Below are positions 1-64,000 of a stretch of DNA of 64,000 bases, piece after piece. This DNA comes from Diphasiastrum complanatum. Taxonomy: Eukaryota > Streptophyta > Lycopodiopsida > Lycopodiales > Lycopodiaceae. The position numbers and the translations under genes were made by a program. Positions within the stretch are counted from its first letter, which is position 1. The number at the start of each line of letters is the position of its first letter. The stretch is from NCBI GenBank assembly GCA_029204225.1, contig MU831934.1:32120-96119 (forward strand), read 5' to 3'. The notes below the pieces were generated by a model. That model had not been told where the DNA came from. It did not search any database and saw nothing but the letters and a program-made list of their open reading frames with translations.

Positions 1-660
1 TTTAGCTTCTATCGTTTTGAGCCTTTGTTGACATATAGAGCTTGAGATGATGAAGTCAACGAAGCATCTTGACTTCTTCGATTATCTTCTTGCAACAATA
101 TAGATAACTCTATTGAGAGTTAAATTTGAGTGTGTCGATATGATCATCACCCAGTTCTCATATGTGGAGGGCAAGATTGAAAGCAATGTCATAATTGTGT
201 CTTGATCATCTATGAACGATCCGACAGCGGCCATTTGTTGCAAGAGATTCTTAAACTGGTTAATGTGATTCTGAAGTGAATCACCATTCGACATCTTGAG
301 TGTGAAAAATTTCCTTCGTAGATGTAACTTAGAAGTTAAGTCTCTCACATCATATAGTGGACTCAAGATGTCTCATAATTCTTTTGAAGTTTGAGCTTCG
401 AATATGTGGCCAATCTGAGTGTCTGATATATTGAGAATAATAAGTGCGAAAGTTGTACCATCCTTTGATTTTCACTTTGAGTCGGTTGTGGTGTCTTTAA
501 GCTTCACTTCTGTACTGGTGACAACATCCCACAACTCGTTGGCGATTAGCAAGGTCTTCATCTTAAATTTCCACAAGTAGTAGATCTTAAATTTCCACAA
601 GTAGTAGTTGGATCCATTCAGCTTGTCTACGATAAGACCAACTTTACTTTGAGAATCCAT
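1..660 (-). pseudogene. Copia gag remnant, cut by window edge
   Basis: Minus-strand reading from 660 gives the N-terminus of a Ty1/Copia gag polyprotein of the UBN2 type. It opens with KLNGSNYYLWKFK and continues through a TSKLHLRRKFFTLKMSNGDS stretch and a DDQDTIMTLLSILPSTYENW stretch, which are typical of this nucleocapsid precursor. The frame is broken by stops near 470 and 370 and runs off the window at base 1. Bases 560-583 are repeated exactly at 584-607, which doubles the YYLWKFK segment without shifting frame. A primer binding site and an LTR follow at 886 onward, so this is the 5' end of a minus-strand element. The product would package element RNA in the cytoplasm; this copy cannot make a full protein. 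Confidence 0.8.
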
Positions 661-885
661 CTGGAACTTTAGTCTGTCGACAAATCGATGACGTTAAGAG
701 AGAGATGTCATGTTGCGTGCTACAATTGGAAATCAATTATCTAATACTGAAATTTGATACCACAAATTGAAGAATATGATACTGTGAAAAAGTATCTAAT
801 GATATCGTGAAATATATCAAGTATTAGGGCTCTGGTATTATAGACCGCTATGATATCATGAAGGTACTAGCATATTAAATAATAC

Positions 886-897
886 GCTCTGATACCA
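886..897 (-). promoter_or_regulatory. Retrotransposon primer binding site
   Basis: The minus strand reads TGGTATCAGAGC, the usual plant Copia site that pairs with the 3' end of initiator tRNA-Met. It lies between the gag remnant and a TG dinucleotide that opens the adjoining LTR. Confidence 0.75.
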
Positions 898-1756
898 TGT
901 TGGAAAGAGGTAATAGCAATAACGACAAGTCGAAGGTTATGAACGACTTATCGAGTGCAGCATAATAAAGCCTTCTTTCCTAATGCATGCCTACGCCTAT
1001 CAATATTAAACAAAACATAATGACAAAAGTCACGTTCAATCTTTTAGGAATTAATTTTGAAATCGCTAGCACTAAAGTGATTATGAAGCCAAACAATGAA
1101 GTATTGAATTAGCAGACAAGATTATCAATTACAAAACAATCACAGAGATGCATACATTCTGACATAATACTGAACGCATAAAAAGGAGTAGATTGATTCA
1201 GCATGTAGCATGTACAAAATCAGATGATGATGAGCACAAGTCAATTGCGGATAGAAATCGCGTACTTTAAGCTATCTCAGAGTAACTGAAACTCTGTTCG
1301 ATTGCGTTTCCGCTGATAAGCAGTAAGGGCGAGTAGCAATACTCTAATGAACTCTGAAAGAAAAGCTAAGCTAGAAAGTTGAGCAAGAGTTTATTTTTTT
1401 GTGTTTGATGATCAACGATTTATACCAAGCAATTGACGCACGTCCAATAGGACAACTATTAGGTCGTAGATCGCAATAGCCAGTTGGCCATAGTGAGCTG
1501 GCATCCATCCAGTCAGGATTTCCCGAAAATTTACTTGCTAATCAGTTAGGGCAAGTTTGTAGCTTCAATTCAATTGGAACAATAATTGTCTTTCATTCTA
1601 TAGTTCGGACTATGTCCGATTTGTCGGATCCACCTGTTAGCGATTCCCGAGTATTTCTTCAGATTGTGGAAAAACAGATATAAAACTGTAGAACTAGATA
1701 ATAGAGTGGATGAAGATTAAAGATTGATTATTCGATAACTAGGAGAATAATCTAAC
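898..1756 (-). mobile_element. 5' LTR of the minus-strand Copia element
   Basis: The LTR starts with TG at 898, immediately after the primer binding site. The far end is uncertain. I place it at TCTAACA (1756) because its reverse complement begins TGTTAG, which gives a near match to the TGTTGG at the other end, and because another Copia LTR in this window ends in ATCTAACA. No second copy is inside the window, so length cannot be confirmed. Confidence 0.4.
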
Positions 1757-3415
1757 AGAGATAGACATACAATAGAAGAAGAAAGGTTCTCCACACCAAA
1801 AGAGAACATCATCATTAGTTTCTCTATGCTGGTACAACCATTTATAGCAAGGATTATGTCTAGAAATGCAACACCATCAAGTTTACTATGTGCTGGAAAA
1901 GTCTTGCCCAAAAATTAAGCCTTGATAAATATCAATGTTGAATATTACATTGGATAATAAGAGTCCCCAAATGAAATTTCAACCACCTAGTCATGTATGA
2001 TTTGATTTGAGAACTTTTTCTTCTTTAATGTAGCGATGGACATCAACTATCATGTAGCTTATTAAAATGCTAGCATATAATGTGAATTAAATGCATACAA
2101 TTAAATTATATGATTACACGCACGATAGCATGAGTGAATCCAAAATATCTAATTTCAAAGAACTATCTCATGAGTACTTGTAATTGAAGGAATCTATTGC
2201 AAGAAGTTGTATCGTTGATGGTTGAATAAAATGATAGACAAAGGTTCTTGCTTCTACCATGCTTTTAAGATTTTTTGGCCTCAAATTGCTCAAAATGGCA
2301 AGCGCATAGACAACATAATCAAGGTAAACTATTCAATTGATCGTGTGGTGGATGTGATTTCATGAAACATGCTTAAATTTCGTGAATAGATTGGCCCCAT
2401 TGAAGACAAATGATAAAATAACAAGGCGATATTTTTGTCAATGTTTTGATTGTTACTTCTAAAAAAATCTATATGCTCGCAAGACCTCTTGCATTCTACA
2501 TAGAATAGATTTTAAGGTTTTAGCACTATATAGTATTATTTGCTATGTTTTGAGGCCCTTGGTTTGAAAGCTCCTAAATAGATCATAAAAAATTCATATG
2601 TATGCTAATAGTATACAAAAAGATCTTGTCACTTCATCTTAGTTTTGACATATAGAAATGTTATTTTTCTCTTATGTGCCCATTTACATGGCTGATTTTT
2701 AATAAAAATAATATACTGTGTTTAAGATCATCAAGGATGTAGCACTTTATGATGTTGTCAAACTCAACATGTAAGCATACCACTAATTTCTGAAATGGAG
2801 GGGCCACATATATATCAAATCTGTCAATCCCTAAGACAAAGGGGGCATACAATACATAGCATGTGATATGCATAAATTGGCCAAACCACACTCTTTCTCT
2901 CCCTCATTGATGATGTGAAGAAGAAGCAAAGGAAAACAATCATACCTCTATTCCGACTAATAGCTCTCCTTTTATGCTCATCTTATAGTGTTAACGGCCT
3001 CCCATAAACTCCCACGGTTGGGATTTTCCCAACCCTCTTGTATCAACGGTGCGATCTCATCTTGGACTAGATCTGTGTGCCACTTCTGCCCAGGTGCGAC
3101 GTCGGATCCTCAGCGACGGTGAATTCGTGGTAGAGGTAGGCCTCTAGGGGCAAGGGTGGGGTGGAATTTTGTTTGGCAGTTTAGGGGGTTTTGAGTCATA
3201 ATAGGAGGAGGAGGAGATTTTTACCGTTGGTCTCGCAAACGGCTAGCTCTGGGATCATCAGGCCTTTCTGTTCTACTAAGTAATTTTGGTTACTAATTTG
3301 CTTCTCAAAGGAGATTAAGCATTGGTGGGTGTGGAAATTGATCCCCATCTCAGGAATTTTGTGTGACGATCCACTTCAAGGATCTTGCAACAAAGGCAAT
3401 TGGGCTGAAAGGACT

Positions 3416-3422
<7 letters not shown>
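1757..3422. other. Spacer, no gene recognised
   Basis: The sequence is AT-rich and has no coding frame with recognisable similarity. The last 400 bases become more GC-rich and contain a short GGAGGAGGAGGAG purine run near 3205. Together with the following CT tract they may be the promoter and 5'UTR of the TPR gene. I see no convincing TATA box. Confidence 0.5.

Positions 3423-3501
<79 letters not shown>
3423..3501. repeat. (CT)n microsatellite, about 79 bp
   Basis: An uninterrupted CT dinucleotide run, about 420 bases upstream of the first ATG of the TPR gene and on its coding strand. CT/GA tracts are common in plant 5'UTRs and core promoters, so it may be transcribed. Long arginine/glutamate or leucine/serine open frames across it are artefacts of the repeat. 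Confidence 0.95.
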
Positions 3502-3504
<3 letters not shown>

Positions 3505-3923
3505 GAGACAGAATTTTTGTACATACCTAGATTCACAGGTTGCATATTCAGAAACAATCTGCAGAATTCTTCATTTGAACCGCCTCTCAAACCAATTTTC
3601 TGCCTTGTTGCAATTGCAGCCGTAAATTGGCAATCAAAACCCATCTCTTTCAATCCCATTTCGTTGAATTCCTTTGGCATTCGTTCGAAATCCCAATTCC
3701 TACAGTGAATTTGTTGAGTCTTCAGCTCAAACCAGTTGGAAGAGTTCATCCACAACAATATATCGGTAGAAATGAATTAGCAGAGCCGACGGTGACAACC
3801 GATGTATAGCAGACCAGGAAGGCATTTCAAAGAGGTAGCCTGTAAGCAGGGAGACTCTTTTGATAGCAGCCAAAATTGACACTTGAGCTTTTCCTCGTGA
3901 TATTTCGCACCACTGCGAAAAAA

Positions 3924-6288
3924 ATGTGGAACGATCAACACCTTCTTGCTCCAGGGCAGCTTTCGATCGGACAAAGAATTTCAAAGTCTGCACCATGTTC
4001 TCCTTTGAAACCTCTCATCCCGAAAAGAATTTCGTCTCGTCCAGATGCGTTTCACGTCATACACAAAGTACCTGTCGGGGATTCTCCATACGTGAAGGCA
4101 AAACACGTTCAGGTTAGAATCATCACTCTCCCTTTACATCAACTATCAGGCAGCGAACAAGAAAGCAGTATCGGTTGTCCAGTTTTTATGCGATTGAATT
4201 TTCGTCGTGATCTGCTAAACGGATTTGTTTGTTGCTGGTAGCTGGTGGATAAGGATCCGGAGAAGGCTATTGCCTTGTTTTGGGCTGCCATCAACGCGGG
4301 AGATAGGGTGGACAGTGCACTAAAAGACATGGCCATTGTCATGAAGCAGCAGAACCGACCAGAAGAAGCCATAGAAGCTATTAAGTCTCTTCGCAGTCGC
4401 TGCTCTGATCAAGCACAGGAATCGCTGGATAATGTCTTACTTGACTTGTACAAGGTAGAAACTAAGAACACTGGCGCTACGCACATGTTCGTGAAGAGTT
4501 ACATTTTATGGTTGAAATGGTTGTATTACAGCAAAGATCTTCGATGTATATGATATTTGACTTATTCACTTGTTCAATTGATTATTACAGAGGTGCGGAC
4601 GATTGGATGATCAAATAGCTTTGCTCAAGCACAAGCTGAACCTTATTCACCAGGGATTGGCATTCAATGGCAAGCGAACTAAGACAGCTCGCTCCCAAGG
4701 CAAAAAGTTTCAAGTATCTATCGAGCAGGAAGCCACTCGTCTCCTGGTAATTTATCAGATTCAACGTGTTTGTTTCTTTTTGTTTCTTTTCGATACTTTC
4801 AGTTGCTTTTAACGAGATTTTTAACCGGTGTTTTTATCATAATTCTGGTTTCTTTATGTACAGGGGAACCTAGGATGGGCCTATATGCAACAAGCAAACT
4901 ACGAGGCTGCAGAAGCAGTTTACAGGTATATATGGTCGATAAAACATGATCTGTTCCATCTCTTCCTGGGAATGTATTGTCTTTGAAATGTGCTTTAGTC
5001 CTTCGGCTGATACATCTTTGCTCGTTTTTGCAGGAAAGCATTGTCAATCGAGCCCGACAACAATAAAGTGTGCAACCTAGGGATTTGTCTCATGAAACAA
5101 GGCAGGCTAGAAGAGGCAAAAGCCATGTTGCAAAGTGTCACTCCGGCCTGCTCAGACAGCCGCTGGGGATCGGACTCCCATCTGAAGTCCTATGAACGCG
5201 CTCAGCAGATGCTGCTCGAGATGGAAAATTCCAGCAATTCAGCCGTCGATTCTCTACAAACCAATTCGTCCCTTGCTTGGTCCTCGCTCTCCGGGTTGCC
5301 TGTGCAGATTCCCCTCGAACGTCATCTGAACCTTAAAAACCACGATGTACCGTTTCCTTCAAATTCTATCCAATCTTCTACTTTGGATCATTCCATGTTC
5401 TCGACTTACGTCGATGCCTGGGATGATGAAGAAGGAGACAACGCCTCTGCAGATGAAAACATCAATACCAACAACATACAAGGAAATGTTAATCCGGTTC
5501 AAGAGCCGCAGATACATTGGAATCGAGAGCATAAACTGGAGAACGTGCGTAAAGAGAAGTGGGAAGATCAGAATCAGATTTCTCACACTGCTCGATGTCC
5601 TCCGTTGCAGCAACAAAATAGCCATGACCTCACTGAGGCTTCTCCCTTCACCTTGCACGCTATGCCAAAGTCCACACTGCAATCAAAAACGGATAATAAT
5701 GTTTTCTCTCACTCAGCAACGGCAACAGGATTTCGAGACAACCAAGAAAGGCTACCTCTGGCTTTTGACAGGACAAACAACTACTCGGTCAAAGCAGCCA
5801 ACGCATCTCCTCTTGTTCTGTCAGGGCTTTCAAAAGGTAACTCCAAAACGCTCCCAGTAAAACCAGAGCACTGGAGAGCCTCAACACTCCAGGAAAACAA
5901 ACCATCACCAAGAAGGATTCTCACTTTCGACTCCAGCAATACCAGTTTTCCTATTAATGCAGTCGGTGGGACTAATTCAACTGGAGGTATGACTAGCACC
6001 GCTCTTGTTGAGGACGTGATGGAGGAGATGACCAAAAAAAGCTTGGAAGATCTTGGATTTGTTGATACTTCTGACGCAGATATGGCATTCCCGCAACCCA
6101 TTTCAGTGGGTATCACTGCGAAGACCGTAGACAACGATCTACAGAGCCTGTCAAGCGATCTGCTTCTCGCCTCACAGACATCTTCAATGGATCTTGAGAG
6201 GAAATACCGCCGAAGGCTGCAGGTTTTCCTGGATATGACCATGCCAGCTAGCCAGCCACCAGCAAGTATAAATTTTCCAATCTTGTAA
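3924..6288 (+). CDS. TPR protein of the MS5/TDM1/SDI family, five exons
   Basis: Exons are 3924-4112, 4242-4454, 4591-4746, 4864-4925 and 5034-6288. Every intron is GT-AG and the joined frame is open for 624 codons. The protein begins MWNDQHLL, carries SAPCSPLKPLIPKR and then the family signature FHVIHKVPVGDSPYVKAK. Residues 64-134 (DPEKAIALFWAAINAGDRVD...) and about 187-245 (GNLGWAYMQQANYEAA..., NNKVCNLGICLMKQGRLEEA) form TPR-like helical pairs. The C-terminal 380 residues are acidic and serine-rich, ending near RRRLQVFLDMTMP. Known relatives are Arabidopsis MS5/TDM1, which ends meiosis through the APC/C, and SDI1/SDI2 of sulfur metabolism. The length and long tail fit the MS5/TDM1 side better (inference). 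The ATG at 3924 is chosen because the family N-terminus follows it directly. The stop overlaps a perfect GTAAGT at 6285-6290. Confidence 0.93.
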
Positions 6289-7339
6289 GTATCATACCAC
6301 AAAAGTCCGTAAATACTATGGTACTAGGATCATACATCTGGCTCAACCAACCTCCATGTTCATTACAAACATATCTTCTAGTTTGGAAATGAGAGAAACA
6401 AAGGTAATGAATGGCAAAGAGGACGGTTGAAAAGACATTATGCTATTAGATAGATCTCAGGAAAATCAGGTCTTGAAGAGCTCAACTGTGAACAATCTCC
6501 CAAAGGTTTGACTTATTATTAGTTTTCGTGGAATTGAGCTCTTTACCAGAAACATCGTCACCATGTAAACTACGATTAGACAATAGTTACCACCACAATG
6601 GGAAAAGGTAGGCAGATAAAAGATGTTGTACATATTTAGAAACGACATTTGGCAGTCATGCTGCTCTCTTTTCGTGACGTTTTCGTATCGTTGCTTCTAC
6701 AACAAGAGGAAGGAGTTCAGAGAGCCCGCATATATTCTTGAGCCTGAAATGAAATGCCAATCAGAAAAAGATTGTTACGACAGAGAGAGAAGAAAAATGC
6801 ATAATTGAATTGGAGGTTGCTGCTCCAGTATGCCAAGACATGGACAACCGATACTCAAAACATACCTATACATACAATACATTGATCATTCTTTGTGAAA
6901 TTCAAGCGATATCTCATTCTTTGTGAAATTCAAACGATATCTATGAAATTATCAAATAAATTGTCCTGTTACAAGTTCACATCGTCTATCGCTTGCAGCA
7001 TTTGATAATTTTGATTTGACACCGATTTTCTTGAACCATAGAAAGCACTATTTCTCTTTTAAACCTTAAAATCTGCACAAAAGCTATAGTAATCACTAAT
7101 CCCCATGGCTATATGTGTACGGAAGCTACCACCAAGGCTGTACGGAAGTTGCCCACCAAGCTGACTTTGATTAATAAGTAATGATCATGATGGATATTTT
7201 TTACATGGCTTCCATGACCAGCTATGTTGTTGACTTGTCACATTGTCATTTGTTGTGAGGAAGAAACTAGATAGGGTTTTCATGAATGCACATATGTTGG
7301 CATTGCTTGCGACGTACACACGAGGATGAAAAAGGCCCA
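6289..7339. other. Spacer downstream of the TPR gene
   Basis: No coding frame is supported. This includes the probable 3'UTR of the TPR gene, without an obvious polyadenylation signal I would trust. The one clear structure is a 28-bp tandem duplication at 6887-6942. Confidence 0.5.
6887..6942. repeat. 28-bp tandem duplication
   Basis: Copies at 6887-6914 and 6915-6942 (beginning CATTCTTTGTGAAATTCAA) differ by a single G/A change. Confidence 0.9.
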
Positions 7340-7457
7340 GGCCCATCCAACAATGCATTTGAAGGGATTGACATGCCAATTACTGTCAAACACCATCCAA
7401 GGTGTTGCTCTCCCCCCTCTCTCCTTGCCCTTCCCTTCATTGTTGGATGGAAGGGCC
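7340..7457. repeat. Fold-back segment A
   Basis: GGCCCATCCAACAATG at 7340-7355 is matched in inverted form by CATTGTTGGATGG... at 7438-7457. A smaller hairpin (CCACAATAGTGG core) follows near 7475. The layout resembles segment B at 8042-8117, which suggests two members of a small MITE-like family. Target duplications are not evident. Confidence 0.55.
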
Positions 7458-7732
7458 CTAGCACTGCCACAATAGTGGCATTGCAGAATACGCACGCTGC
7501 TCCCATTTGAAGTTGAGTGTTAGACATTGCATGGGCACATGGCATTAAATGCCTATGCAAAGTCTAGTGAAAGGCGTACACAATGTAACTTTTTCTTATA
7601 TATCACAAAAAGAAATTGTGCGACTGGTGTGCCTCTCATGACTCTTGCAACTCTTGCATAACACACCATACATAGCGGAAAGCCTTTTATAAAAGAATAC
7701 ATCATGCACAAGAATACAAAATTCTAGAAGAA

Positions 7733-7792
7733 TCGCTCGACTGCTCATGCATCTTGAAATATTCGCTCGACTGCCCATGCATCTTGAAAGAT
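7733..7792. repeat. 30-bp tandem duplication
   Basis: Copies at 7733-7762 and 7763-7792 (TCGCTCGACTGC...) differ at two positions. Confidence 0.9.
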
Positions 7793-8011
7793 TTAACAGT
7801 GCACAATCCAATGGTAAAAAATAGCAAAAAAGTGCATTACGTCAGCAAAAAAGTGCATCCATGGACTAGACATGTCCTGAAATGATTTGTCGGTCCCCTG
7901 GCTTGCAGCTGCCACTGCTCGACAGATTTTTTCCAACACCGGTCCTCTCCATGGACATTACCTAGTGGAATGTCATTTTGGCCGCTCCCAAAGCAAGAAG
8001 GAGCTGCTTAA

Positions 8012-8117
8012 GGAGTGCACTCCATGTGCACATGCACTCCTGGCCCACTCCATCCAATGGTGATGGATAGGGCTAAGGGAAAAACAAGAGATATCTTCCC
8101 TTGGATGGAGAGGGGCC
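8012..8117. repeat. Fold-back segment B with nested palindromes
   Basis: GGAGTGCACTCC (8012-8023) and CATGTGCACATG (8023-8034) are two abutting perfect 12-bp palindromes. They are followed by an inverted pair, GGCCCACTCCATCCAATGG at 8042-8060 and CCTTGGATGGAGAGGGGCC ending at 8117. The GGCCC...CATCCAA arms match segment A in sequence and order. Confidence 0.6.
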
Positions 8118-8199
8118 TCTATGCACAGCAGAGGCACTGTAGCTGCACCTGCGACACACTCTCTAATGAGAGCCAGCAAGAAGGGTATTGCAATCTTTT

Positions 8200-10030
8200 G
8201 AAAAAAAAATTAGGTGCCATCTTCACGATGACCTATAGCATAATCTTATTTTTTAATGCTTTGAATTCACAATTTCAAATTTTGAGCTTTTTTGAGATGT
8301 TTTGCATGTTTTGTTAACAAGTAAGCTACACGTGCACATAAATGTCTTTACCAGTTGAAAAATGCATGTTGTGCACTTGCGATTGCCTTACCAGTTAGAA
8401 ATCTACATGTGTAATGCATACTGAGTTAGAAATGTGTTTGTGGGTCTTTGCATGCGAGAAAAGTCTCTTATTTCAAAGCTTCATGCTAATTGGGAACTAG
8501 ATGTAGTGATGCTTGATTTAGCGTTCAATGCCTACTTTGAACTGGATGAGACATCTTAAGAGGTGGGCGGAGCAGTTCAAGAGTTAGCAAATTTTGTCGT
8601 AAAAATCATTCATTGCCTCTGCAATACAAAAGGTGGATCACACAATGATTTGGAGTCTAGGAAGGTGGGAAGAGAGATCGTGCACTCATTGGTACCTAAA
8701 TAGGCATCAATAAAGAACTGAGCAAATTTTTTACAGTTTTCTTTATGCATGCAAGCTTTTTCACTATGTCTCTTAATTCATTTTGATCTTGTGTTGAGAT
8801 CCTAAGTGGTGGGGCATGGTATATGCAGTCTTGATTTAATTCCTTTGAAGTTTGAATATAAATGTACAATTAAAACTTGCTAACATTTTTAGATTTCAAG
8901 GTTGCTAATATATATAGTTCAAGTTGAAGATTTTTTTTGAACAAAGACAACTAATTATAACAATTTTGAAGAAGTTACAAGGAACTATGAATAATGGTCA
9001 AGTTTGACTTATCTTACAACCATACACTATGGTTGTTACCATTATCAATCTAAGTTTAAATAATACTGTATTGGATATGCACAAATTTAAATAATACTCT
9101 AGTTTCCATGTTGCACAAGACAACTTTTTGGCCTTGCCTTGCAAAGGCAATACTATGTGTTGAGGTCGTCAATGGAGTTTGAAAAAAAGTCAACGTTAAA
9201 GGATACTTTATGGTGACATCCTTGAGTTATAAGACATGAACCTTATTTGAGGACTAAACTAACATGCATGTGTTCTCATTAAAAGAGTTCTTACTAACGA
9301 CATGCAAACAAGGCATGATACATAAGGCCAAAACAACAAAACATGCCAATGGTTCTTCTAGAGGGTGTTCAATGCAACAAAGGAAATAAAAATTAGCCCT
9401 AACATGGCATACCAAACAAGGGTAATCTGTGGTTTATTAATTTGAAGTTTTTCTGTACGCTCCGTATGAACATTGATCTTGCTTCAATGATTTTCCTTCT
9501 CTTCTTAATAGAGTTTTCGTTGTTGTTTATTGTGGCTCTATTAATTTGTGTTTCCACCTGATTAAGATTTGACCCTTGGAATCAGGTGAATCTGAATTAC
9601 ATAGAGTGCAGTTCATTCCAGTTAATCAAATGAATCAAATCTCGTTTCGATTTTGAATCAATCGCTGCCAATCTAGATTTGAAAGAATTAGCCTACAAAA
9701 AGGCCTACAAAATCTTTTACATATGATGCGGCTGTTGCAGCTCTTGAAGTTTCCTTCTATTTTGTTGTAGCTCAACATGGAAGCTCTCCCCACAAAGTCA
9801 TCGCCCGACACGTCGTATGGCTAGGTTGTACGTACATGCATGCAAAAGCTGGAGTCAAGATAGGAGAGCCAGTTGTGCTAGAAGTTGTGTCTTCCTTCAG
9901 ATCAACCCCCTCGATTCACAACTCTCTCCCGACACCCTGGCTTGGATGCACCTCATCCATCTTTCGCCACCTCGCCAAGGCTCCTCACCTCCCACGTCTC
10001 CATCCATTTTCTAAACCGTCTTCCAATTTC
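8200..10030. other. Spacer, no gene recognised
   Basis: AT-rich sequence without coding similarity, inverted repeats or LTR signals that I can support. Base composition becomes C-rich after about 9890, where the coiled-coil ORF relic begins. Confidence 0.5.
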
Positions 10031-10039
10031 CCACCATTC

Positions 10040-11392
10040 CTGTCATCCCCTCTTTCGAGCAGTCCGTTCTTACTCCTCTCCACACCACTTCTCTCACACC
10101 TCCCACCTCTCCCCTGAAAGCTACCGAGGGCTACAACCGTTGCCTGATGACGCATTTGTGCAAACAACGTATGCAACATCGCCTGATCATGCTGACCCCA
10201 CCGCATCTGACGGCATGCAATCACTAGAAAAGCTGATTGAAGACGGCGACACAATATTGGTCGTCCGGGCTACATCACAACAAGCCCCTACTAGCACCAC
10301 CATATCGGCCGGTCCCACAGACATTTCAACAACCTACCAAATCTTGGGCACATTTGTCTAGGAGGCGGTAGCCACAAGAACAAAAATTGGACGACCGAGT
10401 ATTGGAGTTGGCCACAAGTAATACCCAGCTGCGGGCATAAATCGGCCAACTCCAGCAAGATCTGCTGATTGCCCAACAACACGAGCAAGTAGAGAAATCC
10501 GAAGTGCAGAAACTCAAAAATCATGAAGCCAATCTCCAAGGGTACATCACGGCCTTCTCAAAGTCTACCATGGATGCTCAGTTGAAGCTCCAAGAGATCC
10601 AGCAGTAGCTCACACAACATCTCACTCCACTCCAGACACAACTCTCAATGTTGGAAATAGAAAACCTATGCATGGGAGCGGAAGTGACAACCCTATAAGC
10701 AGAAAAGATGGCCTGGCTCACACAACCCACACCTACCAATAGACCACTCAACCAAGCTGAGGTGGATCTCCTCACAAAGTAGGTGTAGGTGGACAACGAC
10801 AAATTTGCCAAGTACTAGGCTAAGTTTGACAATTACCGACACGAGGCAATGCAGGAGTTAGCACAGGCAAAGAATGCCTTGAAGGCGTGCCAGAAGCACA
10901 TGGAGCAGCAGCCTCAACTGGCCCCTGTTGTGATTCCACCGCACCAATCAAATACATTGCCACCCCCAGCTCCAACCAAGACAAGGGAAAACAAGCAGAG
11001 GGACTAAATGTACAAGATCAAGGCTCAGATGTAGCCGACGCTAGTGATCAAGACCTAAGCCAAGGAATAGATCTGAGCCAAAGCCAAGAAGAGTGCCAAG
11101 CCTCCACAACTCAAGGCTCGCGATCCGTATCTGCCAGCTGTGTTTTTCGTCGAGCGAAGTCCATGGAAAAGAAAATTAACGAATTCTTAGCCAAACATCT
11201 CCATGACTCCTTACGAGGCGGCTAGCAGATATCTTTTTATGCCCAAACAATCAAGGGCAACGAGCTGAAAGCTCTTCCCACACTCCAATCACAAATAGAG
11301 TGGCGCCAACAACTCTTCGAGCGAGACCCTACGGCCATCAGGGCCTATGTGACAAGTCCACGCCAATTGAGGATGAATGTGCATTTCCTCCC
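10040..11392 (+). pseudogene. Coiled-coil repeated ORF, copy 1 (5' part)
   Basis: I do not recognise the family. The translation has a proline-rich start, a PLPDDAFVQT block, LEKLIEDGDT, then a long heptad-rich stretch (LELATSNTQLRA, LQQDLLIAQQHEQ) and a charged tail near FFVERSPW-type and WRQQLFERDPTAIRAY sequence. It matches copy 2 at 38,580-39,416 block by block: LPDDAF, NLIEDN, LHLATSNTQLRAELTKLQQE, LLIAQQHEQ. At least seven in-frame stops or frame changes break it, several where copy 2 has Gln. A Copia element is inserted at 11,393 and the frame resumes at 15,689. It may be the gag-like ORF of an uncharacterised mobile element or a dispersed gene family; nothing visible decides this. Confidence 0.65.
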
Positions 11393-12190
11393 TGTCGTAA
11401 AACGGTGGTCATGAGCGCAACAGAGGCTCGGTTACTCAGAGCGTTGGCTTGTAGGAACGGAAACGCAACAGTTAGTAGCAGAAATATTCAAGTAGAAAAA
11501 TTCATACAGTTTGCACAAACTAACGACACAGTAGTGAGACAACAATTCCACTCTGATAAAAATCAACAATGAGTACAATGGCTTGAAGTAATAACTTTAG
11601 CTTGTTGAGCGTGATAACGCTGGCTACATATAACTTTGATTGGAGTAGAAATTCCCAAAAATTAACACTTACATAGCTTGATTCAACTAATATAGAGATT
11701 TACAAGAGAGAAAATATCTTACAAGCCTTTAAGGCTATTTATGCCAATTTTTGCATATGTACAAAAGTTGGTAACCGTCAACCGCCTTTGGGATATTTGT
11801 TTGTCCAGCTGTTTTTAGGGTTACTCATAAGTTGATGAAGTCGGTCAACCAAAAATACGAGAAAAAACAAAAAAGGCAAAAGTGCCTTAAAAATGATTTC
11901 TAAGGTATTCTGGCCACTTGGCCAATGTGTCGCATTTTTTTGCTAAGGAGCGAAAAAGACGAAGGTGCCTTTAAAAATGATTTCCAAGGTATTATGGCCA
12001 CTTGGCCAGAGTGTCGCATTTTTTGCTAAGGAGCGAAAAAGGCAAAGGTGTCTTAAAATGATTTCTAAGGCATAGAAAATCTCAAAGGAAAAAAATGTGA
12101 AGGCTTAAAAATATGTTGTCGGCCTTTGGTTTTTCAGGATGCTCATTACTTGAACAATTTGTTTGAAGGCTGAGCATAAGAAATCTAACA
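11393..12190 (-). repeat. 3' LTR with internal 83-bp repeats
   Basis: The LTR holds about two and a half tandem copies of an 82-84 bp unit, with AAATGATTTC recurring at about 11,891, 11,975 and 12,057, each followed by GGCCACTTGGCCA-type and GTGTCGCATTTTTTGC sequence. The matching LTR at 14,892-15,688 has the same repeats, with a small extra duplication that stretches one period to 93 bp. Confidence 0.85.
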
Positions 12191-12197
12191 CTCCCCC

Positions 12198-12409
12198 TTA
12201 ATGTGGATCCTGAAAAACTTTGATCTTCAGATTTAACATATCGTTAAATCTGAGATGTTGCTCCTTTGATAGAGCCATTGTGAAGTAATCTGCTGCCATG
12301 TGATTTGTTCTGCAGAAAATCAATACTACTTCCTTATTGTGCACTTTCTCTCTAAGGTAGTGATACCTGATTTCTATATGTTTGCTTCGAGAGTGAGAAC
12401 TCGGATTGA
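12198..12409 (-). pseudogene. Copia RNase H C-terminus
   Basis: The minus strand encodes SRSKHIEIRYHYLREKV and MAADYFTMALSKEQHLRF, the standard C-terminal end of Copia RNase H. It stops just before the polypurine tract (12,191-12,200, GGGGGAG on the minus strand) that borders the 3' LTR. Homology stops abruptly near 12,410, where the plus-strand protease segment begins. Confidence 0.85.
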
Positions 12410-14411
12410 GGAACAACATAAAATCAATTTCTGGTATCCGAGACTCCGGAGCAACACAACATATGACTCACCATCACGATTGGTTCAAAGACTACAAGTC
12501 GTTCACCCACTCTCAAGTTGTGCAACTTGGAGACAACTCATCGCATTCAATCAAGTTTGAAGGAACAGTCAGAGTTGAATTCAAAAGAGGTGGTCAAACG
12601 AATCTGCTCTCACTTAGCAGAATCATCGATTCAGATTGAATGGTCAAATTCGATACAAAAGACTGCACAATCCTTGAGAAATCCCAGAAGGTTCTAGCCT
12701 ACGGAAGAAGAAGCGGCTATCTTTACAAACTCAGCCATTGCTATTCTTCTAACAATCAAGCTCTTCACATAGCCACTTCTGAATCAACTGATATGTTGTG
12801 GCATCACAGACTTGGCCATCTTAACTACAACAGTATTCAACAAATGTCAGCTCAGAATCTAGTACAAGACCTGCCTTCAGTCGCGCAAGCCAACTTCTCC
12901 ATGCGAAAGCTGTATTATCAGCAAGCATGCTAGAAGTCCCTTCAGTTCATACATCCAAGGGCTTGCTTGGCCTTGTACACAGCGACATTTGTGGCCCGAT
13001 GCAGACTGCTGCCACATGGGGAGATCTCTATTTCCTAACCTTCATCGACGACTTCTCTCGAAGGACTGCAACCTACTATATGAAGAACAAATCCGAAGCA
13101 TTCAAGTTCTTCAAGCAGTTCAAGGCATCTGCAGAAAACCAGACCTAGAGAAATATCAAGGCTCTACGCACAGATGGAGAGGGAGAGTACACCTCCACAG
13201 AATTCAAGGAGTTCTGCAAGGCCAACATGATACTTCAACAATACACGACCAGATACTCACCTCAGTCCAATAGTGTAGTTGAGCGGAAGAACCGGACACT
13301 CATCGAAAGTGCCAAGAACATGATGGCCCATGCCTCTCTTCCAAAGAAGTTCTAGGCAGAAGTTGTTACTACAGCTGCCTACTTATAGAATCGATCTATT
13401 ACCAAAGCCCTGAATGGCAAGACACCTTATGAGGTGTGGACATGATCAAAACCATCACTCAAACAAATTCAAGTGTTTGGATGCATCGCTTTCGTTCAGA
13501 GCCCTAAGGATCTAAGAAGAAAGCTAGATGACGAGAGTAGAAAAATGATTTTCATCGGCTATTCCCAAAATCACAAGGCATACAAGCTCTACAATTTGGA
13601 TACCGAGAAGGCATTCACCAGTAAAGATGTCATTTTCTTGGAAGACCAATTCCTTGACCACAAAGGAAAAGCTGCTGGTAATTTTGACTCACGGATCGAG
13701 CAACAAGTCAATTCTGATCTAGAGATTCAACTGCAAAATTTCGACACTGACTCAGAAGATGAGTCAGAACCTCAACTAGTCAACCCACATCTGAGGACAG
13801 AAGTTCACCAGGAGGTCGAACAGGTCCAGACAGCCTCCATCCAGATTTATGAATGATCCGACCTGCTACTTTGTACAAGAACCGACCACAGTCTTTGAGG
13901 CAATGTCTACTCTTGATGTTGACTAGTGGAAATTAGAGATGGACACCGAATTCGATTCTCTTATGGAGAATCAAACATGGACACTCACGGAGTTGCCAAA
14001 GGATCGGAAACCAATTCCATGCAAATGGATATTCAAGGCAAAGTACGATGCTGAAAGAAGGCTAAATCGTTACAAGGCCAGGCTAGTTGCCAAAGGCTTT
14101 TTCCAGATTCTAGATCTGGATTATTTAGAAACCTTCAGCCCAATCATCAAACATGCGTCGATCCGACGCCTACTCTCCTTTGTAGCTATAGCAGATCTCG
14201 AAGCTCATTAGATGGATGTCCAGACCACTTTTCTCAATGGAACCATCGAAGAGGAAATATATATGACACAGCCAGAGGGATATGAACTCAACGATAAGCA
14301 ACATCACCTTGTATGTAGAATTCACAAGGCACTTTATGGGCTGAAACAGTCACCTAGAGTTTAGTTTCAGAAGATCAACACATTTCTGATAGAGAATGCT
14401 TCAGACATTCT
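12410..14411 (+). pseudogene. Inverted Copia protease-integrase-RT segment
   Basis: On the plus strand, 12,412-12,638 encodes the aspartic protease region with IRDSGATQHMT. 12,640-12,930 encodes the pre-integrase (HHRLGHLN), and 12,927-13,856 the integrase with HSDICGPM, FIDDFSR, TDGEGEYTSTEF and VVERKNRT (the D, D and E catalytic regions). 13,939-14,411 encodes reverse transcriptase up to HKALYGLKQSPR. In-frame stops occur near 13,147, 13,353, 13,387, 13,443, 13,923, 14,209 and 14,361. Most are explained by TGG to TAG or CAG to TAG. Palm motif YVDD and the rest of RT are absent. The segment lies opposite to the rest of the element. Confidence 0.88.
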
Positions 14412-14748
14412 GAGGTTGAAGAAGTTCTTCCTCAGATGGAGCTTGGATGTAACGTCTCTAATGTCATAGAGAGTTGCTAGGATGTCCCATGCATTCTTAG
14501 TTGTCTAAGCAGCACGTATGTGGCTGATCTGAGTGTCCTTGATGTTGAGGGTGATCATGGCAAACGCTTTGCCATCTCTCAGTCTCCACTTGGTGATGAC
14601 GGCTACATCACCTTCTGGTTTGAGTTCTGTGCCATCAACGATGTCCCACAGTTCTTTGGCTAGAAGTATAACCTTCATTGAATTTCCAGAGATGGTAGTT
14701 ATCTCCATCGAGTTTATCAATGAGAGATGAACTGGATGAAGGATCCAT
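14412..14748 (-). pseudogene. Copia gag N-terminus
   Basis: ATG at 14,748 on the minus strand opens MDPSSSSSLIDKLDGDNYHLWKF. A one-base frameshift follows, then AKELWDIVDGTELKPEGD and WRLRDGKAFAMITLNIKDTQ. After a stop near 14,505 the frame goes on as AWDILATLYDIRDVTSKLH and ends at the junction with the inverted segment. It is a UBN2-type gag relative of the fragments at 1-660 and 62,345-62,560. Confidence 0.8.
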
Positions 14749-14879
14749 TCTGGTTGAACGAGTCCATTGGTAGAAACAACGACTGTCGAAATATTGTTGA
14801 CTGTGCATTTGCTAGAAAGACGTCTTGATAGAAACAAGACTGATAATCCGTAGTAAAAATGCAGATTGCTGAAATGTCT

Positions 14880-14891
14880 GCTTTGATACCA
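14880..14891 (-). promoter_or_regulatory. Primer binding site
   Basis: The minus strand reads TGGTATCAAAGC directly inside the 5' LTR. It has one mismatch to the TGGTATCAGAGC seen in the other Copia elements here. Confidence 0.75.
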
Positions 14892-15688
14892 TGTCGAAAA
14901 ACGGTGGTCGTGAGCGCAGCGGAGGCTCGATTACTCAGAGCTTTGGCTTGTAGGAACGGAAACGCAGTAGTTAGCAGCAAAAATATTCAAGTAGAAGAAT
15001 TCATACAGTTTGCACAAACGAACGACGCAGTAGTGAGACAAAAATTGCACTCTGATAAAAAAACAATGGCTTGAAGTAATAACTTTAGCTTGTTGAGCAT
15101 GATAACGCTGGCTACAGATAACTCTGATTGGAAAAGAAATTCTCAAAAATTAACACTTACATAGTTTGATTCAGCTAATATAGAGATTTACAAGAGAGAA
15201 AATATCTTACAAGCCTTTAAGGCTATTTATGCTAGTCTTTGCATATGTACAAAAGTTGGTAACCGTCAATCGCCTTTGGGATATTTGTTTGTCCAGCTGT
15301 TTTTAGGGCTACTCATAAGTTGACGAAGTTGATCAACCAAAAATGCGGAGAAAAATGAAAAAGACGAAAGTGCCTTGAAAATGATTTCTAAGGTATTTTG
15401 GCCACTTGGCCAGTGTGTCGCATTTTTTGCTAAGGAGCAAAAAAGACGAAAAAGTCGAAGGTGCCTTTAAAAATGATTTCCAAGGTATTCTCGCCATTTG
15501 GCCAGTGTGTCGCATTTTTTGCTAAGGAGCGAAAAAGACGAAGGTGTCATAAAATGATTTCTAAGGCATAGAAAATCTCAAAGGAAAAAAAAAAGTGAAG
15601 TCCTAAAAATATGTTGTTGACCTTTGGTTTTTCAGGATGCTCATTACTTGAACGATTTGTTTTAAGGTTGAGCATAAGAAATCTAACA
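14892..15688 (-). repeat. 5' LTR of the 11,393-15,688 element
   Basis: About 797 bp, starting TGTCGAAAAACGG and ending ATCTAACA. It is highly similar to the 3' LTR over its whole length, including the GGCCACTTGGCCA repeat block. Confidence 0.88.
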
Positions 15689-15802
15689 CTCCCCTACACA
15701 CACGATGATCTAAATGGGTGTACTGCGGCACTCCCTTGGACCAGATCACGATCCATAATTGCAATTGGCCAAGTATTCCTTCTGAGTACGGATGAACCTT
15801 AA
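15689..15802 (+). pseudogene. Coiled-coil repeated ORF, copy 1 (3' part)
   Basis: If the element and one CTCCC duplicate are removed, the plus-strand frame that breaks at 11,392 continues without shift as YTHDDLNGCTAALPWTRSRS and runs to TAA at 15,800-15,802. This gives the true C-terminus of the family and confirms that the retrotransposon inserted into this ORF. Confidence 0.7.
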
Positions 15803-17748
15803 TGCCCGTTATAAATGGTCATTTAATGGGTCCAAATCATTGGACATAGATTTTGAAAGACACGCGCTCTGTTCAGATAAGGGGATAAAGTAGTTCCAAT
15901 TTTTGGTGAAAAATATGTTCATTTTTTGAGGAGTTTTTTATGTGAATACTGATTGTGGATATCGTGAATACTGATCATGAATATTGTGAATATTGATCGT
16001 GAATATTGATCGGGACTATCTTGAATATTGATCTCTTAATCTTCAACAAGTTCAAAGACAAAGTATAAGTTTTCCAAAACGTTTGATGAAATTGACAATT
16101 TGTGTTTGGTACAATCTAAAGCATCTTATTAAATGATTGAAAATAGCCAAGAAACAAGAAAAACTATTAGTCCAATGCATTTATTCCGAGATCAAGCCGT
16201 GCATCCCGATACTAGAAGTGGCTTATTTGTCGGTCAAATTTGGGTGAAGTATGAGTAGTACAACTATATACAAAAAATCTTTGAAATTTGATTTGATTGA
16301 CGAAAGTGGCAATGATACAATCACTCTTTGTTGACAAAAATTATTTTCACAAGTATATATATTTGGAATTATTTTTATTGTATTTCAATTAGAGATTTTG
16401 GGGTGGTTGATAAAAATTTGAAGGGTGAAGGAAGAATCTCAAATTATACTCTCATTTTACAACCATCTACAACAATTCAACACTTATTTGAAATTTTTTT
16501 CCAAGAATAATCTTCAAAAGTTGTAGGAAAATTGCAAGAAAATCATACAACAGAATCTTGGAAGAAATGAGCTCGCATTGCTAGCAACATGAGCTATTAC
16601 AATAATTGAAGTTGGACAACATTATTCATACTAACTCTTAGGCCAAAATGGGCCAATAATTAAAATGGAAAATGTATACATGTTAAGCTAATGTAGAGGG
16701 GCTTTTGGCCTAAATGATTATGAAGGTTGAGTACGTGTTTGTATAAGATTTTATGCGAATTAATATTCTTGGTGGGGTCATTGTAAGCGATTGCAATTTG
16801 CATGTAAGGTCAAAATGTTAAAAAGGTCCTATAGTATATTTAGCAATGTAAAGATTGATGCATTAGGATTAAGAAAAAGTCATTTTCGGGTTTGTTATTA
16901 AGGCAGTCGAAGAGTCATTCTCAATTATTAACATGATGACCAAAAAAAAGAGAAATGACTTGGAGACCCATTTTTTTTAATTTTTTTTAATTTTTTTTTT
17001 AAAGTAAAATTTAAAATGCTTCAAATAAATATATTGTAATGTTAAAAAAATGTTGTATTTTGCAAGAAAATAATTCAAGCTACAAAAATTTGGTCAATAG
17101 ATTTTCATAAATAACTTAAAATTAGCTTATACCAAATAATAATACTATTCAAAATAAAATCATTAGATACACAACCACTAAAATAACTAGAAAATACTTT
17201 TTGTTTATTTAAAACAAAAGTTATAGCTTTTTTTTTTTGAAATTTTAAAAGTTTTTTAAATTATAATTCTTGTATCAAAAAAAAATATTTTTTAAATTAT
17301 GATAAAAATTTTAATCAATATTTTTAAAAGTTTTAATTTTTTAAAATATCTACTTATATCTACATAAGCTCATTGAATATTTAAACATTAGATAAATGCA
17401 AATGAAATTACTTTACAATAATCGAGATTAAATGATTTGCAAAAATATTTAAATCACCCTAAAAAAATCTTTTCATTTTTTAAAATTTTCAACAATATTT
17501 TTTTTTTACAAAAAATACTATAAAAACACATCCAGAATAAAAATATTATAAACTTGACAAATCGTTATAATTTTAATTTTTGATAATGATTATCAATGTT
17601 AAAAATTTTAAAATATTTCAAATTCTTAATTTTAAACCATTAAAAAACAAATTTAAGAACATTAAATCAATCAAAAAGATTTCAAAACACAATACATCAA
17701 AAAATATAAACGCAATTATTTTTCAAAACAAAAGAGAATTTTTTATTC
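15803..17748. other. AT-rich spacer
   Basis: No gene is supported. Bases 15,941-16,034 hold a degenerate short tandem repeat (GTGAATATTGATC-like units). Bases 16,960-17,740 are extremely AT-rich with long A and T runs; lysine/asparagine-rich open frames there are compositional. The stretch may include one end of the methyltransferase-bearing unit, but I found no terminal repeat. Confidence 0.5.
15941..16034. repeat. Degenerate GTGAATATTGATC tandem repeat
   Basis: Six or so imperfect copies of a 13-bp unit that varies between GTGAATACTGATC and TTGAATATTGATC. Confidence 0.7.
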
Positions 17749-18401
17749 TCAAAAATCATCGAGGTCATTTACATCTTTTTCTTTTTCTTGAGTAGCTGCT
17801 GTACTTTCAAGTGGCACCTCTTCTACAATTTTCTCGACTACTGTAACCACATTGTAATCTTGAACCAAGACATCAGCAAATTCTCCTGTGTCGCCTACTT
17901 TTTCGCTAGCAGGAGGCTAAGGTTCCTTGGACAAGGGAATTATTGTATCCTCGCTATCTAAACTCTTTCTCATCTCAGATAGTTCATCTAGCAAAATTGA
18001 AAGAGATTTCATTCTCATTTTTACAAAATCAACTAAATTAGTATCTAGATCTACTATAGCAACATGTCTGCCTTTCTGAACAGCACATGCGCTTGTAGTG
18101 CCGCTACAGCTAAATAAATCCAAAACCCAATCAGCTGGGTGTGAAAAAATGTCAATTAAATGATTAATTAATTGTTGTGGCTTTTGGTAGGGACAAGCCA
18201 CGAAACCCGTCATTGGATTTTTTAATTTTTTCGTCACGGTTGGATACTGGAACAAGTTTGCAAAACTTGTCAGTTTGGAAGTGCTGTAATGAAGCATCGA
18301 ACGTTTGCCATCCAAAGAATAATAACCGATGGTTATGTATTTTATTTCATTACAAGTAAAATATTTTATGTATGTCGTACTCCTCTCGAGTTCTTGAAAT
18401 T
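17749..18401 (-). pseudogene. N6/N4-type DNA methyltransferase-like gene, 3' part
   Basis: The minus strand reads from 18,401 to a TGA at 17,749-17,751, with one internal TAG near 17,918 (a likely CAG to TAG change). The sequence KPQQLINHLIDIFSHPADW followed by VLDLFSCSGTTSACAVQKGR resembles the QKP and S-adenosylmethionine-binding (F-x-G-S-G-T-T) motifs of beta-class N6-adenine/N4-cytosine DNA methyltransferases. The first glycine of the loop is Cys here. The DPPY/SPPY catalytic box would lie upstream and is not visible. A retrotransposon (18,402-22,979) splits the gene; the coding frame continues at 22,980. The C-terminal tail is acidic and valine-rich. This class is uncommon in plants, so a mobile or transferred origin is possible (inference). 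Confidence 0.6.
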
Positions 18402-19104
18402 TGTGAAAGTACTGTACTTTAGGACCATAAATGGATCTACAAAAGATCCACAAGAGTGATTGGATGCTTGCTTAACAATCTATCAAAAAACTAGACACAA
18501 AAAAGTTGATCTAGATTGGCAATTTAACAAACAACAAGCATTAACAATCAAAAGCATTGATAAACATTGAGATCCGAGCCCACACGTGTGTACTATAGGC
18601 TATACTACGGCCTTCAACCTGAGAAACAAGTAGAAATTGATTTGGTTTCATTTGGATCACAAAAACTCAATGTACATAGTGAACTAGCTTGAGATTGCCA
18701 ATAAGCTCCAAAAAAAATTTCTATCTTCTCACTATGGAGAGAGGGAATACATAGCAAATTCGACTTCCTTCTTGAAGTTAGGTGGATTTCCAGCATGTAA
18801 TAAGGAAGTTAACTCACTCTCCTTGACCTAAAATGAAACCCTAGTCTATTTCCTAGAGTTATGCTTGGTAGGTAGCTAGTTGGTCAAATTTTCACCTTAA
18901 ACTTAGGTGTAGGTCCTATAAAGTAGGTATGACCACCAAATAGACATGACCAACTCTCTTGACTTGACCTAACCTACATTAGGATGGGTTTCCCATGTGG
19001 CATCATGGCCTCACATGTGTGGGACCCACTTGTGTACACAATTTACACTATTCTACATGGTTTTTGATCAAGCTAGATTTGCCAATTTTTGGCAATTCTT
19101 CACA
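18402..19104 (-). repeat. 3' LTR of the gag-only element
   Basis: 703 bp. It contains the palindromic CACACGTGTG motif near 18,581 and closely matches the 22,277-22,979 copy. Confidence 0.9.
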
Positions 19105-19314
19105 CTCCTCCTCAAATTTAGCTTGATCTATTTACAATTCTCTTGATAGATGAATGAAATCTTTTAGAAGTGTCTAAAAAATCCAGCTACAAACAAGGAA
19201 CTTTTGAGACTCCAATAGAGAATGATGTCCATGAAGGACCTTTCACCACCTCTTAGAGGATCCCTTACAAGATGTTCCATAAATGTGTCTATATACATGT
19301 AGCACACTTCAAAA

Positions 19315-21471
19315 CTAAACATCATGCCAAGCCATGGATTCCAAGGCATTTTGTGCACTTGAAGATACATCAATTAAAATATTAAGTGCATAAATAATGT
19401 TGCCAAAGACAACTTGTCTTGCTTGATCCATATGATTGAGCCTAGATGGCTCCATCTTGATACTCAAGGTTTTTCTTGGAGTCCTCGGGTCTTGAGCTTG
19501 CTCCTCCACTTGACTTGACTCCAGACCATCAATGAATTTAATAAGGTGTTGATCCAAAGGTGCTTCTTCAAGTTTACAAATCTTCCACTCTTGAAAGATC
19601 ACATTTCCACCATTGACAAATTCTTTGGTTGAAAACAAGTAGATTCTACAATCTCTACTTGAAGAGCAAAACACTACCATTATTCCTATCATTGAAATAG
19701 GATAATCTTTGGTCCTTACATTGGAATGATCATGCACAAAGCATGTGGACCCAAAGATTTCCAATACAAATGATATTTCATCTTTTATGACACTATTCAA
19801 ACTATTACAAAAATAGTTATCCAATGAAATTGCTTTATCAACAACAAATGTAGATTTCAAAGCATCACATTTCATTGTCTTTTCATACAAAGTAATAAAC
19901 ACCATGAATCTTAAAGGTAAGAAACAAGTCACCTCATGTCTACTAATACTTTCCAAAAAGTATTCAGAAATAGTAGACTCTCCAATGCTCACCACCCTTG
20001 CAAGATGCACACTTGAATGGACAATTTGCATGCAATTTGATGACTCGGACATTGTCATTGAGGACTCCCTTGGAACTCTCATGCTTTGAGGCTGATCCTC
20101 AAAATCTTCCTCCTTTTGATGCTCCTCCTCAATGCAAGCAAGATCACACTTTGCCAAGATCTCCTCTTGAGTGATCTCCTCCTTTGCCAAGCTCATTCTT
20201 TCAAAAGCAACACTAGCTTCCAACTTAAACAATCTTCCATGTTTAAATCCCTTTGCAATGCAAACATCATTCTTCAAGATGAAGCAAACACCATGCTGAA
20301 AGTGGACATCCAAACCACTTTCTAAGAGTAGACCAACACTAAGCATATTCTTGGTGATTGATGGTACATAAAGGACATTTTCTAGATCCATGCATTTTGA
20401 GGATTCTAGACACAAAGAGATGGTGCCAACACCATTTGTCCTACACTCTTCATCATTTGCAGTAAAGCCAAACTTTTTAGCATCATTGAATGAGTGTAAT
20501 GTTGAGAAAAAGTCCTTTTCACAAGACACGTGGGAGCTAGCCCCACTGTCAATCCACCAATTGTCTCTTGAATTGCTATTGCTTGTTGGTGAGGATGTAG
20601 ATGCCATCAAGAATACATCTACTTCATCCTCCTCCCCCTCCTTTGCAAGGTTTCCTTGTTTGTCCTCCTCCACTTGTGCTCTTAGCCTCTTGTAACATTT
20701 AGATGCATAATGCCCCTTCTTTCCACAAAAGAAGCATTTTTGCTTTGACTTGTCCTTTGAGCTTGATGCATCATCCTCTTCTTTGGCCTCCTTTGGATGC
20801 TTCTTCTTTCCATTGGTCTTCTTTTTGCCCTTGAATGAGAAATTGGCTTTCTCATCACCATCCTGCAACGACAAGGAACTCATCCTAGATTTTGCATGGA
20901 GCATCTTACACTCTTCAGCCACTAATACACTGTGAAGTTTTTCTATAGTTGGCAAAGTGTCTTGGATGGCAAAACTTTGGACCAAATTTGCAAAGTCATC
21001 TCCTAGACCATTAAGGACAATTTGTACAAGCTCTCCATCATGAATCTTCTCTCCAATGGAAGCCAACTCCCTATTTAGAGACTTGATTCTGAGTACATAA
21101 TCCTGTGCACTCTCCTCACTTCTCCTCATGCTTTGCAAAATTTGATTTCTAAGCATAAGAACTCTAGAAGTGTTGCTAGACTCGTAGATTGATTTTAAAG
21201 ACTCCCAATCCTCTTTAGCATTAGTACAAGCTGATACTTCTCTCAACAAATCATTGCTCACATTCATCTTCACACAATGAAGTGCAAGCCTAGATCTCTT
21301 CTTGTATCTAGCTAACTCCTGTGCACCTAGAGGTTCATCTTCATCTTCAATCAAGAACTCATAAAGGTCTTGGAGCACTAAGAGTGACTCCATTCTAACC
21401 TTCCAAATAGCATAATTTGTAGAATTCAACCTCTCACTAGCTTCTAGAAGGTATGCTCCAGCAGATCCCAT
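19315..21471 (-). CDS. Gag-protease protein with integrase remnant, 718 aa
   Basis: An uninterrupted ORF from ATG at 21,471 to the stop at 19,315. Residues about 1-200 are Copia gag (LNSTNYAIWKVRMESLL, then RVLMLRNQILQSMRRSEES). A CCHC zinc knuckle, CFFCGKKGHYASKC, lies at 246-259 and the protease active site, WWIDSGASSH, at about 305-314. From about 420 the order of a normal element is lost. There is an acidic stretch and an unrecognised region, then only the C-terminal integrase core-flanking sequence (FGSTCFVHDHSNVRTKDYP and FVNGGNVIFQEW). The integrase catalytic core and all of reverse transcriptase/RNase H are missing. The intact frame, in an otherwise decayed region, suggests recent mobility with enzymes supplied in trans. 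It is related to the gag at 56,216. Confidence 0.88.
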   Translation of the reverse strand: MGSAGAYLLEASERLNSTNYAIWKVRMESLLVLQDLYEFLIEDEDEPLGAQELARYKKRSRLALHCVKMNVSNDLLREVSACTNAKEDWESLKSIYESSNTSRVLMLRNQILQSMRRSEESAQDYVLRIKSLNRELASIGEKIHDGELVQIVLNGLGDDFANLVQSFAIQDTLPTIEKLHSVLVAEECKMLHAKSRMSSLSLQDGDEKANFSFKGKKKTNGKKKHPKEAKEEDDASSSKDKSKQKCFFCGKKGHYASKCYKRLRAQVEEDKQGNLAKEGEEDEVDVFLMASTSSPTSNSNSRDNWWIDSGASSHVSCEKDFFSTLHSFNDAKKFGFTANDEECRTNGVGTISLCLESSKCMDLENVLYVPSITKNMLSVGLLLESGLDVHFQHGVCFILKNDVCIAKGFKHGRLFKLEASVAFERMSLAKEEITQEEILAKCDLACIEEEHQKEEDFEDQPQSMRVPRESSMTMSESSNCMQIVHSSVHLARVVSIGESTISEYFLESISRHEVTCFLPLRFMVFITLYEKTMKCDALKSTFVVDKAISLDNYFCNSLNSVIKDEISFVLEIFGSTCFVHDHSNVRTKDYPISMIGIMVVFCSSSRDCRIYLFSTKEFVNGGNVIFQEWKICKLEEAPLDQHLIKFIDGLESSQVEEQAQDPRTPRKTLSIKMEPSRLNHMDQARQVVFGNIIYALNILIDVSSSAQNALESMAWHDV

Positions 21472-21501
21472 CTTACTAGTGACTTCTACAAACAAGAAAT
21501 A

Positions 21502-21846
21502 GATTTGATTGACTTGAAACTCACAAAGGTCTCACACTTGCAGTGTTTCACTCAAATTTGATTTCTAATCCAACAAATGGACTTATAAGCACAGTTCTAT
21601 CACTCCCTCACAAAGCTGGAATGAAGATAAGATGAAGTGAAAACTACTTTCAAACAAATCTTGCCAAGAAATGGATTTGATTGTCTCTAGAAACTCACTA
21701 AGGTCTCTCTCTTGTAGTTTTTCACTCAAATTAGATTTCTAATCCAACAAATGGACTTATAATCTCAATTCCAGCACTCCCTCACAAAGTTGGAATGAAG
21801 ATAAGATGATGTGAAATCTACTTACAATCAAATCTTGCCAAATTTG
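21502..21846 (-). repeat. 172-bp tandem duplication in the element leader
   Basis: Between gag and the primer binding site, a block starting GATTTGATTG recurs with a period of about 172 bp (21,502 and 21,674). Both copies hold CTAATCCAACAAATGGACTT and a conserved TCCCTCACAAAG stretch. The rest of the leader to 22,264 has no coding frame. Confidence 0.8.
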
Positions 21847-22264
21847 GCTATTTTTGGACAAAAAAATGACTTAATCTCTTTCTTCCTTCTTGGTGTACTT
21901 TCAAGACCTGTTTTTAACCTTAATAGGACTTGGACTCAGCCTAGATTAATTAGATTCCATGAAACAAATTCAAATCTAATCAATGGCAAATGATCTTGGT
22001 AGATTATCCTAGAATCTCCACCAAAAATTACACCAATAGCTCACAAATTGAATTTTTTTGGATCAAATGAATACCATGCATTAAATGCAGGTTTAGAGGT
22101 GCCCACACATGTGGACAGTACGGATTTGGACCCCTACCAAGTTTGGGATCAAATCTCCTCACCAAAATCAAGATTCTAACTTGCCCTCTCAATACTAGCT
22201 TTTAGCACCAAAACTTGCTAAAAATGGATTTGCATTAGATCAATGGCTTATGCTCTTGTACTTG

Positions 22265-22276
22265 GCTCTGATACCA
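22265..22276 (-). promoter_or_regulatory. Primer binding site
   Basis: The minus strand reads TGGTATCAGAGC and abuts the TG that opens the 5' LTR. Confidence 0.85.
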
Positions 22277-22979
22277 TGTGAAAGTACTGTACTTTAGGAC
22301 CATAAATGGATCTACAAAAGATCCACAAGAGTGATTGGATGTTTGCTTAACAATCTATCAAAAAACTAGACACAAAAAAGTTGATCTAGATTGGCAATTT
22401 AACAAACAACAAGCATTAACAATCAAAAGCATTGATAAACATTGAAATCCGAGACCACACGTGTGTACTACAGGCTGTAGTACGGCCTTCAACCTGAGAA
22501 ACAAGTAGAAATTGATTTGGTTTCATTTGGATCACAAAAACTCAATGAACATAGTGAACTAGCTTGAGATTGCCAATAAGCTCCAAAAAAATTTTCTATC
22601 TTCTCACTATGGAGAGAGGGAATACATAGCAAATTCGACTTCCTTCTTGAAGTTAGGTGGATTTCCAGCATGTAATAAGGAAGTTAACTCACTCTCCTTG
22701 ACCTAAAATGAAACCCTAGTCTATTTCCTAGAGTTATGCTTGGTAGGTAGCTAGTTGGTCAAATTTTCACCTTAAAGTTAGGTGTAGGTCCTATAAAGTA
22801 GGGATGACCACCAAATAGACATGACCAACTTTCTTGACTTGACCTAACCTACATTAGGATGGGTTTCCCATGTGGCATCATGGCCTCACATGTGTGGGAC
22901 CCACTTGTGTACACAATTTACACTATTCTACATGGTTTTTGATCAAGCTAGATTTGTCAATTTTTGGCAATTCTTCACA
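22277..22979 (-). repeat. 5' LTR of the gag-only element
   Basis: 703 bp, near-identical to the copy at 18,402-19,104. Confidence 0.9.
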
Positions 22980-23260
22980 ACATTGAGCTTGTACCTGACA
23001 TGAAACATTACAAGTAAAATAAATTTAAAATTTTAACTTTAAAATAAAAATTTTAAAATAAATTATGAATTAAAATACAAATTAATAATTCAGAAAAAAC
23101 TTACCACACAGCTTACAAAGACAGATCATAAGTTGAAGGTAGAGTTCAACAATAAGAAGTGTCAAATCAAGGACGTGAAACAGGGAGCAACAAGCCTAGA
23201 AAGTAACTGGTTGATTAAAATTTCCAGTGGCTAACATGTCTTAAATATTGTTTGGCAGCA
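22980..23260 (-). pseudogene. Methyltransferase-like gene, 5' part
   Basis: The minus strand just beyond the LTR (VQAQ) joins in frame to FQELERSTTYIKYF on the other side of the inserted element, once one target duplicate is removed. A candidate splice acceptor (CATGTCAG) lies immediately upstream. A candidate upstream exon ends at about 23,107 with a GTG/GTAAGTT donor; its only open frame reads FHVLDLTLLIVELYLQLMIC, which I cannot match to a methyltransferase motif. The frame is poorly supported and this part may be partly non-coding. Confidence 0.4.
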
Positions 23261-23326
23261 TCCTTAGAGTTAGGATTGACCCAAGAGTAGGTTTAGGGTC
23301 AAGGTCGGCGTGAGGTGAGGTGATTC

Positions 23327-23385
23327 GTGACAACTCAGTCCCGATACAAGCTGTGAGTTGTGGCAACTCGGTCCTGACGCAAGCT
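23327..23385. repeat. 33-bp-period imperfect duplication
   Basis: GTGACAACTCAGTCCCGATA... at 23,327-23,352 recurs as GTGGCAACTCGGTCCTGACG... at 23,360-23,385. Confidence 0.7.
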
Positions 23386-23681
23386 GGAGGTCTCGAGGGT
23401 CCTATGAGGCGGGGGTCTCGAAAAGAAAATTATTTAAGGACCATAGTCCAAGCATAACTCACCTCATCTGCGAATTCAGAAGCACACATGCTGCCAGAGC
23501 TCTCGCTACGACAAAGTCACGGCTTTCTATAGGATATTGCATACGTGCTCACTCACAGATTTTTTGACGGTAAGATTATTGTCATTTTTTAACTTTGTTC
23601 TATGCTTAGCATGGGTATTAAATTATTGCATTAGTAAATATTCATGTTTTAATTAGTATTCATCTTCTTCAAACTAGGGTG

Positions 23682-24124
23682 ACCTATGCTCAACATAGGT
23701 GGTTGCACGAGTCCTCTCTACTAACCTATGCCGAGCATAGATTGTGTTCGGGTCCTTAGTAACAACCTTTGCTCAACATAGGAAGCCGGCGGGATTTTTC
23801 TATTCTTACCTACTTGCTAACCTATGCTGAGCATAGGTTGCATCTCTGGTCCTCTTCTAACCTATGCTCAACATAGGTTAGCAAGCAGATTGCGAATACA
23901 TCCTATGCTGAGCATAGGTGGGACTAGAGCGCGCGAGTAACGACCTATGTTGAGCATAGGTTGCATCTCTGGTCCTCTTCTAACCTATGCTCAGCATAGG
24001 TCATCACTCGCATGCTCTAGTCCCAACTATGCTCAGCATAGGATGTCTTCGCAATCTACTTGCTAACCTATACTGAGCATAGGTTAGAAGAGGACTAAAG
24101 ATGCAACCTATGCTCAACATAGGT
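23682..24124. repeat. Array of 11 regularly spaced 19-bp palindromes
   Basis: Near-palindromes of consensus ACCTATGCTNAGCATAGGT start at 23,682, 23,724, 23,765, 23,820, 23,860, 23,901, 23,943, 23,983, 24,025, 24,066 and 24,106. Nine of the ten intervals are 40-42 bp, about four helical turns; one is 55 bp. The 21-23 bp spacers are themselves repeated in mirror order about 23,972. The array lies between the minus-strand methyltransferase-like gene and the plus-strand transposase-like gene. Its role is unknown; subterminal transposase sites or a shared operator are possible. Confidence 0.93.
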
Positions 24125-24354
24125 CGCTACTCGTGTTTTTCCTGTTTTACAAGACTTAGTCTGAGAAAAGTGATACTTTTGAGATGTTTTTGTAAGAAAA
24201 TGTGTTAAATTTTTAGTTTTGATTTTTAAAGAATTTTTCACAAAAACTGCTTGTCTTATTAAAGTTTTCAGTATTTTCATTCGGGTAGTGATTTAAATTT
24301 TTTTAAAGAATCTTTTTCTTTGCGGATTTTCAATTGTCTTTGATAATTTTCGAA

Positions 24355-26560
24355 ATGTCGAGGATATCTTTCAAAATTTTGGATAAACCTCAAGATATTC
24401 CACTGAAAGATATAAAGAAAGTCATGTATTACTTCACTAGAGGGGTCAACAACACAAAGATATTTTCACTTGTCGGATAATTTTACAAAATTCAAAATAT
24501 TTTTGATGTACAAAAAGTTTGCCAAACAAAAAATATTCCCTATTTGAGTTACTCATATTTTCTTAGAATTTGAAAAAGAGATTTTGGACTGGTAAAGATT
24601 TCCAAAAAATCACGAATGACAGTATGCTCCACTTGCGAGTTGTTAAAGTCTGCAAAACAACTTGCAAAGACCAATGACGAGAAAGTTAAATATTAATCAA
24701 ATTTGTCATTCATTTTAATACTTTTTGTTTTGAAAAAATTTATGTTGCAGTCTTTTTGAATATCATTATGGTATGATCTTTATTCTATTAAATAAGTGAA
24801 TCATTGTATTTTCAATGGATGCTGCAAAAGCTCTTCAACTGCACAAAGATCAACAAACAGTTGAAAGACAAAAATTGGCCAAGCATCGAAAGAAATGTTT
24901 GGAATGTCCACAAAAATATCTGGGCCTTGTTATTGATGGCATGGATCAGAAGAAAACTATGTTGTTCATTTTGTCAGACTGCCCAAAAATTTGAACGAGG
25001 CAGATTTTATTCAGGTTCATTTCGTTGAAGCACTTGTGTTTAATGGCACTTTGGAGTCCAAGGTCTTTTTTAATTATCCCAATGTTCGAAATAATCCAAA
25101 TTTGACGATCACCATTGTACATAAGATAATTTGCGAATTTGGTGAAACTCTTCCATAAATACTTTATTTGCAACTTGACAACACTGCTAGGGAAAATAAA
25201 AACCAAATTGTTTTTGCATACTTGTCCATGCTAGTGGAGAAATTTTTTTCAAAAAAATAAAAATAGGATTTTTGTTGGTAGGATATACCCACGATCAAAT
25301 TGGTCAAATGTTTAGTTGCTTTTCTAAGAGGTTGAGACGCAAAAAAGCATTTTCTTTACCAATACTTCAAAGCATTGTTGAGGAATCATATGTGCCAAAG
25401 CCAAACGTGTCATTAATCATACACACATATGATTTTTGTTATTATGTTAAGGCGTCCAATGAAACAGAGCGATGAGTAGCTAATATTAATGATATTAGCT
25501 TTCAGCACCAGTTTAAAATCAAATGTTACGAATCAGACATTATATTATTATGGGGCAAACTATTTTCAAATTCAGTTTCATGGCTACCTCTTGAAGGAGT
25601 TCAATTTTTGCTTAACATTCCATCGACTCAAATCGAGCTTGCTGTGTTGTCTCCCTTGAAGTCCTTGCTAGAAGAACAAAAGGCGCAAAGAGAACATCGT
25701 GACATTGATCCATTTGCCTCATTAAATTTTTTGGAATCAAGTATTCAAGCAATTTATCATTTTTTTGATGAGTTTGATCAACATTGGTGGATGGACTTTT
25801 TCGAGGAACAAAAAATCAGTTTGCTCAATTTCGAACATACATCAACAACTCAAGAATTTCATTGGCCTCATAAATTAGGAACATCAACTACAACTGTCGA
25901 ACCTTCAGATCTTTCTCGAAATAATGATTTCTTGCAGCTTGTGCAAGGTGAGGAACGTGAAATTTATGTGGGCTCAAGGAAGAATAGGCAAAGTGTAAAA
26001 GCTGCAAAATGAAATGGCGCGGTGATTTGAATGAAATCCAAATTGGAAGCCTTGTTGCACTTCTAGCTTTAGAAAACAATGAAGGACATCCATTTTGGAT
26101 AGTACTTGATTTTATTCAAAATAGCAATCAAACAAAAGTACTACGTGTCCATTAGTTGTGCACCACTTCAACGAATGCTTTTTTGGGAAGGTACGAACTC
26201 GAAATGTTGCAAGTAGATCCAAAGGGCAAGAGAAAGAGATTGCCAAAAAAATCAACCAAGAGTCGATGATTTGAATCTACAGGATGTACATGTTTTGGCA
26301 TTTAATTTTGAATTAACAATGACCAATCATCTACGAAAGTCCACTATATCTATATTGAAAGAATGACTTGGATTACTGGAAAAACCATCATCCTCCACTC
26401 GTCATCAACAGAGAAAAGCTGATTTACAAGGTTTTTTTGTCAACATTAGACGTGGATTCTTAGGAAGATATGCCAATTGACTCTGATGAAGAAGACGGGT
26501 CTTCCACTTCATCAGCCGAAAACGAGAGTGTTGAGAATATGTCAAGTTCTTAATTGAGAG
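24355..26560 (+). pseudogene. Transposase-like (DUF7869-like) gene, decayed
   Basis: Candidate start ATG at 24,355 (MSRISFKILDKPQDIP). The plus strand then gives, across several frameshifts and stops, a Cys pair (VCSTCELLKSAK, about 24,620) and KYLGLVIDGMDQKKTML (about 24,915). Further on come VFFNYPNVRNNPNLTITIV, LYLQLDNTARENKNQIVFAY (about 25,160), then VGYTHDQIGQMFSCFSKRLR (about 25,275), and a C-terminal part containing LSPLKSLLEEQKAQ and FFDEFDQHWWMDFF (25,608-26,012). Conserved Asp residues in IDGMD, LDNT and THD resemble RNase H-fold DDE domains, and the set resembles the domain catalogued as DUF7869. The function of that family is not established. The second Asp position in HIDQ-type motifs is Gly here. 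Divergent neighbour: the methyltransferase-like gene. Confidence 0.6.
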
Positions 26561-26569
26561 GCATCAGTG

Positions 26570-27630
26570 AAAATTCCTTGGAAAATGTACTTTAAAAAAA
26601 AGAATGTGCAAATATAATTTAAGTTGTTATGTATTTCAATGGGATTTCGAGTTTCAAAAATCATTTGTTCTCTTGAATTATTATTTCATGTGTAATTATG
26701 ATGGTTTTATGAAGTTTGCAATAAAAAACTTGTAGTTCTTTATTTAAAATATGCATTTTTTGGCTTTTTTTTAAAAATAAAATTTAGAGATTTACTAAAA
26801 AAATCCGTGATTTTGGCCTAAAACTAGGACTATTAAAAAACACCAAAAAAGATTACTCTTTTTGAGGTCAAAGTCCCAAAACAAATGTCATTGTTTATTT
26901 ACAAAAGTTTATTCGATCTCAAATGAACGCAAACAAGGCAGTTGCGGTACTTTGTGAGTTTACTAAGCTTGTTTGCAATAAGTTGAGTTTGTGTACAAAT
27001 AGGACAACTTCAAGTGAAGTAGGGGTTGTTGCTGATTATTGAATGTCATATCATTTACATTTGATGATCAATAAAGGGGTGAGAGCCAATCGATTATGCG
27101 GTGTCTTACAGACTCTAATGTTTGCGTTGTAGGCAGCGATAAGCATATGCCTTGCTTAAGAACTTTTGAGCAGTAGCAACTAGAGGTTGTGTTGTACTCT
27201 GTATTGTGTTGAGCTGTAATAATTGTATCACGGATTTATTCCGATCATGGTGTTGTTGGGTTGTTGTAAATGATGTATTGTTTATTTCTACAATACTGTT
27301 TATTCCCATTGCATATTGTAGGATTATGTTTATATGTATTTGGCTACAACGGTGTATTCTAAAATCCTGTAATGGGTAAGGTAGTTAGGCGTTAATTTTA
27401 TCCCCTAAAGGCTAATACTTTTTTGGTTCTGTTTGCTGGCTAGTTTCGGTTTGAGTTGTGAATCTGGATAGCAATAACTTCCAGTTGTGAGTTGAATTGT
27501 CATTGGTTGCTGAGAATTTGACACAGATGTCTTCTGGAGCCAGTACTTAAGATCCATGACGTACTAGAGTGCTTCGCAAAATGGACGTCATATCTGTGGG
27601 ACGCACTTGCGCGACGACGTGCCAATGCTT
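26570..27630. other. Spacer
   Basis: AT-rich, no supported gene. The unit carrying the transposase-like gene probably ends in this stretch, but no terminal inverted repeat matching the 17-kb side could be found by eye. Confidence 0.45.
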
Positions 27631-27639
27631 CCAGTGGAA

Positions 27640-28492
27640 GCGACGACCCGAATATGCACATACACCAATTTTTGGTTGTTTGTCAAGCAAATAAGGAAAC
27701 ATAAGATATTCGCATGTTGGAGTTATTTCCAATTAAGCTGAAGGGGAATGCATTACAATGGTATTCTCAGTATGGCTTGCAAGAATTTCAGAATTGGGAG
27801 GACTTAAAGAGGGCCTAGGGCCTTTTTGAAGCGATATTGGAAACAACATGAGAATGAAGAAATTCTCGATAAGCTTCAAGCGATTAAGCAGCAGAAGAAG
27901 GAAGATGTACTAGCGTGTACTAGCGTACATCCAACAATTTAAGATGCTAGAAAAGCAGTTTCAAGAGCCGTTGACAGATGTAAAACGTTTGAAAATTTTC
28001 TAACATGGTTTGCATAAAGTACTCAAGAGGGGTACTACATCCTTGTGGTCAAGGATTGGAACGTATTGTCAAGGCAGCTCGGCAATTAGAAGAGGAAAAA
28101 ATGTGGAAGAATTATCGTAAGCACCACAAACATCACAGACGAAGTGATTTATTTGATTTAGATTCAGATACGGATTCTGCATCATCCACTTGAATCTGAC
28201 TTTAAGTCTTCATCTTTCAACGAAGGAATTTTTTTTTTAAAAAAAACATAAAAAGAAGAATGAAAACAAGGAAAAGACACTTGCTCAAAATGATGAGGTG
28301 GTCACTACGGAATTCCGACAAGCTGGGATGCGGTTTTGCAGAAATTGCAATCAGGAAGGTCCTTATAGTAATGAATGTCTGAATGGCACACGATATTGTG
28401 TCATTTGCAATATGTATAATCACTGGACCAATGATTGCAAAATATTGCAGAGTGCACATACCACAGGAGCATTTGCGGTACAGCCGCAGTAG
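27640..28492 (+). pseudogene. Ty3/gypsy gag relic
   Basis: The plus strand reads PNMHIHQFLVVCQANKET, a stop, then MLELFPIKLKGNALQWYSQY and NWEDLKRA, the typical Retrotrans_gag domain. After a frameshift come EILDKL, KKEDVLAYIQQFKMLEKQF and a lysine-rich linker. At 28,334-28,440 two zinc knuckles follow, CRNCNQEGPYSNEC (His replaced by Tyr) and CVICNMYNHWTNDC. No protease or pol follows, so the element is truncated. Confidence 0.8.
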
Positions 28493-29780
28493 CAGCAACA
28501 ACTACAAGTTAGAAATCAGGTTGTGATTTGATTCATTAGTGTAAGCTCTAAATGTGAATTGTAATTAGTGTACAGTTAGTCATATTATTGTATTTGGTTG
28601 TTACCAGGACTTGACCCACCATCGCCCCCTTGCTGGAATGTTGCCCTGGCGCCCACCTTGGCATGCCAGTGCCCCGGAGACTAGGGTCGATCACACACTT
28701 GAAAAGTAACCTTCTCAGCTTTTTTAATAATAAAGTGGGATTTTCTCAAACTGACTCTGATTACCTTCTAGGTTTCAGCGTTCGGTAAAAGCGCCAGTTG
28801 TAAGGCCGCTTCAAACTTTTTGATATGGCATATAGCGAGGGTCGTATCCCGGGTGTCATCGGGACCATTCGGTCCTAGACGCTAGCGGTATGCTGTCGGG
28901 ACCATTCGGTCTAGGAATTGGTTGTCTCCATATCTATTGTGGCTTGTGGTTCTGAGTGTTCCTTGCATGAACGTGAATGGGTTAAGCTCTTAGGGAACGA
29001 CGGGCTCTAACCTGTTAGTTGAGTTGGATGGCTTGCTTGGGTGGAAGTTAGTTGTTTATGGATGTCCAGTCTGGGGTGGGGCCAAGTTGGCTTCTAGCAC
29101 CTGTGACGAAGCTTTGAGTTGGTTAAGTCCGATGTAGGTCAGACAACTTGCTGGATGTTACTCGTTTGTAACGAAGCTTCAAGTTAGTTAAGTTGGGCGG
29201 CTTGCTTGGAGGGAAGTCACCCATATCGGGACCACCGGTTTGGCATGGCGCCAAGTTGGATCTCAATGTTGGTTTTCGAACTTCCGACTCCTTTTGGGAT
29301 GCTTGCACAAATATGTGATATCAGAGCCAACTGGCCGGTCAGCTATGCGGATCTTACATGGATGGCCATTGTTTGGGGTTCATCAAGACAACTGTTGTGC
29401 AAGGTGCTGCCCACAGTGTAAGCACGGGTGCGTCCACGGTCGAGGTGGTCGGCAGAACGAGAGACTTGATGAGTCAAGGTGTTGTCCTTGAGGAGTAAAC
29501 ACGGTCACTACCCGCGGTTCGGGCCTGGCATTGTTTGCACATAGGACAAATGAGGCAGGGTGCTGCCATTAGATTGGTGTATGTCAGAAATAGTGAACTC
29601 CTCCAACTTTGCCGAAGGACGAAAAGATCTCGAAGGCCGAATCGAACATTGAACCGAAGGTCGGACACATCCCAAAGGCCGAAGGAGAAGTGTTCGAGGT
29701 TCGTCCCAACAACCAAATGACAAAAACACATTGGAGGAAAAGACGAACCAAAAGAAAACAATTCGAGCTAACAATTGGCA
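28493..29780. other. Repeat-like region without recognised ORF
   Basis: This GC-richer stretch contains the 16-mer TCGGGACCATTCGGTC twice (about 28,857-28,912). It also has an imperfect direct repeat of about 90 bp (29,013-29,108 and 29,180-29,270) sharing GTTAGTTGAGTTGG-like, GGCTTGCTTGG and GGCGCCAAGTTGG blocks. It could be LTR or leader sequence of the neighbouring elements; no terminal features confirm this. Confidence 0.45.
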
Positions 29781-30196
29781 GCTTGACTAGCGTGGAGTCT
29801 TGTACCAATACACTTAGTCGCCAGAAATGATTATAACATAGGGTACTAACTAATTGATTAGTGTAAATTGTCTTGTAAACTCCGCATAGTGAATATATAT
29901 ACGCGAGATAGATAGCCACAATTAAGTAGTGGATAGTGGAGAGATCAACTATGCATGAAAGTTTGCCAATGAGCAGAACATACCAAATTCGTGAGAGGAG
30001 AGACAGGCCGCCAACGTGCGGGACACTGATCAACTCACTCAATCTAAGACACAAATGCAATTACTCTCTTACAATCCATCTCTCATTATTCGTGTCGATT
30101 TGTTGATTGAATGCTTCATGGTTTGTGATCTGTAGTTGCCTACTTAGGATCCTACAAACAATCAAATTTTTGCAAAAGATAAACAGAAACTCTACA
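29781..30196 (+). mobile_element. Probable 5' LTR of a plus-strand Copia element
   Basis: The sequence ends CTCTACA directly before a primer binding site at 30,197-30,208 (TGGTATCAGAGC). A TATATATA box lies near 29,895. The left boundary was not found. Confidence 0.5.
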
Positions 30197-30224
30197 TGGT
30201 ATCAGAGCAGCTTCTCTAGGCAAC

Positions 30225-30850
30225 ACAATATAGCTACAACGATCCAAACAAAAATAGCAATCCATCTTGATGGCGCAGACTACAGAATATGGAAATTCAA
30301 AATCAAAACGCTTCTAAAAGGTGAAGGCATCTGGTCGGTGACCGCCGAACTCAAAGAAGAACAGCCTCCAGAGGGAGACCCGAGGAGAGATAAATGGATC
30401 AAAAAGGATGAGCGCGCTATGGCAATCATCATTTCGTCCATTACTGAAGAAATACTCATGCAGATTGAAGACTGTGAGAGCAGCCATGAAGCGTGGAAAA
30501 GACTAAAACAGAAGTACGAACATTGTTGGGACATGCAAAGTTGCCAGGAGCTCTCTATATTCCTTCACTAAGAAAAGATCTACTATTAGTCTCGAAGATG
30601 GTAAATTGGAATTCGAGTTCTGTTCGATGGCAATGTATGTCGGATGATTGAGAAAACAACAGAGAAGGTAACCTCTACCAAGCAAAGATAATCATCACAA
30701 CTGATAGCATACTAAATGCGTCAGAGAATGAAGATCAACTCTAGCACCGAAGGATATATCATCTGAACATGAGGAGCCTATACGAAATGAGTAGAAGGGA
30801 GATTGTCACAGGTCTAAAAGTATCCAGACCCGACACTGAATTCTGTGAAG
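30225..30850 (+). pseudogene. Copia gag fused to pre-integrase fragment
   Basis: From 30,231 the plus strand encodes ATTIQTKIAIHLDGADYRIW, KTLLKGEGIW and MQIEDCESSHEAWKRLKQKY, the same gag family as 37,489-37,716 on the opposite strand. The start codon is ATA where the sister copy has ATG. After about 30,540 the sequence jumps to TDSILNASENEDQL and HRRIYHLNMRSLYEM, the pre-integrase region, so gag C-terminus and protease are deleted. Similarity ends near 30,850. Confidence 0.8.
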
Positions 30851-31376
30851 CCTACTCTTATGTCCATGGCCAGTAAGTAGGATTCAGTATACTCCTAGTC
30901 TTGGATACACGGTACTCCAGTAAATCAAGCTGTTAGTTATGCCACTTCATACTAGATGTGACCTAAAAGTAACTAATATCCTTGTGAGGCCCATAACACA
31001 CTAAATGGAGTTTACACAAGGTATGAGACAATGTATGCATGTGTAGAGTTATCAATAGCAATTCCATGAATAGTTGGTCCATGCTTAGAACTCTATTCTG
31101 GGTGAATCTATGTATAGGGAACTTAGGGCTATGCATGGCTATGTGCCCAAGTTGCTTTTGGCTCTATATGTTGAGGCCAAACTCACCCTACTCCTCATTG
31201 TGATCATTGATTCGTTGCCAAAGTTTCACTCTACCTTCATGCTTCTGATTCCTTGGCTTGGGGGTGAAGCTTCTAGAGTTGATTGGTTGCTTCTACTTGG
31301 TTGGGTGGTTGCTTCATAGTGTGTTTTTCATTGTGTTTTATCTTGTAAGCAGGATCTTAGAGAGCTTCCCTTATAT
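30851..31376. other. Degraded LTR-like sequence
   Basis: No coding frame is supported. It ends at a primer binding site (31,377-31,389, TGGTATCAGAGCC), so part of it is probably the LTR of the element whose pol lies at 32,640-34,120. LTR ends could not be fixed. Confidence 0.4.
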
Positions 31377-31389
31377 TGGTATCAGAGCC
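31377..31389 (+). promoter_or_regulatory. Primer binding site
   Basis: TGGTATCAGAGCC on the plus strand, upstream of a Ty3/gypsy pol relic on the same strand. The gag expected between 31.4 and 32.2 kb is not recognisable. Confidence 0.6.
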
Positions 31390-32236
31390 AAGGCTTACGA
31401 AGATTGTAGAACATGGAGAAGGGCTACCTTTCATCGAAAGTTCAGATTGGATCCATGGAATTTCTCTTCCAAGGTGGATAGCAAGGTTGCAAGTGCGTGT
31501 TCTATCCCGGTTTTAATTTGCATGTTCCTAAGGTCCATTACTCTTGGGATTCTTTGTGGTTTTTTGGAGAATTGTCTTTGAAGGCCAATTTGTGATGTTT
31601 TTTTGGAGCTTTTTCTTGTGTAGATCAAATTTTTGGTAGATCTGAATTTCCAGCAAGTGTACTTTCGTTTTAGGGTTCATTAATGATGAAATTAATGATG
31701 CATGTCGGTTCTTTCCAATGATTATGATTCTAGGCTATGTTTTGGTCCAAATCACTTGGTTTTTCATGCTTTTTGGCACAACATAGATAGTAAGAACCAA
31801 AATCTAACAAGATCAGACCAATTAGATGATTATAATTCTGTCAATCCGTTTGCATGTGTTAGAGAAAGAGTTGTATGTCATGAATTTTCACTTTATTGTG
31901 ATGAAAAAATCGGAAAATAGCCAAACATCATCATTTTTGCTTGTTTTTTTTCATAAAGTTGGATAGTCACGGTGACTGTAAAACACCATGTAGAGCTTGT
32001 AAAGAGGTGTACCAGAGTCTTTTGAAGCTTTCCCTGAACAAAATGCTCTAACTTATAATAAGGAGATTGAGCTAACTGATGAGTAGGTCCTACAACACAT
32101 GGACCCAGATCATTATGGAATCAAGAAAGTACCAGCTCAACCGCCGCAAAAGTCTACTCTGGTGAAAGTCTCAAGGATTGATCCACCAAGGGCACATGCA
32201 AACAAGAAGAATTAGTTGAAGCAACACTACAACTAG

Positions 32237-34123
32237 GTGATCCGATGGAGTGATCTACCCGAAGAGGCTATAGCTATAGTGGATGTTGATATTCGCAACC
32301 ATGAGGCCAATGTCACACCAGTTCCGATGAAGGACAACGACGACGAAGGACAACAACGACGAATCCACCAATATGACAAAAAAGAGCAAAAAGAAGGTGT
32401 TGGATTCCTTGAGGTCAATCAAGATGGACTCAGATACAACGTCATCTTCTACTCAGATGACGGAGAACCAAAAGATGACCAGTCGGGCTAAGATCAATAT
32501 GTTGAAAGAGAAATCTCGATGAACTCCAGTTCACGAGATGCTTGAGACTTTCAAGAATTATACCTTGGATGACGTGGTAATTATGATGTCACAAGCCCAG
32601 CGAGAACCTGATTAAAATTAGGCACCAACGAAACAAGTCTTCACGGACACAGCCAATGAACCTTGTCGAGCCAGGTGAAGAAGAAAAGATAGTGCATGTG
32701 GGAGAGCAGTTAACACCCACACAATTCAAGAGACTATGATCATTGTTGGTGGAATACAAGGACTGTTTTGCCTGGAGTTACAGTGATCTGAAGGGCATTC
32801 CACCAACAGTAGTCCAACACACCATACCCTTGGTGGATGGAGCAGTCCCTAAGTGAGTCATTACTATCGCTGCAACCCGAACTGCACAAAATTGATCAAA
32901 CAGGAGTTGCAAAAGTTGTTATATGCAGATTTCATTTATGAAATCGAGCACACAGAATGGGTATTGCCGATAGTTATAGTACCCAAGAAGAATGGCAAAA
33001 TGCGAATCTATGTGAATCTGAAGGCACTAAATACAGTCACAAAAAAGGATCATTTTTTTTTACCCTTTACGAAAAGTGTCCTTGATAGAGTAGCTGGGGC
33101 CGAAGCCTATATTTTTTTAGATGGCTTCAGTGGTTACAACCAAGTGAAGATAGCACCCCAAGACCAGGACATAATGGGGAACCTATGCCTATAGGTGATG
33201 CCATTTGGACTTTGCAATGCCCCAAGCACTTTCCAGTGTGTTACGTAGGCGGCATTCAAAGAGTATTTGCAAAATTTTTTGGAAATTTTCTTGGATGATC
33301 TGTGCGTGCATGGACCAGACTCAGAACACACATCCAATTTGGAGAAGGTGCTACAAAAATGCCAATTTTGGATTACACGTGGCTTGATTCTCGGCCATAT
33401 AGTATCTAACACGGGATCACCACAAACCTATCAAAGATGAGGATCATTGTTGATCTACCACCGCCAGGAACAATCCGCGAAGTCTACATCTTCATGGGTC
33501 ATGCTAACTATTAGAGGATCTTTATTCTAGATTTTGCGGAGTTAGCCCGACCAATTTACAAACTCAGAACCGATCCACATTGGAACGAGAAAGCCCTAAA
33601 GGCTTCCAAAAGCTTAAAGATGTATTCCACCCAATTTGTCCATTGAGTTTCATGTGCATACGAACGCATTGAAGTATGCAGTTGGAGCAGTCTTAACCCA
33701 GCCAGGAGAACACAAAAAAGATTTTCCAATCCGATTTGCAAGCCGACAGTTCAGTGATACAGAGATGAATTATTCAACAACAGAGTGGGAAGCACTGGCG
33801 ATGATCTATCCGGTTAAGAAGTTTTGGCACTACCTGATGGCCACACATTTTGCTTTTTATATGGACCATCAACCCTTGCTCTATCTTGTTAACAAAACTT
33901 GCAACATAAAGAGAATCACCAGATGGCTACTTCTGTTGTTGGAGTTTGATTTTCGGATAGTAGTCCGCAAGGGAAAACAACACTACATGGCAGGTCATGT
34001 GTCATGAATCAAGAGGAAAGGATGTTACAACCCAACCCGACGATAAGCTAGCCAATATGCAAGAGATCACCTCCTATGAGAGTTGGACCCTCACACACAG
34101 TCTGAACCCTCGCAGAACCTTCG
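32237..34123 (+). pseudogene. Ty3/gypsy pol relic (RT and RNase H)
   Basis: An acidic linker at 32,237-32,490 (YNVIFYSDDGEPKDD) is followed by reverse transcriptase. It shows DCFAWSYSDLKGIPP (about 32,765), VLPIVIVPKKNGKMRIYVNL (about 32,960), FLDGFSGYNQVKIAPQDQD (about 33,115), MPFGLCNAPSTFQ in shifted frame (about 33,200) and FLDD at 33,288-33,299. RNase H at 33,640-34,005 has FHVHTNALKYAVGAVLTQ, DFPIRFASRQFSDTEMNYS and HYLMATHFAFYMDHQPLLYL. The first RNase H Asp is Asn (HTN for the usual HTD). Several stops and frameshifts break the frame. Integrase is absent because a Copia element starts at 34,124. Confidence 0.85.
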
Positions 34124-34902
34124 TGTTGCGGGAGCGCGTGCGTGGGACTGATTCATGTTCGTCCTCACTTCGTCTTCTTTATCGTGAACAATTTTCTGTC
34201 TTTTAATTTTCTTTCGTGCGGAAGCCCTTACAGGATCCCAGACACTCGACTACCCATCACAGAACATATTCTATTCTAGCAAACATGATCCACAGCACAA
34301 GACAAAATGCACAAAAATAGAGTGACTGAATTATCAGTTTTAGTTTAGAGTGAATTCGTCAGTGTCTCGCTCGTTGGCGGAATGACATTCTACTCTTTCG
34401 CTGTGTTCTGCTCGTTGGCAGACTTTCATGCACAGCTATGGTGTCTTTTCTTTCTTACTCTATTCGTTGTGTCTCTCTCTGTCTCTTATAGATATATGTA
34501 TACACTACCTGTATTCACTTCTTACTTTATGATCCAAAGAGGATCGTTTATACCTCCACTATGTGAAGTTTACAAGATAGCTAAACATAGAATCACATCA
34601 CTAGTTAACTACTGCTAGTCAACTAGTTAGTTAGTTTGTGTCATTGCTACTCGTTTTAGCTGGGCGTTGAGCTGCTAGCTGGCAGCGGGAAAGATTTTCC
34701 TTCGTCTGTTTCGTAATCCCCTGTTTGCTTTCGTTCTTCTCGTAGTTTTCGTTTCGAGTCCCTTTTTCAGCTTTGCGGTCCTGGAGGGGTGTTTGCGATT
34801 CGCGATTGATTTGCGAATCCTTCGTGCTTCGAGTCAAAGTCACGTTGACTTTGTGTCTTGTTCGTGCTGCCACAAAGCTGCATGAGTTCACCATTTCTGA
34901 CA
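34124..34902 (-). repeat. 3' LTR (779 bp)
   Basis: TG at 34,124 to CA at 34,902. It shares nearly all its length with 37,782-38,512. Confidence 0.85.
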
Positions 34903-34909
34903 CTCCCTC

Positions 34910-36260
34910 TTGAACCTTGCAGCTTTGTTCGTTTAATCCAATTGCCTCTCTTTGCTTGGTAAAGTCTTGTCAAGCGGTTTCGTGAGGAGATCTGAAATCA
35001 TATTTTCTGATTTTATGAACTGGACCTGGAGCTCTCCTTTCGAGATCAAATCTCGAATATGATGGTACTTCAGAGGAATGTGCTTTGTCTTTGAATGGAA
35101 GACAGGCTCCTAGGACAGATAGATGGCACTCTGAGAGTCCATCATCATCGTGCTTGGCCCCTCTTGTGGTATCCAAATTGCCTCCAACATCATTTGCAGC
35201 ACACTACCTCATTCGCCACTTTCGAAGCTGCGACATACTCAGTTTCGCAAGAGGATTGAGCTACCAAGGTTTGTTTTTTGCATATCCAGCTGATTGTAGT
35301 TCCGCACGCTATCGTACAGCCTCCAGTTTTGGACTTGTTGTCATCTTTGTAGCTCGCATCACTGTAGTGATGCAGCTCGAATCCTTTCGCTTCGTTTCTA
35401 GCTCTGTAGGTTAATCCAACATTTTGGGTACCCTTCAGATACTGTAGGATTCATTTGGCCATTTTTCAAGGTGCTAGACCAGGATTGGAACAGAATTGGC
35501 TCAATGCGTAAACAGAGAAAATTGTTAAATACATCAGACTTCTGATTAAGTTTTGGTAGGGTATACCTGCCATCTTCTGTTCTTCCTCTTCTATTTTTGG
35601 GCAATCCTGTTTTGTGAGCTTGGCTCCAGCTATCATTGGTGTGACTTTCTTTTCACAGTCAATCATGTGGTACTGCTTCAGCACTTTTCTGGCGTACTCT
35701 GACTGACTTAAGTGCATTTTGCCATTTGTTCGATCTCTTCTGATCTCCAGCCCTAGGCATTTTGTTGCTTCTCCAAGATCTGTGATTTTGTAGTTTTCAG
35801 AAATCTGACTCTTCGTGTCCTTGATTAACATCAAGGAATTGTATGTTGCACATCCAAACACTCGTGCGTATGACAGATCAGGCTTCCTGCCTGTCCACAT
35901 CTCGTAAAGTGTTTCGTTCTCCAGCGTTGTCGTTGTTGATTTGTTCTGCAGATGTACTGCTGCATCTATTGCTTTGGCCCAGAATTGGCCTGGCAATTGA
36001 GCCTGTGCCATCATGCATCTGGCTCCTTCAACTAGCATTATGTTTTTTCTTTCTGCCACACCGTTGTATTTTGGTGTGTATGCAAGAGTGAACTGGTGTT
36101 CGATCTCCTGTTCTTTGCAGAATCTTGAGAATTCTGTGTTTTTGTATTCACCTCCATTGTCAGATCTAAGGATCTATATCTTTTTCGAGGTGTGTCGCTC
36201 AGCGAATGCCACGAACTTCTTGAAAGAATCAAATACTTTGGATTTCTTCTTCAAGTAGTA
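34910..36260 (-). pseudogene. Integrase fused to RT tail and RNase H
   Basis: The minus strand has integrase LAYTPKYNGVAERKN and FWAKAIDAAVHLQNKS, then YEMWTGRKPDLSYARVFGCA. It runs in frame at YNSLMLIKDTKSQISENYKI straight into ITDLGEATKCLGLEIRRDR, which belongs after the YVDD palm of reverse transcriptase. RNase H follows (CETEYVAASK, MMMDSQSAIYLS, SKTKHIPLKYHHIRDLISKG, SENMISDLLTKPL) and stops before the polypurine tract. The integrase C-terminus and the RT fingers and palm, roughly 350 residues, are therefore deleted without breaking frame at that point. The rest carries stops. Confidence 0.85.
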
Positions 36261-37716
36261 GATCGTGGTCATTCAACTGTAATCATCTATGAACATTAGA
36301 AAATATTTCAAACTTGAGAGCGAATATGTTTTCATCGGTCCACACACATCAGAGTTGACAAGCTCAAAAACTTCCTTGGCTCTTCTTCCTTCGTGTGTAA
36401 ATGGACTCTGATGTTGCTTGCCTTTCTGATAAGTTTCACATAACTCAACCTCGAACTTTAATATTTTGAGACCTGTGACAATGTCCTTTGTGCTCATGTC
36501 GTACAGGCTCTGTATGTTCAGATGATACAATCTCCTATGCTAGAGCTGAACTTCGTTTTCTGAAGCATTTAATATGCTATCAGAGTTGCTAATTATTTTG
36601 GCCTGGTAGAGGGCACATAGAGTGCTCCTGGCAGCTCTGCTTGGCCTAACAGTGTTCGTAGCTATAGAGAGCCGATGCCTTTGATATCGTGTCTGCTTCC
36701 ATCGCCTAGAATTATTGCTCTGTCATTTTCGAGTTTGCAAAAGTTGATCAAGATCTTCTTGTTGCAGGTTATGTGACTCCTGAATCGATGACCACATCGT
36801 AGGCATGTTCGGAGTAGCTTGTCGAAGCTTCGTCGAGTATCGTGAAAGCTTCATCACCTCTTTCTGCATCTTTAGATGATTCTGCAATGTTTGCCTTTTC
36901 AGCTTTGTTTTTTCTTTTTGGGTTGAATCTGTTGTCGTATGCGGAATGCTCTTTCTTCTTGCAGTGCATGCAAGGTATTGCTGGATTGAACTAGCATTTG
37001 TTGGCTGTATGGCCTGGTTTGTGACAGTGATCGCAAGAAGAAGATTGTTGATTCGAGGACTTCATCTTCTCGAATCTTGGCTTCCTTTTGTTCTTCTTCT
37101 TGCCTTTCGTAAAGAGAGCCTTCTCTTGATCACTGCTTCCCTCTCCTTCGTCTCTCATCAGTCTCTCATCAGCGACAAGACTGACTGCTTTGCCGAATGT
37201 CATATCTGGTAGACTCAATATGAGCATTCTCAGCGGCTGATAGGACGTCGGTAGAGATTTCATGAAGTACATCAGCTGCTGTGGTGCTGGGACCTGGTGC
37301 TCTTGTCCTGATACAGCGAGTTGAGCGAAGATCGTTCTGATCTTCTCAACGTGCTGATCCAATTGGTTGTCGTCCCACCGTATTGATTGCAGCTGATTGT
37401 AAAGGTGCATGACTGAAGCTATAGTCCTCACTTCATACTTCTGCTTTAATCTTTCCCATGCTGCATGGTTGCTTTTGTAGTCTTCAATCTACATGAGTAG
37501 ATCTTTATTTATGGACGAAACGATGATCGCCACGCACTCATCCTTTCTGATCCATTCAGTTCTCCTCGTGTCTCCCTCTGGAGGCTGCATTTCTGAGAGC
37601 TTGGTCACCAACCAGATGCCTTCGCCCTTCAGGAATGTTTTGATTTTGAATTTCCAGATTCTGTAATTTGCGCCATCGAGACTGATTGCTACTCTAGTCT
37701 GGATGGTCGTAGCCAT
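36261..37716 (-). pseudogene. Copia gag, protease and integrase N-terminus
   Basis: ATG at 37,716 opens MATTIQTRVAISLDGANYRI. A TAG stands at 37,486-37,488, where the sister copy near 30,465 has CAG. Gag continues at 36,991-37,431 (LPTSYQPLRMLILSLPDMTF) to the zinc knuckle CDHCHKPGHTANKC. It goes on to a degenerate second knuckle (CMHCKKKEHSAYDN) and the protease motif VIDSGVT near 36,772. Pre-integrase and integrase follow (HRRLYHLNIQSLYDM, NSDVCGPMKT, MFIDDYS, SDNGGEY). Several TAG stops replace Trp or Gln. Confidence 0.85.
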
Positions 37717-37769
37717 ATTATGTTGTATGGAAGAATCACTGCTGGGATATCAGTAGTGACAACCTGTTA

Positions 37770-37781
37770 GCTCTGATACCA
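37770..37781 (-). promoter_or_regulatory. Primer binding site
   Basis: The minus strand reads TGGTATCAGAGC next to the TG of the right LTR. Confidence 0.85.
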
Positions 37782-38512
37782 TGTTGCGGGAGCGAGTGCG
37801 TGGGACTGATTCGTGTTCGTCCTCACTTTGTCTTCTTTATCGCGAACAATTTTATGTCTTTTGATTTTCTTTCGTGCGAAAGCCCTTACAGGATCCCAGA
37901 CACTCGACTACGCATCATAGAACATATTCTATTCTAGCAATCATGATCAACAACACAAGACGAGATGCACGAAAATAGAGTGACTGAATTATCAGTTTTA
38001 GTTTAGAGTGAATTCGTCAGTGTCTCGTTCGTTTGGCGGAATAACATTCTACTCGTGTTCTGCTTGTTGGCAGACTTTCATGCACAGCTATGGTGTCTTT
38101 TCTTTCTTACTCTATTCGCTACGTCTCTCTCTCTGTCTCTTACAGATCTTTGTATACACTACTTGTATTCACTTCTTACTTTATGATCCAGAGAGAATCG
38201 TTTATACCTTCATTATGTGGAGTTTACAAGATAGCTGAACATAGAATCACATCACTAGTTAACGCTAGTCAACTAGTTAGTTAGTCTGTGTCATTGCTAC
38301 TCGTTTCAGTTGGGCGTGAAGCCCGTTGAGCTGCTAGCTGGCATCGCAAAAGATTTTCCTTCGTTTGTTTTTTAATCTCCCGTTTGCTTTCGTTCTCTTC
38401 GTAGTTTTTGTTTCGCGTCCCTTTTTGGGCTTTGCGGTCTTGGAGGGGTGTTTGCGATTCGTAATTGATTCGCGAATCGTTCGTGCTTCGAGTCAAAGAC
38501 ACGCTGACTATC
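37782..38512 (-). repeat. 5' LTR, outer end lost
   Basis: It matches the 34,124 LTR up to the motif GTGCTTCGAGTCAAAG. Beyond that a 50-bp imperfect tandem copy of that motif (about 38,480-38,580) leads into unrelated sequence. Confidence 0.8.
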
Positions 38513-38579
38513 GCGAATTGTCTTCATTTGTGCTTCGAGTCAAAGTCATGTTGACTGTCACGAATTGTTCGACCTTCGT

Positions 38580-39416
38580 CCAAACTACACTTCAGTTCCC
38601 CTCTATTCCATCCATCCTATGGTTTGGACAAACAGTCCCCACCCCTATTTCCACTTCTATTTCTCTCGCACCACCTGTTTCACCATCAAAGGTTGTCGAG
38701 GACAACCAACCATTGCCTGATGACGCATTTGTTCTGACAATTTTCATACCATCACCAGATCGGACTGATTCCACTGCCCCAGATGACAGAAGGTCCCCTG
38801 AGAATCTGATTGAAGACAATGACGACGGTGCTCTACCAGTCGTTGGAGCCACTACCACACAAGCCCCTTTTAGTGCCAGCGTACCGGCTGTTCCAACAGA
38901 TTTAACGACGACGTACCAAACCTTGGGGGCATATATCCAAGAGGCGATAGCGGCCAGGGCCACTTTGGATAGCCGAGTACTCCACTTGGCGACAAGCAAC
39001 ACCCAGTTGCGAGCGGAACTCACGAAGCTGCAGCAAGAGCTTCTTATAGCTCAACAGCATGAACAGAACGGGCATCGGGAGATCGCCAAGCTGCAGCAGA
39101 AGGAGGATGGCCTAAACCAATATATTCAAAGCCTCTCCAAATCGTTGACAGATGCCTCCAAGAAGGTGCGGGACCTTCAGTCCGAAGCGTCCCAACGGCT
39201 TGCTTCCCTCCAGGCGCAACTACAAATTTATGAAGCAGAGAATACGCGCCTGGGGGCGGAAATGAAAGCCTTACAAAGCAAAAAACTCGCCTAGCTAGCT
39301 CAATCCGCACCAGTCTCAAGGCCAATCTCTCAAGAGAGATGAATCTCTTTAGGCGTCAAGTGCAGGTACATAACCAAACGTTAAACAGCTATCAGGCGGA
39401 GTTCGACAAGTACCGG
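38580..39416 (+). pseudogene. Coiled-coil repeated ORF, copy 2
   Basis: The plus strand is open to 39,294. It starts in a proline/serine-rich region (SISLAPPVSPSKVVEDNQ), then LPDDAFVLTIF and SPENLIEDNDDGALPVVGA. A long coiled coil follows (ARATLDSRVLHLATSNTQLR, LTKLQQELLIAQQHEQNGHR, LNQYIQSLSKSLTDASKKV, SQRLASLQAQLQIYEAENTR). After the TAG at 39,292-39,294 and a frameshift it continues as MNLFRRQVQVHNQTLNSYQA and DKYR, where a minus-strand Copia gag cuts it off. It is much better preserved than copy 1 at 10,040-11,392 but lacks the C-terminal domain seen there. I do not know its function. Confidence 0.7.
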
Positions 39417-39419
39417 ATT

Positions 39420-40209
39420 TTGGTTTCTTGTTTCTGGGATTTTGGTTGTAGTCAATGGCTGCGTGACCCTTCTTGTGACAGTGGATGCACTCTATCTCTG
39501 GGTTGAGCCAGCACTTATCAACAGTGTGGCCTTCTCGTGTGCATCTGATATAGGTCTTTTTCTCACCGTTCTGCTGTCTTGATTTATTTCTGCTCTTCCA
39601 TTTGCTTTCTTTCGCTCCCTCTGACTGCTGCTTTTGATCTTGTCTTTGGTCTGACTCCCTCTTAGGCTTGAAATTTTTCTTTTACTTCTCTTTGTTGCTG
39701 TACAGAGCTTGATCAGAGTTATCCTTGTCATCAAGGTGTTCGCGGGCTTCCACCTCTTCTCTGATCTCGATTACAGCCTTCTCAAGAGTCATCGTTGGAT
39801 CTTTAGCAAGTAGTGTTCGGGTCGTTTGAAACGATCTTGGTAGAGCTCACAGTAGGTATGTGAGCTGATTCTCGGTTGAGACTGCATTCTCTGTTCCAGA
39901 ATTGTGTAGCGAGAGGAACAGGTCCTTCATTCTTCTGATGAAGGAAGTGAGGTCTGTACCGTCCCATCTGAGATTGGTCAGTTGATCTTCAAGGAGCATA
40001 GTTTGGCTTCATGATTTCATTTGAAATCTGATCAACAAAGCATCTCACGCATCTCTTGCTTTAGAGAGTGTGGCTAAATAAAGTGTTAAGCTGTCTACGA
40101 TGGAGGAAGACAACACGGCTACTGCCTTGTCGTTCTTCTCTCTCCATTCCCGTAGCTCTTTGCCGGTGGTTGTGGGCATCTCTTCTGTGCCATCAACCTA
40201 GGGCCATAG
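39420..40209 (-). pseudogene. Copia gag fragment
   Basis: The minus strand encodes VDGTEEMPTT, LATLSKA, LLEDQLTNLRWDGTDLTSF, ALPRSFQTTRTLLAKDPTMT and the knuckles IRCTREGHTVDKCWLNPEIE and CIHCHKKGHAAIDYNQN. It is a close relative of the gag at 60,810-61,688. The 5' end is interrupted by an LTR at 40,210 and the 3' end abuts the coiled-coil ORF. Confidence 0.8.
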
Positions 40210-40549
40210 TGTCAAGGATCTTACTGGCAGTATACTTAGTTAATTTGCAAGCAATCTGACATCAATAAGATAAACAGTAAAGAGAGATCACACACAAACC
40301 CAAGAAAACACTTCTGAACTATATTTACAAAAGAGACTGAAAGATATATATACGTAGTCTGATTTTTGTGGGGTATCGCTGCATGGCAGTTCGGTCCCCG
40401 TTACGGGACACATGTCCCAACTTACACTACGTGTACCGTCAAACTGGCACACATGCATACTATCACAAAGGTAGTAAAAAGCTCAAAATCACTGCTTAGC
40501 ACAGAAAGTCATGAACTGTGAGAGAAACTCGGGCTTACTTATTCTAACA
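40210..40549 (-). repeat. 3' LTR of a minus-strand Copia element (about 340 bp)
   Basis: TGTCAAGGATC at the left and TTATTCTAACA at the right give TG...CA ends. A polypurine tract (TTAAGGGAGAG on the minus strand) adjoins it at 40,550. A TATATATA box lies near 40,347. Confidence 0.7.
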
Positions 40550-42617
40550 CTCTCCCTTAAGCCATAGTTTATCTTTTTTACAAAGAGGTTTTCTCTAAAA
40601 AACTCAAACTTATCAGTACTTAAAGGTTTAGTGAATATATCGGCTAACTAATTCTCTGTCTTACAATGCACTACGTCTATTTCATTAGATAATAACTTCT
40701 CTCTAATGAAATAATACTTAATTTCTATATGCTTCGTGCATGCATGAAATACAGGATTTTTAGCTACTGTATAGCACTCTGACTGTCACATCTGATCACA
40801 GTAGGCTTATTCTGCGAAATTCCAATGTCTTCTAACATTCTTCTTAGACAAACTGCTTCCTGCGTAGCTGAACATAGTGCTTTTGTGTCTTGTTTCTTAC
40901 TTGTCCAAGAAAATACACCATTACCAACATGAAATATATAACCTGTGGTAGATCTCTTGTCATCAATACAACTTGCCCAATCTGAATCAACAAAGCCCTG
41001 TAAAACTGGTAAAGTATGTTGCCTCTCATATAACAATCCATGGGTTAACGTGTCTTTCACATAACGAAGAATTCTCTTCGCCGCTTTCCAATGAATCTCT
41101 CTAGGAGTAGCCATGAATTGTATTGTGTTGTACGTAGACGACCTCATAATCACAAGAAATGATGATGATTTGATTGGTGCAATCAAGAAAGACTTATCTT
41201 CTAGTTTTGATATGACTGATCTTAACTTGATGCACTATTGTTTGGGAGTGGAAGTATGGCAAGGTTGTTGTGCGACAACAAGCTAGTATCCACACCTGTG
41301 GAGGTTGGTAAGAAACTATCTAACCAGGATGAGAGTGCACTAGTTGATGCCACTTTATTTCGTCAATTAGTTGGTTCGCTGATTTATCTCACAACTACTC
41401 GTCCTGACATAAGTTATGTTGTAAGTGTTGTAATTCAGTGTGATACTAGAGTCACGAGCAAAGTAGTAAAGATTGAAATTTGAAGAAGTGCGTATCAGAC
41501 CTCTAGAAAGGAGATGCTCATCAAAGTGGCTGTACCAAGCACGTGGTGCTTGTTTCAATCCGTACAAGGCCTTCTTCAGCTTGCACACTTTGTCTTCCAT
41601 GCCATGTATCACAAAGCCACTAGGTTGCTCCATGTACACTTCTTCTGCAAGTTTACCATTCAGGAATGCAGACTTTACGTCCATCTGATGTAGATTCCAT
41701 CCAAATAGTGCCGCCAAAGCAATCACCATGCGAAGTGTATTCCACTTGGCCACAGGAATGAAGGTCTCATTGTAGTCAATGCCCTTACTTTGCTCATAGT
41801 CCTTCACTACAAGCCTTGTTTTGTGTTTTGCAATAGTTCCATCAACATTGTACTTTGTCATGTATACCCATTTGTTGCTAATGGGTCTTTTGCCCTTTGG
41901 AAGATCCACTATCTCCCATGTGTCATGGTGTTTGATGGAATCAATCTCCTCATGCATTGCTTTTTGCCATATCTCCTGATTTCTGGCCTCCTCAAAGCAA
42001 GAGGGTTCAGTAGATGAAATAATGTCACTCATAAGTGCAAGATTTACCTGAAACTTGTCAGGTTCCTTCCTCTCTCATGTGGAATGCCGCAACTCTCTCT
42101 CCTTGCTAGGCTCGGCAATTTCTCCTTTTTTGTCACTCATGAGTTTAGTATACCATTTGGGTAACTTACGTTGAGGTGATCCTCTACGAGGTGAATAGGA
42201 ATCCCATGGTGCATCTTGCTCCTTCCTTTTATCACCTGCTACCTCAGTCTTTTCCGATCCAATAGATTTGTTTCTCGCTCTCCATCTCGTCTCTATGGTG
42301 GGAGGAGTACCACGTCCCTCATCATCATCATCATGATCTTCCTGTGGTGGTAGAACTACTTCATCCTCTTTGAGAAGCTTGCATAGCTCATCATTATTCT
42401 TTTCTTCATCCCCAAATCTATGGATTTCATCAAATAAGACATCACGGCTTATGTGCACACGTAGCCCCTCTGGATCATAACATCTATATCCCTTGGTTTG
42501 TTCAAGGCCTTTACCCGCATTTTGGCTCTCTCACTCTTAGGTATGTGAACATATATTCGACATCCAAATATTCGCAACTCATCCATCTTAGGCTTCTTAC
42601 TAGTGAATGCCTCTTCT
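40550..42617 (-). pseudogene. Copia pol (integrase tail, RT, RNase H) with internal inversion
   Basis: The minus strand reads integrase tail FGCRIYVHIPKSERAKM (about 42,560) and a linker rich in D and E (42,075-42,458). RT follows with HDTWEIVDLPKGKRPISNKW, NETFIPVAKWNTLRMVIAL, HQMDVKSAFLNGKLAEEVYM and KLKKALYGLKQAPRAWY to NLYYFARDS at about 41,465. RNase H (FMATPREIHWKAAKRILRYV, QGFVDSDWASC, FSWTSKKQDT, CDSQSAIQ) occupies 41,116 down to about 40,560. The piece that should join them is inverted at 41,117-41,445. The 5' half of the element beyond 42,617 is missing. Confidence 0.88.
41117..41445 (+). pseudogene. Inverted RT palm/thumb segment
   Basis: The plus strand encodes CIVLYVDDLIITRNDDD, DMTDLNLMHYCLGVEVWQ and, after a small deletion, KLSNQDESALVDATLFRQLV and YLTTTRPDISYVVSVVIQ. 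These are the residues missing between the minus-strand RT and RNase H on either side. Confidence 0.88.
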
Positions 42618-43580
42618 AAGGCATTTTAGCGACACTGTCTCCTTTTTCGCAAAAAATGCGACAATGTCGGGAAAAGTTGCCAGAGTTAATTTTTAAGTGT
42701 TTTAGGCCTAGGGATGAGTTTTCTTCATGACCCAAAAATGCGAACTGTGCGACAAAACAATTAAAAAATGCAAACTGTGCGAAACATAGTTCAAAATGCA
42801 CAGTCGCGAAAAAAAAATAAGGAAAAATGCTAAGGCTTTGAAAGATAGAAACTAATAGTTTATTCACTAGTAAAGTAAAACATTATTTAGGAGATGCGGC
42901 ACAACATATTGGCACCTAGATTCTACTTACCTATATGTAAAGGGACATATTAGAGTCGAAGCCTAACAAACTCCAAATTCCAACAAGGCATTTTCAAAAG
43001 AGGTATATTTAATATAAAACTCTCTTTTAAAGTCATATCAACAACGTCAATCAAGCAAACCAAAAAGGCCACAAAGTTGATCAAGATATGGCCATACTTG
43101 TATTAATGAGAGAAATTGGTTGCATAATGTGAAATTAAGTTCATCCATGGCGTATATGATTTTAATATTACATAGACTGATGAATAAAGTATCCATCTTT
43201 GAACAAGATTACAATTGTGAAAAAAACTGGATGCATTTGTCAGATGGGAATATACAAGTTCATTGATGTTACCACCTCTGTTTGGTAGGTACAAGTAAGT
43301 CATATGCATTATTTGAGCCCCCCCGTCTCTGTTATGTACCAACATTAATATAACAATAAAAGCCTATGCATTCATTACACTAAATTCTTGCCATATATAT
43401 CAAAAAAGAAAAGGAGCGCTTATTTTTGTGTTACTAAAAATCTCCATTCTTATCTCTGTTAATAATTTCATGACCTATTTCTAATTGAATCCCAATTTCA
43501 AAAACCCTTTTGGGTGATTTAAAATGTTAGTCATAGGTATAAATGATTGATTTTTCGTATATCAATTTTACAGACTAGCT
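42618..43580. other. Spacer
   Basis: No gene is supported. Bases 42,630-42,830 are rich in short GCGACA/GCGAAAAATGCG-like motifs in both orientations. The remainder is AT-rich. Confidence 0.5.
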
Positions 43581-43700
43581 AGCGGGCGTGAGCAGGCCCG
43601 CTACTGGCTGTAGCATGCAGCCTTCATGCACCAAGCTGTTCTGCGGCGAGGTGCATTGAAGGCTGCTTGCTACAAGGTAGCAAGTCTGCTCAAGCCTGCT
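43581..43700. repeat. Fold-back element with about 50-bp arms
   Basis: The left arm at 43,581-43,632 (AGCGGGCGTGAGCAGGCCCG... to CCTTCATGCACC) and right arm at 43,650-43,700 are imperfect inverted copies around a loop of about 17 bases. This is the layout of a small MITE-like hairpin. Confidence 0.8.
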
Positions 43701-43716
43701 ACCTGGCGTAATTGAA

Positions 43717-43746
43717 GTTTGGGCCTTTCAATTGAAAGGCCCAAAC
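43717..43746. repeat. Perfect 30-bp palindrome
   Basis: The first half is GTTTGGGCCTTTCAA and the second half is its exact reverse complement, with no loop. Confidence 0.95.
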
Positions 43747-44100
43747 GAATATGGATTTAAACATTTGTGGTCAGATCCAATAAAAACCTGCCTGCCACCT
43801 GTCTACTATGAGCCCAAACAACAATTAGGATATAGAGAGGTTATATAGTGTAAATACTTAGCATATACAATTTGAAAATTTCATTCTTTTGATTCACTCC
43901 AATGATGCATTTAAATTTTTTAATTTTAATTGACTCCAATGCTCTTACTTTTCACCACAAATACAAATGAGTAACCAATTTACAAACTCTTTAAAATGTG
44001 GCTTAAGCCCCTTCCAATTGTTTTCACTGGCATGTGTATCTGTTAAACCTCCGTGCCAGGAACAGACGAGTTGCCCTAGGCTTTTGCCTGAAGACACCCT

Positions 44101-44594
44101 CATATATTTATATATATAGATTCTCATATATCTTTTGATTTGGCATGCATGCCTGCCTGACTGCGGTGGAGGCACAGCAATGAAGCATAAGCGAACTATT
44201 CTTTGTTTCATCGTCTTCTCGAAAACAACTAATCGACAGACCTCTGCGGGGAGGCTATCAGGTCCGCCTGTTTCTTCTGTTGATTTTGCTGTGCTTACAA
44301 TGGTTTTGAAGAAGAATTTACAATGTTTTGCTGTTCCATCATTTTCTTTTTGTTCAGTGATGCACTTTACTTGTGATAGTCCAAATAAGATTCAAGACAT
44401 TTCCCATGTTCTTTTGTTCTCAGCTTTAGGGTTGAAGGATAAGGCCTCAGACATTTCCCACGTTCTTCTGTGTATTTTTGTGTGTTTATGAGGGTCTGAT
44501 GGTAGAATATAGAGGGTTTGGCTGTTTATTCTTTTTCTTTTCTGTGCTAATGTTGGTCTTATGCTACAATAACAAGTTCAAATGGAGTTAAGAC
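44101..44594 (+). promoter_or_regulatory. Probable promoter and 5'UTR of the PPR gene
   Basis: TATATTTATATATATA at about 44,101-44,120 could be the TATA element. A 50-bp segment at 44,396-44,445 (GACATTTCCCATG...) is repeated at 44,592-44,641 with three changes. One of them, T to G, creates the ATG used as start. A third partial copy follows at about 44,451. Confidence 0.4.
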
Positions 44595-46832
44595 ATGTCC
44601 CAAGTTCTTTTGTTTTCAGCTTTAGGGTTGAAGGATAAGGCTCTATTGAATCGGTTCCTTTTAAGCAAGTTTTTCTCCACAAGTGCCATCTCCAGCATCA
44701 AAGATAGATCGGACATAATGCACATGGGGAACGTGAGTAAGCAAAGTAACCTTAGGGAAATGGTAGATTCGCTGGATAGATCAGCCATGCACGTGGCTGT
44801 TCAAACATATGCTTCTTTATTGTTGCAGTGTAGCAAAATGGGGGCACTGTTTGAGGGCAAAAGGGTTCATGCTCATATTAGCAGATGTGGTCGTCACAGT
44901 AACCAGTACCTGAGCAACCTCCTTATCAACATGTACGGCAAATGCGGAGCGTTGACAGAAGCACAAAAAGTACTAGATACAATGCCTGAGAAGAATGTGT
45001 ATTCATGGACGACAATGATCACATCTTATGCTCAATTTGGGAAAGGCGAAGAAGCATTGGAGGTTTTTGACTTAATGCGGCAAGAAGGTGTGAAACCAGA
45101 TAAAATCACCTTTGTGAGCCTTCTCAAAGCATGCTCTGATCCAAGATTTTTGAGAGAGGGCAAACTGATACACAGTCATCTTGTTGAGAGTGGTTTGTCA
45201 TCTGATACTTATATTGGGACGGCTCTTTTTAATATGTATGGCAAATGGGGAGATTTGGAGCAGGCAAGAAAGGTATTTGATACTCTACCTGAAAGAAGCG
45301 TCGTCTCATGGAATGCCATGATGGCCGCTTATGCCCAACATGGTCATGCTAGAGAAGCACTTCAGCTCTATGAAAAAATGAAGAAAAGTTGTGTAGAACC
45401 TGATACTTATACATTCACAATTGTCATGAATGCATGTGCTGACCTTTCAGCCTTAAGAAAAGGTAAACTGATTCATGCCTTCATTGTGGAAAGTGGTTTG
45501 GAGTCCGATATTGTATTGGAAAATGCCATTCTTAGTATGTACGGTAAGTGTGGTAGTTTGATAGATGCACGTCGTATGTTTGATCAATTGCATCTTAGAG
45601 ATGTTATTTCATGGAACATCATGATTGCAGCATATGGGCAGCATGGAGAAGAAAAGTTGGCTCTTCAACTGTATGAAAAAATGCGATGGGAAGGTGTACC
45701 AGCTATAACTGTTACATTCCTTAGCATTCTTGATGTATGTGCAACTCTAGGATCTCTTAGTGAAGGAGTTTTAATTCATGAGATCATGATTGACAGTGGG
45801 TTAGCATCTGACATCTCAGTGGGCAATGCCCTGATCAATATGTATGGCAAATGTGGGAACTTGGAGAAAGCACAGGTAATGTTTGAAACATCGTCTCTTC
45901 GTGATCAGATTTCATGGGGTGCAATACTTGCTCTACATGCACAGCATGGTCATGGCAAGTTTGCCCTTCATGTCCTAGGACAAATGCAGTGGGAGGGCCT
46001 GAGGCCAGATAAGGTTGCTTATGTTAGTATTTTCTCTGCATGCAGCCATGCAGGTCTACTGGAGAACGGCTGTCACTACTTTGATTCTGTAAGCACTCAA
46101 CATGGCGTAGAACCAGATTGGGAGCACTACAGTTGCATCATCGATTTACTAGGTCGAGCTGGAAGGTTAGATGAGGCAGAGGATCATATCAATAGGTTGC
46201 CCTGCAGGTCTTCTGGTTTCCTATGGCTGACTTTACTTGGTGCTTGTAAACTCCATGGGGATGTTGAGCGGGGAAAACGAATAGCAAAACTTCTTCTTCA
46301 ACTTGACCCTCAAAGCACTGCACCTTATCTACTGCTATCAAACATTTACGCTGCAGGTGGTAGGTGGGAGGAGAAAGCAAGGGTGAGAAAGGACATGGAA
46401 GACCGATGTATTAATAAGCTTGCAGGTTGCAGCTCAATTGATATTGACGGTCAGGTATATGAGTTTATTGCAAGAGACAAGCTGCACCCACAAATTGAAG
46501 AGATTCACAGGGAGCTCGACAGACTCAGCAACCAGATGAAGAAGCTTGGCTATGTTCCTCAGACAAATCTTGTGCAACATGACGTGGATGAAGAGGATGA
46601 TAGGGAATGTTTGCTTTTTGCTCATAGTGAGAGATTGGCCGTTGCTTTTGGACTTCTTAGAACACCTCCTGCAACAAAATTAACTGTCATCAAGAACCTT
46701 CGGGTTTGTGATGATTGTCATGCTGCGTTCAAATTCATCGCCAAGATCTCAAAACGCAAGATTGTTGTTCGGGATTTGAATAGATTTCATCATTTTTATG
46801 GTGGTTTATGTTCATGTGGAGATTACTGGTGA
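44595..46832 (+). CDS. PLS-class PPR protein with DYW deaminase domain, 745 aa
   Basis: An uninterrupted ORF. Residues 1-45 are basic and hydroxylated (LLNRFLLSKFFSTSAISSI), fitting a mitochondrial or plastid targeting sequence. About residues 70-505 are tandem PPR motifs of P, L and S type with repeated LINMYGKCG, VVSWNAMMAAYAQHG and DTYTFTIVMNACADL-like blocks. An E region leads to the PG box (GCSSIDIDGQVYEF, about 611) and the DYW domain. That domain has HSE at 677-679, CDDCH at 705-709, FHHF at 731-734 and a CSCGDYW end. The zinc- and glutamate-bearing deaminase motifs are complete. Such proteins bind organelle RNA and perform C-to-U editing at a defined cytidine. The start could instead be the internal Met at residue 42 or 44; the upstream ATG is kept because the targeting-like sequence depends on it. 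Confidence 0.95.
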   Translation: MSQVLLFSALGLKDKALLNRFLLSKFFSTSAISSIKDRSDIMHMGNVSKQSNLREMVDSLDRSAMHVAVQTYASLLLQCSKMGALFEGKRVHAHISRCGRHSNQYLSNLLINMYGKCGALTEAQKVLDTMPEKNVYSWTTMITSYAQFGKGEEALEVFDLMRQEGVKPDKITFVSLLKACSDPRFLREGKLIHSHLVESGLSSDTYIGTALFNMYGKWGDLEQARKVFDTLPERSVVSWNAMMAAYAQHGHAREALQLYEKMKKSCVEPDTYTFTIVMNACADLSALRKGKLIHAFIVESGLESDIVLENAILSMYGKCGSLIDARRMFDQLHLRDVISWNIMIAAYGQHGEEKLALQLYEKMRWEGVPAITVTFLSILDVCATLGSLSEGVLIHEIMIDSGLASDISVGNALINMYGKCGNLEKAQVMFETSSLRDQISWGAILALHAQHGHGKFALHVLGQMQWEGLRPDKVAYVSIFSACSHAGLLENGCHYFDSVSTQHGVEPDWEHYSCIIDLLGRAGRLDEAEDHINRLPCRSSGFLWLTLLGACKLHGDVERGKRIAKLLLQLDPQSTAPYLLLSNIYAAGGRWEEKARVRKDMEDRCINKLAGCSSIDIDGQVYEFIARDKLHPQIEEIHRELDRLSNQMKKLGYVPQTNLVQHDVDEEDDRECLLFAHSERLAVAFGLLRTPPATKLTVIKNLRVCDDCHAAFKFIAKISKRKIVVRDLNRFHHFYGGLCSCGDYW

Positions 46833-46857
46833 CAGTCTTTCTTCCTGAACTGGAATA

Positions 46858-46953
46858 GTAAGTTCACAACTCTTTTAAATTTTTGGTTGACCTTTATTCG
46901 TGGTTTTGTATGTATGTCACTGATTTGGTTCTTCTTGTTTTTCTATTTTGCAG
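46858..46953 (+). other. Probable 3'UTR intron of the PPR gene
   Basis: GTAAGT at 46,858-46,863 and a pyrimidine-rich TTTTTCTATTTTGCAG ending at 46,953 form a standard 96-bp GT-AG intron, 25 bases after the stop codon. A second candidate follows, with GTAAGT at 47,099 and CTTCTTTGCAG ending at 47,566. Confidence 0.55.
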
Positions 46954-48679
46954 CTACAGTAATGATAGCACACAATCTAGATATTGTTTGTCAAAGGAGG
47001 CCATTGAACACTTTGAGCACGTGAAACTTTCCCCTCTTTGTAGGCACAAGCCTCCTTTAAGCTATAATATATTGGGGTTTTAAGCAAAGTAAGTTTTAAC
47101 ACTTTCATTGCCTTCTCTTCACAGCTTTCTGTGTAGACATACGGGGTGTGCATTCCTTATCTCCTTATAACAATGTTGCCCTAAGCAGGTGTTTGTCATG
47201 GTCAGCAGCTGGAGAAAACCAAATATTATTGAAAACTGTCGTAACATGAGTGGTGATTGGGAATCACTTTTGGCGATCAGGAGGGCGAGCGACAAACTGC
47301 AGTAACACAAAGAAAATGTAAGACAACCTAATTGCAAAATGGAATAATGAGCTTAAGTACTAACTGAAAAATTAGCTCAATGAGATGAAGCTAAGGTGAA
47401 GATTTACTCTAGATTTGATGCTCATTAAGACTTTTAACTGTTCTATTGTAGAACAGAGAAGAATGGCATACGAGAACAGAGAAGAATGGCATACGATGCT
47501 ATATTTTCCCATGTATGACTAGTTCAACTGGCTAGTTGATTAATTTCTTCTTGCTCTTCTTTGCAGCTCCATTATATCTTGGAGGTACATTATTGAGCTA
47601 CTTTTGCCACGCAGAGGGAGTTGAAAGCTTTCAATCAAACTGTTTCTCCTTGGTGAGCACATCAGTCCTTTCTAAAGCCTTAACATTGGGTTGTATTGGT
47701 GAGTAAAATGCTTTTATTGCCCTTCTATCTATATCTACAGGTTTGTGTGCACACTTTTGGAATGTCCACTTCTGTTATTATCAGAATATGGTTAGAAAGA
47801 AGACATGTCTGTGAAAGAGAAACAGATCACTTAATGCTAAAGCTTAGTTTGAAAATCTGGAAGATCTTGTGAATTTTTTGGCCTTTAGGAGGGTGACGTG
47901 CAGACTGCAGTATGGACAAGGGAGTCAGTCCCGACTCCCCCAACCTGACATGGTTTCACCTTGTGACGATGAATCTGCACAAGCACAACCCATGTTGCAG
48001 AAACATGTAATTGCAAGAAAGTGTTACCTGCTTAACCCAAGTTTTGATCCTTGCTTTTGTACCCAGTGACAGACAGCTACTGTTTCCACTCCATCCTGCA
48101 ATTTGTTGAACTTTTATGCAGTCTTTCAATCACATAAATGAAAGATATGGCAGAATGGCTGCAGTGAGGTGGGATCATTGTCAGGCTGGGTTAGGAATTT
48201 CCTCGTTTGTGCAGTACATGTGAGCCTCAGTGCTAGTTGGAAAGTCTGCGGCATAGGTTAAAAGCTAAAGAGTTATTGTAGAGCAGTGTTTCTTAATGAG
48301 TGGCATGGTTAATTTTGAACGAGATTGACATAAAGTAGTGCTAATTTTTCTACATTTAACCTCTTCCACTGTTTTGCTGATGATTTTTGGTGGATCTTCT
48401 ATTTTGTAGCTATAGTCATATTCATGAAAAGCACAGTTATGCCCCTGTTTCTATGTGTGTGTTTCTCTCCCATGCCATAAGGCGCATAAGACGAAAAATA
48501 GTACATCAGTTTTAAAGATGAAACACAGACGGGTCAATGCCGTCCAGCAACTTAACTAAAGTAAACTAGCTAAGTAAGAAGAGATTTATAGCCAAGATTA
48601 TGTGGTACGGAGACCATTTACTGGCCATCTCTTCATTTCTCTTACTCAAGTTCTATCTTAGAATTCAAACACTCATTAA
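46954..48679 (+). other. Probable 3'UTR and downstream spacer of the PPR gene
   Basis: No coding frame is supported. It contains further GT-AG candidates (GTGAGT at 47,699; TTTTTGGCCTTTAG ending 47,888) and a perfect 23-bp tandem duplication at 47,451-47,496. Confidence 0.4.
47451..47496. repeat. Perfect 23-bp tandem duplication
   Basis: GAACAGAGAAGAATGGCATA plus CGA occurs at 47,451-47,473 and again at 47,474-47,496. Confidence 0.95.
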
Positions 48680-49625
48680 TGGCAGTAGGCTTACGATTCA
48701 CAAATCGGATAATGCCATCACGATAAATAAGCCGTCTACCAGTTGTTATAGCTTCATGCCTTACCTTTTTGCGTTCTTGCACCTAGATGACAGTAAGGTC
48801 TTCGTCCAAGTAGATTTTGGTATCCCGTAGCTTTGTCTCCCCTAACACTTCACGACGGTGAGACACTGAGGTGAAACGCATAACAAGGGTATCCAGATCC
48901 TTCTTAGGTTGCCAAGCAGTTTCCATACCTTTATTGTGATGCTGAAGATTCTCTTCCAAAAACTTCTTAGCCTCTCTAATAGCGTCTTGGGAGTTCAGAA
49001 TGCCTCTAACACGAACATTAAGAGCTTTCTGCTCTCGCAGATGCTCCTCAGTGCACGTGGCTGAGATAAATGAAGGTGAAGGAGGAGGTGGAGGAATAGC
49101 ATGAGTTGAACCTTTAAGTACATCTGTCCAGGATTGGATAGTCGTGTGGTGTTGTTCCACCTGCGTTTCGAGTTGTTGGATTTTAGCTGAGGTGGCTATT
49201 TGGGAAGACGCTTCGGCTTTGTTATTTGCAACTTCTTTCTTGAGTTCTCCAATGGACATATCTAGCTGTTGAAGGTGCATTTGCACAGCTAGGATCATAG
49301 ATTCATGAGCAGCAAGTCTTTCTCAGTGATCGTTAAGATATTGGAACAAACGTTCTTGATCTACCTGAATGACATAGATCATGAAGGATGGAGGCACGAA
49401 TGCTTCTAGGTTATTTGGAGTTAAGGGAAGAGCTACAGTAACACTGTTAGCTAGGGAGTCAGCTATAGGCAATGAAGAAGAAGAAAAATGTGGTTCTGGC
49501 TGGGAGGGAATGGAAGATGGCTGAGGTGTAGCTGGCATTGCAGATGAGGATGTTGAAGTAGAAGCGATGGAGTCCAAAGAGGATGAGCAGAGGTAGGTGC
49601 AACCCCTTTCCTATTCTTGGCCATG
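48680..49625 (-). pseudogene. LINE ORF1-like relic
   Basis: Minus strand, with a candidate ATG at 49,625 (MAKNRKG), a frameshift, then a serine/proline-rich stretch (STSTSSSAMPATPQPSS). After a TGA at about 49,323 comes a coiled coil (LDMSIGELKKEVANNKAEAS, KIQQLETQVEQHHTTIQSW) and a basic C-terminal part. That part reads LNVRVRGILNSQDAIREA, TLVMRFTSVSHRREVLGE, KIYLDEDLTVI, and after another stop RHEAITTGRRLIYRDGIIRF. The order of coiled coil then RNA-binding-like C-terminus ending in a LDEDLT box is typical of ORF1 of L1-type non-LTR retrotransposons. No endonuclease or reverse transcriptase ORF is present downstream, so it would be truncated. A host protein with a similar shape is possible. 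Confidence 0.55.
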
Positions 49626-49895
49626 GTTGACAAATCCTTCAACAAATCTCCAGCAAGCAGCAGGGCATCAGTAGGAGCGCAGCTCCACAGTGGAGGCACA
49701 ACTTTCTTGGATAGGGAAGAGAATGTCTACAACAAGCAGCAGTGTAGCATCCTCACACGACAATAGCAGGCAACAACGTAGAATCTGCATCAAGCACATC
49801 ATGCAACAGGGCGCTCCATCATTGCAGGAGGCAATGCACCATCACCGTCGCGTTTAGGAGGCAAGACGCTCACCTTCACATTCAGGAGGCAGGGC

Positions 49896-49899
<4 letters not shown>

Positions 49900-49984
<85 letters not shown>
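49900..49984. repeat. (GA)n microsatellite, about 85 bp
   Basis: An uninterrupted GA run. It reads as CT on the coding strand of the LINE ORF1-like relic and lies about 275 bases upstream of its candidate start. Leucine/serine open frames here are artefacts. Confidence 0.95.
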
Positions 49985-49985
<1 letters not shown>

Positions 49986-52216
49986 ACAATATTTCATATA
50001 TGGTTATAGCCTCTAAAATTGCATTTCATATGACCTTGTCAAAACTTCGAGTAGATGAATGATTAATTTTCTCTTTGGTGAGCACTACCCCCCCTTTCCA
50101 ACTTTAACGCTTTGATTGGGATTGAGAAAATTGAATGTTCTCATTTTTCTCTCCAATGAAAGTGAATGTGTTTATATTATGGTATCATAGCACTTTCCTA
50201 CCTTTTTGGGAGTGCTTCCATCTTTCCACAACTGCCATCTCCACCATTTTTTGCTGGCATACCTTTTAGCAATCTAGACCCTCTCCTCCACCATATCCGT
50301 GTTCTAAGGTCTAACCTACCTATTACTGTCTACTCTTCCTACTCTTTTTCCCTGTTCTATGCTACCTCTCTCCTACTTGCGTGCTCCATTTATAATTCTC
50401 AATGCTCTTTCCTCTTTTTCTCTTCTACGTACAATCCACCTAACCTAATCTACCTACAATTATTTGTATTTGCCTCTCTATGTTGCTGTAGCTAGCGATT
50501 CCTTGCGCAACACTAGTTGCATGCTCTGCCTATCACTCCACATGTTAGAAACCCATTGTCGAAGTCAACCAAAGCAAGAACACAATTAGGTGATGATGCT
50601 TTGAAACCACCCATCCATAGAGATACCACCATCTCACTCCCATGCACTGGAGCTGTCATGCCCACGACTGATCTTGGATAAGTTATCTCGGTAGAGGTCA
50701 GTAGGCCTATCTCGACCCGTAAGTTAATTATGATTGTGAGGGGTATGGGGCCCTCATGTGCATATGGTCATAATTAAGGGTTCAAGGCCTAAAACTCATG
50801 ATGGTGGATTATTATGGGTCTATCAGTGAGTCACAGGGAAGTGAATGATGTGGCCCAGATAGGCTGCATGGTGTCCAGTGAGGTGTCACAGTGCACTACT
50901 AGTGGTGCATGGGCCTTGGAGGGTATAAGTATACCCATTGGGCTCTCACTAGTGTATGCTTGATGGCGTGATGGTAGCCATATGCTGCCGGTCGATATCT
51001 CTCTCCTATTGAGCATTGGTAGAACCATAGCTTGGGGGCTAGATTTGTAAGATCTAGGTTTGGTTGGGTTGGTTTGTCCACCATCTGTTTCCCTTTGGTT
51101 CTATGGATTTCAGCATCCTAGTCTTCGATCCTCGGAGGAGGTCTTTATAGGAGCTATAGACAACCATCAAGCACGCTAAGGCGACGGGCCTCACCGAGGT
51201 ACAACATCCTATATCCTTGCATCTAGTTTCGTCCCTTACATACCTGCATCTTGAGGCAAGAATTCATCTTGGCCTAACCAAGTGGGAGAGATCTTCATTC
51301 TCCAGGTGAATGCCAAGCTCATGGAGATATACACCTCTATATACATAGTATAAGTGGGGTCACTTCTGCGAACATGGTCAAGTCATAACCATTGATGCTC
51401 TTGGGTTGTGTACACCGCCGTGAGTCGACAACTTTGGGTTACCTTGCGTGAATAGAACTTCGACATGTGGCGTCCCAACAACCTATAGCTCTAGACCAAC
51501 ATCTTGTCCTATATAATGAAACCGTCATCTCAAATAATCTGTTCCGTGTCCTTTTGGGTACGTAACACCACGCCCCTCTTCCATATCTCTTTCTCTATGT
51601 TCATTGCTTCATACATCTTTCTCCCACTTTTGATTCCCTACCTCCTAGCCGCCTATAACGCTTCCTCTACACAACGATCTCCTATGCATACTACTGCCTG
51701 CCTTATCTTGTTGCCAACGATTTCGCGTTTAAAATTTCTCTTTCTTGCTACCTCATTCCACTCCATTGCCCATGTTCTTTCTTTGTGCCCTGATCTACTG
51801 CTTGTTTGCTTGCCTATACCCCACTTTCTTGCCTACCCTCTTGTCAAGTCACCCCAGGCCTTGCCTTCCCAACTCCAACTAACTTTTTTCTACTTGGTTT
51901 GCTGTCCATGATGTTCCTACGCTCTATTGTCCTTGCTCTATGCCTGCCACCCCCTCATTGCTACGCCTGCCCAATATCTTGCTCATTGCTTGAGTTGCGG
52001 TTGTATCCTGCCTTGTTCCTGTGCCTACCAAACCTTTTCCTGTTGGCCAATTTGTATTCTACCTACCTTCGCTGCTTTAGTCCCTTTTCAATTTTTGCTC
52101 TATCGTTTGTTGTAGATCCATATCTTGTCGGTTATTGGATACCCATTTTTGATTAGTAGCAGTACCAGAAGTGAAGGTGGGAGGACAACTTTTTCTACGT
52201 TGACTTGTTATGTGCT
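49985..52216. other. Spacer, no gene recognised
   Basis: Two pyrimidine-rich blocks on the plus strand (50,166-50,495 and 51,504-52,156) give open frames rich in L, S, P and F with no recognisable domain. The middle (50,640-51,500) is more even in composition and unlike the flanks, but shows no LTR ends, primer site or coding motif that I can support. Confidence 0.45.
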
Positions 52217-52690
52217 CTACATCTGGTCGGTGTAATATGGTATCTTTCTCATTGTTTTCCTCATTGTTTGAGTATCATTTTTATCATTGGTACATTCGAA
52301 GGCAAGGTCTATTGTTGCCACAAAATTATTAACATATTCTGAAAATGAGGCACCAACAATAGAAGCATGACGACTTACACACACACGTGACATTAGATCA
52401 TGTAGATTTGGTCTTCTCCCAATGAATTGCCCTGCAATGAAAGATTTTTCTCTTGCACTTTGAAGTATGAAATTTGCCATATCACCTACACACATCTGCC
52501 TCATACAGTGTCACCTTTGTGCTTTGGCTATCCACCCTCTTCCATGCATTGTGGACAACTTCAGACACAGTGGTTGTGGGCATGAATAATTCGTTCTTGT
52601 CAACCAACTCGTAGCTACTTTCAGAAGCCACCAAGCTATTATTTTGTTGAATACATCATCTGCATCAGATTTGCATAATGCATTTCTTCA
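52217..52690 (-). pseudogene. Copia gag relic
   Basis: The minus strand reads YELVDKNELFMPTTTVSEVV and AWKRVDSQSTKVTLYEADVC. In a second frame it gives HDLMSRVCVSRHASIVGAS and SEYVNNFVATIDLAFECTND, the UBN2 gag layout. It is badly decayed, with no LTR or primer site attached. Confidence 0.5.
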
Positions 52691-52699
52691 TTGCACACA

Positions 52700-53852
52700 C
52701 AATGCAATATGTTCTTCCTTGGAGTCAGCCTTGATATATTTGTTTGTGTTTTTTCTTACGTTATCCATGAAATGAAAGTAGCAAGAGCGCTCGCTCTTTT
52801 CCAAGTAATGGAGTATTTAAATCTCTTCCATAAATTGCATTTATTGCCAGCCAATTGGCTTGAGCTTCATCAACCATGAATCCCCTGAATGTAATTGCTT
52901 TATCTTAATGGCTAGCCATGACACGATTCAACAATTTCCAAAACAAAGTTTGAGTCTAACCATCTTGGACTTTCATTTCACATATAACAATTGTCTGCAT
53001 TGCTTGTATTGTGACAAAAAAAAAAATCAAAGCATTTCATCTATTTGTAAATGTCATATTTGAAAAATTCACAACATGTACTTGTTTTATTGATTGCCTT
53101 GTATTATATACCTGACATGCCATGGTCACCCATTCCCTCACGCGATACACATGATCAAAACAACACCAAGTCTGTTTCAAAAATAAGATTGCATTCTCCT
53201 AACAAGATCCACACGAGAAGCAGGTCTCATCGATGACCTGAGAACATCGATGTGGCTTGTCACACGTGCCAAATAGCATAGGATTCCATTCATAAGGATG
53301 CTCTCAAGTAGACCTAAGTGTTAGAATCTTTGGAATGAGTCCAAATTATGCTTAGATACAAGGGAGAAAAAATAGGAGCTATTTTTGATAATTTTTGCAT
53401 TATTGAGGGATCTCCAAGATTCCAACCCTAACTTGGTAGGGATGAAAGATCCACCAAAATTAGCATTAGGGATAGGTTTAGGGCTACTCATACCTGCCCA
53501 AAATCGTGATGGATCATGTATATATAGGTGATATCTCACCAAAATCAATCAAGCAATTTCATGATTTTTCTCTCATAATGGTGCAATTGCTCTCTATGTT
53601 CATAATTGTTTGAGTACTTGTGATTACTAATGATCATAGGATCAAATGGTGTACAGTACTCAGACTGTAGGAGGCCGTACTTTCACACGTGTGAAGCCTT
53701 CTTCAAGGATTTGGGCCATTTAGTGAGGTTCAAGCATAGATTTTTGATGGATTTTGATGGTTCAACTTGTGCTAATCTTATGAAATCATAATCTATTGTT
53801 TCCCTCATCATTTCAAGTGTTTTAGGATCCTTATTTGTTGTAATTTTTACAA
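52700..53852. other. Spacer
   Basis: AT-rich, no coding frame supported. A stretch near 53,655-53,700 (GGCCGTACTTTCACACGTGTG) resembles a piece of the 18.4-kb element's LTR, which may be a remnant of a related LTR. Confidence 0.4.
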
Positions 53853-53949
53853 GTACCAGGGGACAAGGGTATTATGTCTACTTTCAGCTTATATTTGGGT
53901 GATGTGTTAGTCTCCATTTACTTATGGGATGATGATTGCACTCTTTCTG
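53853..53949. repeat. 97-bp direct repeat, copy 1
   Basis: GTACCAGGGGACAAGGGTAT... recurs at 54,224-54,320 with a few changes, 371 bp apart. Confidence 0.9.
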
Positions 53950-54072
53950 GTGCATCCACAGAGGCAGCCACGGCCTGTGCGTAGCTTGCCCTCCAACACC
54001 CCTCCAACGCCCTCACTCAAGCGAGCACAAGGTGAAGTACATCTCCACTTGCTCATACAGGACCCCCACTTG

Positions 54073-54321
54073 GCTCTGATACCATGTCAGAGTTTGTCGG
54101 GAGCGGAAACATTCCGGTCTAGTAGACGCTCTCGTGCAATGCACACACCTACGGGCCGCGCGTGGGATCCCATCCTCACCGCCTAGCCACCCGCCTCTTT
54201 CCCACTTGACCCCAAAAGGGCTGGTACCAGGGGACAAGGGTATTATGTCTACTTTCAGCTTATATTTGGGTGATGTCTTAGTCTCCATTTACTTATAGGA
54301 TGATGATTGCACTTTTTCCGA
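54073..54321 (-). mobile_element. Primer site and partial LTR of another minus-strand element
   Basis: The minus-strand primer site TGGTATCAGAGC (54,073-54,084) is followed by TGTCAGAG at 54,085, an LTR start. The LTR includes the second copy of the 97-bp repeat (54,224-54,320) and is cut by the LTR that begins at 54,322. Confidence 0.55.
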
Positions 54322-54843
54322 TGACGAATAGATGTAGAAAAATGCACAAATTCTAGCCAAAACAACTCTGGTGACAAACTGACAAAATTAAATCACGAAC
54401 GATTTGCAAAACTTTTCGCGACACTCGAATTATTCCTGTTCGAGTTGGATCAATCGGGATCTATAACGCAATCAAACAAAACAAAACGAATTCTACAAGA
54501 AAACGAAACGAAATGAAGCGAAGCGAAACTTGCACTGACATTGATTCATGTTGGAAGCACAGATCGCAAAACGAAGTGAAATAATTTGCGAGAAGATCAA
54601 TCAAACAATCAAGCTCTGTAACAAGATGAGACGAGACGAAACAGACGAAACGAAACGAAACCTAGGTGAGCTCTATAATTGATTTACCCTTTAGCGAAGT
54701 GGAGCGAAGCGGAGTACGAAGCGAAAGGATTTGCGAACGAATTTAGTTCGTCAGGAATTCAGATGTGATCGTTGGTCACTGCCGGTTGTATCACTCCTAC
54801 AATCCTTCAGAGAGTAGTCAGACACATCTGATCTTTGTTAACA
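54322..54843 (-). repeat. 3' LTR of the 54.3-62.3 kb Copia element
   Basis: About 522 bp, TGACGAATAG to TTTGTTAACA. It matches about 61,802-62,336. Its inner part is a pentamer-rich tract of ACGAAACGAAACGAA type. Confidence 0.8.
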
Positions 54844-55294
54844 AAATAATGTAGCATTCAACAAGGATCAAACCAAGGTGTGGAATCAAAATGAACAAGC
54901 GAATTAGACATACGAATAATATCAGACAAAAATAAATTTGAAATCATTCAATCATCTAGATTAATAATGTGCACAACAGCTACAAAATCATCTATTGATT
55001 TTTTAGATTCTTCATAATCTTCTGATTCGTCACTCGAATGCAAAGCGACTCAAAAATTTTCATTTTCGTGTTCGTCTTCTGCTCCCTCTATCGCTGGTGG
55101 CAGATCATAGTACTGTCTTTTCAGAACTTCATAGCTGACAGGTTTGTCATTGGCCATTGTCCTGCTCTCATCAAATCTGACATCTCTCATTGTCTTCACC
55201 GTGTTCGTGTTTGACATGTAGACTCTGTAGTGTGACGAATTGTTGTCATAACCTACCAGAAATCCCTGTTCAGCCTTGTCATCTTTGAATGAAG
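54844..55294 (-). pseudogene. Copia integrase C-terminus of the outer element
   Basis: The minus strand gives KDDKAEQGFLVGYDNNSSHY, RVYMSNTNTVKTMRDVRFDE and PVSYEVLKRQYYDLPPAIEG, the integrase tail and linker. RT and RNase H, which should lie between this and the LTR, are absent. A plus-strand element starts at 55,295. Confidence 0.75.
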
Positions 55295-55625
55295 TGTGAA
55301 AGATTCAACTAGTTTCATCACATTTTGCAATATTTTCATATTTGGCATATTGAGGCCAAAACTTGTTTTGGACTTAGAGGTTGACTTTTCAAAGTTCATT
55401 AGTCTAAATTTCATTTGAATAAACACTTTTTGAAAGTGTGGGAAAGTTAGAATGCGAGTTTGAGTAGATTCAATTTGAATAGTTGGGTACATTGAATCTA
55501 GACCCAAAATTAGTAGGGTTAGCATTTTGGTGGGAAAACCAAGTGGTGAGATTGGTAGTGTATTTCTCTTTCTAACCAAAGATCATTCAAGTAGATTGGA
55601 TTTTAAGGATCTGAAATCTTTCACA
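55295..55625 (+). repeat. 5' LTR of the nested element
   Basis: 331 bp. The first 252 match the 3' LTR. The last 79 do not and contain no TATA box. Confidence 0.85.
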
Positions 55626-56215
55626 TGGTATCAGAGCTTTTGTTTCAGGTTAAGGAGGAAATCAAATCTATCAATGATTTGGTGAAGATATCAAGTCTAG
55701 AGCATGCTAGAGAGGATTCTACACCAAAATCGGATTTTTTACTTTTGTAGATTGGATCTTTTGTAGGTCAAAACACTAAATAGGTCAATATACTTGTTCA
55801 ATTCCGATTTTTAAATTCACATACTGGATTTGGCCGATTTTCGGATCATTGGATCAGCCTAAGTGGTGGCTTATAGATTGCATATCAAATTTTCAGCATT
55901 TGCATGGAGATTTGGAATAGTCAATTTTTTGTGATTTTGTCAAAACCCTAATTTTGATTGGATCTCTAGAGATTTCTAGACTTCATTTGAGTGTGTTTCA
56001 ATCTTAGGAAGTGGCAAAAGTCATTAGATTGAGGATAGATCATAGGTTGATCAAGATTCCATGATTCTATTTGTTGATTTGCTTGGATAAGTGCTAGAAG
56101 AGAATTTGTGAGATAGCTTCAAATCTTAGTGATTTCTTTTGAAAGCATTTGTTGTTGTTCAAAGGAGTGCTTTGTGCTTGAAGCAGGTTGAAAGAGAAGA
56201 TCAGGTCATTGCTAC

Positions 56216-57172
56216 ATGGCAACCTCAATTGGAGTCATGTTGGAAGCCAATGATAGGCTTACCTCAAGTAACTATTCATTGTGGAAAGTGAGGATGGAGT
56301 CACTTCTTGAGATGAATGATGTTTTGGATATTGTTGTAGGTTTGGAGGAGAGACCAGCAACACAACAAAATCAATTGAGGTATGACAAGAGGGCCAAGAA
56401 GGCTCTATACATGATAAAGATGAATATTACCAATGAACATCTCAAGGAAGTTGGTAAGTGCACATCATCTTTGAAAGCTTGGAATTCATTGAAGAAGTTT
56501 TATGAATCCAAGTCTACTTCTAGAGTGTTGACTCTAAAAAGGCAAATCTTTTCTTGTTTGCAAAAGAATGAAGAAAGTCCAAGTACTTTTGTTGTGATAA
56601 TGAAAGCATTGAATGATGAGTTAGCTTGTATAGATGAAAGCATTAAGGAAGGAGAGCTTATTCAAGTGATTCTTAATGGCTTGTTGGATGCTCATGCTAA
56701 CATTGTTCAAAGTATTGATATTCAAAAGACTTTGCCTAGTTTGATGGATCTTCAAGAGATCTTGATCAATGAGGAATATAGGCTTCAAGCAAGAGGTGGA
56801 TCTACATCGACACTTCAAGAGGATGCTATGTTCACAAAGGGCAAAATAAAAAATAAGTGGTCTAAAGGGCAAAATCAAGTGGATGCTTCTTCAAGTGGCA
56901 AAAAGAAGGATAGATCAAAGCTCAAGTGCTTCTATTGTGGCATCAAAGGACACTTTGCAAGTGAGTGCTACAAGAAGAAGAGAGATCAAGGAGACAAGCA
57001 AGGTTATCTTACTCTTGATGAGGATGGTTTGGATATTCAAGATGCAAATGATGATGCTTTTGTGATGTCTTCATATATGCTTGCTAATGATGGAGATCTA
57101 GATCAGTGGAGAAAGTTCACACATGACCTTTCACAAAGAGTACTTCACTTCTTTGTTGGCATATGGAGATGA
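56216..57172 (+). pseudogene. Copia gag, 318-aa frame
   Basis: ATG at 56,216. MATSIGVMLEANDRLTSSN opens a Copia gag with YSLWKVRMESLL, RVLTLKRQIFSCLQKNEES and QVILNGLLDAHANIVQS, then a CCHC knuckle CFYCGIKGHFASEC at residues 238-251. The end of the frame (DLDQWRKFTHD...) lies where protease should begin, so a frameshift has removed the normal read-through into pol. It is a homologue of the 718-aa protein at 19,315-21,471, in the same family but with different LTRs. Confidence 0.88.
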
Positions 57173-58519
57173 TAAGAGGGTGATTTACACGGCCAATGAT
57201 GGTGAGTGTGCAATCAAAGAGATTGGCACAATTCTTATTTCTGTTTGAAAAATGTCTTGTTTATTCATCTATTACCAAGAATTTGCTTAGTGTGAGTTAA
57301 ATGCTAAGTAAGGGCCTCAAGGTGGAGTTTGATGGAGATGCTTGTTTGATCAAAAGGAAGGATGTCTTGATTGGAAAAGGTTAAAGGCAAGGGAAGTTGT
57401 TTAAACTTGATGCTTGTGTTATTGCTAACCAAGTTGGATGTGTTGCAAGGGAGCAAATTTCTATTCAAGAGGTTTGGCACAAAAAGGATGGGACACCTCA
57501 ACTTCAAGTCATTGGAGATAATGGCAATGAAGAAGGTTGTGATTGGCCTTCCAAGTTCCTTAAGTAATGTCAAGCATGTTTGTGAGTCTTGTGCTTTGTC
57601 TAAGTCACATAGACTACCTTATACTAGATCTATTTCTAGATCTGCAAAGCCTTTTCAACTTGTACATTCGGATATTCATGGATTTACTACAATTAGCAAT
57701 AGTGGAGCTAAGATGTATGTAATATTCATTGATGATTTTAGTAAATTTTGTTGGATCTATATACTAAAGAGCAAAGTTGAAGTGTATGATGTCTTTGTCA
57801 AGTTCAAGAATGCAAGGGAGAACCAATTTTCGACAAAGATCAAGTGCTTGAGAGGTGACAATGGTGATGAGTACATATCTAACAAGTTCAAGGCCTTTTG
57901 TGATGAGCATGGGATCAAGAGGGAGTATACAACATCAAGGACCCCACAACAAAATGGAGTGGCTGAAAGGAAGAATAGGACTTTATGTGAAAGTGCTAAA
58001 GCTATGAGGTTAAGTGCTAATCTTGACAAACCATTTTGGGATCAAGCTTTGTTGTGTGCCAATTTCTTGTACAATAGGTGGCCGAGTGCTATTTTGGATG
58101 GAAGGACACCTTTTAAGATGCTATTTAAGAGAAGGTCGAGTGTTAACTTTCTAAAAACCTTTGGATGCACATGCTATGTCAACATTACTCTTGATGATAG
58201 GACCAAGGAGGATCCATCTTCAAGAAGAGGTATTTTTGTTGGATATAGTGAGGTGAGTAAAGCCTATAAGGTTTACATTCCTTCTACTAACAAAGTGATT
58301 GCTGGTAGAGATGTCATTTTTGATGAGGGGAACATTCCAAAGGTGTCTTCAAGCATGATTGATGGTAGAGTGGATGGATCTAGCATTCTTGATGTTGATG
58401 AGAAGGATCCTACTTTGGATGGTGGTGATGATGGACCTTCATCAAGTCAAAAGCCAAGGAGAACATCAAGAGAAAGACAAGTACCTTCAAGACTCACATA
58501 TGATCAAAAGGGTAAGTAA
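57173..58519 (+). pseudogene. Copia pre-integrase and integrase
   Basis: After decayed protease sequence, the frame from 57,371 is open to 58,519. It includes KRMGHLNFKSLEIMAMKKV, HVCESCALSKSHRLPYTRS, VHSDIHGFTTIS, VIFIDDFSKFCWIY, LRGDNGDEYISNKFKAF and TPQQNGVAERKNRTLCESAK. All three catalytic acidic positions (D, D, E) and the zinc-binding H and C residues are visible. The tail has FGCTCYVNITLDDRTKED and IFVGYSEVSKAYKVYIPS. A stop follows at 58,517-58,519 where RT should continue. Confidence 0.88.
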
Positions 58520-59440
58520 GTAGTTTCTGAAAATTATGTTGCTTTCCTAACCTCTTTGGATGAGCCTACAAGTGTAGATCAAGCAAGGAAAGAAGAGGAG
58601 TGTATCCAAGCAATGGATCTTGAGTATCAAGCTCTTATGAAGAGTGGAACATCTTTTGGAAGATCTTCTTGTGTACATGGAGATATGCAAGTGGATGGAT
58701 GTTATCTTGCTGTAAAATCAAGTATTGGATCTGGAAAACAAAGTTTGTTCAATGACTTTGATGATCAAGTTGAAGATCAAGAAGTTGATCTCAAAGCGCT
58801 TCAACTAGTCAAAAGGGAAGGTGGCAATTTGGATCTAGTCAAGAGCATCAGAGGAGAGGTAATTGGCAAAGATGTTATGGATCTGTTTTTGTAGCATATT
58901 GAAGACTCAAGTAAGGTCAAAGGAACAGCAAGGAAGTGTTGTTCAAGTTTACTTTACTTGTTCTCTCTCATGTTTGAGCATTTTCATGTGGATGTGTGCA
59001 AATTGTCAAGATATGGTAAAACTAGCTACATTGGTGAGCATTGTTTTGATGTTGGATTTGTACTAGCATTCTTGGCTGGTTTTGCTGATGGAAATGAAGC
59101 TATTAGAGGTTCATTATGTCACTCATTCATGGCCAAGTCATCAAGTGATGATGGCATCTTATGGCAAGATGAAGATGGAGGTTCATTCATGGAGTATCAT
59201 GGTGGATACAAGGCAACAAAGGACAAAGGAGGAGGAGACATGCAAGCAAAAGTTGATCACTCACATTTATAGTTTGTTTGTTGTATTTTTCCAGAGAGTT
59301 CAGAGCTGAAAGCATGGTGGAATCATTTCATTTACATTCTATTTGATTCTTCATGTTCTAGTTACATCTTGATATGTAGAATTGATGTAAGAAATAGTGA
59401 AGCATCTCAAGTGGACACTATGAGTCTATATCAATTATGG
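58520..59440 (+). other. Unrecognised sequence replacing reverse transcriptase
   Basis: A short RT-like start (QAMDLEYQALMKSGTSFG, about 58,605) gives way to sequence without RT motifs. Open frames at 58,556-58,894 (LFNDFDDQVEDQEVDLKALQ) and 58,958-59,272 (FADGNEAIRG, KATKDKGGGDMQAKVDHS) have no similarity I recognise. It may be a replacement by unrelated DNA or a badly decayed linker. Confidence 0.45.
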
Positions 59441-59728
59441 TTGTTTTTATTTTGAGCATTACATGATCATTGAAAGGAGATCTATTCTTAGGAAGAAGAT
59501 CATTCTTATGATGGATCAAAGTTCTATGGTCAAAAACTATGCTTGGAGCAAGCATATTGAGATACAATATCATTTTGTGAGGGAGCAAGGCATTGCAAAG
59601 GAGGTGGAGCTTCAACATGTGTCTTAAAGGGAATGTGTAGCTGATATCTTCACCAAAGCATTGGGAAAAGACTTGTTCATAAAGCATAGTATTATCAAAG
59701 TCTATGCTAAAACTAGTTGAAGAGGGAC
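59441..59728 (+). pseudogene. Copia RNase H C-terminus and polypurine tract
   Basis: NYAWSKHIEIQYHFVREQG and, after a stop, CVADIFTKALGKDLFIKHS are the end of RNase H. A polypurine tract adjoins the 3' LTR. Confidence 0.8.
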
Positions 59729-60142
59729 TGTGAAAGATTCAACTAGTTTCATATCATTTTGCAATATTTCCATATTTGGCATATTGAGGCCAAAAATTGT
59801 TTTAGACTTAGAGGTTGACTTTTCAAAGTTCATTAGTATAAATTTCATCTGAATAAACACTTTTTGAAAGTGTGGGAAAGTTAGAATGCGAGTTTGAGTA
59901 GATTCAATTTGAATAGTTGGGTACATTGAATCTGGACCCAAAATTAGTAGGGTTAGCATTTTGGTAGAAAAGCCAAGTGGCCAAATAGGGTTTGGACCTG
60001 CTATAAAAGGATGTGACTCATGGAGAGAGCAATCTTCTCTCTTCTCTATCTCATTCCATGCTTATACATGGTTCTACTATCCATTGGTGCACTATCTTGG
60101 TGATTGCTTGCAATTCTATGTGTAGAATGATCTATAGAGACA
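59729..60142 (+). repeat. 3' LTR of the nested element
   Basis: It starts TGTGAAAGATTC. Beyond the shared 252 bp it carries a TATAAAA box at 60,002-60,008, which the 5' LTR lacks. The end is taken at GAGACA (60,142), because outer-element coding sequence (GKM of a pre-integrase motif) resumes there. Confidence 0.65.
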
Positions 60143-61688
60143 TCTTACCCTTCAAACATGCATCACAGGTGGTCGAATTGTTCGCATTCGAGATGCTGAC
60201 CCCTGTTATTGCTCCATGATGGCTTGCTTGGTAAAGTGCCATAGAGTTCATGTGGCATAGTCTCCTGTGCCACAGAGTGTCTGACGAATCATCATGAGTT
60301 TGATGCACCTGGTCTGCAGGCAGGCATAACCTCAGGTGATATAGATTACCTTTCCTTCTGCCTTGAGTGATCAGGGTACTAGTACTAGCATCAATCACAT
60401 TGCATGCTTCATAAAAAAATGTCACACGCATCCTTGCATCAGCTATCTTTGCCACAGAAAGCAAGTCCTGTTGTAGTGTAGGCACAAACTGAACATCTCA
60501 TCTGTCTCGGCCATTCGTGTTGAGCCACAGTGAACCAATACCGTTCACTTGATGTTTGGATCCATCTCCAAGAACAATGAATCTTGAAGGATTAGCACTT
60601 CGGAAATCTGACATAATTCGTCTTGATGCCACGAAGTGTGAGGTGGCTCCTGAATCTAGGATCACCTCTTGTGTGTCAGGCGTTGACACTGCACACACAT
60701 CTGCACAAATGTAGGTGGTCGAACAATTTTTGTTCGATCTCTCTTCGTCCATTTTTGAGCTCTCAGGCTCCTTGACATAGGACGAACTGTTATTGTTCTC
60801 CTGTCTGTTCTATGCTGATTTGTTCCTCGGGTTCAGGTGACAATCCACGGCTGCATGACCCTTTTTGTGGCAGTGGATACATTCAATTTTTGGATTGAGC
60901 CAACAAGTATCAACTGTGTGCCCATCTTGCCTGCATCTCATGCAAGTCTTCTTGTCTCCACCTTGCTGTTTTGGCCTCCCGTTGCTCTTCCACTGGCCTT
61001 TGCTGGTTCTCTCCTCTTGCTGATTGCGATCCTTCCTTTGATTCGACTCTCTCTTAGGCTTGAATTGTTTCTTGGTCTTTTCTTTGTTGCTGTAGAGGGC
61101 CTGGTCAAAACCATCTTTGAAATCAAGATGCTCTCTTGCCTCAACTTCCTCTCGAATTTCGGCAATTGCCTTTTCGAGGGTCATTGTAGGATATTTTGCG
61201 AGCAGGGTTTTGGTTGTTTGGAAAGATTTGGGTAAGGCTCTCAACAGGTAAGTGAGCTGCTTCTCAGCTGACACTGTATTTTTGTTTCAGAATTGTGTAG
61301 TGACAGGAATAGATCCTTCTTTTTTCTTACAAAAGAAGTGAGGTCTTTTCCATCCCACTGTAGATTTGTCAACTGATCTTCCAACATTATTATTTGACTT
61401 CGTGATTTCGTTTGAAATCTCGTGAGCAGTGTATCCCACTTCTCCTTTGCCTTGGAGAGTGTAGCCAGGTCAAGCGTGAGACTATCTTCGATGGGAGCAT
61501 TTTTCTCCCTCCACTCGCATAGTTCTTTGCCTGATGTTGTAGGCATCTCCTCTGTGCCATCCACCCAGGGAAATAAACCTTCACCCTTTTAGTATCAGCA
61601 ATGTCCTAACTTTCCATGTTAGAAAGTTTGATCCTGAAGAATCTAGAACTGTACATATCTTACTCTGTATGTTGCTGATAGAAGCCAT
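60143..61688 (-). pseudogene. Copia gag, protease and pre-integrase of the outer element
   Basis: ATG at 61,688 opens MASISNIQSKICTVLDSSGS. After a frameshift gag continues at 61,241-61,564 (LFPWVDGTEEMP, LTLDLATLSKAKEKWDTLL, IIMLEDQLTNLQWDGKD). Next, at 60,810-61,274, come two knuckles, CMRCRQDGHTVDTC and CIHCHKKGHAAVDC. The protease EVILDSGATSHFVASRR lies at about 60,660. The pre-integrase has DTLWHRRLCHMNSMALYQAS and CDACLKGKM, ending at the inserted element. Only a few stops or frameshifts break it. Confidence 0.87.
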
Positions 61689-61789
61689 TGCTTCTGAATT
61701 TTGTGTCCACTTGTTGATGGTTGATTGTTTGAATGCTTAGCCCCTTGGATCTGATAGCTTTTTGGCTATGTCAAATTATGACAAGGTGG

Positions 61790-61801
61790 GCCTCGATACC
61801 A
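61790..61801 (-). promoter_or_regulatory. Variant primer binding site
   Basis: The minus strand reads TGGTATCGAGGC, differing from the usual TGGTATCAGAGC, next to the right LTR. Confidence 0.6.
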
Positions 61802-62336
61802 CTCAACGATAAATAGATGCAGAAAAATGCACAAATTCTAGCCAAAATAACTCTGGTGACAAACTGACAAAATTAAATCACGAACGATTTGCGAAATGTT
61901 TCGCGACACTCGAATTATTTCTGTTCGAGTTGGATCAATCAAGCTCTATAATGCAACCAAACAAAACGAAATGAATTCTCCAAGAAAACGAAACGAAACG
62001 AAGCGAAGCAAAACTTGCACTGACATTGATTCATGTTGGAAGCACAGATTGCGAAATGAAACGAAACAAAACGAAGTGAAATAATTCACGACAAGATCAT
62101 TCAAGAAGCTCTGTAACGAGACGGGATGAGACAAAACGGAAGAAACGAAATGAAACAAAACCTAGGTGAGCTCTGTAATTGATTTACCCTTTAGCTAAGT
62201 GATCGCGAAGCGAAGCATGAAGCGAAAGGATTCGCGATTTGTTTGTCAGGAATTCAGATGTGATCGCTGGTCACTGCCGGCTGTATCACTCCTACAATCC
62301 TTCAGAGAGTAGTCAGACACAACCGATCTACGTTAG
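61802..62336 (-). repeat. 5' LTR of the outer Copia element
   Basis: It matches 54,322-54,843 throughout, including the ACGAAACGAAACGAA pentamer tract. Its outer end (CGTTAGA for the usual GTTAACA) is degraded and directly joins another gag fragment. Confidence 0.75.
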
Positions 62337-62344
62337 AGATGTTA

Positions 62345-62560
62345 AGGGTGATCAGGACAAAAGCCTTGCCATCCCTGAGCTTCCATTTGGAAATGGCTTG
62401 CTCATCGATGGTGGGAAGTAGTTCGATTCCAGCGACTATTTTTTCACAATTCTATGGCCATCAGTACTACTCTCATTTTAAAATTCCATAAATGGTGATT
62501 CAAACCATCCAGTTTCTCTACCATTAGAGCAGATTGTGTTTGTGAAGGAATTTCAAGATG
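62345..62560 (-). pseudogene. Copia gag N-terminal fragment
   Basis: The minus strand reads ALMVEKLDGLNHHLWNFKM and, after a stop and frameshift, ISKWKLRDGKAFVLITLNIS. It is a relative of the gag at 14,412-14,748. A primer site at 62,684-62,695 and an LTR start at 62,696 (TGTTGGGATTTG) belong to it. The LTR's outer limit is unclear and is probably lost near 62,935. Confidence 0.75.
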
Positions 62561-62683
62561 AGTATATACAGATAGTAGATTAATATGACTGAAAATAATA
62601 ATAGCAACTATCTACACTATATCAAAACAACTATTCTGATATTATATGCTCTAGATCTGCCTTTAGGAATCAGATAAATAATT

Positions 62684-62695
62684 GCTCTGATACCA
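62684..62695 (-). promoter_or_regulatory. Primer binding site
   Basis: The minus strand reads TGGTATCAGAGC, followed by an LTR-type TG at 62,696. Confidence 0.75.
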
Positions 62696-62939
62696 TGTTG
62701 GGATTTGATAGGTGGATCAACCTTCAATTCCTATTGCAACAAAAATGCCAGCAACATGAAATCCTCGGTGTATGAAACTAAGTCTATCGATTTAGCAATT
62801 AGACCGATTTCGAAGTCTTCGACATCTGTCCTACTGATCATAGCTTCAAAGTTGCTGGATCGACTAAGTCGATTCCCTAGCCATGCACAAATTACCTTGA
62901 TTAAAGAGTTTAGCTTTGCAAAAGCGTTGAACTAAATGT

Positions 62940-63240
62940 AGTGATCAGAGCAAGAAATCGAACAAAGCTATCAGTCATACAAAGATACTTCCAAAACTGA
63001 AAAGCTTCGCCTATTTTCCATACTCTATGGAACAACCAAGGAGTGGTATTTGAATATTGAAGCTTCTGATCTTGCTTCTTGGACCACCCTCAAGGACGCT
63101 CTCACCAAGCATTTCAAACCATCTAAACTGACTCAGAGCCCATTCATTCAAATTACCCATATCAAGATGCATCGCGAAGAGTTTGTTTGAAACTACATTG
63201 TGCATTTTACATGTGTCGGCGATGCCCCACAGGGGAGGTT
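62940..63240 (+). pseudogene. Ty3/gypsy gag fragment
   Basis: The plus strand encodes KLRLFSILYGTTKEWYLNIE, WTTLKDALTKHFKPSKLTQS and ITHIKMHREEFV, then NYIVHF after a stop. This is the core of Retrotrans_gag. It is cut on both sides. Confidence 0.75.
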
Positions 63241-63387
63241 GTGAAAAACAAAAATCTGGTTTTTTCGGGCCCCCCGAATACCAAGCTCGATTCTTTGAAA
63301 AAACAGTGGGCCGCCGGAGGAGCAGCGCTGCCGGTAGGCTTCCAATTTTCTTTTGAAATGCCGGAGGTCCTCCGTCGGCCCTATAAA

Positions 63388-63809
63388 ATAACGGGTCGCC
63401 GGAAGAACCGCGTTGGCGCTGCTCCTCTGGCAGTCCGAAATTTTTTTTGAATTTTTTAAGGAAGCCTGCCGACGCTACTCCTCCAGAGGCTTCCAAAGGA
63501 AATTTCAAAAAAAACTTGGGCTGCCGGAGGAGTATCACCGGTGCGGCTCCTCCGGCATTTCAAATTTTTTAGGAAGCCTGTCGGAGGAGCAGCGCCGGGT
63601 GGCTTCCAAAAAAATTTCAAAAATATTTCGGGCTGCCGGAGTGCTGCGGCTCCTCCGGCATTTCAATTTTTTTAGAAAGCTTGTCCTAGGAGCAATGTCG
63701 GAGGAGCAGCGCCGCTGCTGCTCCTCTGGGTGGCTTTCAAAAAAAGTTCAAAAAAAATTCGAGTTGCCGGAGGAGCAGTGCCGGCGCTGCTCCCCCGGTG
63801 ACCCGTTAT
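63388..63809. repeat. GC-rich fold-back element with 15-bp terminal inverted repeats
   Basis: ATAACGGGTCGCCGG at 63,388-63,402 and CCGGTGACCCGTTAT at 63,795-63,809 are inverted copies with one mismatch. Between them the motif GCCGGAGGAGCAGCGCCG and its reverse complement recur with a period of about 112-128 bp (63,403, 63,520, 63,632, 63,760), separated by TTTCAAATTTTTTAGGAAGCC-like A/T stretches. Similar motifs at 63,310-63,380 lie just outside the repeat ends. Long open frames on both strands come from this symmetry and are not taken as genes. Confidence 0.75.
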
Positions 63810-64000
63810 CCTTCTTCCTTTGTGGTTCGTTCCAGGATATTCTCTCCCTCTCTCTCTTTCTCTCCCTCCATCGTGATCTCCTCCATCGTTCTGTCTCTCG
63901 CTCTCTCCTGATCGTTCGAACCTCCAGAAGCCTGCGATAGGGAGGTCCCGAGCTTCCCTTTTCGCAGTTCCAAACGCAGTAGGGGATAGCCCCCTGGAGC
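63810..64000. other. Pyrimidine-rich sequence to window end
   Basis: CTCTCTCTTTCTCTCCCTCC-like runs at 63,840-63,910. They could be the start of a promoter or 5'UTR beyond the window; nothing more is visible. Confidence 0.4.

Follow-up and report, generated by a model that had tools for sequence, protein, structure and literature searches.

A mirror-symmetric palindrome array between the divergent genes of a putative Sola-1-like transposon in a lycophyte genome

CACTA/Spm elements are two-gene plant DNA transposons with multiple short TnpA sites in their subterminal regions, and the CACTA/EnSpm group is marked by a CACTA terminal repeat and a 3-bp target duplication. In bacteria, the ParB-parS system pairs palindromic sites with a dimeric protein. 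According to PMC5735166 and PMC10398659, the noncoding DNA of Arabidopsis VANDAL transposons is packed with a short motif bound by an element protein, VANC, and this binding leads to loss of host DNA methylation. The VANC motifs, YAGTATTAY and AGTTGTCC/AC, occur in one orientation and are family-specific, and the word stem 'palindrom' is absent from both texts. The main text of PMC12477816 describes Sola1-1_Ec32, a 21.5-kb Sola-1 transposon of the brown alga Ectocarpus that has an N4C/N6A DNA methyltransferase gene on the strand opposite its transposase, the 1104-aa protein having a ParB-like domain. ParB-like/methyltransferase proteins are reported there for algal transposons; in the authors' suggestion, they may attach to the very transposon that encodes them and modify it epigenetically. 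In that main text 'palindrom' does not occur, and the part on these proteins names no target sites.

Here we describe an array of palindromes in a transposon of Diphasiastrum complanatum. Like Sola1-1_Ec32, the element has an N4/N6 DNA methyltransferase gene divergent from the gene for its presumed transposase, a DUF7869 protein; unlike it, the element resides in a plant genome, is about 9 kb long, occurs in many copies and has a candidate site array. Sola1-1_Ec32 has a ParB-like domain, whereas the resemblance to ParB here is by eye only. As in VANDAL elements, a dense motif array lies in noncoding DNA (16-18 core sites in each of four elements), but the motif is palindromic, mirror-arranged and common to families (the core is 98.5% identical between families A and B and also occurs in family C). 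With CACTA/Spm the element shares many short sites and a two-gene organization in a plant DNA transposon, and differs in having the array central and promoter-proximal rather than subterminal. It also differs from CACTA/EnSpm in its termini, AACAYGATGAC, and its 4-bp target duplication. The ParB-parS likeness consists of palindromic sites and a candidate dimeric binder, although neither Pfam nor hhalign detected a ParB domain here.

Among open-licence PMC papers we found none on DUF7869, and the titles and abstracts of those that we found on plant transposon methyltransferases or palindromes, Sola elements and ParB-methyltransferase transposons describe no array of this kind. The array offers a concrete, testable candidate target for a transposon-borne methyltransferase in a plant genome, in a system that would allow testing whether a eukaryotic transposon evades silencing by bacterial-type base modification.

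The element and its copy in the window

The array belongs to a DNA transposon, a damaged copy of which occupies 16930-26895 of the window (the whole stretch analysed, 64,000 nucleotides). We defined the element by aligning the window with five loci that have motif, DUF7869 or methylase matches close together; the shared sequence runs from 16930 to about 26895. Element length is ~9.1-9.35 kb (9085 bp in L002, 9353 bp in L006). The terminal repeat has the consensus AACAYGATGAC, the ends being AACATGATGAC and, inverted, AACACGATGAC. Flanking them are 4-bp target duplications, exact in three of the five two-ended elements (L002, L007 and the window, with AGTT/AGTT, AACT/AACT and TATT/TATT), the window's TATT/TATT being counted as exact after allowing for a 2-base loss in its right end. 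The other two, L005 and L006, have one mismatch each (CGAT/TGAT and TCTA/TCCA); L008 and L009 were left uncounted because their flanks are the same as those of L002.

Two divergent genes make up the coding part: a leftward N6/N4-type DNA methyltransferase gene and a rightward DUF7869 gene, whose product is presumably the transposase. A 4-bp target duplication is a trait of Sola transposons, and the element has it, as Sola-1 does; we infer that the transposon is Sola-1-like and that the DUF7869 family (PF25273) is the Sola-1 transposase. Rough, mostly unscored genome searches gave 2953 DUF7869 candidates, 1605 methylase candidates, 490 arrays and, for the two ends, 1003 and 1183; judging by the array and end figures (490 to 1183), the genome probably holds hundreds of element copies. 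The parts of the window copy are as follows.

16926-16929 and 26896-26899: target duplication TATT, left and right, directly outside the window element ends
16930..16940, + strand: left terminal inverted repeat AACATGATGAC, the same terminus as in L002, L003, L005, L006 and L007
16930..18355, - strand: left end of the element together with the 3' part of the broken methyltransferase gene; ~87-93% DNA identity to L001-L005 in the aligned parts
about 18028-18390, - strand: PF01555 N6_N4_Mtase domain, Pfam E 8.1e-11
18356..22979, no strand: interrupting DNA with a copia retrotransposon, which splits the methyltransferase gene
22980..23110, - strand: second piece of the methyltransferase gene region (L001 2746-2883, 87%)
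23185..24459, - strand: inverted central element segment, a reverse match to L001 6016-4806
23598..23616, + strand: weak 12th site, 3 mismatches, 84 bp left of the array
23682..24124, no strand: palindrome array of 11 sites with core TATGCTNAGCATA; the whole array is a big inverted repeat
24460..26894, + strand: 3' part of the DUF7869 gene, frameshifted; DNA 93% identical to L001 and 91% to L002
about 24985-25535, + strand: PF25273 domain, Pfam E 3.8e-17 and 3.6e-18 in two frames
26887..26895, - strand: right terminal inverted repeat, decayed to GTCATTGTT instead of GTCATCGTGTT

The window copy is dead, with its centre inverted, both genes broken and a copia element inserted (300-nt repeats at 18402-18701 and 22277-22576, 98% alike). 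Segment 23185-24459 is inverted relative to L001, L002, L004 and L005 and has deletions on either side, so the array stands beside gene fragments in an order that is not the original one. Owing to this inversion, the first exon of the methyltransferase (MSRISF...) lies on the + strand of the window, from about 24357. The window array itself scores 405 against the family consensus when reversed and 296 when forward. The inversion perhaps arose via recombination at the large palindrome.

Sites of the array and their place in a divergent promoter region

By direct motif scan we found 11 palindromic 19-bp sites in 23682-24124, starting at 23682, 23724, 23765, 23820, 23860, 23901, 23943, 23983, 24025, 24066 and 24106. 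An earlier, sequence-only reading of this DNA had reported 11 copies of the palindrome at steps of about 40-42 bp. Its site count and its start-to-start distances (42, 41, 55, 40, 41, 42, 40, 42, 41 and 40) were reproduced exactly; only 2 of the 11 (23820 and 23983) are exact ACCTATGCTNAGCATAGGT, and the other nine carry 1-3 mismatches. When the window was shuffled 100 times, there were no matches to the 19-bp palindrome with up to 3 mismatches, and across the 1.74-Gb genome the exact motif occurs 1517 times and its reversed control not at all. Taken as one inverted repeat, the window array has arms at 23820-23962 and 23982-24124 that are 91% complementary. The 84-bp offset of the weak outlying site recurs in L004, L005 and L061. 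The same reading had tied the array to a flanking unit in which DUF7869 and methyltransferase-like genes occur, and Pfam together with the locus alignments bore this out.

In better-preserved copies the array lies between the two start codons. The methyltransferase start (MSRISF), found in 6 of 8 copies, lies to the left of the array, 230-237 bp from its first main site, and the DUF7869 start (MSSSS or MSTSSTS), likewise found in 6 of 8, is preceded by a core site 44-45 bp before the ATG in all six; both are open-frame starts rather than mapped transcripts. Four elements contain 17, 18, 16 and 18 core sites at up to 2 mismatches, compared with a mean of 0.475 and a maximum of 3 in shuffled elements, and three additional sites fall inside the methyltransferase gene region. 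Extrapolating from protein matches, we place the array ~200 bp from the methyltransferase start in family B (L060) and ~90 bp from it in family C (L063).

On this sequence evidence we propose, with moderate confidence, that the array is a cis-regulatory binding platform in the divergent promoter of a Sola-1-like transposon, occupied by dimers of an element protein and serving self-regulation and protection from silencing. Each 13-19 bp palindrome would bind a dimer of a single element-encoded protein, most likely the methyltransferase protein and otherwise the DUF7869 protein. The mirror-symmetric cluster of sites would then allow this protein to load densely and to influence both promoters. 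The element would probably regulate itself in this way and be shielded from the host's silencing; a possible mark is recruited adenine-N6 or cytosine-N4 methylation.

Alternatively, the array could consist of transposase-binding sites for excision, with the DUF7869 protein assembling a transposition complex as at the TnpA sites of CACTA/Spm. Palindromic sites inside a DNA transposon fit such a role, as does L007, a 7.4-kb copy that was chosen by its two ends rather than by the array and that retains the array (the deleted copies L082, L084 and L085 were not counted here, having been chosen by array). The location speaks against it. In all four elements no core site at up to 2 mismatches occurs within 2.0 kb of the left end, the first one being 2004-2262 bp away; the last core site is ~3.5 kb from the right end in three of four, and 0.99 kb in L005, which is deleted near that end. 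These distances, together with the positions relative to the start codons, put the array in the divergent promoter region rather than at a subterminal position, with one site just upstream of an ATG, and we therefore hold the excision role to be doubtful. The earlier analogy with CACTA-type elements was not supported: the terminal repeat is not CACTA and the array is in a divergent promoter. We rejected a CACTA-type subterminal array on the termini, the 4-bp duplication and the start of the core sites 2.0-2.3 kb from the left end.

Distribution and symmetry of the sites across families

Half of the 40 best-scoring array places (20/40) are within ~6 kb of listed methylase, DUF7869, left-end or right-end matches, as counted by eye against the best 150 methylase, 150 DUF7869 and 40 + 40 end matches; some of these places resemble allelic or duplicate contigs (e.g. 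C578, C2351 and C2037), so that not all are independent. Four of the remaining 20 were examined and all four are element copies, three with clear internal deletions within the 7.6 kb viewed. Among ten loci covering 5.5 kb upstream of methyltransferase matches, the main array is present in five (L054, L060-L063) and was not found in the other five (L055-L059). The element match ends before the array position in L056-L059, and the array region is missing from L055, a pattern compatible with truncation, though it also means that some such loci yield no array. Four 10-kb loci of other DUF7869 families, in which DUF7869 is present and no methyltransferase match was seen, contain 0, 1, 0 and 0 core sites (2.5 kb of one of them, L010, being N).

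This distribution bears on a further alternative, that the array is an operator or enhancer to which a host transcription factor binds and which the element has co-opted to express both genes. A core common to three families would suit a host factor, as would the failure of Pfam to recognise a DNA-binding domain in the scanned pieces of both element proteins. However, the eight exact-motif clusters sampled from the start of contig C1, a small number, comprise six that match family A and two that resemble family C, with none outside such DNA, and in our judgement a mirror array of 16-18 sites is unusual for host factors. We regard a host factor as unlikely.

The sites differ sharply from the DNA between them. 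In the family A consensus, built from 33 aligned copies among the best 40 array matches, 11 sites follow one another at steps of 41, 54, 40, 41, 42, 41, 40, 54, 41 and 42 bp; of the 326 steps between adjacent sites in the individual copies, 250 measure 40-42 bp and 64 measure 54 bp. Sites 1-10 are mirror-arranged, all five pairs having one midpoint. On average the sites are 92.7% alike, while the spacers are 45.5% alike when compared forward and 53% when the better of the two orientations is taken, shuffled spacers giving 50%. Mirror spacers, once inverted, are 66-95% alike, and the remaining spacer pairs are near random. The family B consensus (15 sequences, L060 and L067-L080, with L081 excluded for mixed orientation) has ten core sites at steps of 41, 42, 41, 42, 38, 42, 41, 42 and 41 bp, forming five mirror pairs on one common axis, and an eleventh site 97 bp further on. 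All four of its mirror spacer pairs are identical; individual copies vary, chiefly at the centre, and some have fewer sites. Family C (L054, L063, L095 and L096) keeps the core at steps that are 28 bp or irregular, and by inspection it has no regular mirror of the kind seen in A and B.

Comparison of the two consensuses, A and B, gives 98.5% identity for the 13-bp core TATGCTNAGCATA, 33% for the outer flanks and 43% for the spacers, against 42% for shuffled spacers; next to the array, the DNA of one A copy and one B copy is 63-64% identical. Judged from these comparisons, the site is the most conserved feature and the spacing is family-specific. The spacers of A and B diverge more than the neighbouring DNA, yet in both families the sites mirror one another exactly. 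Outside CG, family A copies have decayed after insertion as much in their sites as in their spacers (one-sided p = 0.91), which is what dead copies should show, so constraint can be read only within and between family consensuses. At that level, a shared core and an exact mirror set in unrelated spacers provide a clean comparative test of protein-binding constraint.

The dimeric protein that the sequence-only reading had envisaged fits sites that are alike in spacers that are unlike. Its suggestion that all sites share one helix face is partly supported: it suits the 40-42 bp steps that prevail in A and B, but not the two 54-bp steps of A or the 28-bp steps of C.

Selection for the fold itself, as cruciform DNA or as a hairpin RNA feeding small RNAs, would account for the ~413-bp dyad of family A copies, 77-82% self-complementary, and for the identical mirror spacer pairs of the family B consensus. 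Folding requires just complementary arms, yet sites that are not mirror partners are equally part of the 92.7% likeness, non-mirror spacers are near random and family C does without the regular mirror; we consider a hairpin quite improbable. An ordinary tandem satellite spread by slippage, for which the regular period and the 1517 exact motifs might speak, can be given next to no weight and was rejected, as the sequence-only reading had anticipated, since the unit of site plus spacer is not alike within an array, spacers are unrelated within and between families, and the arrays sit in element copies (20/40 by position and 4/4 of those examined from the other 20).

Candidate binder of the array and neighbouring observations

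Within the proposed platform for an element protein, we favour the methyltransferase as binder for two reasons: families that bear a methyltransferase were seen to have the motif, unlike the four other DUF7869 loci, and the array adjoins the methyltransferase start in family A and, by extrapolation, in B and C. In the METHYLTRANSFERASE, DIPYGF precedes LDLFSGSGTT within a PF01555 domain encoded by the gene divergent to DUF7869, an order that we take to denote a beta-class methyltransferase. DIPYGF is also present in L056, L057 and L059, with NISYGF in L060 and DIPYEF in L004. In NCBIfam the protein matches bacterial adenine-specific enzymes such as CcrM (E 8.8e-9, far below the curated cut-offs), and it is 24-39% identical to phage and plasmid proteins (best 8 of 16 phage and 8 of 19 plasmid records).

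The segment before the catalytic part looks ParB-like by eye. Pfam found no ParB domain in the scanned element protein pieces, and the PF02195 profile has no match in the whole genome; with hhalign, the segment scored 12.3 against a thin ParB profile of 4 sequences, where shuffles had a median of 11.6 and a maximum of 25.5. Beyond the two domains above, Pfam reported no further family above cut-off on element pieces except the retrotransposon domains of insertions. Neither predicted structure was of usable quality, the mean pLDDT being 36 for the DUF7869 protein and 42 for the ParB-like segment, and PDB sequence searches gave nothing useful.

Family A copies show transitions at 11.2% of CG, 9.9% of CHG, 2.3% of CHH and 0.8% of A/T positions, the pattern that cytosine methylation by the host would be expected to leave once an element has inserted; CG is absent from the family A consensus sites. 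A more specific version of our proposal, which we offer tentatively and by analogy, is that a captured prokaryote-type methyltransferase reads its own mirror-symmetric palindrome array in a ParB/parS-like manner and writes N6-adenine or N4-cytosine methylation on the divergent promoter against host CG/CHG silencing. If true, this land-plant transposon would encode an epigenetic system and that system's own address code.

Elsewhere in the genome, methyltransferase fragments recur at steps of about 4.4-4.6 kb, four of them on C22:12333634-12347569, and others are clustered on C24:5145209-5574622, as if part of the element had turned into a tandem repeat. A 410-bp near-palindrome upstream of another DUF7869 gene (L013 2421-2839) was considered as a parallel case and rejected: it is an unrelated, high-copy foldback repeat with ~1870 rough candidates genome-wide, and of the 40 candidates that were scored, none but L013 itself and a 99% copy at C11:48789626 has a listed DUF7869 gene next to it.

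The window also carries copia retrotransposons, and two pairs of long direct repeats (11390-12196 with 14889-15694, and 34124-34850 with 37782-38509) are each about 3.5-3.7 kb apart, an LTR-like spacing. A tetratricopeptide-repeat match at about 4864-5148 (+ strand) falls at the start of ORF 5011-6288, which is probably a host gene. At 44592-46832 (+ strand), a 746-aa ORF encodes a PPR protein with E, E+ and DYW deaminase domains, a class of proteins that acts in organelle RNA editing.
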